A stretch of 64,000 nucleotides of DNA from Actinomyces lilanjuaniae (GTDB lineage Bacteria; Actinomycetota; Actinomycetes; Actinomycetales; Actinomycetaceae): positions 868,001-932,000 of the forward strand of contig NZ_CP032514.1 of NCBI RefSeq assembly GCF_003606385.1, in the 5' to 3' direction. A program made the position numbers and the translations under genes. Shown piece by piece: positions 1 through 64,000 of the stretch. Position 1 is the first letter of the stretch, and every line of letters starts with the position of its first letter. The notes beneath the pieces are model-generated. The model saw only the letters and a list, made by a program, of their open reading frames with translations, did not search any database and was not told the DNA's origin.

Positions 1-411
1 GGGCAGGGTGCTCCAGAACCGGGAGCGTACCGTAGGCGTGACCCCCAGTCCGCTTCCGGGACGGTCTCCCCGACAGCGACCACCCGGCAGGCGGGGGACG
101 CAGCGCCTCCGCTGAGCCGTATGGAGCGAAGGCGGCAGGCGGCACCGCACCAATCGGTGCCGCCGACGAGCATCACGACACCAGAGGCCTCCGCCGCCGC
201 CTCATCTGCGACGTCTGGCTCTTCCTCTTCTCCTCTTTCCACGCCCTCCGCCTCTGTGCCCCCCACGGCCTCCGTGGCACCTGCCGGGCCTGCTGGCCAC
301 GGCTCCGCTGCACCGCCCGGGGCGTGCGCTCCCAGGAGCCGGGGCAGACCCGTCGCTCCCGGCGTCAGCGCCCGGGCCGGGACCAGGCACCGACGCCGTC
401 GGCGCCCGTAG
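1..411 (+). CDS. Low-complexity N-terminal part, probably of the following M23 protein
   Basis: This frame is open from the window edge to a stop at 411. It encodes a Pro/Ser/Thr/Ala-rich, Arg-containing sequence, and no start with a ribosome binding site is visible, so the true start probably lies upstream of the window. Its composition matches the disordered N-terminal region of the M23 peptidase encoded one frame away from about 324. Both pieces are probably one protein split by a single-base loss near 310-345. The alternative is an unrelated protein ending at 411. The similarity is compositional only. Confidence 0.35.
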   Translation, partial: GQGAPEPGAYRRRDPQSASGTVSPTATTRQAGDAAPPLSRMERRRQAAPHQSVPPTSITTPEASAAASSATSGSSSSPLSTPSASVPPTASVAPAGPAGHGSAAPPGACAPRSRGRPVAPGVSARAGTRHRRRRRP

Positions 412-2141
412 CCCGGGAGACGGCCGGGGAGGCAGCCCAGGAGCCCTTGTCCCGTGCTGCGGCTTCTGGCGGGTACTCTCCGTCTGGAGAGGCTGCCCCG
501 GCGGCTCAGTCCGGGGGGCGGAGGCGTCTGCAAAGCTCCGAGGCCGTGCAGGTCCCACCTGACCCAGTCACTTCCCCCGCCGCACCATCGCGGTCCCGGG
601 GTGCTGAGGTGCCCTCGCCCGCAGGGACCTGGCCTCCGTCCTCATCCGGAGCGGAGCCCGCCGCCCTGCACCAGTCGGGCCTGCCTGGCGTATCTGCTCC
701 TGAGCGCAGCGTTGCCGAGCGCGATGTTCCCGAGCGTAGGCGGACACGGCGGTCCCAGCGGTCCGGGACCCGGGTCGCAGGTGTGGCGCCGTCTGCCCAG
801 CCTGCTTCCAGGCAGGCGGTCCCAGAAGGCTCAGGGGGCCGGGGAGGGCGCTCCCGGGAGACAGGAGACCAGGCTCCCGATGAGGCCGTTGTCTCCTCGG
901 TGCCCACCGTGACGCTGAGCACCGGCTCGCTGACTGGTACCCCTCCAGGTGCCGCTACAGTCCCGGCAGGGGCCGAGCTGCCCACACCGTTGCCGGTAGG
1001 CCTGCCCGGTGCCGCTGCGCAGCCTGTGGGGCAGCCGGTGCCTGCTGACATGCTGGCCGTGTCTGCACAGTCGGCCTCGCAGCCGACCTCGCGGTCGGCC
1101 TCGGCGCAGGTCGCGGAACCTGCCGGGTCCGGGAAGGATGCGAGACCGGCTCCGCGCGAGCTTCGCTTCTCCCCGGAGGTACGCGAGCGCCGCAGCGCTG
1201 ACACCTTGCAGGTTCCGGAGGTGCGTCGGGTTCGGCGTGCTCGGCAGACGGGACGGGAGGCGTCCGCAGACGCGGACACTGCCCGCGACGAGGACGGTCC
1301 GGGGACGGAGGCCTCACAGTCCCCCCGGCCCTCGGCACGCCGCCGGGGTGCCGGTGTGGTGGGGCGCAGCGCGGTTCTCAGTGTCCTGGCCGTGGCGACG
1401 GTGGTTGCGCCCCTGAGTGGCTACCTGACCAACGCGGCACTGGCCTCGACCCGGTCCTCCTCCCAGCCGGATGACTCCTCCCAGGAGGCGACTGATCGCG
1501 CCTCCTCCGTGGCTGCCGCCGTCCTAGGATCGGACGCTGACTGGGACGAGGACACTGACGACCAGCTGTCCAACGTGCCTGACGCCGCCACACTGGCTCG
1601 TATCCGTGAGGCCTACCAGAACGCGGTCCAGACCTGCTCCTCTGAGACAGGTGCCTCAGGAGACACGGCTGCCTTCAACGCGACACCGGAGCTCTTCTAC
1701 CCGATGCTGCCGGGCAGCTACGAGATCTCCTCAGTGTACGGCTACCGCATCCACCCCACCCTAGGCGTCCTGAAGCTGCACGCTGGGCAGGACATGGCCG
1801 CGCCGGTGGGCACGGCCATCTACGCCGCGGCTGAGGGGACGGTGACCACCGCAGGAATGGTGGACGGCACGGGTACGGTCACCATCAAGCATGAGATCGA
1901 CGGCGAGGTCTGGTACACCAGCTACCTTCACATGTACGAGGACGGTATCTACGTCGAGGAGGGGGACACGGTCTCTGCGGGTGACCTGATTGCCGGGGTC
2001 GGTAACACGGGCCGGTCCTCGGGTGCGCACCTCCACTTCGAGGTGCGTACTGCTGACGACTACTCCGACGACTCCACTGTCGACCCCTGGGAGTGGCTTG
2101 AGAAGCACGGGGCTGTTGAGCTGACGACCGACTGCGCCTGA
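324..2141 (+). CDS. M23 family metallopeptidase with disordered N-terminal region and membrane anchor
   Basis: Probable secreted or membrane-tethered peptidoglycan endopeptidase. Residues 1 to about 340 are low-complexity Pro/Ala/Arg/Ser-rich, presumably cytoplasmic. One hydrophobic segment follows at about 345-374, then an extracellular linker. The C-terminal LytM/M23 domain (about 455-600) carries the zinc motifs: HAGQD near residue 486 and HLHF near 570. The listed start is a GTG without a convincing ribosome binding site. The neighbouring frame upstream is also coding-like, so the real start may be further left and separated by a frameshift. The peptidase assignment is firm, the start is not. 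Confidence 0.85.
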   Translation: MRSQEPGQTRRSRRQRPGRDQAPTPSAPVARETAGEAAQEPLSRAAASGGYSPSGEAAPAAQSGGRRRLQSSEAVQVPPDPVTSPAAPSRSRGAEVPSPAGTWPPSSSGAEPAALHQSGLPGVSAPERSVAERDVPERRRTRRSQRSGTRVAGVAPSAQPASRQAVPEGSGGRGGRSRETGDQAPDEAVVSSVPTVTLSTGSLTGTPPGAATVPAGAELPTPLPVGLPGAAAQPVGQPVPADMLAVSAQSASQPTSRSASAQVAEPAGSGKDARPAPRELRFSPEVRERRSADTLQVPEVRRVRRARQTGREASADADTARDEDGPGTEASQSPRPSARRRGAGVVGRSAVLSVLAVATVVAPLSGYLTNAALASTRSSSQPDDSSQEATDRASSVAAAVLGSDADWDEDTDDQLSNVPDAATLARIREAYQNAVQTCSSETGASGDTAAFNATPELFYPMLPGSYEISSVYGYRIHPTLGVLKLHAGQDMAAPVGTAIYAAAEGTVTTAGMVDGTGTVTIKHEIDGEVWYTSYLHMYEDGIYVEEGDTVSAGDLIAGVGNTGRSSGAHLHFEVRTADDYSDDSTVDPWEWLEKHGAVELTTDCA

Positions 2142-2208
2142 CAGAGCCGGACAGCGCCGGGCAGACGGGTAGAGGCGGGTCGGCCGCATGAGAGAGGAAG
2201 GGGACGAC

Positions 2209-2982
2209 ATGGCTACCAAGAGGGCTGTGAGCGGCCGCCCGCGAGTGATCCCCCACCGTGGTGGTAGCCGGGAGGTCCCGGAGAACACCTGGAGCGCGGT
2301 GGAGCACGTGAGGAGGCTGGGGCTGGAATGGATGGAGACGGACCTGCGTCTGAGCGCGGACGGCGTGCCTGTTCTTTGTCATGACGCGGATCTGCAGCGC
2401 CTGGCTGCCGACCCTCGCCAGGTCCGGGAGGTGATGTGGGCAGAGCTTGCCGACCTGGATGCCGGTGACGCTCGCGGGCTTGTCTGCCTGCCTGATCTCC
2501 TGGCTGCGCACCCGGACCTGCGTCTCAACATGGACCTCAAGGAGTCCGACGTCGTCCAGCCCGCTCTGCAGGCCGTGCGCGACGCCGACGCTCTGGACCG
2601 TGTCCGCTTCGCCTCCTTCTCCGCGCGGCGCCTGGCGGTGCTGCGACGTCAGGAGCCCAGGGCCACCACCTCGCTGGGAAGGGTCGACGTCGTCGGTCTC
2701 ATGCTGCTGAGTGAGGCCTCGGTGCCGCTGCCGCACACCCGGTGGGGCTGGACCCGTGGTCGGGTGGACGCGGTCCAGGTACCTCTGACCTATCGGGGAG
2801 TGACTGTGGTGACTCCCCGCCTCGTTGCCGCAGCGCACAGGATGGGGCTGGAGGTGCATGTGTGGACCGTAGACCTCCCGGAGCAGATGCGTCGTCTGGC
2901 CAGGCTCAATGTGGACGCGATCATGACCGACGTGCCCACTTTGGCCCAGGAGGTCCTGGCCGAGAAGAGCAGGTGGAGGTGA
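2209..2982 (+). CDS. Glycerophosphodiester phosphodiesterase family protein
   Basis: Hydrolyses glycerophosphodiesters to glycerol-3-phosphate and an alcohol. The PI-PLC-like TIM barrel is recognisable from HRGG and PENT near the N-terminus, the METDLRLSADGVPV segment and VLCHD; together these provide the metal-binding Glu/Asp and the catalytic His pair. The C-terminal VHVWTVD segment is typical of the family. About 257 residues. The ATG at 2209 is preferred to that at 2188 because GAGGAAGGGG sits 5-6 bases upstream of it. No signal peptide is evident, so the protein is probably cytoplasmic. Confidence 0.88.
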   Translation: MATKRAVSGRPRVIPHRGGSREVPENTWSAVEHVRRLGLEWMETDLRLSADGVPVLCHDADLQRLAADPRQVREVMWAELADLDAGDARGLVCLPDLLAAHPDLRLNMDLKESDVVQPALQAVRDADALDRVRFASFSARRLAVLRRQEPRATTSLGRVDVVGLMLLSEASVPLPHTRWGWTRGRVDAVQVPLTYRGVTVVTPRLVAAAHRMGLEVHVWTVDLPEQMRRLARLNVDAIMTDVPTLAQEVLAEKSRWR

Positions 2983-3039
2983 GGGCAGGAAGTCCGAGGT
3001 GCCCCTGCCTCGGGGACGACAGCGCCCACGGTGGTGGTG

Positions 3040-3115
3040 TGGTGCCCCGGACAGGATTCGAACCTGCGGCCTTCTGCTCCGGAGGCAGACGCTCTATCCA
3101 CTGAGCTACCGGGGC
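3040..3115 (-). tRNA. tRNA-Arg (anticodon CCG)
   Basis: The minus strand folds into a full cloverleaf. The acceptor stem is GCCCCGG/CCGGGGC. The D arm is GCTC..GAGC, and the anticodon stem TCTGC/GCAGA encloses loop CTCCGGA with anticodon CCG. The T arm is GCAGG/CCTGT around TTCGAAT. Discriminator A and an encoded CCA follow. It reads CGG codons, which are common in this genome. A weak upstream promoter may use TACAGT (complement of 3126-3131). Confidence 0.97.
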
Positions 3116-3181
3116 ACGGCAGGAAACTGTACCAGGCTGTCCGCAGATCCGGAAAAGAGAGACGCGTCTCTGGCTGGTCAC

Positions 3182-3203
3182 CTGAGGTCTCGCCAGACCT
3201 CAG
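3182..3203 (-). terminator. Perfect 9-bp hairpin downstream of mntH
   Basis: CTGAGGTCT and AGACCTCAG form a perfect stem with a four-base loop. It lies between the 3' end of mntH and the tRNA gene, both on the minus strand. There is no T-run, as usual for high-GC actinobacterial terminators. It could end mntH transcription, but it could also be a processing or regulatory structure. Confidence 0.45.
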
Positions 3204-3204
3204 C

Positions 3205-3266
3205 GGTCTCTGGCCTCTGTGGTCTCTGGCCTCTGGCCTCTGTGGTCTCTGGCCTCTGGCCTCTGT
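3205..3266. repeat. 23-bp tandem repeat in the mntH 3' region
   Basis: Two perfect 23-base copies lie end to end at 3221-3243 and 3244-3266. A 16-base partial copy precedes them at 3205-3220. Each is built from GGTCTCTGGCCTCTG-type subunits. The array sits just beyond the mntH stop codon and does not continue its reading frame. Confidence 0.85.
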
Positions 3267-3294
3267 CGTGGTGCCCTGTGGCTGCATGCGGCTG

Positions 3295-4791
3295 TCAGGC
3301 CTGCCCGGAGAGCGTCAGGGAGACCAGGGCCAGGTTGAGCGCGACGATAAGCGCCGCTGCGGCCCTGGCCGACCAGCGCAGTGGCGCGCTGTCACGCCAC
3401 TGGCCCATGACCCGTGCCGAGCCGGTCAGCCGCATGAGCGGGACCACGGCCAGGGGAATCCCGAAGGAGAGCACCACCTGGCTGAGCACCAGCGCCCAGG
3501 TCGGCTCGGCACCGACTGCGATGATGACCAGGGCGGGGACAAGCGTGACTCCTCGGCGCAGCAGCAGGGGGACTCGTGTGTGCAGCAGCCCCGCCATGAT
3601 CTCTGAGCCCGCGTAGGCCCCTACCGAGGTCGAGGCCAGCCCCGAGGCCAGCAGTCCGATGGCGAAGACCGTCCCGACCGCGGGTCCTAGGCTTGCGGTG
3701 ATGGCTGCGTGCGCCCCCTCGATAGTGTCTGTGCCTCGCGCACCGGCCAGTGCGGAGGCAGCCAGGAGCAGCAGCGCGATGTTGACGGCGCCGGCCACGA
3801 TCAGGGCCCAGACCACGTCCACCCGGGTAGCGTGAAGGAGACGTGAGGTGCTCCCGGGGCCCGTGGTCGCGGTTGGCGCAGTACACGCGGCATACACGGT
3901 CTTGCCGGGGCCTGGGTGCTCCTGCGGCGCCCCCGACGTGCTCGTGGCGCCGACGGCCTGCGACGCCTCTCCGGCTGCCGACAGCTCATGGTTGTGGTCA
4001 CGCACCAGGGAGGAGTGCAGGTATATGGCGTGAGGCATGACGGTGGCCCCCAGCATGGAGGCTGCTACCAGGAGGCTGCCGGTCCCCTCCAGGCGGGGCA
4101 CAAGACCGGCGAGGGTGCCGCCCCAGTCGGGGGGAGCCACGACGAGGCCGCCGAGGAACCCGATGGTCACCACGATCAGCAGCGTCACGACGACACCCTC
4201 GAAGGTCCGCTGGCTGCGCCGCTCCTGGAGGGCGAGCAGCGCCATTGAGGCTACTCCTACGATGAGTCCACCGGTCAGCAGGGGGAGCCCGAGCAGCAGG
4301 TTCAAGGCGATGGCGCCCCCGATGACCTCGGCCAGGTCGGTAGCGGCGGCGACCAGCTCGGCCTGTGCCCAGTAGGCCAGGCGTGCGGGGCGGCCCAGGC
4401 GCTCTCCCAGGACCTGGGGCAGTGAGCGTCCGGTGACGATCCCCAGCTTGGCGGACTGGTACTGGATGAGCACAGCCATGGCGTTGGCAGCCACGAGCAC
4501 CCACACCAGGAGGTAGCCGTAACGGGCTCCGGCGGTGATGTTTGCCGCGACGTTTCCAGGGTCCACGTACGCCACGGCCGCGACGAAGGCAGGCCCCAGG
4601 AGGGCCAGCAGCCGGTGCCGCGGGGGTCGCGGGTGGGAGGCAGCGTGACGTGCCGCGATCTGCGCAACGGGGTCGTCGAGCGGGGCACCTGTCGTGGCCC
4701 CGTGCTCCGGGCGGGTGCGGGTAGGTGCGCTGGCGCCGTCGAGGGGTGGTGGGGTGGCAGAAGGCGGGGCGGTACCAGGGTTGCTGCTCAT
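3295..4791 (-). CDS. mntH: NRAMP family Mn2+/Fe2+ transporter MntH
   Basis: Proton-coupled divalent metal importer of the cytoplasmic membrane. The first helices carry the signature DPGN (AYVDPGNVAAN) and a later helix carries MPHAIYLHS, the two broken-helix metal sites of NRAMP proteins. About 11 hydrophobic segments are visible. Two features are unusual: a hydrophilic N-terminal extension of about 60 residues, and a roughly 60-residue Gly/Ser/Ala-rich loop after the MPH helix. At 498 residues it is longer than the usual 410-450. It diverges from argS, with a possible operator between them. Confidence 0.93.
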   Translation of the reverse strand: MSSNPGTAPPSATPPPLDGASAPTRTRPEHGATTGAPLDDPVAQIAARHAASHPRPPRHRLLALLGPAFVAAVAYVDPGNVAANITAGARYGYLLVWVLVAANAMAVLIQYQSAKLGIVTGRSLPQVLGERLGRPARLAYWAQAELVAAATDLAEVIGGAIALNLLLGLPLLTGGLIVGVASMALLALQERRSQRTFEGVVVTLLIVVTIGFLGGLVVAPPDWGGTLAGLVPRLEGTGSLLVAASMLGATVMPHAIYLHSSLVRDHNHELSAAGEASQAVGATSTSGAPQEHPGPGKTVYAACTAPTATTGPGSTSRLLHATRVDVVWALIVAGAVNIALLLLAASALAGARGTDTIEGAHAAITASLGPAVGTVFAIGLLASGLASTSVGAYAGSEIMAGLLHTRVPLLLRRGVTLVPALVIIAVGAEPTWALVLSQVVLSFGIPLAVVPLMRLTGSARVMGQWRDSAPLRWSARAAAALIVALNLALVSLTLSGQA

Positions 4792-4825
4792 AGGACCTCG
4801 TGGAGCGGGCTTGGGACAAGAAAAC

Positions 4826-4839
4826 TTCGGACAGCCGAA
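4826..4839. promoter_or_regulatory. Inverted repeat in the mntH promoter region
   Basis: TTCGG-ACAG-CCGAA is an inverted repeat about 35 bases upstream of mntH, flanked by A/T-rich bases in a GC-rich setting. On the minus strand TAAGAT (complement of 4839-4844) could be the -10 box, which would put the dyad at the transcription start. A DtxR/MntR-type metal repressor site is an inference from position and symmetry; the bases do not match a consensus I can state with certainty. Confidence 0.4.
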
Positions 4840-4949
4840 ATCTTAGTCCGTCCGTGGCGTTCGGTCGACTCCGGTCGACGGGTTGGGCCAGCTCCTGCCG
4901 AGCCCTGTCGCGGGGTGAGGTGCGACCGACTGCCTGTACGCTTGCGCGC

Positions 4950-6626
4950 GTGACCCCTGAAGAGCTCGCAGCAGCAGTCCGTACCGTCCTGACGCAGGCC
5001 GTCGCCGACGGCTCCCTGAGCCTGCCTGAGGACGAGGTCCCCCAGCCGCGCGTCGAGCGACCCCGCAGCCGGGACCACGGGGACTGGTCCACCAACGTGG
5101 CCATGCAGCTGGCCAAGAAGGCGAGGACCACTCCCCGCGCGCTGGCCGAGCTGCTGGCAGGCCGACTCGCTGACGTCGCGGGCGTGGCCCGCGTGGAGGT
5201 CGCGGGACCGGGGTTCCTCAATATTCGCCTGGACGCCGCCAGCGCCGGCGTCCTGGCTCGTACGATCGTGGAGGCCGGGTCCGCCTACGGCCGCAACGAG
5301 ACCCTGGCAAGCCAGCACGTCAACCTGGAGTACGTCTCAGCCAACCCGACTGGCCCTGTCCATCTGGGCGGGGCACGCTGGGCCGCCGTCGGGGACTCCC
5401 TGGCCCGCGTCCTGGCCGCGTGCGGCGCCACCGTGACCCGTGAGTACTACTTCAACGACCATGGCGCCCAGATCGACCGCTTCGCCGAGTCCCTACTGGC
5501 CTGCGCCAGGGGGCAGGAGATTCCCGAGGATGGCTACGGTGGCTCCTATGTCGGCGAGATCGCCGCCCAGGTGGTGCGCGCCGAGGTGGCTGAGGGACGT
5601 CCTGACCCTGCGACCCTGCCTGACGGGGAGGCGGCCGAGGTGTTCCGCTCCCGCGGCGTGGCGCTGATGTTTGAGTCTATCAAGGCCGAGCTCCACGCCT
5701 TCCGCAGCGATTTCGACGTCTTCTTCCACGAGGACTCTCTCCACACCTCAGGTGCAGTGGATCGTGCCATCGGTCGGCTGCGTGAGCGCGGCGTCATTGA
5801 GGACCGTGACGGCGCCACCTGGCTGCGCACCACCGACTTCGGCGACGACAAGGACCGGGTGCTCATCAAGTCCAACGGCCAGCCCGCCTACTTTGCCGCG
5901 GACGTGGCCTACTACCTGGACAAGCGTGCACGTGGGGCCGACTGCTGCATCTTCCTCCTCGGCGCGGACCACCACGGCTACGTCGGGCGCATGATGGCCA
6001 TGTGCGCTGCCTACGGGGACGAGGCAGGCACCAACATGCAGATCCTCATCGGCCAGATGGTCAACCTGGTCAGGAACGGCCAGCCGGTGCGCATGTCCAA
6101 GCGGGCGGGCACTATCGTCACCCTGGAGGACCTGGTCGAGGCCGTGGGTGTGGACGCCGCTCGCTATGCGCTGGCCCGGTCCTCCATGGACTCCATGATC
6201 GACATCGACCTGGACCTGCTGGCCTCCTCCTCCTCAGACAACCCGGTCTACTACGTCCAGTACGCCCACGCCCGGACCCGCAGCGTGGCTCGCAACGCCG
6301 CCGAGCACGGGGTGAGCCGGGAGGCGGGCTTCGACCCGGCCGCGCTGGGCACCCGGGCTGACGCCGACCTGCTGGGTGTCCTGGCCCAGTACCCGGCCAC
6401 CGTGGTCCAGGCGGCCTCCCTGCGCGAGCAGCACCGGGTGGCCCGGTACCTGGAGTCCCTGGCGGCTGCCTACCACGCCTGGTACGGGGCCACGCGCGTG
6501 ACCCCTCGCGGGCAGGACCCGGTGGACTCCGGGCACGTCGCCCGCCTGTGGCTCAACGACGCCGTCACCCAGGTGCTGGCTAACGGGCTGGAGCTGTTGG
6601 GGGTCAGTGCCCCGGAGCGCATGTAG
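4950..6626 (+). CDS. argS: Arginyl-tRNA synthetase
   Basis: Class I aminoacyl-tRNA synthetase charging tRNA-Arg. An N-terminal additional domain is followed by the HIGH-region motif [11 protein letters not shown] (about 132-143), the KMSKS-like VRMSKRAGT (about 380-388) and the C-terminal anticodon-binding helices ending in a typical ELLGV..PERM tail. About 558 residues, normal for actinobacteria. The GTG at 4950 ([10 protein letters not shown]) is preferred because upstream codons read as non-conserved sequence. Upstream of lysA, an arrangement common in actinobacteria (argS-lysA-hom-thrB). Confidence 0.96.
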
Positions 6627-6750
6627 GGCCGACCGAGGCTGTGACGTCGGCCGCCTCCTCGGCCCCGGTGCGCCACCGTCAAGCCCGGTGGTCCCTGTCC
6701 CTGCTCGTCCGTCCCCGCTCGTAGCCGCTCAACGGCCCCAAGGAGTCTTG

Positions 6751-8252
6751 ATGTCCTCTGCCTGCGCCCCGTTTCCTGCCGTCCCCGCCTCCTCCCAGGT
6801 CCCCGTCGGCGAGGCCCCCCTGGGCGCGCTGGTGTGTCCCGAGCCGCAGGAGCGTCCCGACCTGTGGCCAACCACGGCGCAGCGCACCTCCGTGGGTGAG
6901 CTGGCCCTGGGTGGTCTGCGAGTCAGTGAGATCCTGGACCAGGCTCTCTCTCCGGTCTTCGTCCTGGATCGCTGTGACCTGCGTGGTCGTGCTGCTACCT
7001 GGAGTGCTGCCATGGCCGAGGAGTTCTGGCCCGGCTACGGCATGTCCGGAGGGGAGGCGTTCTACGCGGCCAAGGCCTTCCTCAGCACTGGGGTGGGGCG
7101 TGTCGTCCTGGAGGAGGGGATGGGCATCGACACCGCCTCGCGCGGTGAGCTGGCGGTGGGTCTGGACGCCCTGCGGGCGGTCGAGGGGACGGGTCCGTGA
7201 CGGCGGCACGGCGGCTGGGCCTGCACGGCAACGGCAAGACGCAGGAGGAGGTCTCCGCCGCCGTCTACCACCGCGTGGGGCACCTGGTCATCGACTCGCC
7301 TGAGGAGGTCGGCTACGCCGTCGCTGCGGTGCGTCACTGGCGGGAGAGCGGGCACTACGGCCCCCGGGAGCGGGGCGGGGTCATGGTGCGTCTGACCACA
7401 GGCATCCACGCCGGAGGCCACGAGTACGTCTCCACAGCCCACGAGGACCAGAAGTTCGGCCTGTCCGTGTCAAGCGGTGAGGCGCTCCGGGTGGTAGAGG
7501 CGGTCGCAGCAACCGAGGAGCTGGAGCTGGTCGGCCTGCACTCCCACATCGGGTCCCAGATCATGGACCTGGCCGGCTTCAGGCAGGCGGTCGCCGTGGT
7601 CCTGCGCCTGCGTCATGAGGTCGCCGCCAGCACCGGGGTGCTGTGCCCCGAGGTTGACCTGGGCGGCGGCTACGGTATCGCCTACACCGGTAACGACCCC
7701 GTGGCGCCCTCGCCCGCTGTCGTGGCCAGGACGCTGGCCCAGGCCGTGCGCCAGACCTGTGCCGAGATGGGCGACTCCGTCCCTCGGGTCTCGGTTGAGC
7801 CGGGCCGCAGCGTCATCGGCCCTGCCATGGTCACCCTCTACACGGTGACCGGGACCAAGCGTGTCGAGCTGGAAGCGGGTACCAGTCGGCTCTACGTGAG
7901 CGTGGACGGGGGCATGAGCGACAACATCCGGCCCGCGCTGTACGGCTCGGCTTATACCGCGCTGCTGGCCAGTCGGCTGCCGGAGCCAGGGGCAGGGCTG
8001 GTGCGCTCCCGCGTCGTGGGCAAGCACTGCGAGAGCGGTGACGTGGTGGTGCGTGACGTGGACCTTCCGGCCGACATCAGGGTCGGGGACGTGCTGGCGG
8101 TGCCTGCGACCGGGGCCTACGGCCGTTCCATGGCTAGCAGCTACAACCTGTTCACCCGTCCGGGCGTCGCCTGGGTGGAGGGAGGCCGTCAGGGCTGGGT
8201 GCTGCGCCCTGAGACGCTGGAGGACCTGCGTGGGCTGGAGGGGGACCTGTAG
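6751..8252 (+). pseudogene. lysA: Diaminopimelate decarboxylase, interrupted by a frameshift
   Basis: PLP-dependent enzyme for the last step of lysine synthesis. ATG at 6751 follows AAGGAG (6740-6745). The first frame runs to a stop at 7200 and includes the PLP lysine in FYAAKAF (about residue 107). The rest of the barrel and the C-terminal domain continue one frame away from about 7197, with GLHGNGK, HSHIGSQ, GGGYG, EPGR and the catalytic GKHCESGD. Both halves are fully conserved, so a single base lost around 7180-7200 (near GGGG/GGG runs) restores one protein of about 500 residues. Sequencing error or very recent mutation. Confidence 0.85.
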
Positions 8253-8570
8253 AGGACCCGCAAGAAAGCGGGGCAGTCTGGACCTGGTGTCGCCCCTGTA
8301 TTGTCTGGGGATGCTCTGAAAATAGAGTGACCGACCTAGAGGTCCTTTATTGTTTGGTTTCTAAATAGGGTTGGCCGGGTAGGCTGCTGCAGGGTCCCCG
8401 GTGCGCGGAGACTGTTGTCGGCGGTGGCGCCAAGGCTGGTCGACACTCCTGCTGGGACTGGTTTTGCGCCGAGGGCCGTCGGAACGGGAACGGTCTTTCC
8501 AGTCGCTGACGATTTCCTGTGAGTATCTAAACTCTTCCTGAATCAACAGAAAAAGGCGGACGCGGTCGCT

Positions 8571-8593
8571 CCTTGTGACAAGGTGGTTACAAT
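8571..8593 (+). promoter_or_regulatory. Possible promoter and palindrome upstream of the adhesin gene
   Basis: The 450-base gap 8253-8705 holds no convincing gene. Within it, CCTTGTGACAAGG (8571-8583) is a 13-base palindrome directly followed by TACAAT (8588-8593), a -10-like hexamer about 110 bases before the adhesin start. No good -35 is seen at standard spacing, which would suit an activated promoter. A short hairpin GACC-TAGA-GGTC at 8333-8344, followed by CTTTATT, may be the lysA terminator. Confidence 0.3.
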
Positions 8594-8705
8594 CATTGCG
8601 GACATGTCGCGGACGGTGCGCCAGCGGGCGTGCTGCGCTCCTGCGATGAGTGGAGAAGTGACTCCCTCCGTCCTGTGTCCTCAACCCTTTGAACTCGGAG
8701 ACCTT

Positions 8706-10507
8706 ATGAACACAGTGTCAACGGGCATCGCGTCTCGCCGTGCCCTCGCAGGAGGAGCGGTTGCCGTGCTGGTTGCCGCTCTCGCCCTGGCCCTGGCCGT
8801 GGTCACCCCACTGGCCTCCTCCGCTCAGGCCGAGGAGAGCACGGGGATCACCGTCAGCAACATGAGCCTGACCCGCGTCAACGGCAACAACGAGCCGCAG
8901 GAGGGAGCGCTGCTCTACTACGACAACGCCCGCCTGACCTTCGACTGGGACGCCTCGGGCGCGGACCTCCAGCCCGGCGACTCCTTCACGATCGACCTGG
9001 GAACCTACTTCGAGAACCTTCAGCGGTCTGAGTCACTGCCCATGTCGGTCAGCCACGACGGTGCCGACGTGGAGGTCGGTACCTGCGAGCTTACGACCAA
9101 GACCATCGTGTGCACCTTCTCCGAGCAGGTCACCCAGCTACGCTCCGCAGGATTCCACGGGTTCAGGGCCAGGGGCCGCTCTGCTGGCGATCACGGAGAC
9201 GACCACCTCGGCGACGGCCGACATCACCGCCAACGGCACCGCCTCGGTGGACCTGCCTGGCGGGGAGGCATCGGGACCGGCCCGGGCTACGGCGACTGGG
9301 AGATCGACAAGTGGGCCTCCAGCTTCTACAACGACTACTCCGAGCTGACCTGGGGGTCAATTTCGGTTCCAACTACGTGGCTGACCAGCTGGGCCTGACC
9401 CTGGACGGGCAGACGCGCCAGACCGTGACCTTCACCGATGAGCTTGGTGCCGGCTCCACCTTCTCCACCGACATGAGCCGCTGGACCCTGGCGCTGAAGT
9501 ACCTCAAGAACGACTCTGCCGGGGGCGGTGGCTCGGTGCTCACGCGCGCGGACGGTACTGACGACAGCACGCAGCGCGGGGACTTCGACATGGACGTGTC
9601 CCTGTCCTCCGACGGTCGTACCGCCACGATCTCGATCACCGGCCCCTTCGAGGCTGACGCCGACTACGCCATGGAGTACCCGGTCTCCTTCGACGGCGGC
9701 CAGGCGACCCAGGGGGTCTCCTACACCAACTCCGTGCTCCTGGACGGCACCGCTGCCGGTGACACCGAGACACGCTCCTACGTCCAGTACTTTGACATCT
9801 CCGTCGAGATGGAGCGGGGCTTCGGCGCCTTTAACATCACCAAGACGATCGAGGGCGACGTCCCGTTCACTGCTGAGGGCTCCATCTTCGTGGTGGACGT
9901 CGCCTACGAGCTCCCGGCCCCGGCCAGCTCCTACTCCGGGTGGAGCGCTCCCGAGGGCGACGCCCCCTCCGGCGAGGAGCGCTCAGGGACCACGTCGATG
10001 ACGGTGACAGTCGGGGAAAGAACCCAGTTTGACGGGACCTTCCCGGCAGGGACCACCGTTACCCTGAGCGAGCACACCTCCGATGCCACCACTGATCACG
10101 CTGGCTACACCTGGGCCGCGCCCGTGTTCGTGGTGGAGGGGGAGGAGACGGACACCTTCACTATCGGTGACCAGGTCTCTACCAGCGTCTCGCTGATTAA
10201 CACTGTGGTGTCCCAGGAGGACTCCTCCACGATTACCCCGGCACCGGCTGACGACGGGGCCCAGCCGCATCCAGAAGCCAGTGCCACCTCCGAGGGCTCC
10301 GAGCCTCCGGCGGGCGGCGGTGAGGACGGTGAGGGCCACAACGCCACCGCAGAGGCTGACCCGGCGCCCGCCACACAGGCGGCGCCCCCCTCCGGGGGAG
10401 GCCAGAGCCTGGCCCGTACTGGTGCGAACGTAGCCGCGTTCCTGGCTCTTATCGGAGCGAGTATCGGTGGCGGAACCCTGCTGCTGGCACGTCGGCGGCG
10501 GTCCTGA
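8706..10507 (+). pseudogene. LPXTG-type cell-wall adhesin, interrupted by three frame changes
   Basis: Sortase-anchored surface protein. An N-terminal signal peptide (Arg-rich start, long Ala/Val/Leu core, SSAQA cleavage region) precedes an Ig-like adhesin domain. A DUF5979-like or Cna-B-like segment (FNITKTIEGDVPF) and an acidic Pro/Ala linker follow. The protein ends with the sorting signal LARTG, a hydrophobic segment and a RRRR tail. The frame changes near 9165 (+1), 9280 (-1) and 9352-9358 (-1); the last sits in a GGGGG run where one extra G restores continuity. Similarity continues through every break, so this is either an intact gene with base errors or a very recent pseudogene. Gene start has CGGAG upstream. 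Confidence 0.75.
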
Positions 10508-10553
10508 GACCAGGACGCCTTCCCTGGTCTGACCTAGGCGACGGGCCTGGACA

Positions 10554-10592
10554 GGCGGCCCCGGCAGCGAGACCTCGCTGCCGGGGGCCGCC
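10554..10592 (+). terminator. Strong hairpin terminator after the adhesin gene
   Basis: GGCGGCCCCGGCAGCGAG pairs with CTCGCTGCCGGGGGCCGCC, giving about 18 base pairs with one bulged G and a minimal loop. It lies 45 bases after the adhesin stop and is followed by TTCG. The strength of the stem and its position support an intrinsic terminator despite the absence of a T-run. Confidence 0.75.
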
Positions 10593-10710
10593 TTCGTGCG
10601 TCAGCGGGTCCTTCCGCCCGGGGCTTTCCTGCGGGACCTGGACCTGGCACGGTGAGCCTGTTCTGCGGCCGACAGCACGTCCTGGACGGGTGAGTCGGCT
10701 GCCTGACTGG

Positions 10711-10739
10711 TGCTCACCAGGCCCTCACGCGCCTATGCT
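10711..10739 (+). promoter_or_regulatory. Candidate hom-thrB promoter
   Basis: TATGCT at 10734-10739 is a plausible -10, with the poor -35 TGCTCA 17 bases upstream at 10711-10716. This would leave a leader of about 120 bases before hom that contains two ACGACAAGGCA-type direct repeats. No riboswitch was recognised. Confidence 0.3.
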
Positions 10740-10868
10740 GTGCCGGGCGGAGCTCGTGGAACCGCGCTCCGCCCGGTGCGGGTCATGGCTGCTGCAAGCC
10801 GCTGCGACCACCGTGGCTGCCGTGGCGGCACGGAAGCACGACAAGGCAAGACGACACGACAAGGCAGG

Positions 10869-12239
10869 ATGGCAGAGGTGGAACAGGTGACCTCCCAGGC
10901 AGGGCGCACTCTCACTGTTGGTGTCCTGGGAGCCGGCACCGTGGGGACACAGGTGATCCGGCTCCTGGCTGAGCAGGCTGACGACTTCACGGTCCGCTCC
11001 GGTGCGCGGCTGGAGGTGACAGGCGTGGCCGTGCGTGACACGCGAGCCCGACGTGATCCCGCGGTCCCTCGCGACCTGCTCACTGACGACGCCACTGCCG
11101 TGGCAACCAGCAACGACATCGTCATCGAGCTCATCGGCGGTATCGAGCCTGCCCGCACCCTCATCCTGGCCGCCCTCAAGTCCGGGGCCAGCGTCATCAC
11201 TGGTAACAAGGCGCTTATCGCTGCACACGGCCCGCAGCTCTACGCGGCCGCGGCGGCTGCGGGCACCGACTTCTACTACGAGGCTGCTGTCGCCGGTGCT
11301 GTCCCTGTGGTCTACGCGCTGCGCGAGTCCATGGCGGGGGACCGGGTGACCAGCGTGCTCGGCATCGTCAACGGCACCACCAACTACATCCTGGACGAGA
11401 TGACCACCAAGGGTCTCTCCTTTGCCGACGCCCTGGCCACGGCCCAGGAGCTGGGCTACGCCGAGGCGGACCCGACGGCTGACGTCGACGGCCTGGACGC
11501 GGCTGCCAAGTGCGCCATCATCGCCTCCCTGGCCTTCCACACCCGGGTGGGCCTGGACGACGTCACCGTCGAGGGGATCCGGGACATCACCGCCGAGGAC
11601 ATCCGAGAGGCCCATGCCTCGGGCTGCGAGGTCAAGCTCCTGGCGGTCGCCCAGCGCCTGGGGCCGGGTGCCGGGAGCGGCAGCCAGGGCGTCAGCACTA
11701 CCGGGGATACTGGCGGTACCTCTGGTATCTCTGTGCGCGTCCATCCCGCCCTCGTGCCGACCGACCACCCCCTGGCCAGTGTCCACGGGGCCTTCAACGC
11801 GGTCCTGGTGGAGGCTGAGAGCGCTGGCCGTCTCATGTTCTACGGGCAGGGCGCCGGCGGCGCGCCGACGGCCTCAGCGGTCCTGTCCGACGTCGTCGCC
11901 GCGGCCGCGCACCGGGTCTACGGCGGCCAGGCGCCGCGCGAGTCCAGCTACGCGGCGCTGCCGGTCCTGGGGCCGGAGGCGGCCGTCACCCGCTACCAGG
12001 TCCAGCTGCTCGTCGACGACGCTCCTGGCTCGCTCGCCGTCATGGCCAGCGTCTTTGCCGACAACGGCGTCTCCATCAACTCTGTGCGCCAGAGCGCCTA
12101 CGTGGGGCAGGAGCGCGCCGTGGTCACGATCGTCACCCACCCGGCTGCCGTGCGGTACCTGGATGCCGCTGTTGATGGGCTCAGGCGCTGCGACCGTGTG
12201 GTAGAGGTCGTCTCCGTGCGACGTGTCGAGGGTGACTGA
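10869..12239 (+). CDS. hom: Homoserine dehydrogenase
   Basis: NAD(P)-dependent reduction of aspartate semialdehyde to homoserine in the threonine/methionine pathway. Residues about 17-28 form the Rossmann motif GVLGAGTVGTQV. VNGTTNYIL and YAEADPTADVDGLDAAAK form the catalytic and substrate region. A C-terminal ACT domain (about 376-450) would give feedback control by threonine. About 456 residues, with a Gly/Ser-rich insertion near residue 265. ATG 10869 is chosen; GTG 10887, with AGAGGTGG upstream, is an alternative. thrB overlaps its 3' end. Confidence 0.95.
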   Translation: MAEVEQVTSQAGRTLTVGVLGAGTVGTQVIRLLAEQADDFTVRSGARLEVTGVAVRDTRARRDPAVPRDLLTDDATAVATSNDIVIELIGGIEPARTLILAALKSGASVITGNKALIAAHGPQLYAAAAAAGTDFYYEAAVAGAVPVVYALRESMAGDRVTSVLGIVNGTTNYILDEMTTKGLSFADALATAQELGYAEADPTADVDGLDAAAKCAIIASLAFHTRVGLDDVTVEGIRDITAEDIREAHASGCEVKLLAVAQRLGPGAGSGSQGVSTTGDTGGTSGISVRVHPALVPTDHPLASVHGAFNAVLVEAESAGRLMFYGQGAGGAPTASAVLSDVVAAAAHRVYGGQAPRESSYAALPVLGPEAAVTRYQVQLLVDDAPGSLAVMASVFADNGVSINSVRQSAYVGQERAVVTIVTHPAAVRYLDAAVDGLRRCDRVVEVVSVRRVEGD

Positions 12240-13140
12240 GGTGCGTCTGGCCCACGAGCGTGCCGCCGTGCGTGTCCCGGCGACGACGGCGAACATGGGG
12301 CCGGGCTTTGACTCCTTCGGCATGGCCTTCACCTACTACGACGAGGTCGAGGTCCGCGCCGTCACCGGTGCGACCCGCGTGCGTGTGGAGGGCGTGGGGG
12401 CGGGCAGTGTGCCTGAGGGGGACGACAACCTGGTGGTGCGCGCCCTGCGCGCGGGCCTGGACGCGGCTGGCGCTGCGCAGGCAGGGTTCGAGATGCGCTG
12501 CGTCAATCGGATCCCCCACGGAGGCGGCATGGGCTCCTCGGCCAGTGCCGTGGTAGCGGGGCTCGTGCTGGCCCGCGGCCTGCTCTCCGACCCCCGGGCG
12601 CTTGATGACAGCGCTGTCTTCTCCCTGGCCACCGAGTTCGAGGGGCACCCCGACAACGTGGCCCCTGCGGTCTTCGGCGGAGCAACGGTCGCCTGGACGC
12701 AGGAGGACGGAGCCCCGCGTGCGGCGCCGATGCCCGTGGACGCCTCGCTGCCGGTGAGCCTGGTGGTTCCGCCCTTGGCCACGCGCCTGTCCACTCGGCA
12801 GGCCCGCAAGGTGCTGCCGGAGTTCGTGCCCCGGGCTGACGCCCTGTTCAACACCTCCCGGGCGGCGGTGCTCATGCTGGCCCTGGCGGGGCGTCCGGAC
12901 CTGCTGCTGGCGGGAACCGAGGACCGGCTCCACCAGGAGTACCGCCGCAGCGTGCTGCCTTCTTCCATGGAGGTCATGGACTCCCTGAGGCAGCAGGGCT
13001 ACCCGGCGGTCATCTCTGGGGCGGGGCCTACCGTCCTGGTGCTGTCCCGCCTGGAAGGGGACGCGCGTGCCGCTCTTGAGCGGCAGGGCTGGACCCTGCT
13101 CACCCCCGGCATCGACATGGAGGGGGCCAGGCTGGTCTAG
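12223..13140 (+). CDS. thrB: Homoserine kinase
   Basis: GHMP-family kinase phosphorylating homoserine. Motif 1 is VRVPATTANMGPGFDSFG, the phosphate-binding loop is PHGGGMGSSASAV (about 97-109), and the C-terminal motif is ISGAGPTVL. About 305 residues, the normal size. The GTG at 12223 overlaps the hom stop, implying translational coupling. GTG codons at 12232 and 12241 are alternative starts and 12241 would fit the family length well. Expected operon with hom; thrC is not in the window. Confidence 0.95.
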   Translation: MSRVTEVRLAHERAAVRVPATTANMGPGFDSFGMAFTYYDEVEVRAVTGATRVRVEGVGAGSVPEGDDNLVVRALRAGLDAAGAAQAGFEMRCVNRIPHGGGMGSSASAVVAGLVLARGLLSDPRALDDSAVFSLATEFEGHPDNVAPAVFGGATVAWTQEDGAPRAAPMPVDASLPVSLVVPPLATRLSTRQARKVLPEFVPRADALFNTSRAAVLMLALAGRPDLLLAGTEDRLHQEYRRSVLPSSMEVMDSLRQQGYPAVISGAGPTVLVLSRLEGDARAALERQGWTLLTPGIDMEGARLV

Positions 13141-13215
13141 GGGTCGTCCTGCGCTGCCTCTGCGGCGTAACAGGTAAGAGACCTGGCGTGTGAGGAACGT
13201 CCTCAGTCCTAGTGG

Positions 13216-13245
13216 TTGATTGTTAAACTAGAAGACTCCTATGCT
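13216..13245 (+). promoter_or_regulatory. Promoter of the monooxygenase gene
   Basis: TTGATT at 13216-13221 and TATGCT at 13240-13245 are separated by 18 bases inside a locally A/T-rich stretch. They lie 31 bases before the start codon at 13277, which has a strong GGGAGAGGAG ribosome binding site. Confidence 0.55.
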
Positions 13246-13276
13246 CCACTCCGGATCTTGAGGGAGAGGAGCCCTT

Positions 13277-14425
13277 ATGCAGTTCGGTGTCTTCACCGTC
13301 GGCGACATCGTCACCGACCCTGCGACCGGGCAGGCGCCCAGCGAGCACCAGCGCATTAGGAACACCGTGGAGATGGCGGTGGCCAGCGAGCAGCTGGGCC
13401 TGGACTTCTTCGGGACCGGGGAGCACCACAACCCGCCCTTCGTCCCCTCCAGCCCCGTGGCCCTCCTGGCCCACGTCGCCGCCCGGACCCAGCGGCTTCT
13501 GCTGACCACCTCCACGACGCTCATCACCACCAACGACCCGGTACGTATCGCCGAGGAGTACGCCTACCTCCAGCACCTGGCCGACGGGCGTGTGGACCTG
13601 ATGATGGGGCGGGGCAACACCGGGCCCGTCTACCCGTGGTTCGGCCAGGACATCCGCAAGGGCATCTCCCTGGCGGTGGAGCACTACGACCTCCTGCGCC
13701 AGCTGTGGCGCGAGACCAACGTGGACTGGGAGGGGGAGTTCCGCACGCCCCTGACGGACTTCACCTCCATGCCACGCCCGCTCGACGGCGTACCGCCGTT
13801 TGTCTGGCACGCCTCGATCCGCTCGCCGCAGATCGCCGAGCAGGCCGCCTACTACGGAGACGGCTTTCTGCACAACAACATCTTCTGGCCCATCGACCAC
13901 GTCAGGAAGATGGTCGAGCTCTACCGTGAGCGCTTCGCCCACTACGGTCACGGCACCCCCGAGCAGGCGGTCGTGGGGCTGGGTGGGCAGCTCTTCGTGG
14001 CCGAGACCCGGACCAAGGCGGTGGAACGCTTCGAGCCCTACTTCCGCAACAGCTACGTGTACCAGGGGGCCGACCTGGAGGAGATGGTCCGGCACACGCC
14101 GCTGGCCGTGGGTACCGCGCAGCAGGTGGTGGACAAGTACCTGACCTACCGTGACCAGGTCGGTGACTACCAGCGCCAGGCCTTCATCATCGACATGGGA
14201 GGTATGCCCCATGCCGAGGTCATGCGGCAGCTGGAGGTCCTGGGGACCACGGTTGTCCCGGCTCTCAGGGCCGAGCTGGAGGGCTCCCGGCCCGCAGGTG
14301 TCCCGGAGGCTCCGCTGCACCCGCGCCACCGGGCGCTCCTGGAGGGCGGCGAGCCCCCGGCGGAGGAGCCCTTTGCCCTGGTCGGCGACTTCGACCCGCT
14401 GACCGGCCGAAAGGTGAGGATCTGA
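13277..14425 (+). CDS. Luciferase-like flavin-dependent monooxygenase (CE1758 type)
   Basis: Bacterial luciferase-like TIM-barrel oxidoreductase using reduced FMN or F420; the substrate is unknown. The N-terminal MQFGVFTVGDIVTDP, the FFGTGEHHNPPF segment, the DLMMGRGNTG loop and the late VGTAQQVVDKY are characteristic of the LLM-class CE1758 family. About 382 residues. In corynebacteria and actinomycetes this gene is usually paired with a CE1759-type FMN reductase. Here that partner survives only as the remnant at 14446-14800. Confidence 0.85.
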   Translation: MQFGVFTVGDIVTDPATGQAPSEHQRIRNTVEMAVASEQLGLDFFGTGEHHNPPFVPSSPVALLAHVAARTQRLLLTTSTTLITTNDPVRIAEEYAYLQHLADGRVDLMMGRGNTGPVYPWFGQDIRKGISLAVEHYDLLRQLWRETNVDWEGEFRTPLTDFTSMPRPLDGVPPFVWHASIRSPQIAEQAAYYGDGFLHNNIFWPIDHVRKMVELYRERFAHYGHGTPEQAVVGLGGQLFVAETRTKAVERFEPYFRNSYVYQGADLEEMVRHTPLAVGTAQQVVDKYLTYRDQVGDYQRQAFIIDMGGMPHAEVMRQLEVLGTTVVPALRAELEGSRPAGVPEAPLHPRHRALLEGGEPPAEEPFALVGDFDPLTGRKVRI

Positions 14426-14445
14426 CGTGGGTAGGGATCGCAGAC

Positions 14446-14800
14446 GTGGATAGCGTGGCTGATGACGCCTACGACCGCGCCCAGATGGGACGCCTGATCA
14501 GGCTCGTGGCTGTTAACGCAGGCCTGGGGGCGCCGTCGACCTCGGCGGTGCTGGCTGAGCGGCTCACTGAGGCCTCTGTTCACCGACCTCAAGGCCCAGC
14601 CGGTGACGCTGTCGGTCTTCGCTGCCAGCGAGGACTTCGGGGCGTCCTGGGGGCGCAGGCCGCTTCTGAGCACCGCGAGGTACCACTGGGGGACAGGGGC
14701 GAGCGTGCCAGCGCGCAGATGGCCCGGCGCCTGCTGGCGCTGCTGGTACTTCTGCCAGGGCAGTGGCTGGCCGGACCGTGGGGCTGGCCCGGTGGTCGGC
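14446..14800 (+). pseudogene. Remnant of a CE1759-type FMN reductase
   Basis: The first about 38 codons encode a good flavodoxin-fold N-terminus (IRLVAVNAGLGAPSTSAVLAERLTEA). The sequence then jumps, in another frame, to the C-terminal region of the same family (PVTLSVFAASEDFGA), and in a third frame to the last helix (ERASAQMARRLLALL). The central half, including the flavin loop, is missing, so this is a true deletion and not only a base-call problem. It lies directly behind its usual partner gene. Confidence 0.65.
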
Positions 14801-14883
14801 TGGACGGCTGCTTGCGGTCTACGGGATCGTGAGGGACGCCTGGTGTCGTCGGCGCGGAGCGCTCCCGCCACCAGGAGATGATC

Positions 14884-14897
14884 TACATTACGATGTA
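14884..14897. repeat. A/T-rich palindrome in the rho upstream region
   Basis: TACAT-TACG-ATGTA is a perfect inverted repeat standing out in GC-rich surroundings, about 75 bases upstream of the proposed rho promoter. It may be an operator. No binding protein can be named. Confidence 0.45.
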
Positions 14898-14967
14898 TTC
14901 TGTGGTGCGGCGCGGTAGTGTGTACCTGCCCACGGTGGCGAGGCGCAGTGGCCCTACGGTGCCGTGC

Positions 14968-14976
14968 TGCTATGAT
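14968..14976 (+). promoter_or_regulatory. Extended -10 promoter for rho
   Basis: TGCTATGAT is an extended -10 element (TGn plus TATGAT) about 170 bases upstream of the rho start codon. No clear -35 is present, as expected for extended -10 promoters. It implies a long rho leader; rho genes are often autoregulated through their leader. Confidence 0.45.
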
Positions 14977-15144
14977 GCGGCTGTCGGCCGCTCGGACTGC
15001 ACCGTGCCGTCGGCTGCACGACCCCTGTTCATGAGGCACTGCTTCAGGAGGAAACCGGGCGTGCGGGCTCTCTCCGTGGATGTCTGAGGAGAGGCCGTAG
15101 GTGAACGCCTCCCCGCGTCGCTCCATCACACCGTAAGGACACTC

Positions 15145-17301
15145 GTGACCGAGACCTCGACCGCCCAGCCCTCGCTTTCCACGATGCGACTGGCTGAGCT
15201 TCAACAGCTTGCTGGCCAGATGGGCCTCAAGGGCATCTCTCGTATGCGCAAGAGTGAGCTTGTCGCTGCCATCCGTGAGGTAGACGGCTCCCTCGACCCC
15301 GCAGACGCTCCTCCTGCTCGGCGCGGGTCCCGGCGGGCCGCCGACAGGCCTGCTGCCGCGGCGGCAGAACCCGGCCCTGCGCAGGACCCTGGTACTCCAG
15401 AGCCCCAGGGTGCGGCTGAGGGTGACCAGGCGCAGGCCCCCAGGGGCACGCGCTCACGACGTCGTCGTGCGTCTTCCGCCTCCCAGGCTGGTGGGGCGAC
15501 CTCCTCGGAGGCCGCCCCGGCCCTCGACCTGGGGCTTGACGCGCCAGGCGGGCCTGGTGCCGACACCCCTGACACCGACTCCGGTGCCGGTGCTGAGGGC
15601 AGCGCCAGCACGCAGGAGGTCGCTCCTGGTCGTCCCGAGCGGGGCGGACGCCCTGGGCGAGGGGGCCGGGACTCGGTCGACAGGCGGGAGAAGGCGCCTG
15701 TCGGTGACGACGGCGACGGCTCGTCGGAGTCTGCCGGGTGGGAGCCCCGCTCACGTGAGTCCCGGCGAGGTCGGCGTCGGGTCCAGGCTGCTGCGGGCTC
15801 GCCCGAGATCGCCCAGCGCACTGAGCTCTCTGGCGGCGAGGCCCGTGACCCCGAGGGCCACCGTGACGCCAAGGCCGCGCTGATGCGGGACCTGGCTGAC
15901 GCCACGGGTACCTCCGTGGTCGACTCCGACCGTGGTCGGCGCTCCCGTGAGGAGGGCGGGGACGGCTATGACGAGGACCGGGGGGGACGGCGCCGTCGTG
16001 GCCGCAAGCGCGGCCGGGACCGGGACGGCCGCGACAGCCGCGACGGCGGTGAGGGGACCGGGCGCCAGGCCAGGACCCAGCCCCGGGAGGAGGAGGTCCT
16101 CCTGCCCGTGGCAGGCATCCTGGATGTCACCGACAACCAGCACGCCTACCTGCGGACCTCGGGCTACCTGTCCGGGCCCAAGGACGTCTACGTCCCTGGC
16201 CACCTCATCAAGGACAGCGGCCTGCGCGCTGGGGACGCCGTGACTGGGTGGGTACGTGAGGGAGGGGAGACCTCTGGCTTCGCGTCCGGCGGGCGGGGTA
16301 ACCGCCGCCAGGGTCGTGCGGGTCGTGTCAAGTACAACCCGCTGGTGAGCGTGGACACCGTCAACGGTATGGACTCCGAGCGCTCCAAGCGGCGCCCTGA
16401 CTTCTCCAAGCTCACCCCGCTCTACCCCCAGGAGCAGCTGCGCCTGGAGACCACGCCGAAGGCGCTGACCCCGCGCGTCATCGACCTGGTCTCACCGATC
16501 GGCAAGGGCCAGCGCGGCCTCATCGTCTCCCCGCCCAAGGCAGGCAAGACCATTGTCCTCCAGCAGATCGCCAACGCGATCAGCGTCAACAACCCGGAGG
16601 CCCACCTCATGGTCGTCCTGGTGGACGAGCGTCCGGAGGAGGTCACCGACATGCAGCGTACGGTCAAGGGCGAGGTCATCGCCTCTACCTTCGACCGCCC
16701 GGCGTCAGACCACACGACCGTGGCTGAGCTGGCTATCGAGCGGGCCAAGCGTCTGGTTGAGCTGGGCCAGGACGTTGTCGTGCTCCTGGACTCCATCACC
16801 CGCCTGGGCCGGGCCTACAACCTGGCCGCTCCCGCCTCGGGGCGGATTCTCTCCGGTGGCGTGGACGCCTCCGCCCTCTACCCGCCCAAGCGCTTCTTCG
16901 GTGCTGCCCGCAACATTGAGAACGGCGGGTCCTTGACCATCCTGGCGACAGCCCTGGTAGATACCGGCTCCAGGATGGACGAGGTCATCTTTGAGGAGTT
17001 CAAGGGCACGGGCAACATGGAGCTGCGCCTGTCCCGCCAGCTGGCGGAGAAGCGGATCTTTCCGGCCGTGGACGTGGCTGCCTCCTCCACCCGCCGCGAG
17101 GAGCTGCTCATCGATCCCGCCCAGCTCAAGATCATGTGGAGGCTGCGTCGGCTGTTCACCGGGCTGGAGCAGCAGCAGGCCCTGGAGCTGGTGCTGTCCA
17201 AGCTCAAGGACACCCAGTCCAACGCCGAGTTCCTCATGGTCATCTCCAAGACGACACCGAGCGGCACCTCGCTGGCCGACGCCGACGCTGACGCAGACTG
17301 A
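15145..17301 (+). CDS. rho: Transcription termination factor Rho
   Basis: Hexameric RNA-dependent ATPase that terminates transcription. Residues about 12-50 form the Rho N-terminal helical domain ([15 protein letters not shown]..). A low-complexity Arg/Asp/Gly/Ala-rich insertion of about 240 residues follows, typical of actinobacterial Rho. Next come the cold-shock-like RNA-binding domain ([17 protein letters not shown]) and the ATPase with Walker A SPPKAGKT (about 462-469), Walker [17 protein letters not shown] and the C-terminal Q/R loops. 718 residues. GTG start with TAAGGA upstream. Confidence 0.97.
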
Positions 17302-17369
17302 CTCCACTCTTGACTCCACTCTGCCCTGGGACCCCCTGCGGCTGCCGCGAGGCGTCGGTTTGGGCACTG

Positions 17370-17400
17370 GGGCCTCGACGTGCCCGCACGAGGCCCTCTT
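17370..17400 (+). terminator. Terminator downstream of rho
   Basis: GGGCCTCG (17370-17377) pairs with CGAGGCCC (17389-17396) across an 11-base loop and is followed by TCTT. It lies about 70 bases after the rho stop codon. Confidence 0.55.
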
Positions 17401-17636
17401 CGCGACGTCCCGTCGTGGTCGTCGCGGAGGGGGCCTCCTGCGCTGTGTGTGCGTTGTGCTGCTGGAAGCAGGCAGGCCACGGCTGACCGTCCCTAAGGTG
17501 TGGTGCCCGTTCTCACTTTCTGCCACGGGCCCGCGCATTGCCTCGCCTCACGCGTGGTGGCACAATTACCGCGGCCTCCGGTTCACCCGCGTGTCCACGT
17601 GGGACCCGGGACCCTCTGAGAGCTTGAGGAGACGCT

Positions 17637-17849
17637 ATGAAGCAGGGGATCCACCCCGACTACGTGGCCACCACCGTCACGTGCACCTGTGGCAACACCT
17701 TTGAGACTCGTTCCACTGTCACCAGCGGAGAGATCCGTGTGGACGTGTGCTCGGCCTGCCACCCCTTCTACACCGGTAAGCAGAAGATCCTGGACACCGG
17801 TGGCCGTGTGGCCCGTTTCGAGGCCCGTTACGGCAAGCGCAAGAAGTAG
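17637..17849 (+). CDS. rpmE: 50S ribosomal protein L31, zinc-binding (C+) type
   Basis: Large-subunit protein L31, 70 residues. The pairs CTC near residue 16 and CSAC near residue 37 supply the four cysteines of the zinc-binding C+ form. Such forms are often backed up by a zinc-independent paralogue elsewhere. GAGGAG lies seven bases upstream of the ATG. The gene lies between rho and prfA, a conserved actinobacterial order. Confidence 0.97.
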
Positions 17850-17856
17850 CTGACTG

Positions 17857-17902
17857 GCACGACGCCGACGGAGGCTCCGGTGGGCCGCCGTCGGCGTCGT
17901 GC
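17857..17902 (+). terminator. Strong terminator after rpmE
   Basis: GCACGACGCCGACGG pairs perfectly over 15 bases with CCGTCGGCGTCGTGC around a 16-base loop, seven bases after the rpmE stop codon. GTTGCT follows. One of the clearest intrinsic terminators in the window. Confidence 0.85.
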
Positions 17903-18023
17903 GTTGCTACTGGCCCCTCCCGTGCTGCGGCTGTGAGCCGCCATCGTGGCTCAGCGCTCCCGGGTCAGGGCACGGGACGGCGGGACCCAGAGATCGCACG
18001 CCCAGAAGCACCCTGGAGGACCT

Positions 18024-19103
<1,080 letters not shown>

Positions 19104-19184
19104 TGAGGGTTGTGGTACCTCGCACGAGGAAAGGGGCCGGGATGCCTGCCCTCAGGCCCCTCGGGATCTCACGGGGGCACGACC

Positions 19185-20174
19185 ATGAGCGTGCTTGACC
19201 GCTACGCGCTGCGCCGAGCTGTGCGTGAGGCGGGGGGCAGGTTAGCGCGCGCCGGAGTGGCATCGCCCGCAACGGATGCCCGGCTCATCGCCGAGCACCT
19301 CCTGGGCCGTCCGCTCGCGCTGGCCGAGGGTGCCGGTGACGGCTTCGTGGAGCGCTACGCGGTGCTGGTCGAGCGTCGCGCCGCCCGGGAGCCGCTCCAG
19401 CACGTCCTGGGCGTCATGTGGTTCTGCGGCCTGGAGCTGGTCAGCCGTCCCGGCGTGTTCATCGTGCGCCCTGAGACGGAGGTGGTCGTGGCTGCCGCGA
19501 TCGACGCCCTGCGGGCACCGTCCCGGGGGATATCGGGGCCTGAGGCCGAGGCCGACGGCTTGGGGGTGGGCGACGGGCTCCCGCGGGCTGACAGTCCCCC
19601 AGCGGCTGGCAGGTCCCAGACGGGATCCTCGGTGACGCCCCTCCCGACGGTCTCGCCAGCCGCACCGCTGGTGGTTGACCTGTGCACCGGATCCGGGGCG
19701 GTTGCCGCCGCCGTGGCCACGGAGGTACCCAGGGCCCGGGTGGTTGCCGTCGAGCTGGAGGCGGCTGCCGTGGAGCTGGCGCGCGAGAACTGCGAACGGC
19801 TCGTCCCGGGCCGGATCACGGTGGTCCACGCCGACGCAACTGACCCCGCCACGCTGTCCAGGCTGGACGGGAGGGTGGACGTGGTGGTGGCCAACCCGCC
19901 CTACGTGCCCGCTGGCGCGGTCGAGGACGTCGAGACCGGCAGGTATGAGCCGAGCACGGCCCTGTACGGTGGGGGAGACGACGGGTTGGCCGTACCGCGT
20001 GCCGTCGTCGCCCGAGCCGAGGTGCTGCTGCGCGGGGGCGGGGTGCTGGTCATGGAGCACGACCCGGGCCAGTCGGCTGCGCTGTGTCAGGCGGCGCTGG
20101 GTGCGGGCTTTCGACAGGCAGCTACCGGCCAGGATCTCGCTGGCCGGGACCGCTACCTGCGGGCGGTGCGGTAG
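19185..20174 (+). CDS. prmC: Release factor glutamine methyltransferase
   Basis: SAM-dependent methyltransferase that N5-methylates the GGQ glutamine of release factors. An N-terminal helical domain is followed by the SAM motif DLCTGSGAVAAAVA (about 165) and the substrate motif NPPYVP (237-242). About 329 residues with a Gly/Pro/Ser-rich insertion of about 35 residues before the SAM motif. It follows prfA by 80 bases, the usual pairing. ATG 19185 is preferred; the upstream in-frame codons are not conserved. Confidence 0.93.
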   Translation: MSVLDRYALRRAVREAGGRLARAGVASPATDARLIAEHLLGRPLALAEGAGDGFVERYAVLVERRAAREPLQHVLGVMWFCGLELVSRPGVFIVRPETEVVVAAAIDALRAPSRGISGPEAEADGLGVGDGLPRADSPPAAGRSQTGSSVTPLPTVSPAAPLVVDLCTGSGAVAAAVATEVPRARVVAVELEAAAVELARENCERLVPGRITVVHADATDPATLSRLDGRVDVVVANPPYVPAGAVEDVETGRYEPSTALYGGGDDGLAVPRAVVARAEVLLRGGGVLVMEHDPGQSAALCQAALGAGFRQAATGQDLAGRDRYLRAVR

Positions 20175-20189
20175 CGCCCGCAGGTAGCG
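20151..20189 (+). terminator. Terminator overlapping the prmC stop codon
   Basis: CGCTACCTGCGGGCG (20151-20165) and CGCCCGCAGGTAGCG (20175-20189) form a perfect 15-bp stem with a nine-base loop containing the prmC stop codon. The last codons of prmC are thus part of the terminator. Confidence 0.75.
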
Positions 20190-20300
20190 AGGTGTCCGGG
20201 GTGTCAGGTGCCCACACGAGAGCAAGCGGTAGAGCTCTCCGGTACCCGGAAGCCGTGTTGGGGCCGTGTCACGACGTCTGGCGGCACCTGCGATGGGGCG

Positions 20301-20360
20301 TTGACAGCCGAACGAGAGGCGATGCATACTGGAACCACATGGTTAGCACGTGACAACCAT
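20301..20360 (+). promoter_or_regulatory. Promoter and LacI-type operator of the sugar transporter
   Basis: TTGACA (20301-20306) and CATACT (20325-20330) are spaced by 18 bases. About ten bases downstream lies GGTTAGCACGTGACAACC (20341-20358), an inverted repeat GGTTnnCACGTGnnAACC that extends to AT..AT at 20339-20360. This is a typical place for a LacI-family repressor site. Related CACGTG palindromes occur at 23207-23226 and 24689-24708 in the same locus. Confidence 0.7.
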
Positions 20361-20383
20361 GGTGACTTCGCTCATCAACGGGG

Positions 20384-21838
20384 ATGGCTATGACGACACA
20401 CACCACACCGCCCGCTACCACCATGGACCAGGCCCATGCCAGGGCGGTCAGACGCAGACTCAACACCGTGACGATCGTCGTTACCTTTGGTGCGCTCGCC
20501 TTTGGCTACGACACGGGCGTCATCTCCGGCGCCCTGCCCTTCATGACCCTGCCGACCGACGCCGGCGGACTGGACCTCACGCCCACCACCGAGGGGCTGG
20601 TGACCTCCTCCCTCCTCCTGGGCGCAGCCTTCGGTGCGATCATCGGCGGGCGGCTGTCCGACCGCTACGGACGCCGCCACAACGTCCTCATGCTGGCCTT
20701 CGTGTTCTTTGTCGGGGCACTGGGGTGCGCCCTGGCGCCCACCGTGCCCGTCATGGTCGGGTGCCGCATGGTGCTGGGATTCGCCGTCGGCGGTGCCTCC
20801 GCAACGGTCCCCATGTTCATCGGTGAGCTCGCGCCCGCGTCCCGGCGCGGCCAGCTGGTCTCACGCAACGAGCTGATGATCGTCACCGGCCAGCTCATCG
20901 CCTACACCTCCAACGCGGTGATCGGCTTCGTCGCCGAGGGCGCCCACGCCTGGCGCATCATGCTCGGCCTGGCCACCGTGCCCGCCGTGGCGCTGTGGGT
21001 CGGCGTGCTCCTCGTTCCCGAGTCCCCCCGCTGGCTGGTCTCCCAGGGGCGCAGGGACGAGGCCCTGGAGGTGCTGCGCCAGCTGCGTGTGGAGGATCCC
21101 GCACCCGAGGTGGCCGAGATATCCGAGGTCGTGGAGAAGACCGCCAGGCTCCAGCGCAACTCCTGGCAGCACCTGACCGTGCCCTGGATCCGGCGCATCA
21201 CCCTCATCGGAGTCGGCTTCGGGGTGGTCATCCAGCTCACCGGGGTCAACTCCATCATGTACTTCGCCCCGACGGTGCTCATGAGCACCGGTATGGGGAC
21301 CCAGGCCTCGCTCGTGGCCACGATCGCCAACGGGGTCGTCTCTGTGGTGGCTGTGGCTACCGGCATCGCGGTCATCGGGCGCTCCAGCCGCCGGACGATG
21401 CTGCGCATCGGCATGGTGGGCCTGGTCATGTCCCAGGTCTTCCTGGGGCTGGCCTCCCTCCTGCCTGAGGCCCCGTGGCGCGGCTACATCATCCTCGCCC
21501 TCATGCTCTGCTTCCTGTGGTTCATGCAGATGTTCTGCGCGATCTGCTTCTGGCTCATGATGGCCGAGATCTTCCCGCTGAGGGTGCGCGGGGTGGCCAT
21601 GGGGATCGCGGTGTTCTGCCAGTGGATCTCCAACGCCGTGGTCACCCTGTGCTTCCCGATCCTCCTGGACGCGATCGGCATGCGGACCTTCTTCATCTTC
21701 GCGGCCGTCAACTTTGTCATCCTCCTGTGGGAGCAGAGGTATCTGCCCGAGACCAGGGGGAAGTCCCTGGAGTACCTGGAGGAGGAGCTCGCCTCCGGTG
21801 CCGACGGCCGGGCCGTGGGCCCAGGGGCTGTCGGCTGA
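20384..21838 (+). CDS. Sugar porter family MFS transporter (inositol/hexose type)
   Basis: Twelve-helix proton-sugar symporter of the cytoplasmic membrane. Sugar-porter signatures: GYDTGVISGAL in helix 1, GGRLSDRYGRR in loop 2-3, PESPRWL before the central loop, QLTGVNSIMYFAP in helix 7 and PETRGKSLEYLEEEL at the C-terminus. 484 residues. The ATG at 20384 with GGGG close by is used; ATG 20390 is also possible. The neighbouring dehydrogenase, isomerase and LacI regulator suggest a polyol or inositol; the substrate cannot be read from sequence. Confidence 0.9.
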   Translation: MAMTTHTTPPATTMDQAHARAVRRRLNTVTIVVTFGALAFGYDTGVISGALPFMTLPTDAGGLDLTPTTEGLVTSSLLLGAAFGAIIGGRLSDRYGRRHNVLMLAFVFFVGALGCALAPTVPVMVGCRMVLGFAVGGASATVPMFIGELAPASRRGQLVSRNELMIVTGQLIAYTSNAVIGFVAEGAHAWRIMLGLATVPAVALWVGVLLVPESPRWLVSQGRRDEALEVLRQLRVEDPAPEVAEISEVVEKTARLQRNSWQHLTVPWIRRITLIGVGFGVVIQLTGVNSIMYFAPTVLMSTGMGTQASLVATIANGVVSVVAVATGIAVIGRSSRRTMLRIGMVGLVMSQVFLGLASLLPEAPWRGYIILALMLCFLWFMQMFCAICFWLMMAEIFPLRVRGVAMGIAVFCQWISNAVVTLCFPILLDAIGMRTFFIFAAVNFVILLWEQRYLPETRGKSLEYLEEELASGADGRAVGPGAVG

Positions 21839-21967
21839 CCCTGGGCCCGCCGGCGGACCCACCACTTTGGCCGCTCCTGCTTTTCTCGCCGCTCCTGACC
21901 CTTGAGGCTCCAGACACTTGACGCTTTGACATTGCCACACCCTCACCACCTGAAAGGAACAACCACC

Positions 21968-23137
21968 ATGTCTCGTGACCTGCACATCGCCGTCGTCGGT
22001 GCCGGCTTCGCCGGCCAGGGCCACGCCTTCGGATTCCGTAACGCCCAGATGCTGCCTGCGCTCGAGGGCGTCAACGTCATCATGGACACCCTCGTCGAGC
22101 CCAGCACAGCACTGGCGGAGTCCGTCGCAGCCAGGTACGGCTTTGCCAGGACCGCCTCCTGTGTCGAGGAGATCCTTGAGCGCCCCGAGATCGAGGCTGT
22201 GTCCCTGGCCCTGCCCAACAACGCCTACATTGGCGTCGTCCCACGGCTGCTGGAGGCTGGAAAGCACGTCTTCTGCGAGAAGCCGCTGGGCCTGAGCACG
22301 GCAGAGGCCCGGGAGATGACTCGCGCCGCCCAGGAGGCGGGCGTGGTCACCTCCGTGGGCTTCTGCCGCCGCCGCGTCCCTGCCCTGGCCGCCCTGGCCC
22401 AGGTCGTCGCCGAGGGCGGCATCGGTACGGTCCACTCCTTCCGCGCCAGCTACTTCGCCGACTACGCCGCCGACCCGCAGGCTCCTCGCACCTGGCGCTT
22501 CCAGCGCGATATCGCCGGTGGCGGCGCTGTTGCTGACATTGGCGCCCACATCATCGACACCGTGCGCTTCCTCCTGGGCGAGGTGGCCGAGGTCACCTCG
22601 GCCACGCTGGAGACCGTCATTACCGAGCGGCCGCTGCCCACCGGGGGTACCGGTCACAACCAGGGGGCCTCCCTCACTGAGACCGGCGCCGTGGAGAACG
22701 ACGACAACGCAGTGGTGTCCCTGCGTATGAACAGTGGTGCTGTCGGGTCGGTCAACCTCTCGCGTATCGCCACAGGCATCACCGACGTCTTCGCGATCGA
22801 GGTGTACGGGAGCAAGGGGTGGGCGAAGTTCGAGTCCCCGCACTCTGACGAGCTCTACCTCTGCCAGCCTGAGCAGTCCGCCCCTGGCTTCGACGGCCCT
22901 CGCCAGATCATCGCCGGACCTGCTTTCCCCTATTTCAGTGACGTGGCCTGCATGCCCGGCCGCGGCGTGGGGACCGGGTACGGTGAGAACCTCGTGGGGG
23001 AGATCCAGGAGTTTGTCGCCGCTGTCGTGGGCAGGGGCGAGGTCACAGTGCCCTTTGCCGAGGCGATCCCCACGATGGCGATTATTGAGGCGGCTGAGGA
23101 GTCGGCGCGTACGCGGACGCCTGTCACGCCCAGGTGA
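21968..23137 (+). CDS. Gfo/Idh/MocA family NAD-dependent dehydrogenase
   Basis: Oxidises a sugar or polyol; inositol 2-dehydrogenase-like activity is the most likely guess from context. The N-terminal Rossmann fold has VVGAGFAGQGHA, then CEKPLGL, the family's conserved EKP lysine motif. The C-terminal sheet domain carries the GGGAVADIGAHIIDTVRF segment with the catalytic His. 389 residues. AAAGGA ribosome binding site upstream of ATG 21968. It follows the transporter by 130 bases with no separate operator seen, so both are probably cotranscribed. Confidence 0.9.
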   Translation: MSRDLHIAVVGAGFAGQGHAFGFRNAQMLPALEGVNVIMDTLVEPSTALAESVAARYGFARTASCVEEILERPEIEAVSLALPNNAYIGVVPRLLEAGKHVFCEKPLGLSTAEAREMTRAAQEAGVVTSVGFCRRRVPALAALAQVVAEGGIGTVHSFRASYFADYAADPQAPRTWRFQRDIAGGGAVADIGAHIIDTVRFLLGEVAEVTSATLETVITERPLPTGGTGHNQGASLTETGAVENDDNAVVSLRMNSGAVGSVNLSRIATGITDVFAIEVYGSKGWAKFESPHSDELYLCQPEQSAPGFDGPRQIIAGPAFPYFSDVACMPGRGVGTGYGENLVGEIQEFVAAVVGRGEVTVPFAEAIPTMAIIEAAEESARTRTPVTPR

Positions 23138-23206
23138 GCAGGGCGGCTACCCGGCTCTCGGGGCTGAGTGGTGCCGGGCTGCCAGGCAGGCGCCTGCCCG
23201 TGAGCA

Positions 23207-23226
23207 CTGCGGTCACGTGACCGCAG
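23207..23226. promoter_or_regulatory. Perfect 20-bp CACGTG palindrome, likely LacI operator
   Basis: CTGCGGTCACGTGACCGCAG is perfectly symmetrical. It lies between the dehydrogenase and the lacI gene, 250 bases before the lacI start, and shares the GTCACGTGAC core with the site at 24689-24708. Possible autoregulatory or looping site. It could also form an RNA hairpin ending the dehydrogenase message. Confidence 0.6.
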
Positions 23227-23475
23227 ACGAGTGCTGGCGCCTGTGTCCCGCGGCCGAGGTGCTGCTGGAGCAGGCGCCGGTAAGGGGTCAGGGGCGGTCC
23301 CTGGCGGGACCGCCCTGACGCGGCGTGGCTAGGGACGGTGGACCGTCTTGCTGGAGGGGCTGGACTACCGGAGGGACTGTGAGTCCTCCTGCTGTGCGCA
23401 GCAGGCGCTGGGCCGGGGTGCACAGTGTCTACGATACGATCCGTGCGCTACCTCAACCGCGCGGAAGGAGCGCCC

Positions 23476-24579
23476 ATGGCCAGACGACGGGTGACGCAGG
23501 CGGACCTCGCCCGGCACGCCGGGGTCTCACGCTCCCTCGTCTCCCGGGTGCTGCAGGGGCTGGACAAGGTCAGCGAGGACAAGCGCCAGCGGGTCCTGGC
23601 GGCGGTGCAGGAGCTGGGCTACGTTGACAACGGGCTCGCCACGGCGCTGGCTGGCAACCGGCGCAGCAGGCTGGTCGGCTTCCTGCCGCAGGAGCTGTCC
23701 AACGCCCTGTTCGTCGAGGTCTACGACAGTCTCAGGGCCGAGCTCCGGGGGCACGGCTTCCAGCTGGTCATCGTCGAGGGATCCCTGGACGCCGAGGAGG
23801 AGGACGCCCGGCTGCGCCAGCTGGTCTCCTACTCACCTGACTGCGTCGTCGTGGCAGGGTACGCGGGCTCGACCAACGCGCTGACCGCGGCGGTGCACTC
23901 CATCCCGATCGTCTCGGTCACCCGCCGCATCTCCGAGGCCGGTGTGCGCTCGGTCTACAGCGACGACCGGACCGGGGCGATGCTGGCCACCCGCCACCTC
24001 CTCGAGCTCGGGCACGCCCGTATCGCTCACCTCCAGCTGCCCCCGGGGATCCCCTACGAGGAGCGTGCCGCTGGGTACATGACCGCCATGGAGCGCGCTG
24101 GGCTGGCGCCGTGGGTCATCACGCCGGAGGCGCAGACGCGTGGGGCCGCCTACGAGGCGGTCAGCACCCTGGTGAACGGCGGCGAGATTCCTACGGCGCT
24201 GTTCTGCGGCTCCGACCACATGGCGCTGGGGGTGCTCGACGCGCTGCGTGACCACGGGGTAGACGTGCCCGGGGCGGTCTCCGTGGTCGGCTATGACGAC
24301 CAGCCCCTGGCGCGCCTGGCCGGGCTGACCACGGTGGACCAGGGCGCAGCCGAGCAGGGGAGGATCTCCGGGGCCTTCGTGCGTGCGCTTCTTGAGGCTC
24401 AGGACTCCTCCCAGGGCGCTGGGCGCGAGGGTGGTGAGGGTGACGAGGACGTGCTGTCCCAGGGGAGCCAGCGAGGGCTGGGCCTGGGAGGCGGGGCCTT
24501 CAGGACCACCCCTGTCCAGCAGGTTCTTGCGCCGACCCTCAGCGTGCGTTCCACGACGGCGCCACCGCGCCGGGGCTGA
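23476..24579 (+). CDS. LacI family transcriptional regulator
   Basis: Sugar-responsive repressor. The N-terminal helix-turn-helix and hinge are clear (TQADLARHAGVSRSLVSRVLQG, then SEDKRQRVLAAVQELGY). A periplasmic-binding-protein-like effector domain follows, ending with GYDDQPLARLAGLTTVDQ. 367 residues, with a Gly/Glu/Ser-rich insertion near residue 310. GGAAGGAG six bases before ATG 23476. It sits in the middle of the sugar locus and probably binds the CACGTG palindromes at 20341, 23207 and 24697. Confidence 0.92.
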   Translation: MARRRVTQADLARHAGVSRSLVSRVLQGLDKVSEDKRQRVLAAVQELGYVDNGLATALAGNRRSRLVGFLPQELSNALFVEVYDSLRAELRGHGFQLVIVEGSLDAEEEDARLRQLVSYSPDCVVVAGYAGSTNALTAAVHSIPIVSVTRRISEAGVRSVYSDDRTGAMLATRHLLELGHARIAHLQLPPGIPYEERAAGYMTAMERAGLAPWVITPEAQTRGAAYEAVSTLVNGGEIPTALFCGSDHMALGVLDALRDHGVDVPGAVSVVGYDDQPLARLAGLTTVDQGAAEQGRISGAFVRALLEAQDSSQGAGREGGEGDEDVLSQGSQRGLGLGGGAFRTTPVQQVLAPTLSVRSTTAPPRRG

Positions 24580-24664
24580 TCGCGGAGGCCTCCTAAGGAG
24601 GAGTGGGCGTGCAGCCGCTGTGAGTGGGAACTGACAGGCTGTACGGGCTCTCTGTGGTGCAGGG

Positions 24665-24708
24665 TTGCCAGGGTACGGGAGGTGCGCTATGGTTGTCACG
24701 TGACCACA
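24665..24708 (+). promoter_or_regulatory. Promoter with overlapping CACGTG operator before the isomerase gene
   Basis: TTGCCA (24665-24670) and TATGGT (24689-24694) are spaced by 18 bases. The -10 overlaps GGTTGTCACGTGACC, whose left half matches the complement of the site at 20341-20358. Repressor binding here would directly occlude RNA polymerase. Confidence 0.65.
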
Positions 24709-24769
24709 CAATGATCGTCCTGTGAGGCCTCGCCTCGTCGACGACCTGACCTCAAGAACGGAGACAACG

Positions 24770-25675
24770 ATGTCCTCGATCGTCACCCGCGCCCGCCTGG
24801 GCTCCGCCCCTGACTCATGGGGAGTGTGGATGCCTGACAGTCCCCTTCAGACCACCAGCACCCGCTACCTCGACGAGATCGCCCAGGCCGGCTACCGCTA
24901 CATGGAGCTTGGTCCCTACGGGTTTCTGCCCTCTGACCCGGCCCGGCTGGCCGACGAGCTTGCCCAGCGTGACCTCAGGGTCTCAGCCGGGACAGTCGGT
25001 GGCGCCTTCCACCGTGCGGAGGAGCTGAGTGCCATCACCAAGGACGCCTTGGACGTGGCCCGCCTGGCTGCCGCCGTCGGCGCAACCTACCTGGTACTGC
25101 TGCCCGCGATGTACCGCGACCTGCTCTCCGGTGAGCTCGTCGAGGGCAGGCAGTTGGACGAGGACGGGTTCGCCCAGCTGGTGAGGGCCACAGAGGAGGT
25201 CGCCCGGGTCGTCAGGGAGGAGACCGGGCTGCGCTCCGTGTTCCACCCGCATGCCGACTCCCACGTGGAGACCCAGCAGCAGACCTACAAGTGGCTGGAG
25301 GCCACGGACCCGCAGGTCGTGGGCCTGTGCCTGGACACCGGCCATATCGAGTACTGCGGCGGCGACTCCGCCGAGATCATCCGTCGCTACCCGCAGCGCG
25401 TGGAGTACATTCATTTCAAGCAGGTTGACCCGGCCAAGATGTCGGTGGTGCGCGACAAGGACCTGGGCTTCTACGACGCGGTCCAGCTCGGCGCGATCTG
25501 TGAGCCCCCGGGTGGCGTGCCCACGGCAGAGTCCATCACTCGTGAGATGTGGCGCCTGGACCCGGAGATCTTCGTGATCGTGGAGCAGGACATGTATCCC
25601 TGCCACCCTGACGCCCCCTTCCCGATCGCCTTGCGTACCGCCTCCTACCTGCGTGGCGCCAGGCTCGCCCGCTGA
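24770..25675 (+). CDS. Sugar phosphate isomerase/epimerase (IolE-like TIM barrel)
   Basis: AP-endonuclease-2-like TIM barrel acting on keto-sugars or inososes. N-terminal GSAPDSWGVWMPD, YMELGPYGFLP, FHPHADSHVET and LCLDTGHIEYCGGD carry the His/Glu/Asp metal ligands; YIHFKQVDP and VIVEQDMYP complete the site. 301 residues. ATG 24770 with CGGAGACAACG before it. Own promoter with operator, so it belongs to the LacI regulon. Inosose dehydratase/isomerase is plausible in an inositol pathway; the exact reaction is not shown. Confidence 0.85.
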   Translation: MSSIVTRARLGSAPDSWGVWMPDSPLQTTSTRYLDEIAQAGYRYMELGPYGFLPSDPARLADELAQRDLRVSAGTVGGAFHRAEELSAITKDALDVARLAAAVGATYLVLLPAMYRDLLSGELVEGRQLDEDGFAQLVRATEEVARVVREETGLRSVFHPHADSHVETQQQTYKWLEATDPQVVGLCLDTGHIEYCGGDSAEIIRRYPQRVEYIHFKQVDPAKMSVVRDKDLGFYDAVQLGAICEPPGGVPTAESITREMWRLDPEIFVIVEQDMYPCHPDAPFPIALRTASYLRGARLAR

Positions 25676-25950
25676 CCACGGCGGCCGTGGTGGCGGGCGC
25701 GGTGAGACCGTGGGTCGTCAGCCGTGCCGGGGGTACACGCAGCGGGGGTGCGGGAGGGCCTGGATCCTGGCTCCTGGAGGTGGGAGGCTCAGCAAGGAAC
25801 CCAACCAGGCTGCCCTGCATCGAGGTCCTCGGAGGTCTGCCGCGCCAGGTCTTCCGTGTCTTCCGTCCTCGGGGCAGTAGCCGTGTGCAGGGCTCGAGCG
25901 ACCGGCTGCGGCCACGCCGTCAGCAGACCTACCTCAAGGAGAGAAGGACT

Positions 25951-26715
25951 ATGACAACCGTTCTCATCATTGGAGCCACCGGCCAGGTGGGCCGGGTTGT
26001 TGTCGAGGAGGCGCTCGCTCGCGAGGCCACGGTGCGTGCCCAGACCCGCAGCGCCTCTCGCGCCCGTCGTCGGCTGCCTCGGGGCGCGGAGGTCGTCGAG
26101 GCCTCGCCGAGTGATGTCGATGCCCTGTGCCCAGTGCTGACCGGGGCGGATGCTGTCGTCCTCACCCACGGCACCGACTCTGACGGGAGGGGCGGCGCCA
26201 CCTTCTACGACGTGGTGCGCGCCGTCATCGACGCGCTGGACGCACTGGGACAGCCCACCACCCACGTCAGCCTCATGACCACCATGAACGCCTCACACTC
26301 CGCGACGGTGACCGGGTATGAGTTTGTGGAGTGGAAGCGGCGGGCCGAGCGCCTGCTGCGGGCCAGCGGCCTGTCCTACACGATCGTGCGCCCCGGCTGG
26401 TTCGACTACCAGGGGTCCGGGGACCGCAGGATCGACCTGCGCCAGGGTGACCTGGTCACGGGCCAGCCCGGGGTGGACCGCCACCACATCGCCCAGGTGC
26501 TCCTGGAGGGGGCACTCAACCCCTCCGGCTCCCGCCGCACGGTGGAGGTCTTCAGCGCCTCCGGCTCCCCGGTCACCGACTTTGAGGCGCTGCTAGCCGC
26601 CACGCGCGCTGACGAGCCGGGCTCCCTGGACGGCGTGCTGGACACCAACAACGTGGCGCTGACCGAGGAGCCCGCCCGCGTCCAGGAGGATGTCGCCCGG
26701 CTGGCTGGCAGGTGA
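25951..26715 (+). CDS. NAD(P)-binding NmrA/SDR-like protein
   Basis: Atypical short-chain reductase or NADPH sensor. The Rossmann motif IIGATGQVGRVVVEEAL is at residues 5-21, followed by ARRRLP.. and the YTIVRPGWFDYQGSG segment common to NmrA-like and YwnB/Ycf39-like proteins. No clear YxxxK catalytic pair: the related position reads EFVEWKRRAERLLRASG. 254 residues. Strong AAGGAGAGAAGGA ribosome binding site. Substrate unknown; its place after the isomerase may be incidental. Confidence 0.8.
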   Translation: MTTVLIIGATGQVGRVVVEEALAREATVRAQTRSASRARRRLPRGAEVVEASPSDVDALCPVLTGADAVVLTHGTDSDGRGGATFYDVVRAVIDALDALGQPTTHVSLMTTMNASHSATVTGYEFVEWKRRAERLLRASGLSYTIVRPGWFDYQGSGDRRIDLRQGDLVTGQPGVDRHHIAQVLLEGALNPSGSRRTVEVFSASGSPVTDFEALLAATRADEPGSLDGVLDTNNVALTEEPARVQEDVARLAGR

Positions 26716-26828
26716 GCGTGAACGGCGCGGCTGGTTAAGGAGGTCGTCGCCGTGCGGCAGGGACTGGTGCAAGGGGCGGCCGAGAGCGTCGCTCCACCAC
26801 TCTGCCCAGCCGCTGGGCAGGCGGCAGG

Positions 26829-26918
26829 GTGGTGACCCGGGCGCGAGGGACGTCGCCTGAGGCCCACGTGGTCGGGGCAATGTGTCACCGTGGTGACCCA
26901 GGCGCGAGGGACGCCGCC
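26829..26918. repeat. 29-bp direct repeat, two copies 61 bases apart
   Basis: Copies at 26829-26857 and 26890-26918 share GTGGTGACCC, one variable base, GGCGCGAGGGACG, one variable base and CGCC. They lie in the 360-base gap between the NmrA-like and SnoaL-like genes, which has no convincing gene. Confidence 0.8.
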
Positions 26919-27017
26919 CTGCCAGCACCCAGACCGGGGCTGACGGCTGGAAGAGCGGGCGCAGGGCTGGCAGCAGGAAGGGAGCCTGCCGGAGGAGATA
27001 TGGGCGCGACCATATTC

Positions 27018-27060
27018 TCAAGATTGTCAAGATTGTCAAGATTGTCAAGATTATCAAGAC
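27018..27060. repeat. 9-bp tandem repeat upstream of the SnoaL-like gene
   Basis: TCAAGATTG repeats at 27018, 27027, 27036 and 27045 (last base A), with a partial fifth copy at 27054-27060. It ends 14 bases before the ATG at 27075, leaving room only for the AAAGGAA ribosome binding site. The minus strand reads repeated TTGACAATC. The array is strikingly A/T-rich for this genome. Confidence 0.9.
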
Positions 27061-27074
27061 AGCAAAGGAACACC

Positions 27075-27503
27075 ATGACAACACCGTTGGAGCACAAGGA
27101 CGCAATCCGCGAGGTCATCGACCGCTTTGCCGCCCTGGAGGTGGACGTCTCCGAGCAGGCCAAGCTGTTCACGCCGGACGCGCACGTCGTCGTCTATGCC
27201 GCTGACGGCTCCGTCATGATGGAGTTCGACGGTGCGGACACGCTCGTCGAGCGCTTTGGCGCGGCCATGGCGGGGGTCAAGACCGCCTACCACATCAATG
27301 GGCAGCAGGTGATCACTGTTGACGGGGGCACCGCTACTGATGTCCACTACGGCAAGGCCCTGCTGGTCCAGGAGGTTGACGGCAAGGATGTGCTGACTGA
27401 CCACTCCATCCGCTACACCGACACCCTGGTGCTCCGTGACGGGAAGTGGCTCATCAGCCGCCGCGAGCAGCACTTCGTGATCAGCGAGACCCGGGCACTT
27501 TGA
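27075..27503 (+). CDS. SnoaL/NTF2-like domain protein
   Basis: Small alpha+beta barrel of the nuclear-transport-factor-2/SnoaL family, 142 residues, comparable to bile-acid 7-alpha-dehydratase-like and ketosteroid-isomerase-like folds. Visible features are the N-terminal helices (DAIREVIDRFAALEVD), AKLFTPDAHVVVYAADG and the late DTLVLRDGKWLISRREQHF strand pair. Function unknown. Its expression may depend on the adjacent 9-bp repeat array. Confidence 0.8.
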   Translation: MTTPLEHKDAIREVIDRFAALEVDVSEQAKLFTPDAHVVVYAADGSVMMEFDGADTLVERFGAAMAGVKTAYHINGQQVITVDGGTATDVHYGKALLVQEVDGKDVLTDHSIRYTDTLVLRDGKWLISRREQHFVISETRAL

Positions 27504-27678
27504 GGCGGGTGCCGGTCAGAGCCGTCTCGGGACACTGGGTGCTCCGGGAGAAGGTGCCGGAGAAGGCGCGCGCCTACACGTAACCTGTTTGCTGCCCGTC
27601 AGCCGCCTGTCGGCTGCCCCTCACAGTGGCGCTGCTGGCTGGCACCACCGACCGCCCGCGTCCAGGAGGACCGAGACC

Positions 27679-28497
27679 GTGACCGACTACGCGACCCTCA
27701 CCGACCGCTCCGCGCCACAGGCCCAGCGCATCGCCGACCTGGCGAAGGCGTCGGTGTCACCCGGCAAGTCAGTCCTCATCGAGGACGAGGAGCCCCTTCT
27801 GGCCGCCCTGGGCGCGGGGCTGCGGTTCCTGGGCGTCTACGTCCTGGACTCCGTGGAGCCGCCGCGCGGGGTTGTCGAGTCCTGCGAGCAGGCTGGTGTC
27901 CCCGTGACCGTCATGAGCGCTGCCCTGGCCACCGAGCTCTTCAGGTCGGACAAGCGCCCGGACGTGTTCGGCGTAGCGCGGGTGCCCCCGCCTCCGGGCA
28001 TCGAGCGGCTCCAGGCGCCCGGCCGTGACGTCCTCATCCTCGACGGCGTTCGGATCGTGGGTAACATCGGCGCGATCGTGCGCAGCGCCTACGCCTTCGG
28101 GGCTGCGGGCGTGGTGCTAGTGGACTCCGGTCTGCGCAGCATCACCGATCGTCGGCTGATCCGGGCCAGCCGCGGCTACGTGTTCTCGCTGCCGGTGGCC
28201 CTCATGACGTGGGAGGAGGTCTCCGAGCTGGTCAACCAGGCCGGGATGGACGTCGTGCTGCTGGACACCGCCGGTGGTACGGGGCTTGACCAGGTGGCCG
28301 CACGCAGCGCTCCGCAGGCCCTGCTGCTCGGTGCCGAGACGGTGGGAGCCTCCGAGCAGGCGCGCCACCTGGCTGCCACGACCGTCTCCATCCCCATGAA
28401 TGAGGCCGTGGAGTCCCTCAACGTCTCAGTGACGGCAGGGGTGCTGCTGCACGCCCGCTCCGGATACAACCTTGCCAGGATGCGTGGGGAGTCCTGA
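27679..28497 (+). CDS. tsnR: TsnR-like 23S rRNA 2'-O-methyltransferase (SPOUT)
   Basis: SpoU/TrmH methyltransferase closely resembling the thiostrepton-resistance enzymes TsnR/NshR, which methylate A1067 of 23S rRNA. The N-terminal L30e-like domain starts KSVLIEDEEPLL. The SPOUT domain has LDGVRIVGNIGAIVRSAY, SITDRRLIRASRGYVFSLPV, LLLGAETVGAS and SIPMNEAVESLNVSVTAGVLLH, the trefoil-knot motifs in family order. 272 residues, the normal length. GTG start with AGGAGGA. A housekeeping TrmH paralogue is possible, but motif agreement with TsnR is high. Confidence 0.8.
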   Translation: MTDYATLTDRSAPQAQRIADLAKASVSPGKSVLIEDEEPLLAALGAGLRFLGVYVLDSVEPPRGVVESCEQAGVPVTVMSAALATELFRSDKRPDVFGVARVPPPPGIERLQAPGRDVLILDGVRIVGNIGAIVRSAYAFGAAGVVLVDSGLRSITDRRLIRASRGYVFSLPVALMTWEEVSELVNQAGMDVVLLDTAGGTGLDQVAARSAPQALLLGAETVGASEQARHLAATTVSIPMNEAVESLNVSVTAGVLLHARSGYNLARMRGES

Positions 28498-28508
28498 CAG
28501 GAGCGCGC

Positions 28509-28973
28509 TCAGCCGTTGTCCTCACGGTACCGACGGGATGCTGCGGTGATCTGGCGCACCAGGTCGAGCGCGAGGTGCAGATCCTCCTCGCCGACCTCGG
28601 CACCGACGGCGTCGGCCCACGCGTGCTGCTCGGCGGCGAGCGCCTGGACAGCCTCGCGCCCACGGCCGGTGAGCACGAGGAGGTTCTGACCACGTCGGGC
28701 GGGGTTGGGCTGCCAGGTTGCCCAGCCCTGGGCCACCACGTCGTTGGCTACCCGCTGGACGCTCTGGCGCGACAGGCCCAGGCCTACGCGGCGGGCGACC
28801 TGGGCGACGCTCAGCGGCTCCTCCAGCACCGCACCCAGGACACGCCAGCGGGCTGGCGTCAGCTCGTGGTGCGCGGTCATCATGGCTGCTGCGGCGAGGA
28901 GTTCTCCGCCCAGTTCGAAGACCGGCAGGACCAGCTCTGTCAGTGCGTCTCCCTCAGGACTCCTGCCAGGCAC
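28509..28973 (-). CDS. MarR family transcriptional regulator
   Basis: Winged-helix regulator of about 154 residues. Central segment ELTPARWRVLGAVLEEPLSVAQVARRVGLGLSRQSVQRVANDVVAQGW is the DNA-binding domain, followed by a wing (PARRGQNLLVLTGRG) and a C-terminal dimerisation helix. The GTG start at 28973 overlaps the 3' end of the pfpI-like gene by 20 bases, so both are cotranscribed. It probably binds the palindrome at 29653-29670 in their common promoter. Confidence 0.85.
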   Translation of the reverse strand: MPGRSPEGDALTELVLPVFELGGELLAAAAMMTAHHELTPARWRVLGAVLEEPLSVAQVARRVGLGLSRQSVQRVANDVVAQGWATWQPNPARRGQNLLVLTGRGREAVQALAAEQHAWADAVGAEVGEEDLHLALDLVRQITAASRRYREDNG

Positions 28974-29634
28974 GGGTCACCTCCGCCAACTCCTCGTAGT
29001 GACGTGCGTCCCCGGTGAGGTAGAGGCGCTCCCAGGCGTCGGCGACTGCGGTGGGTAGCACGCCACTGACCCGCGTGACCTCGGCGGTGAAGGGAACTGC
29101 GTGGATGCCGGAGGCGGTGGTGACCCCCTGGTCGGTGACCACAGGGGTCTCCACGTGGCGTGGGCTGCCACGGTAGCCGCTGGCCTCCAGGTACCCCTTG
29201 CTGTTGGAGGTGTGGGAGCGCGTGTCGAGGACCCCGTGGCGTGCCAGGAGGAAGGTGCCGCCACAGATGGCGGCGACGGAGACGCCGCGCTCCAGCAGGT
29301 CCTGGACGGCTGCGGTGAGCCGCTCGTGCCCCTGGGCGTAGGTCTCCCCGCCCGGGACCACCAGGGCGGCAAGACGGCCCTCCTCCGCCAGGGTGGTGAG
29401 CTCGCTGAGATCTGCGGACGGCGTGATGGGCAGACCTCCCAGGGAGGTCACCGGCTCCAGGCCGTCACCGACGAGCAGCAGGCGGAAGCGGCCGGGGCGG
29501 ATGCTCTCCGCGGTGGTGACCTGGGTGGTCAGGTAGGCGTACTCCCAGTCCGCCATGGTGTCAGTGGTGTACAGGGCGATGACGCGTGAGGTGACGTGTG
29601 AGGACTGGGTAGTCAGAGCGGTCCGTTCAGGCAT
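28954..29634 (-). CDS. DJ-1/PfpI family protein
   Basis: Flavodoxin-like DJ-1/PfpI domain of about 226 residues. The nucleophilic-elbow cysteine lies in VAAICGGTFLLARHGVLD, preceded by LVVPGGETYAQG. Members are glyoxalases, chaperones or amidotransferase-like enzymes; the substrate cannot be told. ATG at 29634 is the first good start. It is the first gene of a two-gene operon with a marR gene, with a symmetric operator in the promoter. Confidence 0.87.
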   Translation of the reverse strand: MPERTALTTQSSHVTSRVIALYTTDTMADWEYAYLTTQVTTAESIRPGRFRLLLVGDGLEPVTSLGGLPITPSADLSELTTLAEEGRLAALVVPGGETYAQGHERLTAAVQDLLERGVSVAAICGGTFLLARHGVLDTRSHTSNSKGYLEASGYRGSPRHVETPVVTDQGVTTASGIHAVPFTAEVTRVSGVLPTAVADAWERLYLTGDARHYEELAEVTRAWQES

Positions 29635-29652
29635 GCTGGGACCGTACTGGCA

Positions 29653-29670
29653 TTGACAGCATACTGTCAA
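29653..29670. promoter_or_regulatory. Palindromic MarR-type operator of pfpI-marR
   Basis: TTGACAG-CATA-CTGTCAA is a perfect inverted repeat 19 bases upstream of the pfpI-like start codon. It contains a TTGACA -35-like hexamer. Short palindromes of this size are typical MarR sites, and the encoded MarR is the obvious candidate regulator. Confidence 0.7.
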
Positions 29671-29767
29671 AGGGTGGCTGACCTGCCTCAGGCCGGTGCG
29701 GTCCCGGGCTGCCTGCCAGCTCATGACCTCGTGCGTCCAAACCGGGAGAGGAGTGGCGGTGGTGTGC

Positions 29768-30118
29768 TCAGCCGTCGCTGCTGGCGGGGAGCAACGCCTC
29801 GATCTGTGGCAGCAGGGTCGGAACCTTTCGTGTCCCCGCCTCGTAGACGAGTCGGGCGTCAACGGTCCCGTACTCGTGCGCAAGAATGTTCCGCATCCCG
29901 ACTATGCGGCTCACATCCCGGATCTGCGCTGCTATCCGCGGATCCGTTCGGCGTACCCGGTTGAGTGACTCGCCGAGTATCTCAAGCTGACGCTCAACTG
30001 TGGAGCGCCGCATCGCGTCCTGGGTGAACTGGTCCCAGCTGACACCGTCAAGGAACGTGATCACCGACTGGGCTGCCTCGGCAGCCTCCCACAGGTAGGC
30101 GGCGCTCTCATGACGCAT
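29768..30118 (-). CDS. hepT: HepT-like ribonuclease toxin (HEPN, DUF86)
   Basis: HEPN-domain RNase of the HepT/MntA toxin-antitoxin family, 116 residues, all-alpha. The catalytic RX4-6H motif is RNILAHEY (Arg76 to His81). The Tyr two residues after the His matches the position AMPylated by MntA in studied systems. The start overlaps the end of the mntA gene by 11 bases, so antitoxin is translated first. Confidence 0.88.
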   Translation of the reverse strand: MRHESAAYLWEAAEAAQSVITFLDGVSWDQFTQDAMRRSTVERQLEILGESLNRVRRTDPRIAAQIRDVSRIVGMRNILAHEYGTVDARLVYEAGTRKVPTLLPQIEALLPASSDG

Positions 30119-30413
30119 AGACGTCCTCCGCTGTAGCCAGGACCGACTCCCGGAAGTAGGGGTTTCGCAGGGAGTCTGTCGTCACGAGATCCACAGGACG
30201 GCCTGCAACGTGCTCCAGGGCCTCCTGCAGACCGAAGAAGTCCTCGAAGCGACTGTCTCGGTCCTCCTGGAAATCGACGAGGAAGTCGAGGTCGCTGGTG
30301 GTCGGGTCGAAGGTCCCGGTCACGGCTGAGCCAAAGATCCTGAGCCGCGCCACACCGAAACGCCTACAGGCATCCCTGATGGCATCCGGATCGGCTGCAG
30401 CGGCAACAGTCAT
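30108..30413 (-). CDS. mntA: MntA-like nucleotidyltransferase antitoxin
   Basis: Minimal nucleotidyltransferase, 101 residues. The motif IFGSAVTG...SDLDF supplies Gly28-Ser29 and the metal-binding Asp41 and Asp43; a third acidic residue follows in VDLV. In studied pairs MntA adds AMP to a HepT tyrosine and neutralises it. First gene of the pair, ATG start. All active-site residues are present in both partners, so the system looks functional. Confidence 0.88.
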   Translation of the reverse strand: MTVAAAADPDAIRDACRRFGVARLRIFGSAVTGTFDPTTSDLDFLVDFQEDRDSRFEDFFGLQEALEHVAGRPVDLVTTDSLRNPYFRESVLATAEDVYAS

Positions 30414-30631
30414 GGCTCAATTCTCTCAGAAGACTCCGCGCAAAGGTGCGGGACAGGCTCGGGGCAGGGCCAGGTCCTCCTGGACAGGTACGTCCGTGGG
30501 CCCGACGAGGTGCGTCGCCCGTGCGAGCGCTCACGGGGTCCTCATGCTGCCCAAGTGCTCTGCGGCGCTGGCCTCGCCCGCGCGAGTGCCGGTGGGCCGC
30601 TGGGTAGCACGTGGCCTAGGCTTGGCCTGCC

Positions 30632-33600
30632 ATGACTCACGCGACGAACGCCCTCTTCGGCAACCTGTCCATGCCCGGGACAAGCCGCACCTCCCCGCCC
30701 GCCGAGGCCGCCCTGCCCTCCCTGGCTACCTTTGACGACGACTCCTGGGCCGACGTGGAGCCCCCCGACGAGGAGGACCTGGAGCCGGGGGAGGGGGGAC
30801 CGCAGGACTGGGTGCGCGAGGACCTACCCGGCGGGGCCCGTGGCACGGGGACTGGGGAGTACCCCGTCAGGACTCGGGGCGCAGGCCCTGTTGCCGACCA
30901 CGGCGGGGAGCCTGCCGAGGACCGTGGCACCGCGCCCCTCTCCTGGGAAGAGCGCCAGGCGGTCACGGCGGGCCTCGTGGCCCGCGCCCAGGCGGACGCG
31001 TCAGCAGCCCGCGCCCAGGCCGAGTGGTCTGAGCGGGCTGAGGCCGACCTGGCAGCGGCTGCTGCCACGGGGGGCGCAGAAGGGCTGGTGCGCCCCGGTG
31101 CGGGCAGCGCTGGGGGCGCGACGGCCGGCCGGGAGCCAGTGGGCGCCGTCGGCACCGTGCGCACGGGGTACGCGGGGCACACGGGGGCGCCACGCGTGCC
31201 CTGGGGGGTCACCGTGGCCGACCCCGCCAGCCTGGTCGAGGGACTCAACCCCGCCCAGGCGCAGGCGGTCACGCACTCGGGCTCTCCGCTGCTTATTATC
31301 GCCGGGGCCGGCTCGGGCAAGACCCGCGTGCTCACCCACCGTGTGGCCCACCTCATCGCCACCGGTCGGGCGCGTCCCGGGGAGATCCTGGCGATCACCT
31401 TCACCAACAAGGCCGCCGCCGAGATGCGTGAGCGGGTCACCGCCCTGGTGGGACCTGCGGGGGAGCGCATGTGGGTGTCCACCTTCCACTCCGCCTGCGT
31501 GCGTATCCTGCGCCGCAGCCACGAGGCGGCCGGCCTGCGCTCGACCTTCTCTGTCTATGACGCCGCAGACTCCACCCGCCTGATCACCCTCATCGTGCGG
31601 GAGCTGGGCATCGACCCCAAGCGCTTCACCCCCAAGACCTTTGCCCACCGCATCTCCGACCTGAAGAACGAGCTGGTCACCCCCGAGGAGCTCGCCCGCA
31701 CGGCCCAACCCACCAACCCGATGGAGCGCCACCTGGTAGAGGTCTACCAGGCCTACGCCCAGCGCCTGGCGGCGGCCAACGCCCTGGACTTCGACGACAT
31801 CATCATGCGTACCGTCGCCCTCCTCCAGACCCAGCCCGCCGTGGCCGAGGCCTATCGGCGTCGCTTCCGCCACGTGCTGGTGGACGAGTACCAGGACACC
31901 AACCACGCCCAGTACGTGCTGGTGCGTGAGCTGGTCGGCGGCCCGGGCACCTCCGGGGAGGGCTCGCCCCTGCCGGCGGGCGAGCTGACGGTGGTGGGCG
32001 ACTCCGACCAGTCCATCTACGCCTTCCGTGGTGCCACGATCCGTAACATCGAGGAGTTCGAGCAGGACTACCCCAGCGCGCGCACGATCCTGCTGGAGCA
32101 GAACTACCGCTCCACCCAGAACATCCTGACCGCAGCCAACACGGTCATCTCCCGCAACAGCGGCCGCCGTCCTAAGAACCTGTGGACCAGCTCCGGCGAC
32201 GGCGCACCTGTGACCGGGTATGTGGCCGACTCCGAGCACGACGAGGCCCGCTGGGTCAGCCAGGAGATCGACCGACTGGCTGACGAGCACGGCGTGCGGC
32301 CAGCGGAGGTGGCCGTCTTCTACCGCACCAACGCCCAGTCCCGCGCCCTGGAGGAGGTCTTCGTCCGCTCCGGACAGCCCTACAAGGTCGTCGGGGGTAC
32401 CCGTTTCTACGAGCGGCGCGAAGTCAAGGACGCCATCGCCTACCTGCGCGCCGTGGACAACCCCGACGACGACGTCAACCTGCGCCGCATCCTCAACGTC
32501 CCCAGGCGGGGCCTGGGGGACAAGGCGGAGGCGGCCCTGGCTGAGCACGCCTCCCGCCACGCGGTGTCCTTCGGCCGGGCCGTTGCCGACGCCGCCGGCG
32601 TGCCGCGTGAGGATCCCGCCCGGCAGGGCGATGACGAGCCGCCGGTTGTGGAAGGCCTGACGACTCGCGCCCGCAACCAGGTGCGTGGCTTCCACGAGCT
32701 GCTGGTCTCCCTGCGCCAGATGCTGGGCGAGGGGCAGGGGGTGGCCGAGGTGCTTGACTCGGCCCTGGACGCCTCCGGCTACCTGGCTGAGCTGCGAGCC
32801 AGTGACGACCCTCAGGACGCCACCCGGGTGGAGAACCTGGCTGAGCTGCACTCGGTGGCCTCCGACTTCCAGGCTGCCAACCCGACAGGAACCCTGGCGG
32901 ACTTCCTGGAGCGAGTCTCCCTGGTGTCCGACTCCGACCAGCTCCCCGACGCGGACGAGGCAGGCACAGGAGGCCTCCCGGAAGGGCAGGTGACTCTCAT
33001 GACCGTACACACTGCCAAGGGGCTGGAGTTCCCGGTGGTCTTTGTCACTGGCATGGAGGACGGCACCTTCCCTCACGTCCGCTCCCTGAGCGAGGAGGCC
33101 GACCTGGCTGAGGAGCGCCGCCTGGCCTACGTGGCGCTGACTCGTGCGCGCGAGCGGCTCTACCTTACCCGTGCTGCCGTGCGCAGTGCCTGGGGGACGA
33201 CTCAGGCCATGCCTGCCTCCCGGTTCCTGGACGACCTTCCGGCCGAGGTCGTGGACTGGAGGAGACTGGCCTCGGACACCGTGGCGTTGTACAGCGACAG
33301 CACTGGCTGGGGCTCCAGCTGGGGAGAGGGCGGCTACGGCTCCGGCCGCCGTGGCGCTCGTGGGGGTCCGGGAAGACGGGCAGGTGCCGACCGTGGCGGG
33401 GAGCCCGGGGAGAGTCCTGCCCACCCTGACGAGGACGACTTCGCGCCCCCGGTCGGTTCGGGGAACCGCCGTACCGGGCGTCTGGGACGGGTGGAGACAG
33501 CCAAGGACCGCGCCGAGGCCCGCCGGGCTGAGCGGGCGGCTAGGCGTGGTCGGCCGACTCGTCTGGACGGCAGCCCAGGCCGTCCTCGGGGCCGCTCAGG

Positions 33601-33847
33601 GCAGCAGGAGAGAGGTCGCGTGGGCGCCGGTGACGAGGCAGGGCGGTCTCAGGACGAGGCGCTGCCAGCAGCAGTAGCCGGCCTGCGGGTGGGCGACCAG
33701 GTTCGTCACGACTCCTACGGGATCGGGACCGTGGTTGGTCTGGAGGGCGCGGGCCGCTCCCTGACAGCCCGGGTGGAGTTCACCGTCGCCGGGGCGGTGA
33801 CGACCAAGCGCCTGATGCTGCGCTACGCACCTGTGGCCAGGGTCTGA
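30632..33847 (+). CDS. pcrA: ATP-dependent DNA helicase PcrA/UvrD1
   Basis: SF1A 3'-5' helicase in repair and replication restart. An unusual N-terminal extension of about 195 acidic, Gly/Ala-rich residues precedes GLNPAQAQAV. Motifs follow in order: IAGAGSGKTRVL (about 220), FTNKAAAEM, VDEYQDTN, GDSDQSIYAFRGA, LEQNYRST, TVHTAKGLEF and YVALTRAR. The C-terminal part is a disordered basic linker plus a Tudor-like domain (VGDQVRHDSYGIGTVVGLEG) that binds RNA polymerase in relatives. 1071 residues, versus about 750-850 usually. Confidence 0.95.
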   Translation: MTHATNALFGNLSMPGTSRTSPPAEAALPSLATFDDDSWADVEPPDEEDLEPGEGGPQDWVREDLPGGARGTGTGEYPVRTRGAGPVADHGGEPAEDRGTAPLSWEERQAVTAGLVARAQADASAARAQAEWSERAEADLAAAAATGGAEGLVRPGAGSAGGATAGREPVGAVGTVRTGYAGHTGAPRVPWGVTVADPASLVEGLNPAQAQAVTHSGSPLLIIAGAGSGKTRVLTHRVAHLIATGRARPGEILAITFTNKAAAEMRERVTALVGPAGERMWVSTFHSACVRILRRSHEAAGLRSTFSVYDAADSTRLITLIVRELGIDPKRFTPKTFAHRISDLKNELVTPEELARTAQPTNPMERHLVEVYQAYAQRLAAANALDFDDIIMRTVALLQTQPAVAEAYRRRFRHVLVDEYQDTNHAQYVLVRELVGGPGTSGEGSPLPAGELTVVGDSDQSIYAFRGATIRNIEEFEQDYPSARTILLEQNYRSTQNILTAANTVISRNSGRRPKNLWTSSGDGAPVTGYVADSEHDEARWVSQEIDRLADEHGVRPAEVAVFYRTNAQSRALEEVFVRSGQPYKVVGGTRFYERREVKDAIAYLRAVDNPDDDVNLRRILNVPRRGLGDKAEAALAEHASRHAVSFGRAVADAAGVPREDPARQGDDEPPVVEGLTTRARNQVRGFHELLVSLRQMLGEGQGVAEVLDSALDASGYLAELRASDDPQDATRVENLAELHSVASDFQAANPTGTLADFLERVSLVSDSDQLPDADEAGTGGLPEGQVTLMTVHTAKGLEFPVVFVTGMEDGTFPHVRSLSEEADLAEERRLAYVALTRARERLYLTRAAVRSAWGTTQAMPASRFLDDLPAEVVDWRRLASDTVALYSDSTGWGSSWGEGGYGSGRRGARGGPGRRAGADRGGEPGESPAHPDEDDFAPPVGSGNRRTGRLGRVETAKDRAEARRAERAARRGRPTRLDGSPGRPRGRSGQQERGRVGAGDEAGRSQDEALPAAVAGLRVGDQVRHDSYGIGTVVGLEGAGRSLTARVEFTVAGAVTTKRLMLRYAPVARV

Positions 33848-34422
33848 GTGGTCTGATCGCAGGACAGAGCCCTGCCGTGAGCGGGGGAGGGCCTGGGCCT
33901 CAGCGGGGTGGGAGGGTCTACAGGGTCTACGGGGCCAACAGGGTCTACGGGACCAGTCGTGCGTCGGTGGGTGGTTCCGGGGGTGGTGGGGTGCTGTGCG
34001 CGGTACCTGGCCCAGGCGGCCCGGAGCTGGGCCGCGGTGACCTCGTCACGCCAGAGGTCCTCCCTCTCCAGCCAGTGCACAAGGTCTGCCACCTGGTCGG
34101 GAGTCGGCGTGTCCTCGCCGTCCTGGAGGATCTGGGTGGCGGTCTCGGTGTCGACGTAGGTGGAGACCATGTCGCACTCTCCGTCAAGGATCGTCAGGAG
34201 CGCCGGGGCGGGAAGGTCCGTGCGCCGGGAGTAGGTGTGCCAGGCGTGGGCGAGGGCGGTGGTCAGTGTCCAGGGGTCCTGGGAGGGGCCGTGAAGAGCC
34301 AGGTGGTTCCTGCCGGTCAGGTGGTCAGCAATCGCCTGACGCTCTTCCCGGGTGGCACCTGCCCCGGTGAGAAGGTCGTCAACAAGGTGCGCCGCGTGGG
34401 CAAGATCGTGGTGACTGCTCAT
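33823..34422 (-). CDS. Hypothetical protein, helical with Pro-repeat tail
   Basis: About 199 residues, family not recognised. The first about 140 residues look helical with many His, Asp and Leu (HHDLAHAAHLVDDLL, TTALAHAWHTY, VADLVHWLEREDLW). The tail is a Pro/Val/Asp repeat (PVDPVGPVDPVDPP) matched by short DNA repeats at 33910-33960. Its 3' end overlaps the pcrA end by 25 bases on the opposite strand. It starts in an ATGA overlap with a weak upstream reading frame. May be linked to the ImmA-like gene upstream. Confidence 0.6.
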   Translation of the reverse strand: MSSHHDLAHAAHLVDDLLTGAGATREERQAIADHLTGRNHLALHGPSQDPWTLTTALAHAWHTYSRRTDLPAPALLTILDGECDMVSTYVDTETATQILQDGEDTPTPDQVADLVHWLEREDLWRDEVTAAQLRAAWARYRAQHPTTPGTTHRRTTGPVDPVGPVDPVDPPTPLRPRPSPAHGRALSCDQTTQTLATGA

Positions 34423-34914
34423 GTGCTCAGTAGCTCCAAGGTGTGTGGTGTCAGTGGCAGGTAGGACCTCAGTCGTCGTGCGGTGAGGGGCTGGTGGGTA
34501 GGGGCAGGCGGGTCGGCGGGCGTGGTGAGTGTCGCTGTGTGGGCTGTGTTACCTCCTTTGCGAGGAGGCGCCCCAGGTTCGGCGTCGCGCCTGGGTCGGC
34601 TCGGGACGCACTGAGGAGGCGCTGCTGACTTCATCATCTCGATGATGTCACAGCAGTAGAAATATTTCCATTCCCAACGAACGAGTGTCGGGTAGCAGCT
34701 CCAGGCGGGCATAGTGCCTGCTGGTGGTCCCAGGCCTCTGGCTCCACCGCCTGGATGCTGCCCACGCGGGGACTGCTGCCCCGCCGCACCCCGCCTGCTG
34801 CGCTCGGCTCTGAGCTGGTGCGGCGGCCTGGACGTGAGCAGGCCTCGTTACGGGCGTGACGTCGCGGCAACCTGGGCAGGCGGTTTCTGCGTGCCCAGGC
34901 AGGGGGTCGCAGGA
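34423..34914. other. Gap with structured elements, no convincing gene
   Basis: A minus-strand frame (34712 to 34419) ends in an ATGA overlap with the hypothetical gene but lacks any recognisable domain. On the minus strand, an ideal Shine-Dalgarno AAAGGAGGTAAC (complement of 34548-34559) sits in a CCTCCT/AGGAGG hairpin with no start codon at normal spacing. At 34622-34656 a long imperfect dyad (CTGCTG..CATCAT-CTCG-ATGATG..CAGCAG) is followed by the palindrome GAAATATTTC. This may be the decayed start of a small regulator gene that once sat beside the ImmA-like peptidase. Confidence 0.5.
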
Positions 34915-35421
34915 CTACCGGTTGGCTCCCGCCCTGCCGACGAGGAAGCTGAGGACGGTCGAGTTGCGGTTACGTCGGTAGACCTCGAACATCATGCGCA
35001 TGGCGGTGATCTCGGCGCGCCGCTCCCGTACGCTGCCAAACGTGGTCCGGCAGCTCGCCGTGGTGTGCTCGGCACAGATGTCACCGTGCAGGACGTGGGC
35101 GAGCTCGTGCAGGATCGTCTGGGTACGGTTGAGCGGTGACAGCCGGGAGTCGTAGTAGACCATGGCCGTGGCGCCCACGGACACGGTCACGCCGTTGACC
35201 TCGGCGCTCTGTAGCTCGCTGGGGATCGGGTTGAGCACGACGTTCATGCCGCAGGCCCGGCCCACGGCGTCCGCCAGGTTCTCCATGGACAGGACCTCCG
35301 GCCACACGAGCCTGTCCAGCGCGTCCTCCTGCTCCTCCACGCGTCCGGCGTCCCCAGTGCTGTCACTGCTGGTTGCCCGCATGAGCAGCATGCGCGCTAG
35401 CCTGCTTGTCAAGGTAGGCAT
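34915..35421 (-). CDS. ImmA/IrrE family metallopeptidase-like protein
   Basis: Zinc peptidase-like protein of about 168 residues with the HEXXH motif in TILHELAHVLHGD and a further acidic segment (RRAEITAMRMMFEV) that may give the third ligand. ATG 35421 is chosen since AAGGAG lies five bases before it; a GTG six bases upstream is the alternative. Such proteins usually cleave a partner repressor or are toxins beside an XRE antitoxin. No XRE gene is seen next to it, only a decayed-looking gap. Confidence 0.75.
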   Translation of the reverse strand: MPTLTSRLARMLLMRATSSDSTGDAGRVEEQEDALDRLVWPEVLSMENLADAVGRACGMNVVLNPIPSELQSAEVNGVTVSVGATAMVYYDSRLSPLNRTQTILHELAHVLHGDICAEHTTASCRTTFGSVRERRAEITAMRMMFEVYRRNRNSTVLSFLVGRAGANR

Positions 35422-35585
35422 CAGCACTCCTTGTGGGTGGGAGGAATGAGTACCGCCTGGGGCAATCTCCTACGGGTACCGGCATTGTCGCTGCTACGTC
35501 CCGGATGCTATCTGATAAAACGGCTGAGCGAAAGCGAGGGGAGGAGCTGGCACCACGGGGCTGACCTGCTCCCTGGGGCGCGCGG

Positions 35586-37679
35586 CTAGCGAGCCTGCCA
35601 GGCGGCAGCGGCGTAGTCTACCAGCTCGCTGAGCGCGGTCTCGCCGAGCTGGGGCACTACGGCGTCCTCGACCACGCTCGTCCCCTTCAGCGAGGCAACA
35701 CGGGGCTGCTCCGCCCGGGAGACGGCCTGGTCCATGGTCGTGCTGGCCGCCTGAGCGGTGGCAGTGTCCTCGGTACGCAGTGCCATGAGGAGGTCCACGG
35801 CAGCGAGCCCGGCCTCGGCCCAGTCGGACGTCGCCTCGACCCAGGGGCTGACGTCGTCATAGAAGCCCCTCTCCTCCATGGAGGCCAGGGTCGTGGGCGC
35901 GTCACGCAGCAGTGCCAGGCGGGAGCGCAGCCGGGCGGCGCTGTCGCCCAGCGCGGTGTCGTCATCGGTGTCCAGCGCCTGCGTGACGGCGTTGACCTCC
36001 TCCCAGGTCTCGGTCGCCTCCCAGGCGGCAAACTCCCACGGCCTGTGGACGTCGATGAAGGCCTGCGCCGTCTCCCAGACCGGGCCCGAGTCCTCGCCGA
36101 CGAGGTCGGCGACCGCGGTGTCACGCGCTGCCTGGGGGTCGTGCGCCGTGGGGTTCCAGGAGTAGCTGGCGTACTCGGCCAGCGCCAGCCGGGAGGCGTA
36201 GGGCTGGATCATGGGGTTGGTGGTGATCCCGGTGACGGCACTCGCCAGGGTGGTGTCGCGGGCGGGCACGGCTCCCAGGAAGAGGCGGGACTGGTTGTCC
36301 CCGTCGTTGGCGGGGAAGTTGTCCCACACCACCAGGCTGGTGGTGTCGTAGTTGCGGGCGGCCTGGGCGGCCTGCTGGGTGGTCAGGTTGTCGGTGACCA
36401 CGGCCTCCCCGGTCCACTGGACCTGCACGGCGTCGTCGAGGGCCTGGCCGAAGGCGGTGGTGTAGGCCGTGGCCTGTGTTCCCGTGTATTCGGTCGGGAC
36501 TGTCCACAGGTCCGGGAGGCCGTTGGCCTCGACGTAGTCGGTCTGGATATGGTTGAGGAGGTGGGCCTGTGCGGTAGCCAGCGCGACGGAGGGGTCAGGG
36601 TCGGTGAAGACCTCCCGGTCCGCCTCGCACTCCAGGGACTGTGGCGTGTCGTCCAGGGCCAGGTAGAAGCTGTCCACCCCCGCCTCGCCCAGCTGGTCGA
36701 AGACGGCCTCCACAGCCGTGAGGTCGTCCTGGGAGGAGTAGCAGATGTCCTCGCCGGGGGACAGGGCCACCACAAGCTCCACGTGACGGGAGCGAGCGTG
36801 CTGCACCAGCTCTGCCAGGCGGTCCAGCTCCTCGTCGGGGTAGGGCTCGCGCCACTGGTCACGCAGGTAGACGTCGTCCTTGGGGGCGTAGACGTAGGTG
36901 TTCATCCGCCACCGAGCCATGTAGTCCAGGGCGTCCAGCCGGGCCTCGTGGCTCCAGGGGATCCCGTAGAACCCTTCCACCACGCCTCGCACGTCCATCG
37001 CAGGCTCGTCGGTGGCCTGGATCCCGGCCACGACACCGTCCTGGGTGACCTCTCCCAGGGTCCTGGCGGCGTAGAAGAGCCCGTCGGGACCGCCGCCCAG
37101 GACCACGACGGTGGGAAGCCCGTCAGCAGCGGTCGTGGTGGCCAGCAGGTAGCCCTCCTCGTGCTCGGGCACTGCCCTGTCTCCCTCAAGGTAGCCGGAG
37201 GCGTCAGGACCGGCGGTCCCCACTACGACCCGGGCTGCGGGGGAGGCGCCCGCTGGGGCTGAGGCCTCGGAGTCCGCGACAGCCGGGCTTTCTGGAGTAC
37301 CTGGGGTGCTCAGCGTGCCGCCGGAGCCGGTGACCAGCTCCCGCACCAACGTGACGGCGTCTGCTGCGTCACCGTCCGCTGTGTCCGCGTCTGCTGCGTC
37401 ACCGACAGTGACGAGCTCTACGGCGCCGGTCAGGTCCACCTGCGGGCCCTCCCAGGTGAGGGACTGGGGCGCGGGGTACAGGGCCGGGGTGGTGACGTTG
37501 GTGCCGCTGTCGCTACTGCTGGTGCCCGCAGCGTCCCCGGGGGCACTGGTACCCCTGGTCTCCCCTGCCTGTGACGGTGAGACTGGGAGAAGAGTGCTCA
37601 GGGTAAGGGTCGCAGCGGCCAGGAGGGCCGTGGCAGCAGTTCTGTGACGCCAGTGGGAACCATTACCGCGCAGATACAT
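35586..37679 (-). CDS. Secreted GH84 beta-N-acetylhexosaminidase
   Basis: Family 84 glycosidase (NagJ/O-GlcNAcase or 'hyaluronidase' type) removing terminal N-acetylglucosamine from host glycoconjugates. A signal peptide follows the ATG at 37679 (RHRTAATALLAAATLTLSTLLP). A GH20b-like N-terminal domain precedes the catalytic barrel, which begins VRGVVEGFYGIPWSHEARL (about residue 230). The catalytic Asp pair lies in FYLALDDTPQS (about 341). A helical C-terminal region follows, with no LPXTG signal. About 697 residues, so probably released. Confidence 0.9.
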   Translation of the reverse strand: MYLRGNGSHWRHRTAATALLAAATLTLSTLLPVSPSQAGETRGTSAPGDAAGTSSSDSGTNVTTPALYPAPQSLTWEGPQVDLTGAVELVTVGDAADADTADGDAADAVTLVRELVTGSGGTLSTPGTPESPAVADSEASAPAGASPAARVVVGTAGPDASGYLEGDRAVPEHEEGYLLATTTAADGLPTVVVLGGGPDGLFYAARTLGEVTQDGVVAGIQATDEPAMDVRGVVEGFYGIPWSHEARLDALDYMARWRMNTYVYAPKDDVYLRDQWREPYPDEELDRLAELVQHARSRHVELVVALSPGEDICYSSQDDLTAVEAVFDQLGEAGVDSFYLALDDTPQSLECEADREVFTDPDPSVALATAQAHLLNHIQTDYVEANGLPDLWTVPTEYTGTQATAYTTAFGQALDDAVQVQWTGEAVVTDNLTTQQAAQAARNYDTTSLVVWDNFPANDGDNQSRLFLGAVPARDTTLASAVTGITTNPMIQPYASRLALAEYASYSWNPTAHDPQAARDTAVADLVGEDSGPVWETAQAFIDVHRPWEFAAWEATETWEEVNAVTQALDTDDDTALGDSAARLRSRLALLRDAPTTLASMEERGFYDDVSPWVEATSDWAEAGLAAVDLLMALRTEDTATAQAASTTMDQAVSRAEQPRVASLKGTSVVEDAVVPQLGETALSELVDYAAAAWQAR

Positions 37680-37861
37680 GCCGCCTATTATGGGTTCGGA
37701 GGTCGTGTCATGGTAGGTGATCTGCGACGCGGTGGTTCGGTGATGATCTCGTGCTCTGCCTGCCAGGCAGCAGACTGCGACGGGACAGCGCCCCGGAAGA
37801 GGCCGCTGTACGTCCCGCCCGTTCAGGGCGGCAGGGCTGGAGCCTGTCCGGCGCTCCTGGG

Positions 37862-39574
37862 TCACGCCTCGGGCGTTCTCTGACCTGCCTCAGGCTGCGT
37901 CTCGTCTCCGGTCAGGGGCACATCCCCGGCCAGGGGCGTCGGGTCGGCGGTGAGCGCCTTCTCCAGCTCACGCTGCTCCAGGCCGGTTCTGGCTGACAAG
38001 GGGATCGCCTCGAAGCCCAGGGCGACCAGGGCGGACAGCAGGAGCACCGGGACCAGAGCCAGCACTACGGGGGACAGGCTGTCCACGTAGGCGCTGACGA
38101 CACTGGCGTGCACCGCCGGACCCAGCTCCCTGACCGCCTGCGGGGTCAGGCTGGAGGAGTCCTGGGAGCTGAGCCCCGCTGCGGTCAGGGCGGAGGTGAG
38201 CCGGGAGGTGAAGACGACGCCGACGATCGTGTTGCCCAGGGAGACCCCGATCTCGCGGAAGAAGTTGTTGGCGCTGGTGGCGGTGCCCAGGACGGAGGCG
38301 GGCAGCGCGTTCTGGATGACCAGGACGATCAGCTGGAAGAACAGGCCTATGCCTAGGCTGAGGACAAATACTCCCGCGCACATCCACCACAGCGGCGTCG
38401 CCTGGTTGGCCAGGCCGATGACAGCCATCCCCGCCGCACCCAGGAGGCTGCCCACGACCGGGTAGAGCCGGTAGCGGCCCGTGCGGGTGACCAGCGCGCC
38501 CGACAGCATGGAGCCCATCACCATCCCCGCGGCCCCGGGCACCAGCAGCAGGCCGGAGGCGGAGGCGGAGACACCGTAGACCATCTGCAGGTAGGTGGGC
38601 AGGTACCCGTTGATACCGAACAGGCAGCCCAGGGCTAGGACTGAGACAACCGTGGCGACCGCGAAGGTCCGGTTGGTGAGGATGGAGGGGGGCATGATCG
38701 GCTCGGCGGCGCGCCTCTCCACCGGGAGGAGCGCGCCCCAGGCCAGGAGGGTCAGCAGACCCAGCCCCAGGATCACCGGGCTGCTCCACGGGTAGAGGGC
38801 ACCTCCCCAGGTAGCGATGAGCACGGTGCCGACCGCCCCGGTGTTGGCCAGGGCCAGGCCCAGCCAGTCGATACGCACGCGTACGTGGCGGCGCGGCAGC
38901 TGCAGGTTCAGCGCGACCAGGACCCAGGCGGCGGTACCGAAGGGGAGGAAGAACCAGAAGACCCACCGCCAGCTCAGGACGTCGGTGAGCCATCCGCCCA
39001 GCAGCGGCCCCAGGATCGAGGCCAGGCCGAACATGGCACCCAGCGGGGCCGTGTAGGTGGCACGTACCCGCGGCGGGATGAGGTCCCCGGTGATGGCCTG
39101 GGAGGAGATGATGAGCCCGCCCCCGCCCAGCCCCTGGAGGAACCGGAAGGCGACGAACATCTCCATGCTCGTCGATGTGCCGCACAGTGCCGAGCCGCCC
39201 ACGAACAGGGCGATGGCCACCAGGTAGAGGGGCTTGCGCCCTATGGTGTCGCCGAGCCTGCCGTAGACGGGCATCGCTACCGTCTGGGCCAGGGTGTAGG
39301 CGGTGATGGCCCAGGACATGCGCGAGACCCCGCCTAGGTCTCCCACGATGGTGGGCAGGGCGGTGGCCACCACGGTCTGGTACATGGCGGACAGGAACAT
39401 CACCAGCATGAGGCAGCCATAGACCACCCAGAAGCGTCGGTCCGGGCGGAAGGTCATGCCCTGTGTCGTGCCAGCCTGGCCGGTTGTACTGGCTCCGCTA
39501 GCGGGCTCCGCTGAGGCCTGCGCGGCTCCCGCTGGGGCGGAGCCGCTCGTGGCTGGTTCTGACTGGTCTGCCAT
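37862..39574 (-). CDS. DHA2 family MFS drug exporter (EmrB/QacA type)
   Basis: Fourteen-helix proton-driven exporter, about 570 residues. Motif A is YGRLGDTIGRKPLY, motif C-like GPLLGGWLTDVLSWRWVFW in helix 5 is typical of antiporters, and FQLIVLVIQNALP is typical of the DHA2 group. A 45-residue Ser/Ala/Gly-rich cytoplasmic N-terminus precedes helix 1. AGGAGAGAA lies directly before ATG 39574. Substrate unknown. No TetR or MarR regulator is adjacent. Confidence 0.9.
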   Translation of the reverse strand: MADQSEPATSGSAPAGAAQASAEPASGASTTGQAGTTQGMTFRPDRRFWVVYGCLMLVMFLSAMYQTVVATALPTIVGDLGGVSRMSWAITAYTLAQTVAMPVYGRLGDTIGRKPLYLVAIALFVGGSALCGTSTSMEMFVAFRFLQGLGGGGLIISSQAITGDLIPPRVRATYTAPLGAMFGLASILGPLLGGWLTDVLSWRWVFWFFLPFGTAAWVLVALNLQLPRRHVRVRIDWLGLALANTGAVGTVLIATWGGALYPWSSPVILGLGLLTLLAWGALLPVERRAAEPIMPPSILTNRTFAVATVVSVLALGCLFGINGYLPTYLQMVYGVSASASGLLLVPGAAGMVMGSMLSGALVTRTGRYRLYPVVGSLLGAAGMAVIGLANQATPLWWMCAGVFVLSLGIGLFFQLIVLVIQNALPASVLGTATSANNFFREIGVSLGNTIVGVVFTSRLTSALTAAGLSSQDSSSLTPQAVRELGPAVHASVVSAYVDSLSPVVLALVPVLLLSALVALGFEAIPLSARTGLEQRELEKALTADPTPLAGDVPLTGDETQPEAGQRTPEA

Positions 39575-39732
39575 TTCTCTCCTGGACTGGATGACGCCGG
39601 GCGGGGCGTCGTCCAGCCATTCTGCCACCCGGTTGTTTGGGCGGTGAATCGGGGACGGATGAGGCGTCTGGCACGTCGGTGGCTGCACGGTCACAGAGGC
39701 TGGCGGGGGCTTTCCCCGTAGGCTGCTTCCAC

Positions 39733-40080
39733 CTACTTCACGTGGTCCATGACGATCGCACGGTGGGTGCGCACGATCTCGGTGAGGGCGTCGATGGCGG
39801 TGTGCCCGCTGGGCAGGGCGGAGCCGAACCCGGTGCGTCCCACGACGCGGGTAGTGTCGATATCGACCTCCAGAGTGGCGGCGGGCCGCTCGTCGTTGGC
39901 CAGGTAGAGGTTGTAGATGTCGCTGCGGGCGCGGCCGTCGGTGCTGTTGTCCGGGAACACGATGACCATGGCGCTCATCGAGTCGATCGTGCCCTGCCAC
40001 AGGTGGCTGGGCTCCTTGGAGGGTTGGGTGGTGTCCGCCGGGCTCCGGGTGTCCTGGAGGGGGGTGATGGTCAGTGGCAT
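39733..40080 (-). CDS. Hypothetical protein
   Basis: 115 residues, family not recognised. Predicted as a mixed alpha/beta soluble protein; visible segments are TIDSMSAMVIVFPDNSTDGRARSDIYNLYLAND and TLEVDIDTTRVVGRTGFG, followed by a C-terminal helix. ACGGAGAA lies six bases before the ATG, and codon use is typical of the genome. Same strand as the exporter, 158 bases upstream of it, but no evident functional link. Confidence 0.55.
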   Translation of the reverse strand: MPLTITPLQDTRSPADTTQPSKEPSHLWQGTIDSMSAMVIVFPDNSTDGRARSDIYNLYLANDERPAATLEVDIDTTRVVGRTGFGSALPSGHTAIDALTEIVRTHRAIVMDHVK

Positions 40081-40730
40081 GGTGTTCTCCGTGGGGGTCG
40101 TGTCGTGGCTGTCGGCTCGTTGGGTCCGCGTCGTGGAAGTCGTGGGGGTGTTGTCGGGGCGCGCGACCGTCAGCGGTGGTGGGTGGTGCTAACGCGCGTG
40201 GCTGAACCCGCTTGTGCCGGTGCCCAGTTCCCGCCCTGCAGGCTGTAGCGGCTGACGCTCCCGCATGGGGATGCTGTGGCTGCTGAGGTCGGCTGGGACC
40301 GAGGTCCGCCGGAGCGAGGGAGGTGCATGCTGCCGCAGTGGTGGGCGGCGCGCTGCGGACGGCTGCCACGGCGCAGGTCCGGGGAAGGAGGAAGCGGGGT
40401 ATGCCGCAATAGGCGAAACAGGGAGTTCCCGGGCGCCGGCAGGCCGTCCTGCGCCGCAGAGACGGGCGTGGCGGGCGCAACTCAGAGATGTCACGTGGTC
40501 TCAGCCTCCTCCGGCAGGAGGGCGGCGGATACCGTGTGTCGTCTACCAACGCACCGGACACCGCCTGCCGTCTGCCGACGCAGGGGTACAAGTCCTGACT
40601 CGTTGTTCTTTCGTTACTCTACTACCTGGGCTGTGCCGGACGTGCCACGCAGGAGCGGCATGCCGTGGGCACATTCTGCCGGGCCGTGCCAGGCCGGGCT
40701 GGACAAGGGACAAGGAAAGGACCTGACAGG
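40081..40730. other. 650-base gap, no convincing gene
   Basis: Several reading frames exist on both strands but none has a recognisable product or a good ribosome binding site. Around 40600-40625 a locally A/T-richer stretch (TTGTTCTTTCG..TACTCTACTAC) may hold the promoter for the PAS-like gene at 40731. No repeat or RNA gene was recognised. Confidence 0.5.
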
Positions 40731-41822
40731 GTGTCTATACCGTTCGACGTTGGTTCCTGGGGACTGTTCTGCGGCCAGGACCTCAGGCAGCTGGTGCTCG
40801 TTGACGACCAGCCCTGCGGGCCTGTCTCGGCGCGCAAGGTCTCCCGCTCCCTGACGCGTCGGCTGCTTCTGGATGAGGGGCGGGTGGCCCGAGCCGCCCA
40901 GGACGCCAAGCATGTCCGCGAGGAGGTCTCGCATGCCGGGACCCAGTGGGTCGTCAGGCTGCACCCGGTAGGCTCGCCCCGCTCAGCCAGGACTGTTGGT
41001 GTGCTGGCGGGAGTCTTCCCCGCCGAGGCTAGTATTCCTGACCTCCCTCTGGTGGGCTCGTGGGAGTGGGAGATCGAGCGGGACGAGGACGGTGAGCCCA
41101 CCCCGCGCAGACGTACCTACTGGGACCGTAACCTCTTTCTCATCTACGACGTCGACCCGGGTGCGGCCCAGCAGCAGCGGGGCTACTGGGAGGTGGGTGA
41201 GTGGGCCAACGAGCTGGTCGACCAGGCGGACCAGATGCGGGTCAACCGCTCAATCCGGGACGGGATTCGTGACGGGCTGCCAGGCACGGCGGGTGTGTAC
41301 AGGTATCTCACCTACCATGTAGTGACAGGCTACGGCTCGCCCGTACGGGGAAGGCGCCACCTGCGCTCGGTCGGCACGGCCGCTCCGGTTGCTCCCAATG
41401 ACGACAAGATCGTTCTGCTGGGTTTGAGCTATGAGGTGCCTGAGACTTTCCGCGACATGGCTTTTGAGCAGGACGACAGTGCGGCCCGGGTTGACGACGT
41501 GCTGCACGGGGTCATGGGGCTGGCCAGGGAGCCGATGGCGGTCGTCGATGCGATGACACTCGATGTTCTCATGACGTCACCGTCGTGGCGGCGGGAGCGT
41601 CTCGGCTACGTCGGGGGCCTCAGGGGGCTCGTTGACGGTTCGCCGGAGGACCTGGTGGAGCTGCACGCCCTGATGGCGGAGGCGGTGGGCAGCACAGAGC
41701 CCACCCGTGCTGTGCGGGTCAGGCTGCGCAGGACGAACGGCTCGGTCCAGGAGGTCAGTATCACCGCCACTGGTGTCCCGGGAACCCGGCACCGTGACGT
41801 CGTTGTCCGCCTGGACTCTTAA
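40731..41822 (+). CDS. Putative PAS-domain signalling protein without output domain
   Basis: About 363 residues. The central part (WEWEIERDEDGEPTPRRRTYWDRNLFLIYDVDP) resembles a PAS fold of the kind found before GGDEF or kinase domains. A second PAS-like segment near the C-terminus reads LAREPMAVVDAMTLDVLMTSPSWRRE. No kinase, GGDEF, HTH or membrane segment is seen, so it would need a partner. GTG 40731 follows AGGAAAGG. The family call rests on pattern only and is moderate. Confidence 0.5.
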   Translation: MSIPFDVGSWGLFCGQDLRQLVLVDDQPCGPVSARKVSRSLTRRLLLDEGRVARAAQDAKHVREEVSHAGTQWVVRLHPVGSPRSARTVGVLAGVFPAEASIPDLPLVGSWEWEIERDEDGEPTPRRRTYWDRNLFLIYDVDPGAAQQQRGYWEVGEWANELVDQADQMRVNRSIRDGIRDGLPGTAGVYRYLTYHVVTGYGSPVRGRRHLRSVGTAAPVAPNDDKIVLLGLSYEVPETFRDMAFEQDDSAARVDDVLHGVMGLAREPMAVVDAMTLDVLMTSPSWRRERLGYVGGLRGLVDGSPEDLVELHALMAEAVGSTEPTRAVRVRLRRTNGSVQEVSITATGVPGTRHRDVVVRLDS

Positions 41823-42033
41823 GGCGTAGCTTAGGCGCGCGTCTTCAGGCCGCTGTGCCTGGGCTGAGTGCGACGAGCACAGGTAAGGTCGCGGAAGGCC
41901 GGAGAGCCCTGGGCCTCGTCGGCAGGCCGGGGTGCACGGGGGCAGAGCACGGCACGGTCTGCGGCCAACTCCATGGGGCCAGATGCGCTGACGGTGTTCG
42001 CCTGGTGCTCGCTCACACCTTACAGCACCTCAG

Positions 42034-44757
42034 CTACAGCACCTCAGCGACCGCGCTGCGCAGGGAGTCGGGCAGGCCCACGGCCTCCAGCTCGGCCAGC
42101 AGCGCGGCCCCGCTCAGCCCCCGCTGCACCGCCGCCCAGGAGCGGTCCTTGACCTCGTAGGGCAGCTGTGCCGCCTCCAGTAGGTTGTAGACCTCCTGAG
42201 GCCAGGGTGCCGGAGCCTGTACGGCGTCGGCTAGCACCACCTCCACGCCGTCAACCAGCTCCTGGGCGCTCAGCCAGCCCAGGTCCACCTCAGTGCCCGC
42301 GCCCAGGGTGAAGCCGTCGGCCTCGACCTGCCTCACGGGCAGCCCCGAGGACTCTAAGGGCTTGGAGGGCTTTGAAAGTCCTGTGAGCCCTGTGGGCTCG
42401 GCAGGGCCGGGGGTGTGGCCTTGTGCGTGCCGCAGTACCGCCCCCGAGCAGGAGCCCGCTAGAAGCCGCAGCCTCAGGTGCCGTGCCTGCGGCACCACGT
42501 GGGCGGCTCCCTCAAGCCGGACACGCACGACAGCCCGCCCCTGGTGACCTGTCGTAGCACCCGCTGTCACCTGGGTGCCCGGCTCCTTGCAGTCCGTCGC
42601 CTGGCTGCCCGGCCACTCCAGCTCGATCACCGTGCGGGCCACGGCTTGCGGCCCGGGAGCCGCTGAGCCGTCGTCCTCCTCCAGGACGGTGCTACCGTCG
42701 GCACCGGGGAGGACCACCAGCTCCAGCTCGCGCGGATTGTGGGACGCGGGTTCGTCCACGCTGCCTGCCAGAGGGATGACGCTGCCCGCACGCGCCAGGA
42801 CTACGGTGCGCTCCAGAGGCCTGGAAAGGACGAGCCTGCGCCCGCTACCCTCACCGGCTGGGGTGGTTGCGTCATAACGGCGTCCCGTGGGCAGGTCGTA
42901 CCACACACCCTCCGGTAGCCAGGCAGGCTCACGTCCCAGGCCCGTCACGGGGTCCAGGGGGCTGGTGAACGGGACAACCAGCAGGTCCCCGAAGAGGAAG
43001 GTCTGACGGAGCTCGTAGGCACCCGCCTGGTCCGGGTAGTCGTGGTAGAGGGGGCGTACCGGGCCAACGCCCTCGACCACCGAGCGCCTGGCCCAGGTGT
43101 AGAGGTAGGGGACCAGACGGTGGCGCAGCCGCAGGTAGGCGCCCATGGTGGCGCGCGCGTCGCGGCGGTAGCGCCACGGCTCCTTGGAGTTGAACTCCGA
43201 GGAGGTGGAGTGCAGTCGGTTGACCGGGGAGAAGCAGCCCAGCTGGACCCAGCGGGCGGCCATGTCGTCGTCGCGCTGGCCCAGCATGTGCCCGCCGATG
43301 TCGTTGGACCACCAGTAGTAGCCGATGTTGGCTGCCGTCGCGGTGAACTCCGGCTGGAAGCGCAGGGAGTCCCAGGTGGCGACCGTGTCCCCGGAGAAGC
43401 CGACCGGTGTGCGGTGGCTGGAGGGGTCGGCATAGCGGGAGAAGGTGACCGGGCGGCGCCCCTGACGGCCGGAGTCGAGGTAGTGGACGTGGTTGAGCAT
43501 CCACAGGGGGTCCAGCCCGGGGAGGGTCGTGGTACCTCCCTGCTGCCAGTCTAACCACCAGAAGTCCACGCCCTGCTCCTCCAGGGGGTGGTGCACCTGC
43601 TCCAGGTAGGCTCGTACGAAGTCACGGTCCGCGATGCTGAAGGGGACGTCCTCCCCGGCCGCCGGGTCCAGGCCCAGGTCGTGGCACACCGCCTGGTAGG
43701 CCTCCTCGTGGCGGCGCACGCCCTGGGCCGGGTGGACGTTGAGGGTGACCAGCATCCCGCGCTGGTGCAGGGCCTCCAGGAAGGAGCGGGGGTCCGGGAA
43801 GAGGTCGTGGTTCCAGGTGTAGCCCGTCCACCCCGTGCCGATCGCCGGATCGATGTCAACCAGGTGCCAGTCCATGTCGATGACGGCCACGGAGAAGGGC
43901 AGGCCCTCGGCAGCAAAGCGGTCCATGAGCGCCAGGTACTCCTCGGCGCTGTAGGCATGGTAGCGGCTCCACCAGTTGCCCAGCAGCGCCCGGGGGATGA
44001 GCGGGCTGGGACCGGTGAGGCGGAAGAAGTCGTTCAGGGCGGCACGGTAGTCCTGGGCGTAGCCAAAGAGGTAGAGGTCCTGGGATGCCTGGGCTGCCTG
44101 GTGGAGCTCCTGGGCAGTGCCCTGAAAGCCGCTGCGGGAGCTGCTGAGGTGGGTGTTGTGGGGGTCGTCGGCGGAACCCTCCCGGGGGACGCCGCTGCTG
44201 TCCCCGCCCTCGGTGCCGCAGCCTGAGGCGCGGGGCTCGACCCACTCGTCGTGGGTCAGAAGCAGGGAGGCGGAGTCGTCCAGCACCGCGATCCCGGTCA
44301 GGGACAGCAGGCCCGGGTCCAGGGCCGCGCGCCCGTCAACCTCGTCAAGGGTGCGGGTGGTGCCGCCCAGGTTGGTCGGGAAGGTTTCCGCAGGGTCCCA
44401 GGTGTCACCGTGGTACCAGGCGCCGCCGTGGGGCGCGGCGCTGGCCCGGCGCAGACGCACGTTGAGCCCGGAGCGGGTGAAGCCCAGGGAGGGCACGTGG
44501 GTGAGGTGGAGGTGCTCGGTGACGACCTCCACCCGGTCCGGCCCGGTCATGACACGGAAGGCGGGCGGCTCACCCAGGTCGCGGGTGGTGACGAGCTGGG
44601 TGGCGGCATCGGTGAAGGCCCCGGTGGGGGAGTACTCCATGCGGATGAGTCGGCTGGTGAGCACCGTGAACCGGTAGGTAGGGCCGGTCACCAGGGCCTG
44701 CGGACGGGCCGGGGCCGGGCGCGGGGTGCTGGGGCCGCGCGACAGCGGAGAGGTCAT
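42034..44757 (-). CDS. GH31 family alpha-glucosidase/alpha-xylosidase
   Basis: Retaining glycosidase acting on alpha-linked glucose or xylose. An N-terminal galactose-mutarotase-like domain precedes the barrel, with VIDMDWHLVD, the nucleophile Asp in DFWWLDWQQGG (about residue 402) and the acid/base region GFSGDTVATWDS (about 455), then WWSNDIGGHMLG. DUF5110-like beta domains follow. 907 residues, no signal peptide, so intracellular. A low-complexity insertion near 190-220 and an Arg/Ser/Lys/Pro linker near 800 are unusual. Divergent from a GH13 glucosidase, suggesting a shared isomaltooligosaccharide pathway. Confidence 0.9.
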   Translation of the reverse strand: MTSPLSRGPSTPRPAPARPQALVTGPTYRFTVLTSRLIRMEYSPTGAFTDAATQLVTTRDLGEPPAFRVMTGPDRVEVVTEHLHLTHVPSLGFTRSGLNVRLRRASAAPHGGAWYHGDTWDPAETFPTNLGGTTRTLDEVDGRAALDPGLLSLTGIAVLDDSASLLLTHDEWVEPRASGCGTEGGDSSGVPREGSADDPHNTHLSSSRSGFQGTAQELHQAAQASQDLYLFGYAQDYRAALNDFFRLTGPSPLIPRALLGNWWSRYHAYSAEEYLALMDRFAAEGLPFSVAVIDMDWHLVDIDPAIGTGWTGYTWNHDLFPDPRSFLEALHQRGMLVTLNVHPAQGVRRHEEAYQAVCHDLGLDPAAGEDVPFSIADRDFVRAYLEQVHHPLEEQGVDFWWLDWQQGGTTTLPGLDPLWMLNHVHYLDSGRQGRRPVTFSRYADPSSHRTPVGFSGDTVATWDSLRFQPEFTATAANIGYYWWSNDIGGHMLGQRDDDMAARWVQLGCFSPVNRLHSTSSEFNSKEPWRYRRDARATMGAYLRLRHRLVPYLYTWARRSVVEGVGPVRPLYHDYPDQAGAYELRQTFLFGDLLVVPFTSPLDPVTGLGREPAWLPEGVWYDLPTGRRYDATTPAGEGSGRRLVLSRPLERTVVLARAGSVIPLAGSVDEPASHNPRELELVVLPGADGSTVLEEDDGSAAPGPQAVARTVIELEWPGSQATDCKEPGTQVTAGATTGHQGRAVVRVRLEGAAHVVPQARHLRLRLLAGSCSGAVLRHAQGHTPGPAEPTGLTGLSKPSKPLESSGLPVRQVEADGFTLGAGTEVDLGWLSAQELVDGVEVVLADAVQAPAPWPQEVYNLLEAAQLPYEVKDRSWAAVQRGLSGAALLAELEAVGLPDSLRSAVAEVL

Positions 44758-44772
44758 GGCAGAAGGGTCGCA

Positions 44773-44887
44773 CCTCGGGGTGCGCGGCGCGCCCCGAGGG
44801 CGCGAGGCCAGACCTCTTGAGGGGCGCTACGTACAGCGGGACGCGCGGCGCACCCCGAGGGCGCACAGGGCGTGCAAGCGGGGGTGC
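44773..44887. repeat. Duplicated GC-rich element between GH31 and GH13 genes
   Basis: GCGCGGCGC-CCCCGAGGGCGC copies lie at 44782-44805 and 44843-44866, 61 bases apart. CCTCGGGG (44773-44780) pairs with CCCCGAGG (44792-44799), and GCACCCC (44850-44856) pairs with GGGGTGC (44881-44887), so each copy can form a hairpin. Further on, GTAACCG/CGGTTAC (44939-44945, 44965-44971) is an inverted repeat nearer the GH13 gene. Confidence 0.65.
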
Positions 44888-45083
44888 AGGGCGTCCAAGG
44901 TGTGTGAGGCGCACGTCCTTGGTGGCTGCTCGCAGGACGTAACCGCAGGAACATGAGAGTCGGCCGGTTACACGGCCAGGTTCGAAGGCTGAAGACGTGC
45001 AGCAAGTCTGGCAGAATCGGCTGTCCGTCGGGCTGGCCCAGCGCCCTCAGCCCTGCCCTCTCCACCGTTGTAGAAGGACCCCC

Positions 45084-47007
45084 ATGAGCCTCACCGTCCC
45101 GCCCCTGGTCGTCTCCGCCCGGCACGTCGGCACCGAGAAGGACTGGTGGCGCCGCGCCGTCGTCTACCAGGTCTACCCGCGCTCCTTCCAGGACACCAAC
45201 GGCGACGGGTACGGCGACATCCCGGGCATCACCTCCCGCCTGGACTACCTGGACACCCTGGGCGTGGACGTGGTCTGGCTCAGCCCCGTCTACCGCTCCC
45301 CGCAGGACGACAACGGCTACGACATCTCCGACTACCGCGACATCGACCCCCTGTTCGGGACCCTGGAGGACCTGGACACCCTCATCGCGGGCCTCCACCA
45401 GCGGGGCATGCGCCTGGTCATGGACCTGGTGGTCAACCACACCAGCGACGAGCACGAGTGGTTCCGCGACAGCCGGTCCTCACTTGCCTCGGCCCGGCGC
45501 GACTGGTACATCTGGCGGTCTGCCCGCCAGGTGGAGGGGCTGGAGCCGGGGCAGCCCGGTACCGAGCCCACCAACTGGGGCTCGGCCTTCTCCGGGTCCG
45601 CCTGGGCCTGGGACGAGGCCAGCGGTGAGTTCTACCTCCACCTGTTCTCCCCGAAGCAGCCTGACCTCAACTGGGAGAACCCGCAGGTCCGCCGGGCTGT
45701 CTACGACATGGTGACCTGGTGGCTGGACCGGGGCGTGGACGGCTTCCGCATGGACGTCATCAACCTGGTCTCCAAGACCTACCCGCTGGCCGACGCCCCT
45801 CGGGGTGAGGGGCAGCTCTACGGCTCGGGCTGGCTGCTGCGGCCAACGGTCCGCGTATCCACGAGTTCCTGGCGGAGATGAGCCGGGAGGTCTTTGCCCC
45901 CAGGCCGGGACACGTCATCACGGTGGGGGAGATGCCTGGGTGGACCGTGAGCAGGCGCGGCTCTACACCGGGCCCGGGCGTGGTGAGCTGGACATGGTCT
46001 TCCAGTTCGAGCACATGGGCCTGGCCGAGGGAAGCGGCGGCAAGTTCGACCCGGTACCGGTGGACCTGGTGGCTCTCAGGCGCAACCTGGCCTCTTGGCA
46101 GGAGGGGCTGGCTCCGCAGGCCGTGGCAGAAGGTGGCGGTGCCGGGACGGCAGCGGGCGCTGCCCCCGCATCGGGGCACCTGGTAGAGACCGGCTGGAAC
46201 TCCCTGTACTGGGACAACCACGACCAGCCGCGCGCCGTCTCCCGGTTCGGTGACGACGACCCGGCCTGGCGAGAGCTGTCCGCCAAGACCCTGGCCAGCA
46301 TCCTCCACGCTCACCGGGGCACGCCCTACGTCTACCAGGGCGAGGAGCTGGGAATGGTCAACACCGTCCTGGAGCGGATTGAGGACTACCGGGACCTGGA
46401 GTCGGTCAACTACTTCCACGAGCGGGTTGGCGTGGGGGAGGACCCGGCCGCGCTGCTGTTGGCGATGCGTGTCAGCTCGCGGGACAACGCCCGCACCCCG
46501 GTGCAGTGGTCCGACGCCGAACACGCCGGGTTCACCACCGGCCTGCCGTGGATGCCGGTGACTCCGGGGTACCGGGAGGTCAACGCCGCCGCCCAGGTCG
46601 GGGTGGCGGGGTCGGTCTTCGAGCACTACCGGGCACTCATCGCCCTGCGTCACGACGACGAGGTACTGGCCCTGGGGACCTTCCGCCTGCTGGCTGCCGA
46701 CCACCCCACCGCCTGGGTGGTGCTGCGCGAGCTGGAGACGCGGACCGGGCGTGAGCAGCTCTTGCTCATCGCCCAGTGCGCGCGTGAGGAGCTGGTGCTT
46801 GGCTCGGGTGAGGAGGAGCCGGGCGACGGCGGGACGGGCGGCCTGTGGGAGGCGCTGGCCGCCGAGGGCCTGGACGCGGGGGAGTGGTCGGGTGCCCGGC
46901 GGCTGCTGCAGGCCGCGGATCCGGCTGTCCAGCCCTCGTCCGGCCACGTGGGGGCGCCGCCCTGCCTGGGCGGCTGGGACTCGGTGCTGCTGCGGCGGTG
47001 GGTCTGA
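45084..47007 (+). pseudogene. GH13 oligo-1,6-glucosidase/alpha-glucosidase, with two frameshifts
   Basis: Alpha-amylase-family glucosidase of the trehalulose/isomaltase group. ATG 45084 (AGAAGGA upstream) begins a normal barrel: VVYQVYPRSFQDTNGDGYGDI, DLVVNHTSDEH, nucleophile in GVDGFRMDVINL. The frame is lost at 45837-45842, one base short. A second frame holds the acid/base Glu (ITVGEMPG) until 45938-45940, where a GGG run is one base short. The third frame contains the NHDQPR aspartate and the C-terminal domain to 47007. All catalytic residues exist, so repair of two single bases gives a complete enzyme of about 640 residues. Confidence 0.85.
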
Positions 47008-47483
47008 GGGGAGTCAGGCGCTGATCGCCGGGGCGCGACTGTACGAGGGCTTCGCAAAACACCACTGTGCTTATGGTCTTGTGAGGGCTTGATATAGCCA
47101 ATGCTGACAGGCGAAAAAGGGGACAGGATTCCTTGAAGGCGTTGTAGGCTCGTGAGAGGAGTTGTTCAGGAATTCCCCGCGTAGAAGAGCAGGGTTATTC
47201 CACGACCTGTCATGGTACTCTGTCAGCCAGAATCAGGATCACGTCAGCGCAGGCCAGTCAAGGTGACGGCTTTGTAAGCAGAGGACGATTCCCGTTGGTG
47301 GGGTGGAGCTACAACCGCCGGGTACGGCGAGGACGACAGCCGCAGATTGTTCATCAGCCCCCGACATGAGGTACTCCTGCTGCGCCATGGTAGTGCTGGA
47401 GTACATGGACTCGCCACAAGGATTTTCTTGGAATTGTCCGCATGTTGTCGAACGCCGAAGACGGTGAGCAGATGTGCCGGTTC
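47008..47483. other. Low-GC gap marking the left edge of an island
   Basis: From about 47040 the base composition drops clearly, and no reading frame here has a recognisable product. GAGGGCTTCGCAAAACA at about 47046-47062 resembles ends seen in some insertion sequences, but no matching transposase or partner repeat was found. A plus-strand frame at 47347-47679 is largely antisense to the ArsR-type gene and is not supported. Confidence 0.4.
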
Positions 47484-47855
47484 TCAGTTAGTTATTTGGG
47501 CATCAGGTTCCGAGACATCGACAGACTCCCGCCACGTGCCCTCACCAGGGGGGAGTCCCACTGAGAGCAGGAGACCTGGGAAAAGGGTCTCTATCACGCC
47601 GTCACGGCGGGTGACGCGGCGATGTTTTCCGACAACCTCGGTGTGCATAAGGCCAGACTCTCGAAGAACCCTGAAGTGATAGGACATCGTTGACTTAGCT
47701 ACGTCATACATGTTACTCAGGTCACCGCAGAACTGCGGCCCATCGGAAGCGATCCGCTGGAGGATATCCCGCCGAATCGGGTCTGACAGCGCGCCGAGCA
47801 CCCGATCAAGCTCGATGTCACCCACGGTAGGGTGATGCAGCCGCTCTCTGCCCAC
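47484..47855 (-). CDS. ArsR-type winged-helix regulator
   Basis: About 123 residues. The segment LGALSDPIRRDILQRI, then CGDLSNMYDVAKSTMSYHFRVLRESGLMHTEVVGKHRRVTRRDG is a typical ArsR-like helix-turn-helix with wing. No cysteine metal site like ELCVCDL is present; the single Cys lies in PQFCGDL. GTG start with AAGGGACGG nearby. Third-position composition is less GC-biased than in core genes. It follows the biosynthetic operon on the same strand and is its likely regulator. Confidence 0.82.
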   Translation of the reverse strand: MGRERLHHPTVGDIELDRVLGALSDPIRRDILQRIASDGPQFCGDLSNMYDVAKSTMSYHFRVLRESGLMHTEVVGKHRRVTRRDGVIETLFPGLLLSVGLPPGEGTWRESVDVSEPDAQITN

Positions 47856-48479
47856 GACCCGTCCCTTCTGGTCTCTCGCTCGTACAACTGCAGACCCATC
47901 TTACCGGACTCTTGACGCCGTAGCACCTTTTGTGTGCGTAGTTTCCGGCGGGTATGCCGGGGAAGGCGCATGGCAGCCTCGCGTAAAAATAGGATCCGCG
48001 AGGCATACCGTGGTCTGCATGGGTACCACCGACCTACGTGAACCTCTCGTGGTGAATTAGTCAACTGATCGGTACGATGCCACGGGACGGCGGTAGCGCT
48101 TGCTACCCGACTGCCAAACTGGGCGCATACCTGCCTCCCTGTTCCTGGGAGGCATCGCAATCTGCTTGACCGGCGGAACGTTGTGCGTCTTGAACTCGGT
48201 AATTTGGCATATGTAGGGTTTGCTGCCTGGTACATCGGAGACCTGTTCTTGATGCATAGAACAGGAGGATTGCCCAGGATGGGAGGTAATGACGTGGTGC
48301 CACCTGTAGCTGCACCCAAAAGACCTACCGCAGGCTGTAAGAGTACCGGGAAAATAAGTGCCAGCAATAACAGGTGCTAAGGCCATAGTTCTACGCAATT
48401 ACAAAGACGTATACTTCAATGAGAAAAGGCGGCGGTGAATGTTGCGTGATGCACATATGGTTTGGACTACTCACCATAG
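47856..48479. other. Gap within the island; one doubtful small reading frame
   Basis: No recognisable gene. A minus-strand frame (48398 to 48057) could encode 108-113 residues starting MALAPVIAGTYFPG, with four cysteines in its first half and a basic C-terminus. It lacks a ribosome binding site and a family match, though TATACG lies just upstream. It is recorded only as a candidate small protein or peptide gene of the cluster. Otherwise nothing is seen. Confidence 0.3.
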
Positions 48480-49679
48480 TTACTGAATAGACCTAGCGTC
48501 CGTTCTAAATGCACCGCCGAGAGCGTAGACGCCAAGGGAGGCGGTGTAGGCGACAACGGTAAATACAGCGACACCGCTGTACCCGGAAAACTGTGTCAGC
48601 AGGTGTCCGCCGACGGCACCTCCGATGGTCGTTCCCGCATACATGGCTGCGTTTGCTAAAGAAGACACGGTGCCTCGAGCGAGGTCCGTATGGCTTTGGA
48701 GTTCGCTCATGAGCACAGGGAAGAGAAAACCGCCGACGAGCATGCCCAGCGCGAGAACAGCGATTGCGATCCACATGGTGTGGACGAAGGCAGTCAGGAG
48801 ATAAATTGCTCCAAGAGCGATGATTCCAAGCAACAGCGACCGCTGCTGTCCAAGGTGTGAGACCAGGCGCGAGCCGGTTAGTGACCCGATAGCATTACCG
48901 AGCCCGATAACGATCATGGCAGCACCGATCATGGTTTGAGTGGCCCCGAAGTCCCTAGAAAACCAGGAGCCTATGAAAGAGAGCGCGGCAAAATTTCCGG
49001 TTTGGAACAACAGGTAGGCCGAGAGTGAGAGCATAAGCGGTCGAGAACGGACAACATACGCATATGGAGTGAATAAGCCTCCCTTCGTTGCACTGGCCGG
49101 TCGCACATTCGGGAACCTTGTATAGAGAAGGATCCAGAGCAAGGCGCCTGCAGTAGCAATAGCGAAGAAGGAAACTCTCCATCCGAGCGAGGACAGGAAG
49201 GACGCGATAGGAATTCCAGCCACCTGAGCAATAGCAAGGCCCGCTGTTGCGTACCCCATCGTCTTCACTATTGAAGAGGGGACTACCAGCACCGGAATCG
49301 ACGCCCAAATCTGTGGAGTTACAAAAGCGGCTGCAATACCTGTGAGAAGGCGTGCGGTGAAGAGTGACCAGAAGTCCCAAGCACCTCCGCAGGCTGCAGT
49401 GAGTAACGTGAATCCAATCAATCCGGACAAAAGCACTTTTCTCCGGTCTAGTCTGTCTGATACCGGTCCTGCTATGAGCGCGAACAGTGCGTATCCGAGA
49501 GCGTACGCCGAGACGAGCCATCCTGATTGCGACACGGTTACGCTAAACTCTCGCTGCAGAAGCGGTAGCAGAGGCGCAGTAAGGAAGGTGTCCGTGCCAA
49601 TGACAAAAAGAGTGGCGAAAGAAATGAGGCGTACTGTCGGTTCAGACGCCGTTCTTGGGGAGATATTTTCCGTAGTCAT
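48480..49679 (-). CDS. MFS transporter (DHA1 family exporter)
   Basis: Twelve-helix exporter, 399 residues. It starts VRLISFATLFVIGTDTFLTAPLLPLL, with motif A AGPVSDRLDRRKVLLSG between helices 2 and 3, and the AraJ/Bcr-type motif GIPIASFLSSLGWRVSFF in helix 5-6. Codon use is visibly A/T-richer than in core genes. Last gene of the minus-strand operon 54466-48480, 40 bases after the chorismate-lyase-like gene. Probably exports the cluster product. Confidence 0.88.
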   Translation of the reverse strand: MTTENISPRTASEPTVRLISFATLFVIGTDTFLTAPLLPLLQREFSVTVSQSGWLVSAYALGYALFALIAGPVSDRLDRRKVLLSGLIGFTLLTAACGGAWDFWSLFTARLLTGIAAAFVTPQIWASIPVLVVPSSIVKTMGYATAGLAIAQVAGIPIASFLSSLGWRVSFFAIATAGALLWILLYTRFPNVRPASATKGGLFTPYAYVVRSRPLMLSLSAYLLFQTGNFAALSFIGSWFSRDFGATQTMIGAAMIVIGLGNAIGSLTGSRLVSHLGQQRSLLLGIIALGAIYLLTAFVHTMWIAIAVLALGMLVGGFLFPVLMSELQSHTDLARGTVSSLANAAMYAGTTIGGAVGGHLLTQFSGYSGVAVFTVVAYTASLGVYALGGAFRTDARSIQ

Positions 49680-49719
49680 TGTTACTCTCTAGTCCCACTG
49701 AAAAATCTGTGATGTATGA

Positions 49720-50214
49720 CTATACATTTGAGGAGTCGGCAGGGATATTGTTGATGGGTGCCACAAGAGGGGAGAACAGTTCCCTTATGTAGATTAGGCT
49801 GGAACTTATGGCGGTTGCGACAACATATTCCTTGAACGCCTGGTGATACTGTTCATCAACTCCGGCGGCGAGGATCTCACGATGTTGCGGCGTGTGTGCA
49901 CCACGTAGTTGCAGGCCTAGCGGTAGCGGACTATCCGAACTCCATACCGCAGCGTCCGGCGGATACAACACGATGTTGGTCGATAGGACGCGGTTTCCCG
50001 ATAACAGTTGGGAGCGACGGAGCCTCACCACTTTGTGTGAGCCAAGATGAATCCTCTCAGTAGCGAACTCCTCGGGTTCGAGAACCCGATCTCCGTTGAC
50101 AACAAGTCGGACCTCAGTCCCGGTGATAGCTTGTAAACACCGGGTTGTTGACCCATCGTTTGTGAGCAGAACCCTAGTTACTACTGGTAATGTACTTAGG
50201 TCGATGGTAGTCAT
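49720..50214 (-). CDS. Chorismate-lyase-like (UbiC/DUF98 fold) protein
   Basis: 164 residues. The N-terminal VVTRVLLTNDGSTTRCLQAITGTEVRLVV resembles the start of DUF98 chorismate pyruvate-lyases such as mycobacterial Rv2949c (RILIAANGTLTRVL). The centre VVRLRRSQLLSGNRVLSTNIVLYP resembles their RYRVISGGQPIMVVTEHF. If active it would turn chorismate into 4-hydroxybenzoate. The UTRA effector fold is a structural relative, but there is no DNA-binding domain. ATG overlaps the glycosyltransferase stop (ATGA). Recognition is from remembered family patterns; moderate. Confidence 0.5.
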   Translation of the reverse strand: MTTIDLSTLPVVTRVLLTNDGSTTRCLQAITGTEVRLVVNGDRVLEPEEFATERIHLGSHKVVRLRRSQLLSGNRVLSTNIVLYPPDAAVWSSDSPLPLGLQLRGAHTPQHREILAAGVDEQYHQAFKEYVVATAISSSLIYIRELFSPLVAPINNIPADSSNV

Positions 50215-51437
50215 GGTGTAACCTGAGAAATCATCTTAGCGGCGGTTAAGGTTGCACGACCGCCCGAAGGTGTGAGCGTAGCAAAAGCTTTTGCACAACG
50301 GTCTGCCAGTTGACCCGTTACAGCATCTTTCAGCAGACTATGAAGAGCGTCAGGACTAGGCTCGACTAACGTAGGGAAGCCCAGCGCTTCAAGACGGCGT
50401 AACGATTCGATCTCATGATATTCTCCCCGTCCACCAAGAACAAATATTGTCGGAACTCTGAGCGCGGCGACTTCCGTCACGGTGATCCACCCTGGTTGTG
50501 CGATCAAGGCAGTGGCGCAAGTGAGTAATGGCATCCAGTCTGGGATGTAGTTAAGGGTGTGTACACCCTCCTCTGCGGGGGGAGTAGTTCCACGGCCAAT
50601 AAGAATCATTTCGGCATCAGAATGGCTCTTACGAAGATGTGCGAATGCATGCAGGTATGTCCGAATAGCTTTCTGTTTGTTCTCTATGAACATTGACATA
50701 CCGCCGACAGACGCCACAAGAAGCGGGCCGGTACTGAGACCTAGTTCATGGCGAAGTTGCTCTTGATTCACGTTCTTAGGTGCTGGTCTAGTCATAGGCC
50801 CAACGAAATGCACATTCGGCTCATTCAGTTGTGAGTATAAAGCAGTGCCGACATCGAGATCAGGTAATGGGGGTTTATCTGTCAGAACGAGTGAAGAATT
50901 TCTTATAATCCAATCGAATATGATGCTCAGAGTTGGTCTTGCGCGACTGATCTCTGTGTCGTTGACGATGAAACCTGCCTCACGAAAGTCGTCATTGCTG
51001 ATTTGAGCGAGAGAGAAGTCATACCGCTCAGTTATCAGCACATGCCGATATTGTCCTATAACAGACGCCACGCTGGCCGTAAGGTTGTAGTCGGAGACAA
51101 CTATAGCCGGATTAATTTCCTTGAAGTAGGCTAAATAATCAATTATCTTTGACCCGTTAAGGAATGTTGGCGCAAGGTATCCGCTAATATAGTGTTCTTG
51201 ATCCAGGATTTTATCTAGGTGACTGCTATGAGCATGGCTTATCACGTCGTTCTCGGTCGAAATTACTTTTACACCTGCGCTTTCAAACAGGGGCGCGAAA
51301 ACGTCCTGCATCGACCCAAGAAGTACGACTATCTCTCTTTCCGGGCACACGGAGCGAAGCTCGCTAGCCAATGCAAGTGCCCGCATATTGTGTCCACTTC
51401 CAGTGGCATTTGGAACCATCAGAATGGGTTTTGACAT
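50211..51437 (-). CDS. GT-B fold glycosyltransferase (GT1/GT28, MurG-like)
   Basis: Transfers a sugar from an NDP-sugar to a small acceptor. The N-terminal domain begins ILMVPNATGSGHNMRALALASELR, the acceptor-side glycine loop. The C-terminal domain has SVGGMSMFIENKQ, then YIPDWMPLLTCATALIAQPGWITVTEVAALRVPTIFV, the donor-binding region as in MurG/UGTs. 408 residues. AAGGAAAAG precedes ATG 51437, just beyond the acyltransferase stop. In context it may glycosylate an aromatic or prenyl-like product. Acceptor and sugar unknown. Confidence 0.85.
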   Translation of the reverse strand: MSKPILMVPNATGSGHNMRALALASELRSVCPEREIVVLLGSMQDVFAPLFESAGVKVISTENDVISHAHSSHLDKILDQEHYISGYLAPTFLNGSKIIDYLAYFKEINPAIVVSDYNLTASVASVIGQYRHVLITERYDFSLAQISNDDFREAGFIVNDTEISRARPTLSIIFDWIIRNSSLVLTDKPPLPDLDVGTALYSQLNEPNVHFVGPMTRPAPKNVNQEQLRHELGLSTGPLLVASVGGMSMFIENKQKAIRTYLHAFAHLRKSHSDAEMILIGRGTTPPAEEGVHTLNYIPDWMPLLTCATALIAQPGWITVTEVAALRVPTIFVLGGRGEYHEIESLRRLEALGFPTLVEPSPDALHSLLKDAVTGQLADRCAKAFATLTPSGGRATLTAAKMISQVTP

Positions 51438-51447
51438 GAACTTTTCC

Positions 51448-52350
51448 TTATATGATCGAGTGTGATACATCGCCTGGGGCGACGTCGTGGACAACAATGT
51501 GGTCTGCTTGGACAAGAGCGTCGTCGCTGATATTCAGCGGTCCTACCAGTGTGGCGCCAGACTCGATAGTCACGCCCGTACCAATCCGCACTGGTGTCGT
51601 GATGCGCGGCAGGCTCAGAGCGCTGTAGTCGTGTCCAGAAGTCAGGATTGTTACTTCTGCTCCAATGGTGGAGTAGTTTCCGATATCTAATCCACCAGAT
51701 GCTTCGAGAATGCACTCACTACCGATTGTGACATCGGTTCCAATTCGGATGCCGCCGTGTGGAGTGTCTGCCGTGGGACGGCCCATTAGCACGCTGCCAG
51801 CTGCGACTCTGAGTCCAGCTCCACCGTTGATGTGCGCATCATTGAGTGCGCCTGCTTCAATTTTAGCATCCGGGGGCCAAGCGGCCTTGTATAAGTCGGT
51901 CCGACGAGACACGGTATCAATCGTTTTCCTAATACCTAGACTTGCAGTACTGTCATTAATTATTCTGGGTATATGTCGGGTTGCGGGTTTTCCGAGAGCA
52001 ATTGTTTGCGCTGGTATGTCGGCGGTCACATGGGCGCCAGCGCCGATGATGGCACCTTCGCTCACATGAACACCCGAATCAATGTGCGCGCTCGCGCCTA
52101 CCCATGCTCCTTCTCCGATAATCGCTCCCGCTCCGATCCGAGATCTGCTTGCGATCATGGCCGAATTATGGATAGTGGCTCCGTCTATCAGGCAGCGGTA
52201 TCCCACGAAGACGTTGTTGCCGAGGCGAGAGTTTGTGACCATGCTGAATGCCCGGACCCAAGTATAGTTTCCTAGAACTGATCCACTCAGACATGTGCCG
52301 GGCTCGGGCACTGCGTTCACCGCTATGGAGTACGTTTCCAGTGTGGTCAT
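51448..52350 (-). CDS. Double left-handed beta-helix (hexapeptide) acyltransferase
   Basis: About 300 residues with two runs of [LIV]-G-x4 hexapeptides. The first (about 20-110) reads NSRLGNNVFVGYRCLIDGATI and IGAGAIIGEGAWVGASAHI. The second (about 180-290) reads VTIGSECILEASGGLDIGNYSTIGAEVTI, followed by GHDYS, the catalytic-His position of NodL/LacA/Maa-type O-acetyltransferases. The ATG at 52350 overlaps the stop of the preceding gene (ATGA); ATG 52368 is an alternative. Likely O-acylates the cluster product. Confidence 0.82.
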   Translation of the reverse strand: MTTLETYSIAVNAVPEPGTCLSGSVLGNYTWVRAFSMVTNSRLGNNVFVGYRCLIDGATIHNSAMIASRSRIGAGAIIGEGAWVGASAHIDSGVHVSEGAIIGAGAHVTADIPAQTIALGKPATRHIPRIINDSTASLGIRKTIDTVSRRTDLYKAAWPPDAKIEAGALNDAHINGGAGLRVAAGSVLMGRPTADTPHGGIRIGTDVTIGSECILEASGGLDIGNYSTIGAEVTILTSGHDYSALSLPRITTPVRIGTGVTIESGATLVGPLNISDDALVQADHIVVHDVAPGDVSHSII

Positions 52351-54326
52351 GTTAGCATCAACGCCCATGTCCGATCTAGTGATTCGTTGAGCATGTGCAG
52401 CGCCTGCACCGCGATAAATCCCTCGTCTGTGGTTTCAGAGGTCCCGTTTGCGTGCCTACCGAACCCGCCGTCTGCTTCTTGGCGGCTCAGGATGTATCTT
52501 CGACAGCGGTCGACATCCGGCACGGGCATTCCGAGCACGTAAAGGCCGGCAATTGCGTGGTAGGAGCCTACGAAACTGACGGTTGCGTCTCTGCGGTACC
52601 GGAAACCGCCTCCAGGGTCCTGTAGAGAATTCAAGTATGTGATGGTCTGTGGGACGTGCTCGGGCTCTGCCCCGAGTGCGAGCAGGGAACCGATTGCCCG
52701 GAATGTTGCGAATGCATCCGATATCCTTCCCGGCCGCTGTCCATAGCCTCCATCATCATTGCGGCAACTGCGTAAAAAACCGGTTAACCTATAACTATCC
52801 TTTGGCTCGGCGTGGAGTGCAACTAAGGCTAAAACTGCTAGATTGGTATGCCAGATATCTTCTACTACTCCGGGGTAGTTACCGAAGCCGCCAGAATGTT
52901 GTTGGGCGGAACGCAGGAAGTGGGCAGTTTTGTCCACGGCCCCGAAATCGGCTCTCGCAATGAGACCAGAGAGCACGGCACAGTAGGTTGTGAATACCTC
53001 TGACGGGAGACCAGGGCGTTCGGCAAACCCGCCATCAGGGTTGCGGCAGGCGATAAGACATTGACTGATCCATTTTGCGTCGGGCAGAGGGCGGCCCAGT
53101 ACCGTGAGGTCTGAGAGTACGTGCAGCATTGAGAACGTCTGTGCGCTTGTATCTGCTCGGAACCCCAATGGTGCTGCGTACGGCGTCAGTCCGTACCCGG
53201 TGCCGCTTCGGGTCCTTTCGAGCCAGTTCAGATAGGCGTCTAGATTTAATCTCGGCGTTGGTGTCGTGCCTCTGGGTACTGGTGGGCGTCGTGCGTCGAA
53301 ATCTATCAGTTGGATCGATTGCCCTGGGGGTGGCTCGGCGGTGTGTTCCTTTGAGGCAGCGGTGCCCGCCCATAGCGCGCATATCTGCGTGTAGGCGTGC
53401 TTATTCTGAGTGGGTACGTAGGTGCTGTTGCCGACACTGTATCCGCTTACCGAGCGGGGTGGGACCATCACTAGCCTATCTAGCGGTACAGTCGGATCAG
53501 TCGGGGTGGAGAACCAACTTCCTTGGCCGTAGTTGACGCCGCCTGTGGGATCATGCAGGGATGATAGAGTTTCGCGAGCCGTTTCGCGCAGGATGTCTGC
53601 GCCATTGCTGGTAAACCCTTGAAGCGCCACCAAAAGCAGGGCCTGGTCAGAGGCAAGCACCGCTGGGAACGGTGAGAAGTCGCCACGAGCAAATGCGGCT
53701 TCCGACAGTACTGAGACGCGGTTATTGCGGTCGAGGCGACTCCATATTCCTGGGTGCCAGGCAGTAGGAATAACTGTGTTATGCAGCATCGTGACGATAA
53801 CTTCTGCGCGATGAAGCCATCTGTTACCTACTTCACTGTGACTCGCGAGAGAACGGCAAGCCATGAGTGCCCACGAGAGGTCATGCGTCGAGGCCCCTAA
53901 AGATTTTACTGGTGTTCCCGCAGCATCTACGCGGTCCCAGAACTGCACTCCATCCCAGAACATTTCAATCGCTTCGATTGGGATGTTGCTGCCAGCGCGG
54001 ACTGCCAGAAGTACACCTGCTGAGGCAGTAGCGAGTCGGCGTTCACTGATCAGGACTTCACCGGTCCGAGTAAAGTTCTCTGCCCATGCGACAGCTGCCA
54101 GTTTGTCCAGGATGCTCCTGGCTTTCCGGGTGTCGTTGTTCAGGGCTAGTGCACCTAAAGCCCATACTACGGTATCGAAGCCGTTCATTGCTTCTCCGAG
54201 AGGGTGGATGGCGCCGGTCACATCGAGTAGTGACGGGGGTGTCTCATCGTTGCTTGCGACAACAAAGCGTTCTAGTGCCCGCCGGGCCATATCCTGAAGA
54301 TCCGGCTTGCCCGTCTCTGCGGCCAC
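52347..54326 (-). CDS. Alpha/alpha-toroid protein with prenyltransferase/terpene-cyclase repeats
   Basis: About 659 residues from the GTG at 54326. The C-terminal half has five repeats of the PFTB/SQHop type: NPDGGFAERPG, HSGGFGNYPG, NDDGGYGQRPG, DPGGGFRYRR and EADGGFGRHANG. Each is followed by a helix pair such as EVFTTYCAVLSGLIA. The N-terminal half is also helical and may be a second toroid. No DxDD cyclase motif or prenyltransferase zinc site is seen. The coding frame continues upstream to about 54451. A better start, ATG 54466 with AGGAG, is one base out of frame across a run of eight C. First gene of the operon. Confidence 0.75.
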   Translation of the reverse strand: MAAETGKPDLQDMARRALERFVVASNDETPPSLLDVTGAIHPLGEAMNGFDTVVWALGALALNNDTRKARSILDKLAAVAWAENFTRTGEVLISERRLATASAGVLLAVRAGSNIPIEAIEMFWDGVQFWDRVDAAGTPVKSLGASTHDLSWALMACRSLASHSEVGNRWLHRAEVIVTMLHNTVIPTAWHPGIWSRLDRNNRVSVLSEAAFARGDFSPFPAVLASDQALLLVALQGFTSNGADILRETARETLSSLHDPTGGVNYGQGSWFSTPTDPTVPLDRLVMVPPRSVSGYSVGNSTYVPTQNKHAYTQICALWAGTAASKEHTAEPPPGQSIQLIDFDARRPPVPRGTTPTPRLNLDAYLNWLERTRSGTGYGLTPYAAPLGFRADTSAQTFSMLHVLSDLTVLGRPLPDAKWISQCLIACRNPDGGFAERPGLPSEVFTTYCAVLSGLIARADFGAVDKTAHFLRSAQQHSGGFGNYPGVVEDIWHTNLAVLALVALHAEPKDSYRLTGFLRSCRNDDGGYGQRPGRISDAFATFRAIGSLLALGAEPEHVPQTITYLNSLQDPGGGFRYRRDATVSFVGSYHAIAGLYVLGMPVPDVDRCRRYILSRQEADGGFGRHANGTSETTDEGFIAVQALHMLNESLDRTWALMLT

Positions 54327-54451
54327 GAAGGCAAGCAGACCCGCGTCAAGTAACCGCTGTTCAGCGGTTACGGCATTAGCGCCGTCTGCTGACTTCGCGG
54401 CGGTTAGGCAGGGTTCCTTGGCGCTGAACTTGCGCAGGAACCACTCGTCAA

Positions 54452-54459
54452 GGGGGGGG
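54452..54459 (-). repeat. Homopolymer of eight C at the 5' end of the toroid gene
   Basis: On the minus strand ATG (54466-54464) is preceded by TTAGGAGCAGC, a good ribosome binding site, and followed by CGC A and eight C. With nine C the frame reads MRTPPLDEWFLRKFS and runs on into the toroid protein. With eight it does not. This is the longest G/C homopolymer I noticed in the window, placed exactly where slipped-strand switching would act. Confidence 0.8.
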
Positions 54460-54639
54460 TGCGCATGCTGCTCCTAAGTTCGATGTTCGACGAACCAAGT
54501 ATTAACACTGAGGCCACGCTTCGTCAAGTTAACTAGATCACAGGAAGTCCTCCTGGCGGGGGTGCCTCTGTGTGGTGTGTCAACCTGCGGTTGGGCTGTG
54601 TTCGGGTTGTGTGTCGCGGGTCCATGGCGTACGGGGCTG

Positions 54640-55386
54640 GACTGTGGTGGTAGGCCAGGGTGATAAGTTGTCTCGCCAGTTGGGCTACCGCCTCGGCAAC
54701 TCGGGTGCCGACTACCACCATGCGCTGGGCCTCGAGCTCGCCTACCCAGGTGGAGCGGCGGCGGGAGCCGTGGTCCTTGAGCCTGGCGTCGGTCCTTGTG
54801 CGGCCCGCCTTGCGCAGGGAGGCGGGGTGGGTTAGGCGGCATGCCCTCCAGGACGGCGTCGTGCGTGAGCCACTTGCTCAGCACCTGCTAGGAAGCGGGA
54901 TGGACCTGGGTGTACAGGCCCCGGACCCGATTGGCGGCCTGGTTGATCTTCCGGGCAAGGTCCCGGTCAATAGCGGGCAGCATGCGCAAGGCGGTAGCAT
55001 CCTCCTCCGAGGTACTGATGGACTTGAGCGTGTGGGGCACCGTGCGGGCTGCGCTGGCGATCACCTCCGCGTCCCTCGCCTCGGTCTTGGCGCTACCCGG
55101 GTCGGGATGGTGACCCAGCGCATCAACAGGCCGGGCAGGTAGCCTACGGTGACGCCCGTGGCCTGGGTGACCGTCACTGCCAGACTGCCGATGGTGCCGC
55201 GCTGGTTCACCGCCACCAGCATCCGGCTGTGGCTGCTGAGCCGTTCGTATACTTCGCGCTGCCGACTCTCGTCGTTGGGCAGGGCACTGTCGAGGAGGCT
55301 CCTCCCGTCTGCGGTTAGGGCTGTGACCCGGTGCTCGGTCTTGCCACGTCAATGCCGATGAACACGTCTGTGTCATCGGCTCGCAT
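54640..55386 (-). mobile_element. Truncated IS110 family transposase
   Basis: Starting at ATG 55386, the minus strand encodes the IS110 DEDD transposase N-terminus: DVFIGIDVA, then in a shifted frame TEHRVTALTADGRSLLDSALPNDES and TIGSLAVTVTQATG..GYLPGLLMRW, and in another frame AKTEARDAEVIASAARTVPHTL and NRVRGLYTQVHPAS. A TAG stop interrupts it, then AQRMVVVGTRVAEAVAQLARQL follows. The C-terminal Transposase_20 domain is absent: similarity stops near 54640, next to the island. Several frameshifts, one nonsense codon and a truncation mean it is inactive. Confidence 0.8.
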
Positions 55387-55493
55387 CCAGCTCGTCTTTC
55401 CGTTTTCTCGGTGTGGGACCAGCCAACAGGCTCCGGCCCTGCACCCACGTCACAAAAGGGCTCGAAGGGCCGTCGGTCCGTCCCTGCTGATCA

Positions 55494-55529
55494 GCTGTTA
55501 CCGGCAGCCCTGCAGCGGCCGGTAACAGC
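55494..55529. repeat. 12-bp inverted repeat beside the IS110 remnant
   Basis: GCTGTTACCGGC (55494-55505) and GCCGGTAACAGC (55518-55529) form a perfect stem around a 12-base loop, 108-143 bases upstream of the transposase start. IS110 elements encode their bridge RNA in this non-coding end, so the hairpin may be part of a bridge RNA or of the insertion junction. It could equally belong to the flanking chromosome. The rest of the gap 55387-55734 shows no gene. Confidence 0.5.
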
Positions 55530-55734
55530 ACTCAGGATCATTATAACGACAAGGACAAGACATCATGTCGACCGACAACAAGGTAACGGGTGGTCGGCTG
55601 CACGCCTCCGATAGCTGACATTGATCAACTGTTCTACGTAGCGTCGTGTGCCTACGCTGTTTCCGGGATCGGCCAGACAGATAGTGAGACAGCATGCAGA
55701 GGTGGCCGGTCCCAGAAGCGAAAGGAGAACAGTC

Positions 55735-56300
55735 ATGGCAGGTGAGCGCGGTGTCCGGGGCGCCGGTACCTGGGTCGAGTTCCGGGGCTGACCGCGTGGG
55801 TCGCGCTCTCGTCCTGGAGCTCGACGGTGTCTCCTGGCGCTTCGGGGGCGGGTCCTCGGCCTGTTGGGACCCAACGGTGCGGGCAAGATCACGCTGCTGT
55901 CGATCGCGGGCTGCGTCCTGGCTCCGGCGTTGGGTCGGGTTGCCGTTATGGGGGAGCGGGTGAGCGACACCGCCACCGCCCGTCGTGCCAGGGGCTCGAT
56001 CGGGTTCCTGCCGCAGAACCCGTCCTGGGTGCCGTCGTTCACCTGCCGTGAGACGTTGAGTACGCAGCCTGGCTGAAGTCCGTACCGAGACAGCAGCGGC
56101 GACAGCGGGCGGACGAGGCTGTGGAGCAGGTGGGAATGGACGTTCAGCACAGCCAGAGGATTGAGGTACCGGTCTGGAGGAATGGCGCAGCGTGTCAGCC
56201 TGGCCTGGGTGGCAGCCTCCTGGAGAAGGGGTACATGTCGGTGGTGACGGCTGGCGGCGCACCTGGTGAGGCGCCCCGGGCTCTGGCGCGGGCTGTTCTA
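55735..56300 (+). pseudogene. Remnant of an ABC transporter ATP-binding protein
   Basis: ATG 55735 with AAAGGAG starts a frame that stops after 18 codons. Downstream, in changing frames, lie RALVLELDGVSWRFG, the Walker A GLLGPNGAGKIT, then RARGSIGFLPQNPSWVPSFTCRETL (Q-loop) and SGGMAQRVSLA (ABC signature). The Walker B, D-loop and H-loop are not found, and the part after the signature is lost. The Walker A itself has Ile for the usual Thr after Lys. A decayed ABC-2 type ATPase, probably once partnered with a membrane protein and the response regulator that follows. Confidence 0.72.
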
Positions 56301-56343
56301 CCTCCCTGGCAGAAGGAGGTCGGGCGGCAGGGGGTGACCGGGT

Positions 56344-56526
56344 ATGACGACTCCGCTCCGTATCGAGGCCAGGCGCTCCCAGATCCTGTGGCTGGCGCCG
56401 GTACTGGCTGGTACCCACATCGCTCTTACTGCGGCAGACCTGGGTGTGTGGCGCATGTCGTGCCCCATGGCCGTCCTGTACGCAGCTGTTACGCTGGCGA
56501 GACACGATGAGAGGGAACTGCGATGA
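56344..56526 (+). CDS. Small membrane protein or truncated ABC permease
   Basis: 60 residues with one or two hydrophobic segments (ILWLAPVLAGTHIALTAADL, MSCPMAVLYAAVTLA). Its stop overlaps the next start (ATGA at 56523), so it can be coupled to the response regulator. It looks like the N-terminus of an ABC-2 permease whose body was lost together with the preceding ATPase. A genuine small protein cannot be excluded. Confidence 0.45.
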   Translation: MTTPLRIEARRSQILWLAPVLAGTHIALTAADLGVWRMSCPMAVLYAAVTLARHDERELR

Positions 56527-57281
56527 CCGGAGGAAGAGATACAGCCAGGCCCTTGCGGGTGCTTGTCGTTGGTGCCGAGTCCCCCTCGTCCCGTGTCCTG
56601 GAGACCGGCCTGGGAGGGGACCCCCGCTTTGAGGTGGTGGACCACGTCAGCGACGGGGGCCAGGCGCTAGGAGCCCTGTCTGAGTGGGCCGTGGACCTGG
56701 TCCTGCTGGACTGGGACAGCACCGACCTGGGTGCTACGGCAGTGCTGGAGAGCCTGCAGCACTCAGACAATGGCGTACGCGCGGCTGTCATGACCGCATA
56801 CAGGAGCGAGGCGGTCCTCCAGGATGCGGTCGAGGCGGGTGTCGTGGCCTTCGTGGACAAGAACATGGGCTGGTCCCCTCGCCTGGGCGACCAGCTCCTG
56901 CGGGCGGCGGAGGGCCAGGTGGTGCTGTCTGACTGGCCTGGCGACCTCCTTGAGGCACTTGTCCAGGACCCACGGGAGAGGGAGGATGGCAGCGACGGTG
57001 AGACAGGTGGTAGCAGCGACACGGGTGGCAGTGATACAGGCGGTCACGGGTCTGGTGATGCGGGGTCCGGGGGTGGCGACGTCAGCAGCACCGCCACCGC
57101 GATACCTTCTCGTCTGGTCCCGGTCTACCAGGGGATCCTGGACGGACTGACCAACCGGGGGATCGCCCGCCGCACCGGGCTCAGCGAGGGCACTGTGCGC
57201 ATCTACGTCTCCGAGCTGCTCACCCTGCTGGGCTGCCAGTCGCGCACAGAGGTCGTCATCCACGGCCTTGGGCGCCTCTGA
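56523..57281 (+). CDS. LuxR/NarL-type response regulator with atypical receiver
   Basis: 252 residues. The receiver keeps the phosphoacceptor Asp63 (VLLDWDS) and a Lys near 110 (FVDKNMG), but the usual acidic pair at the start of the domain is replaced by VVGAES. A linker of about 40 residues rich in Gly, Ser, Asp and Thr follows, with short repeats (GGSSDTGGSDTGG). The C-terminal helix-turn-helix reads GILDGLTNRGIARRTGLSEGTVRIYVSELL. No histidine kinase is adjacent. It remained intact next to decayed transporter genes. Confidence 0.8.
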   Translation: MTGGRDTARPLRVLVVGAESPSSRVLETGLGGDPRFEVVDHVSDGGQALGALSEWAVDLVLLDWDSTDLGATAVLESLQHSDNGVRAAVMTAYRSEAVLQDAVEAGVVAFVDKNMGWSPRLGDQLLRAAEGQVVLSDWPGDLLEALVQDPREREDGSDGETGGSSDTGGSDTGGHGSGDAGSGGGDVSSTATAIPSRLVPVYQGILDGLTNRGIARRTGLSEGTVRIYVSELLTLLGCQSRTEVVIHGLGRL

Positions 57282-57377
57282 GCACCTCTGGCCCTATTAT
57301 TCTTGTGTCTGGGTGGAGCGGCGTCCCGTGGAAGGGGTTGCTGCAACGTTTTGTCGCGACCTAGAGGAGCTGGTCGG

Positions 57378-58265
57378 ATGCCGGGTCTGTTAGATGATCG
57401 ATATGTCCGGGGTGCGGTGATCGTGTTGGGCGGGGTCTTGCTCATGTCCTTTGACGCCGCCCTTATCCGGGCCGTGGGCCTGCCGGCCGGGGTGCTGTCG
57501 CTGTGGCGCGGGGTGCTGATATGCGCTGCCATGGTGCTGGCAGCGTCCCTTTGCCATGCTGGTGGCGCAAGGCAGCGCTGGCACAACGAGTGGGCTGCCT
57601 GGGGCAACGGGCTGATGTTCGGGGTGGCGTCGGTGGCCTTTGTGTACTCTATCGAGAGCACCTCCGCCGCCAACACGCTTTTTATCATGGCGACCATGCC
57701 GGTGTGGTCGGCAGTCCTGGGGCGGGTGTTTCTGCGGACTAGTATTGATCGGCCGACAGTTTTGGCGATCATGGTGTCGCTCGTCGGCATGACGATCATC
57801 TTCGCCTCACAGCTCTCCAGTGCCGCTGGTCGGGGGGAGCTGCTGGCCCTGCTGGCTGCGGTGTCGATGAGCGGCGGCTTCGTGTTCTCCTCGCGACGCC
57901 GGTCCAGCCCGTTTCTCACCACAGCGGTCGGCGGGGCGCTGTGCGCGCTCACCGCTGCCGTCCTCCTGCGCGGGGTGGAGGTTCCCGCCCTGGGATCATG
58001 GCTGCCCCTGGTCGCTGAGGGATTCGTGGTCATGCCAGTCGGCCTGGTCTGCCTGTCCGTGGGACCGAGGCTTCTGCCCGTGCACCATGTGGCGATCTTT
58101 GTACTGGCAGAGACGGTGCTGGGGCCAGTGTGGGTGTGGATGTTCTTCCACGAGAATCCCGGGCCGGCCTCGCTCGTGGGTGGGGCGGTGGTCATCGGGG
58201 CGATCGTCAGTCTGAACATGTACTATATTCGCCTTTCGAGGAAGGAAAGAGTAGGTGCGGTCTGA
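57378..58265 (+). CDS. EamA/DMT family transporter
   Basis: Ten-helix drug/metabolite transporter of 295 residues with two EamA halves. The first half has SFDAALIRAVGLPAGVLSLWRGVLI and IESTSAANTLFIMATMPVWSAVLGRVFL; the second has LAETVLGPVWVWMFFHENPGPASLVGGAVVIGAIV. AGAGGAGC lies 7 bases before ATG 57378. The Nudix gene starts inside its last codons, forming an overlapping three-gene operon. Substrate unknown. Confidence 0.88.
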   Translation: MPGLLDDRYVRGAVIVLGGVLLMSFDAALIRAVGLPAGVLSLWRGVLICAAMVLAASLCHAGGARQRWHNEWAAWGNGLMFGVASVAFVYSIESTSAANTLFIMATMPVWSAVLGRVFLRTSIDRPTVLAIMVSLVGMTIIFASQLSSAAGRGELLALLAAVSMSGGFVFSSRRRSSPFLTTAVGGALCALTAAVLLRGVEVPALGSWLPLVAEGFVVMPVGLVCLSVGPRLLPVHHVAIFVLAETVLGPVWVWMFFHENPGPASLVGGAVVIGAIVSLNMYYIRLSRKERVGAV

Positions 58266-58668
58266 CGCGGAGGAGGGACAGCCTCTTGTTAAGTGCGCTG
58301 CGGCCATCGTCCGTGACGACCGTGTGCTGCTTATCCGCAAGCGTGGCACGACCGCCCTTATATCTCCCGGGGGTAAGTTGGAGGCAGGGGAGTCCCACCT
58401 CGACTGCCTTCGTCGCGAGCTCTCCGAGGAACTGGGCGCCTCGCTGGCGTCGGCCACCTACTTCGGCACCTACGAGGACGTCTCTGTCTTCGACCAGGGC
58501 AGGTCGATCACCATTGTCGTCTATATATGCGATATCGCCGGTGACCCGCAGCCCCACTCTGAGATTGAGGCGCTGGAGTGGCTGCCCGTGACCTGTCTGC
58601 CTGGCGGCGAGTCCACCTTTCAGCGTCGGGTCATCCCCGATATCGCGAGAGCGAGCGGCCGGTGCTGA
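58255..58668 (+). CDS. Nudix hydrolase
   Basis: 137 residues with a complete Nudix box, GGKLEAGESHLDCLRRELSEEL: Gly40, Glu46, Arg54, Glu55, Glu58, Glu59 and Gly61 all fit GX5EX7REUXEEXGU. Hydrolyses a nucleoside diphosphate derivative; MutT/ADP-ribose-like, specificity unknown. The GTG start overlaps the transporter gene by 11 bases and the stop overlaps the HAD gene start by 7, so the three proteins are translationally coupled. Confidence 0.9.
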   Translation: MRSDAEEGQPLVKCAAAIVRDDRVLLIRKRGTTALISPGGKLEAGESHLDCLRRELSEELGASLASATYFGTYEDVSVFDQGRSITIVVYICDIAGDPQPHSEIEALEWLPVTCLPGGESTFQRRVIPDIARASGRC

Positions 58669-59609
58669 CCAGTCCGGTGGGCCTGGTGACGGACCTGGAC
58701 GGTACCGTCGTCTTCGACGGGGTCGCAGACCCCCAGCTACCCTCCTTTCTCAGGCGTGTCTCGCAACGTGGGGACGTCTCCGTCATCGTGGCGACGTCAC
58801 GGGCGCCCAGGGGCGTGGCCGAGGTGCTGGGAGACGCCGTGACCTGCCTGGACGGTATGGCTTGTTTCAACGGTGCACTCCTGCGCCTGGGGAGTGAGGA
58901 GCGGCGCCACTGCATGAGGAGGCAGCATGTGCGTGCCGTCGTGGATGCAGCGTTCCGTATCGGTGTGCCTGCCTACGTGGACCAGGGACACTCCTTCACA
59001 GTGCTTACGCCACCGGGTCGCGAGAAGGGGCTGGGCTCGGGGCTGGAGCACATGCGGGACTACCTGGACGGCCGGTGGTGCGCCGACCCGGCCCAGGTGC
59101 CGGTCGACGACGTGCTCAAGGTGACGGTCGTCAGCCGGGGGCTGGCCGATTCGGAGGGTGCCGTGCCCGGTTGGGGGGCTGGCGCCGCAGAGGGCGCAGG
59201 CGTCCTCCAGGCCCTGTTGGGTCTTCGTCTTGACGGTGTCACTGCCTACCCGCACGAGGACGGCGTGGTCGATGTCTGTGCGGCAGGGGTGGACAAGAGC
59301 ATCTGCATGAGGCTGCTGCCCGGTGGCGAGGCGCTGGCCGCCACGAGCTCTACGGCCATCAACGAGGGCACAGACGTCGCGGGGGAGCCTGCAACCACCG
59401 CTCACACGGCCGCTTTGCTGCCACAGGCTGTCTCCACGTGGGTGGCGGCAGGCAACGACGTCAACGACGTGGCGATGATCCGTGCGGCAGACGTCGGTAT
59501 CACCGTCGGGGACGGCCTGGAGGGGGTCAGGGCGAGGAGGCAGACGGTCCGCGTCCCCTCGCGCCCCGGTGCGGTGGTGTCCGTCCTGGAGCGGATGCTG
59601 GGCCTGTAG
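58662..59609 (+). CDS. HAD-superfamily hydrolase (Cof type)
   Basis: 315 residues. Motif I is VTDLDGTVVFDG near the N-terminus (nucleophile and acid Asp11/Asp13). Motif II is VIVATSRAP. The long cap contains AYVDQGHSFTVLTPPG, and motif III/IV is AAGNDVNDVAMIRAADVGITVGDG. Cof-type phosphatases act on sugar phosphates or nucleotides. GTG 58662 overlaps the Nudix stop. The transporter, Nudix and HAD phosphatase together suggest a pathway that imports or exports a metabolite and dephosphorylates nucleotide-linked intermediates. Confidence 0.88.
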   Translation: MLTSPVGLVTDLDGTVVFDGVADPQLPSFLRRVSQRGDVSVIVATSRAPRGVAEVLGDAVTCLDGMACFNGALLRLGSEERRHCMRRQHVRAVVDAAFRIGVPAYVDQGHSFTVLTPPGREKGLGSGLEHMRDYLDGRWCADPAQVPVDDVLKVTVVSRGLADSEGAVPGWGAGAAEGAGVLQALLGLRLDGVTAYPHEDGVVDVCAAGVDKSICMRLLPGGEALAATSSTAINEGTDVAGEPATTAHTAALLPQAVSTWVAAGNDVNDVAMIRAADVGITVGDGLEGVRARRQTVRVPSRPGAVVSVLERMLGL

Positions 59610-59626
59610 CGGCACCAGGGGCGGTC

Positions 59627-59646
59627 TGCTGGCGGGGACACCAGCA
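59627..59646. terminator. Possible bidirectional terminator between convergent genes
   Basis: TGCTGG (59627-59632) and CCAGCA (59641-59646) form a short stem with an eight-base loop in the 119-base gap between the HAD gene and the phosphofructokinase gene on the other strand. Short, so only a weak case. Confidence 0.3.
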
Positions 59647-59728
59647 CAGCCCGCGCCCACCCGTGCCCACCACTGTGTGTGCGTAAGCCGCTGTATACAC
59701 GCCCGTGCCCTTCCGAGGGCCGCCTTGT

Positions 59729-60826
59729 CTACCCCTGGGCCGCCTGGTCCGCAGCCTGGCCGAAGTCGGGCACCTGCTCCGGGCCCAGCACTCCCTCATG
59801 GATGCTGACCAGCTCGATCGCCGGGCGCAGGCCCGTCCACCACTGGTGGAGCGGGCGGCGGTTGTCCTGGTCGAGCTCGTCGGTCATGCGCTCCAGGGGG
59901 CGGTGGTCCACCTTGCCCCCTATAAGGCCGATGTAGGAGGCGCCTGCGGTGCCGCCCCCCAGTTCGGCAGCCAGCAGCTCCAGGGCGGCGGCCACCAGCT
60001 TGGTGGCCATGATGCGGTCAAAGGGCGTGGGGTTGCCCCCCTGCTGGAGGTGGCCGATGACGGCCTCGCGCACGTCGTAGAGGCCCTGCCCCTCCTCGGT
60101 GAAGATCCGGGCCAGCACGCCGGTGGTGTAGTTGGCGCTAGCCCGCTCGTTGCGCACCACCAGGTAGAGGCTGCGCCCGGAGCGGAAGGAGTCCACCATC
60201 CGTGCCGAGTCCTGTGCCAGCTGGCTGAGGGTCAGCCCGTCCTCGTGCAGGTAGACCTGCTCGGCCCCGGCCGCCAGTCCGGACATGAGCGCCAGGTAGC
60301 CGCACCTGCGGCCCATGACCTCGGCCACGAAGCAGCGGTGGGAGGCGGCCGCGGAGAGCTTGACGGCGTCCAGGGCCGCCACCGCGTTGTTCAGCGCCGT
60401 GTCCGTGCCGATGCTCAGCTCGGAACCGGGCAGGTTGTTGTCGATGGAGGCGGGCACGCACACGATCGGGATCTGAAAGGCGGGGTAGCGGGTCCGTTCG
60501 GTCACCAGCCGGTGCGCGGCCAGGTAGGCGTTGAAGCCCCCGATCACCAGGAGGGCGTCGATCTCGTGGGACTCGATGGCCCGGCCCAGGGCGTAGAGCT
60601 GCTCCACGGTGGGCACCTCGCGACGCGTCCCCAGCTGGGCGCCGCCGTCACCGACCCATCCCTCCACGTCGGCCCAGGTGAGCTCGCGCACGTTGCCGTC
60701 CAGGAGCCCCGGGAACCCGCCAAAGATCCCCAGCATGGTGAAGCTGTGGTCCAGGCCTAGGCGCACGGCCGCCCGAGCCGCCGTGTTCATTCCCGGCGCC
60801 AGGCCTCCCGCGTGGATGATCGCCAC
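59729..60826 (-). CDS. Phosphofructokinase C-terminal half (eukaryote-type tandem PFK)
   Basis: PFK-fold domain of about 365 residues beginning VAIIHAGGLAPGMNTAARAAV. LLVIGGFNAYLAAHRL replaces the catalytic GGDGS loop, and PASIDNNLPGSELSIGTDTALN matches the regulatory C-half of fungal and animal PFK (ATVSNNVPGT..SIGTDT). MGRRCGYLA and LQQGGNPTPFDR are also present. The usual catalytic Asp in TIDND is Asn here. It would act as an allosteric half. A GTG at 60826 could start it alone, but the frame reads upstream (GERPSR) and fusion to the N-half across a repeat linker is more likely. Confidence 0.82.
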   Translation of the reverse strand: MAIIHAGGLAPGMNTAARAAVRLGLDHSFTMLGIFGGFPGLLDGNVRELTWADVEGWVGDGGAQLGTRREVPTVEQLYALGRAIESHEIDALLVIGGFNAYLAAHRLVTERTRYPAFQIPIVCVPASIDNNLPGSELSIGTDTALNNAVAALDAVKLSAAASHRCFVAEVMGRRCGYLALMSGLAAGAEQVYLHEDGLTLSQLAQDSARMVDSFRSGRSLYLVVRNERASANYTTGVLARIFTEEGQGLYDVREAVIGHLQQGGNPTPFDRIMATKLVAAALELLAAELGGGTAGASYIGLIGGKVDHRPLERMTDELDQDNRRPLHQWWTGLRPAIELVSIHEGVLGPEQVPDFGQAADQAAQG

Positions 60827-60839
60827 CCGGCTGGGGCGC

Positions 60840-62180
60840 TCACCCCGCCCCGGCCTGCTGACCCCGCCCGGCAGCGTCTGGTGCGGGGCGTGGGCGTCGG
60901 GGGCGTGGAGGTCGGGGCGTGGACGTCGGGGGCGTGGACGTCGGGGGCGTGGACATGGTCTCGAACACCTTCAGCATGGAGGCAAAGCTTGATCCCCGGG
61001 CCTCCACGGCCGCCTCGTAGTCCTGGGCGCGCACCAGGTCCTTGACCGCCCGGGTGGCCTTGACCTGCTCCATCATGGGCAGGCGGCGGATACGGTTGTG
61101 GCGCTCGGCGATAATGACCGGCTCGGCACCGGCATCCATGGTCACCAGCTCGCGGGCGGCGGCGCACCCCAGCAGGGTGGACATCCACCGGTCGTAGGCG
61201 CTGGGGCGGCCACCGCGCTGGACGTGGCCCAGGATCGTCACCCGGGCGTCCTCGCCCAGGCGGTCGGCCAGGACCTGCTTGACGTCGTCGGCCGTGATCC
61301 GGTTGCCTGAGCGGTCCGTGGCGCCCTCGGCCACGATGACCATGGACTCGCGGCGCCCGGCGTCGCGCCCCGCCTGGAGCTTGGCGCACATGTCGGCCTC
61401 CCACCCCTGCCCCGGGGGCAGCTCGGGGACGAGCACGTAGTCGCATCCCCCGGCCACAGCGGCCATGAGAGCCAGGTAGCCGCAGTGGCGCCCCATGACC
61501 TCCACGATGAAGGTGCGCTGGTGGGAGGCGGCGGTGGAGGAGATGTCGTCAATGGCCTCCAGGATGCGGTGCAGGGCGGAGTCGGTGCCGATGGTCATGT
61601 CGGCACCCACCAGGTCGTTGTCGATGGAGCCCACGATCCCGGCCACCATGAGCACCGGGTGGGCCTGTGCCGTCTCTGCGGTGATCTCACCGCGCTCCAC
61701 CAGGTCGGCCAGCAGGGCGGGCCAGTTGGTGCGGAACTCGTCGGTGCCGGTCAGGGAGCCGTCCCCGCCGATAACCACCAGGCGGTCAATGCCGTGCTCC
61801 AGCAGGTTGCGCGCGGCGTCACGCTGGCCCTCCCACTCGCGGAACTCCGCTGAGCGGGCGGTGCCGATGACGGTGCCCCCGCGCTGGAGGACCGAGCCCA
61901 CCGAGTCCCAGCCCAGAGGCCTGATGCCCTCGCCCCGGCCACGGCGCCCGCCCAGCCCTCCATGACGGCGTAGGGCTGGGCGCCCAGGCGGATGGCGGTG
62001 CGCACCACGGCGCGCACCGCCGCGTTCATGCCCTGGGCGTCGCCCCGGAGGTGAGGACTCCGATGCGCAGGGGCTCCTGGCTGGTGTGTGCAGGGGAGCC
62101 GGAGGTGGTCCCTGGCTCAGCGGGGACCGGGGTGGGGAGAGGCTGCTGGCAGGAGCAGGAGTGGCAGGTGTGACAGGCAT
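60840..62180 (-). pseudogene. pfkA: 6-phosphofructokinase N-terminal catalytic half, frameshifted near its start
   Basis: Phosphorylates fructose-6-phosphate in glycolysis. Catalytic motifs: VVIGGDGSLTGTDEFR, GIVGSIDNDLVGADMTIGTDSALH, SHQRTFIVEVMGRHCGYLA, VAEGATDRSGN and LGHVQRGGRPSAYDRWM, in eukaryote-like wording. Start regions lie in other frames: RIGVLTSG, then GMNAAVRAVVRTAIRLGAQPYAVMEGWAGAVAG. One extra C/G at 62043-62046 and one at 61933-61936 (GGGG runs) would join them. The 3' end runs into the 15-bp repeat linker, where one unit lacks one G. ATG 62180 is a possible start. Probably one long gene with 59729-60826. Confidence 0.8.
60887..60957 (-). repeat. 15-bp tandem repeat in the PFK interdomain linker
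   Basis: Units of GGCGTGGACGTCGGG lie at 60887, 60902, 60916 and 60931, with a partial at 60946. The unit at 60902-60915 is only 14 bases. In translation they give a Thr-Pro-Pro-Thr-Ser repeat. The short unit is what shifts the frame between the two PFK halves. Confidence 0.88.
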
Positions 62181-62723
62181 GGTGGACAAGGTCCTTCTGC
62201 GAGTGGGTCGTGTGCGTGACTGGTGGGCGCTATGTATAGCTGGTGCCTATTCTGCCCCAGGTGGTGGCCTGAGTCATCAGCGGTGAGCCCGGTTCCTCCC
62301 AGCACCCTGGGGACCCTGGTCGTGTGCTCGTGCATGACCACGGACCCTGCCCAGGCGCCGGCTGCTGCCCCGGTCCCTGAATCTGGCTCTGTCTAGACAC
62401 GGTGGGCAGGAGTAACGGCTAGAATCGTGGGGTGAGGCACGTGGCTGGTCGGCACCTGACCGGTACCTGGCTGGTGGTCGGCTGGTATCGGGTCGGCGGT
62501 GACGGCACTGACCGCGCGTCGGTCTCGGCGAGCCGGTGCCGGCTGGCTGTGCCACCTGCTGTCGGCGAGTCGCCGGGGCGACGGCCACCATAGTCAGTCA
62601 TAGTCAAGTCAGTCATTGTCGGTGACACGTCAGGGGCGCCTGTCAGCACGCCCGACGAGACCGCAACGATCGAAGAGACCGCAGAGACCACTCGGAGACA
62701 CCGGAGAGGTAAGGACCAGCCGC
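62181..62723 (+). promoter_or_regulatory. pfk-sucC intergenic region with sucC promoter candidate
   Basis: No gene is supported here. TAGAAT (62420-62425) with TAGACA (62394-62399), 20 bases apart, may be the sucC promoter, leaving a leader of about 300 bases rich in GGTCGGC/CTGGTGG-type short repeats and, at 62594-62620, GTCAGTCATAGTC-like repeats. For the divergent pfk gene, the near-palindrome GCTATGTATAGC (62229-62240) may hold the -10. TAAGGA precedes the sucC start. Confidence 0.4.
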
Positions 62724-63959
62724 ATGGATCTGTACGAGTACCAGGCTAGGGGACTGTTCGGTTCCCACGGCGTCCCGGTTCCCGGCGGGGTCGTCGCCAC
62801 CACGGCGGACCAGGCGGAGACTGCCGCCCGTGACCTCCTGGGGGAGGGGGGCGGCCTCGTCGTGGTCAAGGCCCAGGTCAAGACCGGTGGGAGGGGTAAG
62901 GCCGGGGGCGTCAGGCTCGCCCGCAGTCCGGCCGAGGCCCGCTCCCACGCCGAGGCGATCCTGGGCATGGACATCAAGGGGCACGTGGTGGGCAGCGTCC
63001 TGGTCTCCCAGGGTGTTGACATCGCTGAGGAGTACTACGTCTCCATCCTCCTGGACCGCGCTCGCCGCCAGTACCTGGCCATGTGCTCGCGCGAGGGCGG
63101 CATGGAGATCGAGACCCTGGCCCGGGAGCGTCCCCAGGCCCTGGCGCAGGTGCCGGTTGATCCCCTGGAGGGGCTGACCCCGCAGGTAGCCGACAGGATC
63201 GTGGAGGCAGCGGGACCCTTCCCCGGGGAAGTCGCCGCCCAGGTGGCCCTGACCATCACCCGTCTGTGGGAGGTCCTCACCGCCGAGGACGCGACGCTGG
63301 TCGAGGTCAATCCCCTGGTGCTGACCCCTCAGGGGGAGGTCCTCGCTGTGGACGGCAAGGTCACCTTGGACGACAACGCCCGTTTCCGCCACCCCGGCCA
63401 CGCCGACCTGGCCGACGTCGGTGCGCGCGACCCGCTGGAGGACAGGGCCAGGCAGGCGGGCCTCAGCTATGTGCGTCTGGACGGCCAGGTCGGCGTGCTG
63501 GGCAACGGTGCCGGGCTGGTCATGGCCACCCTCGACGTCGTCGCCGCGGCCGGGGCGAGGCACGGAGGCATGCGGCCGGCGAACTTCCTGGACCTAGGAG
63601 GTGGTTCCTCCGCACAGGCTATGGCTGCCGGCCTGGAGGTGGTCGCCTCCGACCCCCAGGTGCGTGCCATCCTCGTCAACGTCTTCGGGGGCATCACCTC
63701 CTGCGACACGGTGGCCGAGGGCATCGTGTCGGCCGTGGAGACCCTGGGCGGGCTGCCCAAGCCGGTGGTAGTGCGCCTAGACGGCAACAACGCGCCTCTG
63801 GCGCACCAGATCCTGGAGGAGGCCGCCATCGACGGCGTCACGGTGGCAGGGACCATGGACGGGGCCGCCGACCTCGTCGCCGCTGTTGCCGAGCAGAGTG
63901 CCGGGCAGGCTGCGGCCGCGCCTGCCGGGAGGACCCGAGCCGAGGAGGCCAAGCGATGA
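62724..63959 (+). CDS. sucC: Succinate-CoA ligase (ADP-forming), beta subunit
   Basis: TCA-cycle enzyme making ATP and succinate from succinyl-CoA. ATP-grasp N-terminus [37 protein letters not shown], and [32 protein letters not shown]. The C-terminal ligase domain has [24 protein letters not shown] and [11 protein letters not shown]. About 411 residues. ATG 62724 with TAAGGA upstream. The stop overlaps the sucD start (ATGA). Confidence 0.96.
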
Positions 63960-64000
63960 GCATCTTCCTGACTGAGGCCGACCGTGTCGTCGTCCAGGGC
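63956..64000 (+). CDS. sucD: Succinate-CoA ligase alpha subunit, start only
   Basis: The last 45 bases encode [15 protein letters not shown], the expected beginning of SucD, with ATG overlapping the sucC stop (ATGA). The gene continues beyond the window. The CoA-binding and phosphohistidine regions are not visible here. Confidence 0.85.

What the first reader, a model, noticed from the sequence alone, without database searches (positions are those of the whole stretch)
47484..54466. Unfamiliar low-GC biosynthetic island: toroid protein, acyltransferase, glycosyltransferase, chorismate-lyase-like protein, exporter, regulator
Five minus-strand genes follow each other with ATGA overlaps or gaps of at most 40 bases, and an ArsR-type gene follows. 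Base composition is clearly lower in GC than in either flank, and a truncated IS110 lies at one edge. The combination of a terpene-cyclase/prenyltransferase-repeat toroid, a possible 4-hydroxybenzoate source, a GT-B enzyme and a hexapeptide acyltransferase suggests a glycosylated, acylated aromatic or prenyl-type metabolite. I do not know a described cluster with this set. This is the best candidate for a new system in the window.
Basis: partly seen in the sequence, partly recalled or inferred. Interest (0 to 1): 0.85.

Follow-up and report, generated by a model that had tools for sequence, protein, structure and literature searches.

The report
Cross-phylum aromatic-sugar biosynthesis island
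A recently acquired set of five linked genes, found in related form in bacteria of three phyla, probably makes and exports a small sugar-decorated aromatic compound from chorismate, with an enzyme of an unfamiliar domain make-up; the copy in this genome may be switched off, broken or misread.

Summary
In detail: five minus-strand genes (toroid TOR, tandem-hexapeptide acyltransferase AT, GT-B glycosyltransferase GT, chorismate-lyase-like CL, MFS exporter) plus an ArsR gene, at 49-59% GC in a 69-72% setting. A near sister lacks the stretch (about 47.0-56.5 kb), so it was probably acquired.

The set is real. In 33 related loci (Actinomycetota, Bacillota, Pseudomonadota) AT accompanies TOR in 30, GT in 32, dTDP-glucose genes in 27. 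In 396 actinobacterial genomes full-length TOR and GT occur in the same two. Fourteen loci carry the CL family; the hosts of the other 17 proteobacterial loci have an extra UbiC-type chorismate lyase. GT-CL and CL-DAHP-synthase fusions and a conserved operator tie the parts together.

Best reading: 4-hydroxybenzoate from chorismate is glycosylated with a dTDP-deoxysugar, acylated, tailored by TOR and exported. TOR is predicted to be a sugar-epimerase-fold domain fused to a prenyltransferase-beta-fold domain, without the intact known catalytic sets of either; the prenyl/terpene reading is not supported. Product and TOR reaction are unknown. Here the TOR start codon is out of frame across a C8 run and the operon is inverted relative to ArsR: the copy may be off, decaying or mis-assembled.

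The parts
46997..56465 (.). Stretch absent from the near sister G070, where 760 bp lie between the same flanks; holds the island and an IS110 remnant
54498..54527 (-). Promoter-like site (TTGACG, spacer 18, AATACT) before TOR; not above the chance rate of the scan, but a TTGAC hexamer at the same place is kept in L002 and L039
   Evidence: (2 sites found, shuffles mean 4.8)
54479..54494 (-). Putative ArsR operator TTCGTCGAACATCGAA, identical in L002 and L039, and present within two mismatches in the 7 Streptomyces loci that have ArsR
52347..54466 (-). TOR: AGE-fold domain plus RabGGTase-beta-fold domain; ATG at 54466 out of frame with the body; open frame from 54473, first internal GTG at 54326
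54452..54459 (-). Run of eight C that separates the ATG from the TOR frame; the only C/G run of eight or more in the window, one of ten places in the genome
51448..52368 (-). AT: acyltransferase with two hexapeptide (left-handed beta-helix) blocks, invariant His246 in the second
50211..51437 (-). GT: GT-B glycosyltransferase, distantly GT28-like, motif TGSGHNMR
49720..50214 (-). CL: Rv2949c-like chorismate pyruvate-lyase
48480..49679 (-). MFS exporter; among NCBIfam models closest to the Cmx/CmrA family, far below its cut-off
47484..47855 (-). ArsR-type regulator; divergent from the operon in L002 and L039, here in the same direction because the operon is inverted
54888..55448 (-). IS110 transposase remnant (residues 116-184 match PF01548)

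Best explanation
A compact, horizontally moving biosynthetic cluster for an exported 4-hydroxybenzoate glycoside. Inferred route: CL splits chorismate to 4-hydroxybenzoate; dTDP-4-keto-6-deoxyglucose (RfbA/RfbB in most clusters elsewhere, here from the host's own dehydratase gene) or a reduced form of it is the sugar donor; GT joins sugar and aromatic acid; AT acylates, most likely acetylates, the sugar; TOR, a sugar-epimerase-like domain fused to a prenyltransferase-beta-like domain with many invariant polar residues, does the characteristic tailoring step on the glycoside; MFS (an RND pump in Pseudomonas and Burkholderia) exports; ArsR binds the conserved operator and is relieved by a pathway compound. 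Shown by computation: gene set, co-occurrence, fusions, operator, predicted folds, absence from the sister. Inferred: every reaction, the sugar, the order of steps and the inducer.
For: Co-occurrence in 33 loci and in a sample of 396 genomes; two plasmid records of 72,556 hold GT and both hold the family's TOR. Seven of 120 GT homologues end in a CL domain. CL-DAHP-synthase fusion with chorismate synthase nearby in Streptomyces L028 and L035. Where the CL family is missing in Pseudomonas/Burkholderia, 17 of 17 hosts have two UbiC-type lyases; 0 of 12 Gram-positive hosts have UbiC. RfbA and RfbB in 27 of 33 loci; host dehydratase. RND genes in 17 of 17 Pseudomonas/Burkholderia loci. Operator found 10 times in 9 Streptomyces loci against a simulated mean of 0.05. 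Folds.
Against: No reaction, product or donor sugar is shown. The window's CL is below the PF01947 cut-off (19.4 against 22 bits) and GT scores weakly in Pfam. Enterococcus L011 has the core but no chorismate lyase of either family in its genome. In the three fetched Pseudomonas/Burkholderia regions the extra UbiC lies 12-14 kb from TOR with other genes between, so it may serve something else. The operator was not found in Pseudomonas L057 and L023, and only at chance level (3 mismatches) in L058. The window's own TOR start is out of frame.
Confidence: 0.65

Rival explanations
1. Cell-envelope pathway: the cluster makes a surface glycolipid or decorates a wall polymer, with 4-hydroxybenzoate as an anchor, and TOR binds a lipid in its prenyltransferase-like domain.
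For: GT is distantly like MurG and a diacylglycerol glucosyltransferase; mycobacterial phenolic glycolipids use the same lyase family; NCBIfam models closest to AT are polysaccharide and sugar acetyltransferases.
Against: A small, exporter-linked, ArsR-controlled cluster rare in 396 genomes looks like secondary metabolism; no flippase, polymerase or acyl-chain gene among the six island proteins; hosts range from Gram-positives with very different walls to Pseudomonas.
Confidence: 0.12
2. Prenylated or terpenoid aromatic metabolite: TOR prenylates or cyclises a prenylated 4-hydroxybenzoate.
For: TOR residues 404-705 have the fold of protein prenyltransferase beta subunits and Pfam names it a prenyltransferase toroid. 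In the HMMER alignment to RabGGTase beta, E489 and H539 fall on two ligand positions, and Cys495 is invariant, so some metal site is not excluded. Xiamenmycin joins 4-hydroxybenzoate and geranyl.
Against: No DxDD in the C-terminal domain of 45 members; the ligand Cys position is Phe491 or Val632 in 45 of 45, depending on register; no prenyl diphosphate synthase among the island proteins; N-terminal domain of sugar-epimerase fold.
Confidence: 0.08
3. State of this copy (compatible with the best reading of the family): the window's island is non-functional, decaying after transfer.
For: Out-of-frame ATG at the C8 run; inversion relative to ArsR; the only other same-genus copy found, in G030, has an in-frame deletion joining TOR to GT and removing AT, an allele seen again in a protein cluster of 6 sequences (P0042); the clusters of L030 and L031 are damaged too.
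Against: The frames of the other genes are open; promoter-like site and operator are kept. The neighbouring GH13 gene region also differs from its sister by single missing bases in short C/G runs, so base-call errors are possible. A rare C run at a gene start also fits phase variation.
Confidence: 0.45

Closest known systems
Mycobacterial phenolic glycolipid locus (Rv2949c, Rv2958c, Rv2962c)
   Same: A lyase of the Rv2949c family gives the phenol ring and glycosyltransferases add sugars; the locus was read as horizontally acquired with a GC drop (PMC3087520, passages)
   Different: There the sugars are added to a lipid backbone and methylated; the island has no polyketide synthase or methyltransferase but has AT, TOR, an exporter and ArsR
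Xiamenmycin cluster of Streptomyces xiamenensis
   Same: A five-gene cluster that starts with a chorismate lyase, XimC, shown to make 4-hydroxybenzoate (PMC4053376, passages)
   Different: Its other genes are a 4-hydroxybenzoate geranyltransferase, an epoxidase, a SnoaL-like cyclase and an amide synthetase; no glycosyltransferase, AT or TOR in the listed genes
Protein prenyltransferase beta subunits (RabGGTase beta)
   Different: The ligand Cys position is Phe or Val in all 45 aligned members; fused to an AGE-fold domain; no partner subunit was seen in the island
AGE-superfamily sugar epimerases (glucose 2-epimerase, cellobiose 2-epimerase, YihS)
   Different: The essential His pair of this superfamily (PMC5726027, passages) has no counterpart among the conserved positions; no His column is kept in more than 30 of 45 members

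Membership tests
Class II terpene cyclases (squalene-hopene cyclase type) | DxDD motif in the catalytic toroid (recalled) | tested here: not met
   in 45 members one D.DD string in all, in the N-domain of P0016; none in the C-terminal domain
Class II terpene cyclases (squalene-hopene cyclase type) | Second helical domain of the cyclase type | tested here: inconclusive
   the N-domain's best matches are AGE-fold enzymes; absence of cyclases from that list excludes nothing
Zn-dependent protein prenyltransferases | Beta-subunit toroid fold | tested here: met
Zn-dependent protein prenyltransferases | Asp-x-Cys and His zinc ligands (positions recalled) | tested here: inconclusive
   the Cys position is Phe491 (HMMER register) or Val632 (my estimate from linear offsets of the structural alignment), 45 of 45 each; E489 and H539 match two ligand positions in the HMMER register, Cys495 is invariant; no coordinates were at hand
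Zn-dependent protein prenyltransferases | Partner alpha subunit | not tested
   no search for one was made; none of the six island proteins is one
AGE-superfamily sugar epimerases | (alpha/alpha)6 barrel fold | tested here: met
AGE-superfamily sugar epimerases | Two essential His residues (His247 and His377 in one enzyme) | tested here: not met
   no invariant or 90% conserved His in residues 1-372; best column 30 of 45
Rv2949c-like chorismate pyruvate-lyases (PF01947) | Match to the family profile | tested here: inconclusive
   window 19.4 bits against a cut-off of 22; 9 of 15 aligned members, the window's included, at E 0.01 or better; family profile finds 2nwi, a hypothetical protein, at 7.6e-19
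Rv2949c-like chorismate pyruvate-lyases (PF01947) | Chorismate to 4-hydroxybenzoate activity | not testable with these tools
   only indirect: fusions and UbiC replacement
Mycobacterial phenolic glycolipid locus | Lipid backbone synthesis and sugar methylation genes beside the lyase and glycosyltransferases | tested here: not met
   no polyketide synthase or methyltransferase among the six island proteins; the rest of the genome was not searched for them
GT28-type glycosyltransferases | Glyco_tran_28_C domain | tested here: inconclusive
   10 of 17 members at E 0.01 or better, not the window protein (E 0.12)

The most novel reading that the evidence does not exclude
TOR is the founding member of an enzyme class in which a prenyltransferase-beta toroid with a changed active site is fused to a sugar-isomerase-fold barrel and carries out a reaction on a sugar-aromatic conjugate not yet known from natural-product chemistry; the cluster makes a molecule family shared by bacteria of three phyla.
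Probability: 0.45. Interest if true: 0.85.

Novelty: new variant of a known kind. Interest (0 to 1): 0.72.

Why it matters
It gives a testable pathway of unknown product with a clear proposed first step (chorismate to 4-hydroxybenzoate) and a clear unknown (TOR). Chorismate lyases of two families and two kinds of exporter accompany the same AT-GT-TOR core, which argues for a useful, conserved product. Apparently complete clusters sit in Streptomyces and Pseudomonas, where the product can be sought directly. If TOR's reaction is new, it adds an activity to two well-studied folds.

Tried and rejected
Prenyl/terpene reading: set aside for the motif, fold and gene-content reasons given, though a metal site in TOR is not excluded. 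Defence island: PADLOC gave only helix-turn-helix matches of ArsR to Csa3/CARF models, nothing for the other five proteins at E 0.001. Virus carriage: a viral-contig scan with the GT alignment gave 13 pattern matches, none a relative. tRNA integration site: none at 44000-60000. Literature: ten searches listed no paper that describes this gene set; I judged from listings and abstract starts, and read passages of three papers only. The library holds open-licence PubMed Central papers, so others are missed. Four distant toroid loci (L032, L033, L034, L037) match only the C-terminal domain and were left out of the count of 33; damaged L030, L031 and L039 were kept in it. Low GC as a family signature: the L002 and L039 islands are at 65% GC, so the 54.5% of this copy is not shared by its nearest relatives. 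TOR-MFS fusion in plasmid L035 (annotated as one gene): not used as evidence, because TOR changes frame inside it. AT-TOR fusion P0040: not used, because it lacks parts of both and looks like a deletion product. TOR and GT trees disagree on deep branches and have long ones, so I drew no deeper history. L002 is a 13-kb metagenome contig, so its host name is uncertain.

Full report
Observation. TOR has an ATG at 54466 behind a ribosome-binding sequence, but a run of eight C at 54452-54459 puts this ATG out of frame with the body of the gene. It is the only run of eight or more C or G in the window; ten places in the 3.02-Mb genome have such runs.

Acquisition. In the near sister G070 (GH31 gene 90% identical) the left flank (window 44990-46996) and the right flank (window 56466-57262) lie 760 bp apart; in the window 9.5 kb separate them. 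TOR was found in 2 of 49 same-genus genomes, own genome included (37 and 12 genomes). The other, G030, carries the island with no window-flank match in the 19-kb stretch fetched, in a damaged form: an in-frame deletion joins residues 1-260 of the mechanical TOR ORF to residues 220-434 of the mechanical GT ORF and removes AT. A protein cluster of 6 member sequences is 99% identical to this deletion product (P0042). In L039 (from G030) and in the Pseudoclavibacter MAG L002, ArsR is divergent from the operon; in the window the operon is inverted relative to ArsR while the promoter-like site and operator before TOR are kept. The promoter scan as such found no more sites than shuffles.

Gene set elsewhere. 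A genome scan with the TOR alignment gave 33 loci, of which 30 belong to this family and 3 match the C-terminal domain only; with two plasmid loci (L035, L036) and L039 the family set is 33 loci outside the window. By tblastn, AT is in 30 of 33 (not L030, L031, L039; a weak partial match in L030), GT in 32 (not L031; partial in L030 and L039), RfbA and RfbB in 27, the MFS in 13, the CL family in 14. Named hosts are Pseudoclavibacter (a MAG), Streptomyces, Paenibacillus, Priestia, Enterococcus, Streptococcus, Pantoea, Pseudomonas and Burkholderia. As a test not anchored on known loci, 396 actinobacterial genomes were searched at E 1e-20: full-length TOR in 2, GT in the same 2, adjacent; two further genomes match only the C-terminal domain of TOR. 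Among 72,556 plasmid records GT occurs in 2, the same two that hold the family's TOR; three Rhizobium records match only TOR's C-terminal part. TOR and GT trees of 19 rows put the window with L002 at 100/100 support; deeper branches are long or weak and differ between the trees.

Where the aromatic ring comes from. CL is a distant member of PF01947 (window 19.4 bits against a cut-off of 22; 9 of 15 aligned members, the window's included, at E 0.01 or better), and its family profile finds 2nwi at 7.6e-19. Seven of 120 GT homologues end in a CL domain (among them Pantoea P0114 and Paraburkholderia P0174). In Streptomyces L028 and L035 CL is fused to a DAHP synthase, the first enzyme of the chorismate route, with a chorismate synthase gene nearby; L003-L006 have a separate DAHP synthase gene near the cluster. 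In Pseudomonas and Burkholderia the CL family is missing beside the cluster (0 of 17 loci) and in the 6 such genomes searched whole. All 17 hosts have two UbiC-type lyases, whereas Pantoea has one and 0 of 12 Gram-positive hosts has any. One UbiC lies inside the fetched locus in 4 (L023, L025, L026, L027) and downstream on the same contig in the 3 regions fetched (for L013, L020, L030), there 12-14 kb from TOR with other genes between. For L024 it is on a separate 14-kb contig beside ArsR and an outer-membrane channel gene. For the other 9 it was not fetched; the coordinates fall about 2 kb past the fetched end, and I did not verify that the contigs are the same. So 31 of 33 loci go with a chorismate lyase of one of two families; the exceptions are Enterococcus L011, a real counter-example, and damaged L031. 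I take this as the strongest sign that 4-hydroxybenzoate is the substrate.

Export and control. The MFS occurs in 13 loci, all Gram-positive but Pantoea; 17 of 17 Pseudomonas/Burkholderia loci have RND pump genes. ArsR relatives occur in both kinds (32-53% identical to the window's in six compared). The sequence TTCGTCGAACATCGAA before TOR is identical in window, L002 and L039. Within two mismatches it occurs 10 times in 9 Streptomyces loci, against a mean of 0.05 (maximum 1) in 40 Markov simulations, and 0 of 200 permuted motifs reach that count. All 7 of these loci with ArsR have it; the 2 without ArsR (L007, L008) have none. Six of the ten sites lie about 40-55 bp before TOR. It was not found in Pseudomonas L057 and L023, and only with three mismatches, a chance level, in L058.

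Mechanism. Inferred order: chorismate to 4-hydroxybenzoate (CL or UbiC); glucose-1-phosphate to dTDP-4-keto-6-deoxyglucose (RfbA, RfbB; here the host's own dehydratase gene), reduced in some clusters (aldo/keto reductase and oxidoreductase genes); GT transfer; AT acylation (two hexapeptide blocks, invariant His246); TOR tailoring; export. None of these reactions is shown, and the sugar is a guess from the neighbouring genes.

Known or new. The nearest logic is the mycobacterial phenolic glycolipid locus (PMC3087520, passages) and xiamenmycin (PMC4053376, passages). Neither has this set in the passages seen. Ten paper searches listed nothing that describes it, within an open-licence library only. 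I file it as a new variant of a known kind: an aromatic-glycoside cluster built around an enzyme of a domain make-up I could not find described.

State of this copy. Out-of-frame start, inversion and IS110 remnant suggest an off or decaying island. The adjoining GH13 region also has three single-base gaps against its sister, each in a short C or G run, so assembly error is open, and a C run at a gene start also fits phase variation.

Noticed in passing
window 44997-47007: The GH13 (alpha-amylase family) gene left of the island is split over two frames; against the 92%-identical sister stretch it shows single-base gaps in short C/G runs at 45036, 45826 and 45937: decay or base-call error.
   Followed up: partly
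G000:C1:1311654-1311675: A run of 22 C/G bases, the longest of ten places with runs of eight or more in this genome; gene context not examined.
   Followed up: no
window 57303-58265: The EamA transporter gene to the right is also missing from near sister G070, though about 80-86% identical copies exist in seven other same-genus genomes: the surroundings of the island are variable too.
   Followed up: partly
L037 6586-14976: On Rhizobium rhizogenes K84 plasmid pAtK84c a distant toroid protein sits with a gene annotated as coenzyme F390 synthetase, an N-acetyltransferase, an amidase and a chloramphenicol-resistance-type exporter: perhaps another small biosynthetic cluster using a toroid.
   Followed up: no
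L007 13135-22164: In Streptomyces sp. ASQP_92 a 3010-aa modular polyketide synthase frame follows the cluster after an amidohydrolase gene; whether they work together is unknown.
   Followed up: no
L030 9226-10924: In Burkholderia sp. TSV86 the front part of GT and the N-terminal domain of TOR are missing, while the remaining TOR part is 98% identical to that of L024: another damaged cluster.
   Followed up: partly
L035 14001-17441: The Streptomyces plasmid gene annotated as one MFS transporter covers TOR and MFS, but TOR matches change frame near 15804.
   Followed up: partly
L036 1-18901: An apparently complete cluster, with RfbA, RfbB and an aldo/keto reductase but no MFS match, lies on a Priestia megaterium plasmid typed as non-mobilizable.
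   Followed up: partly
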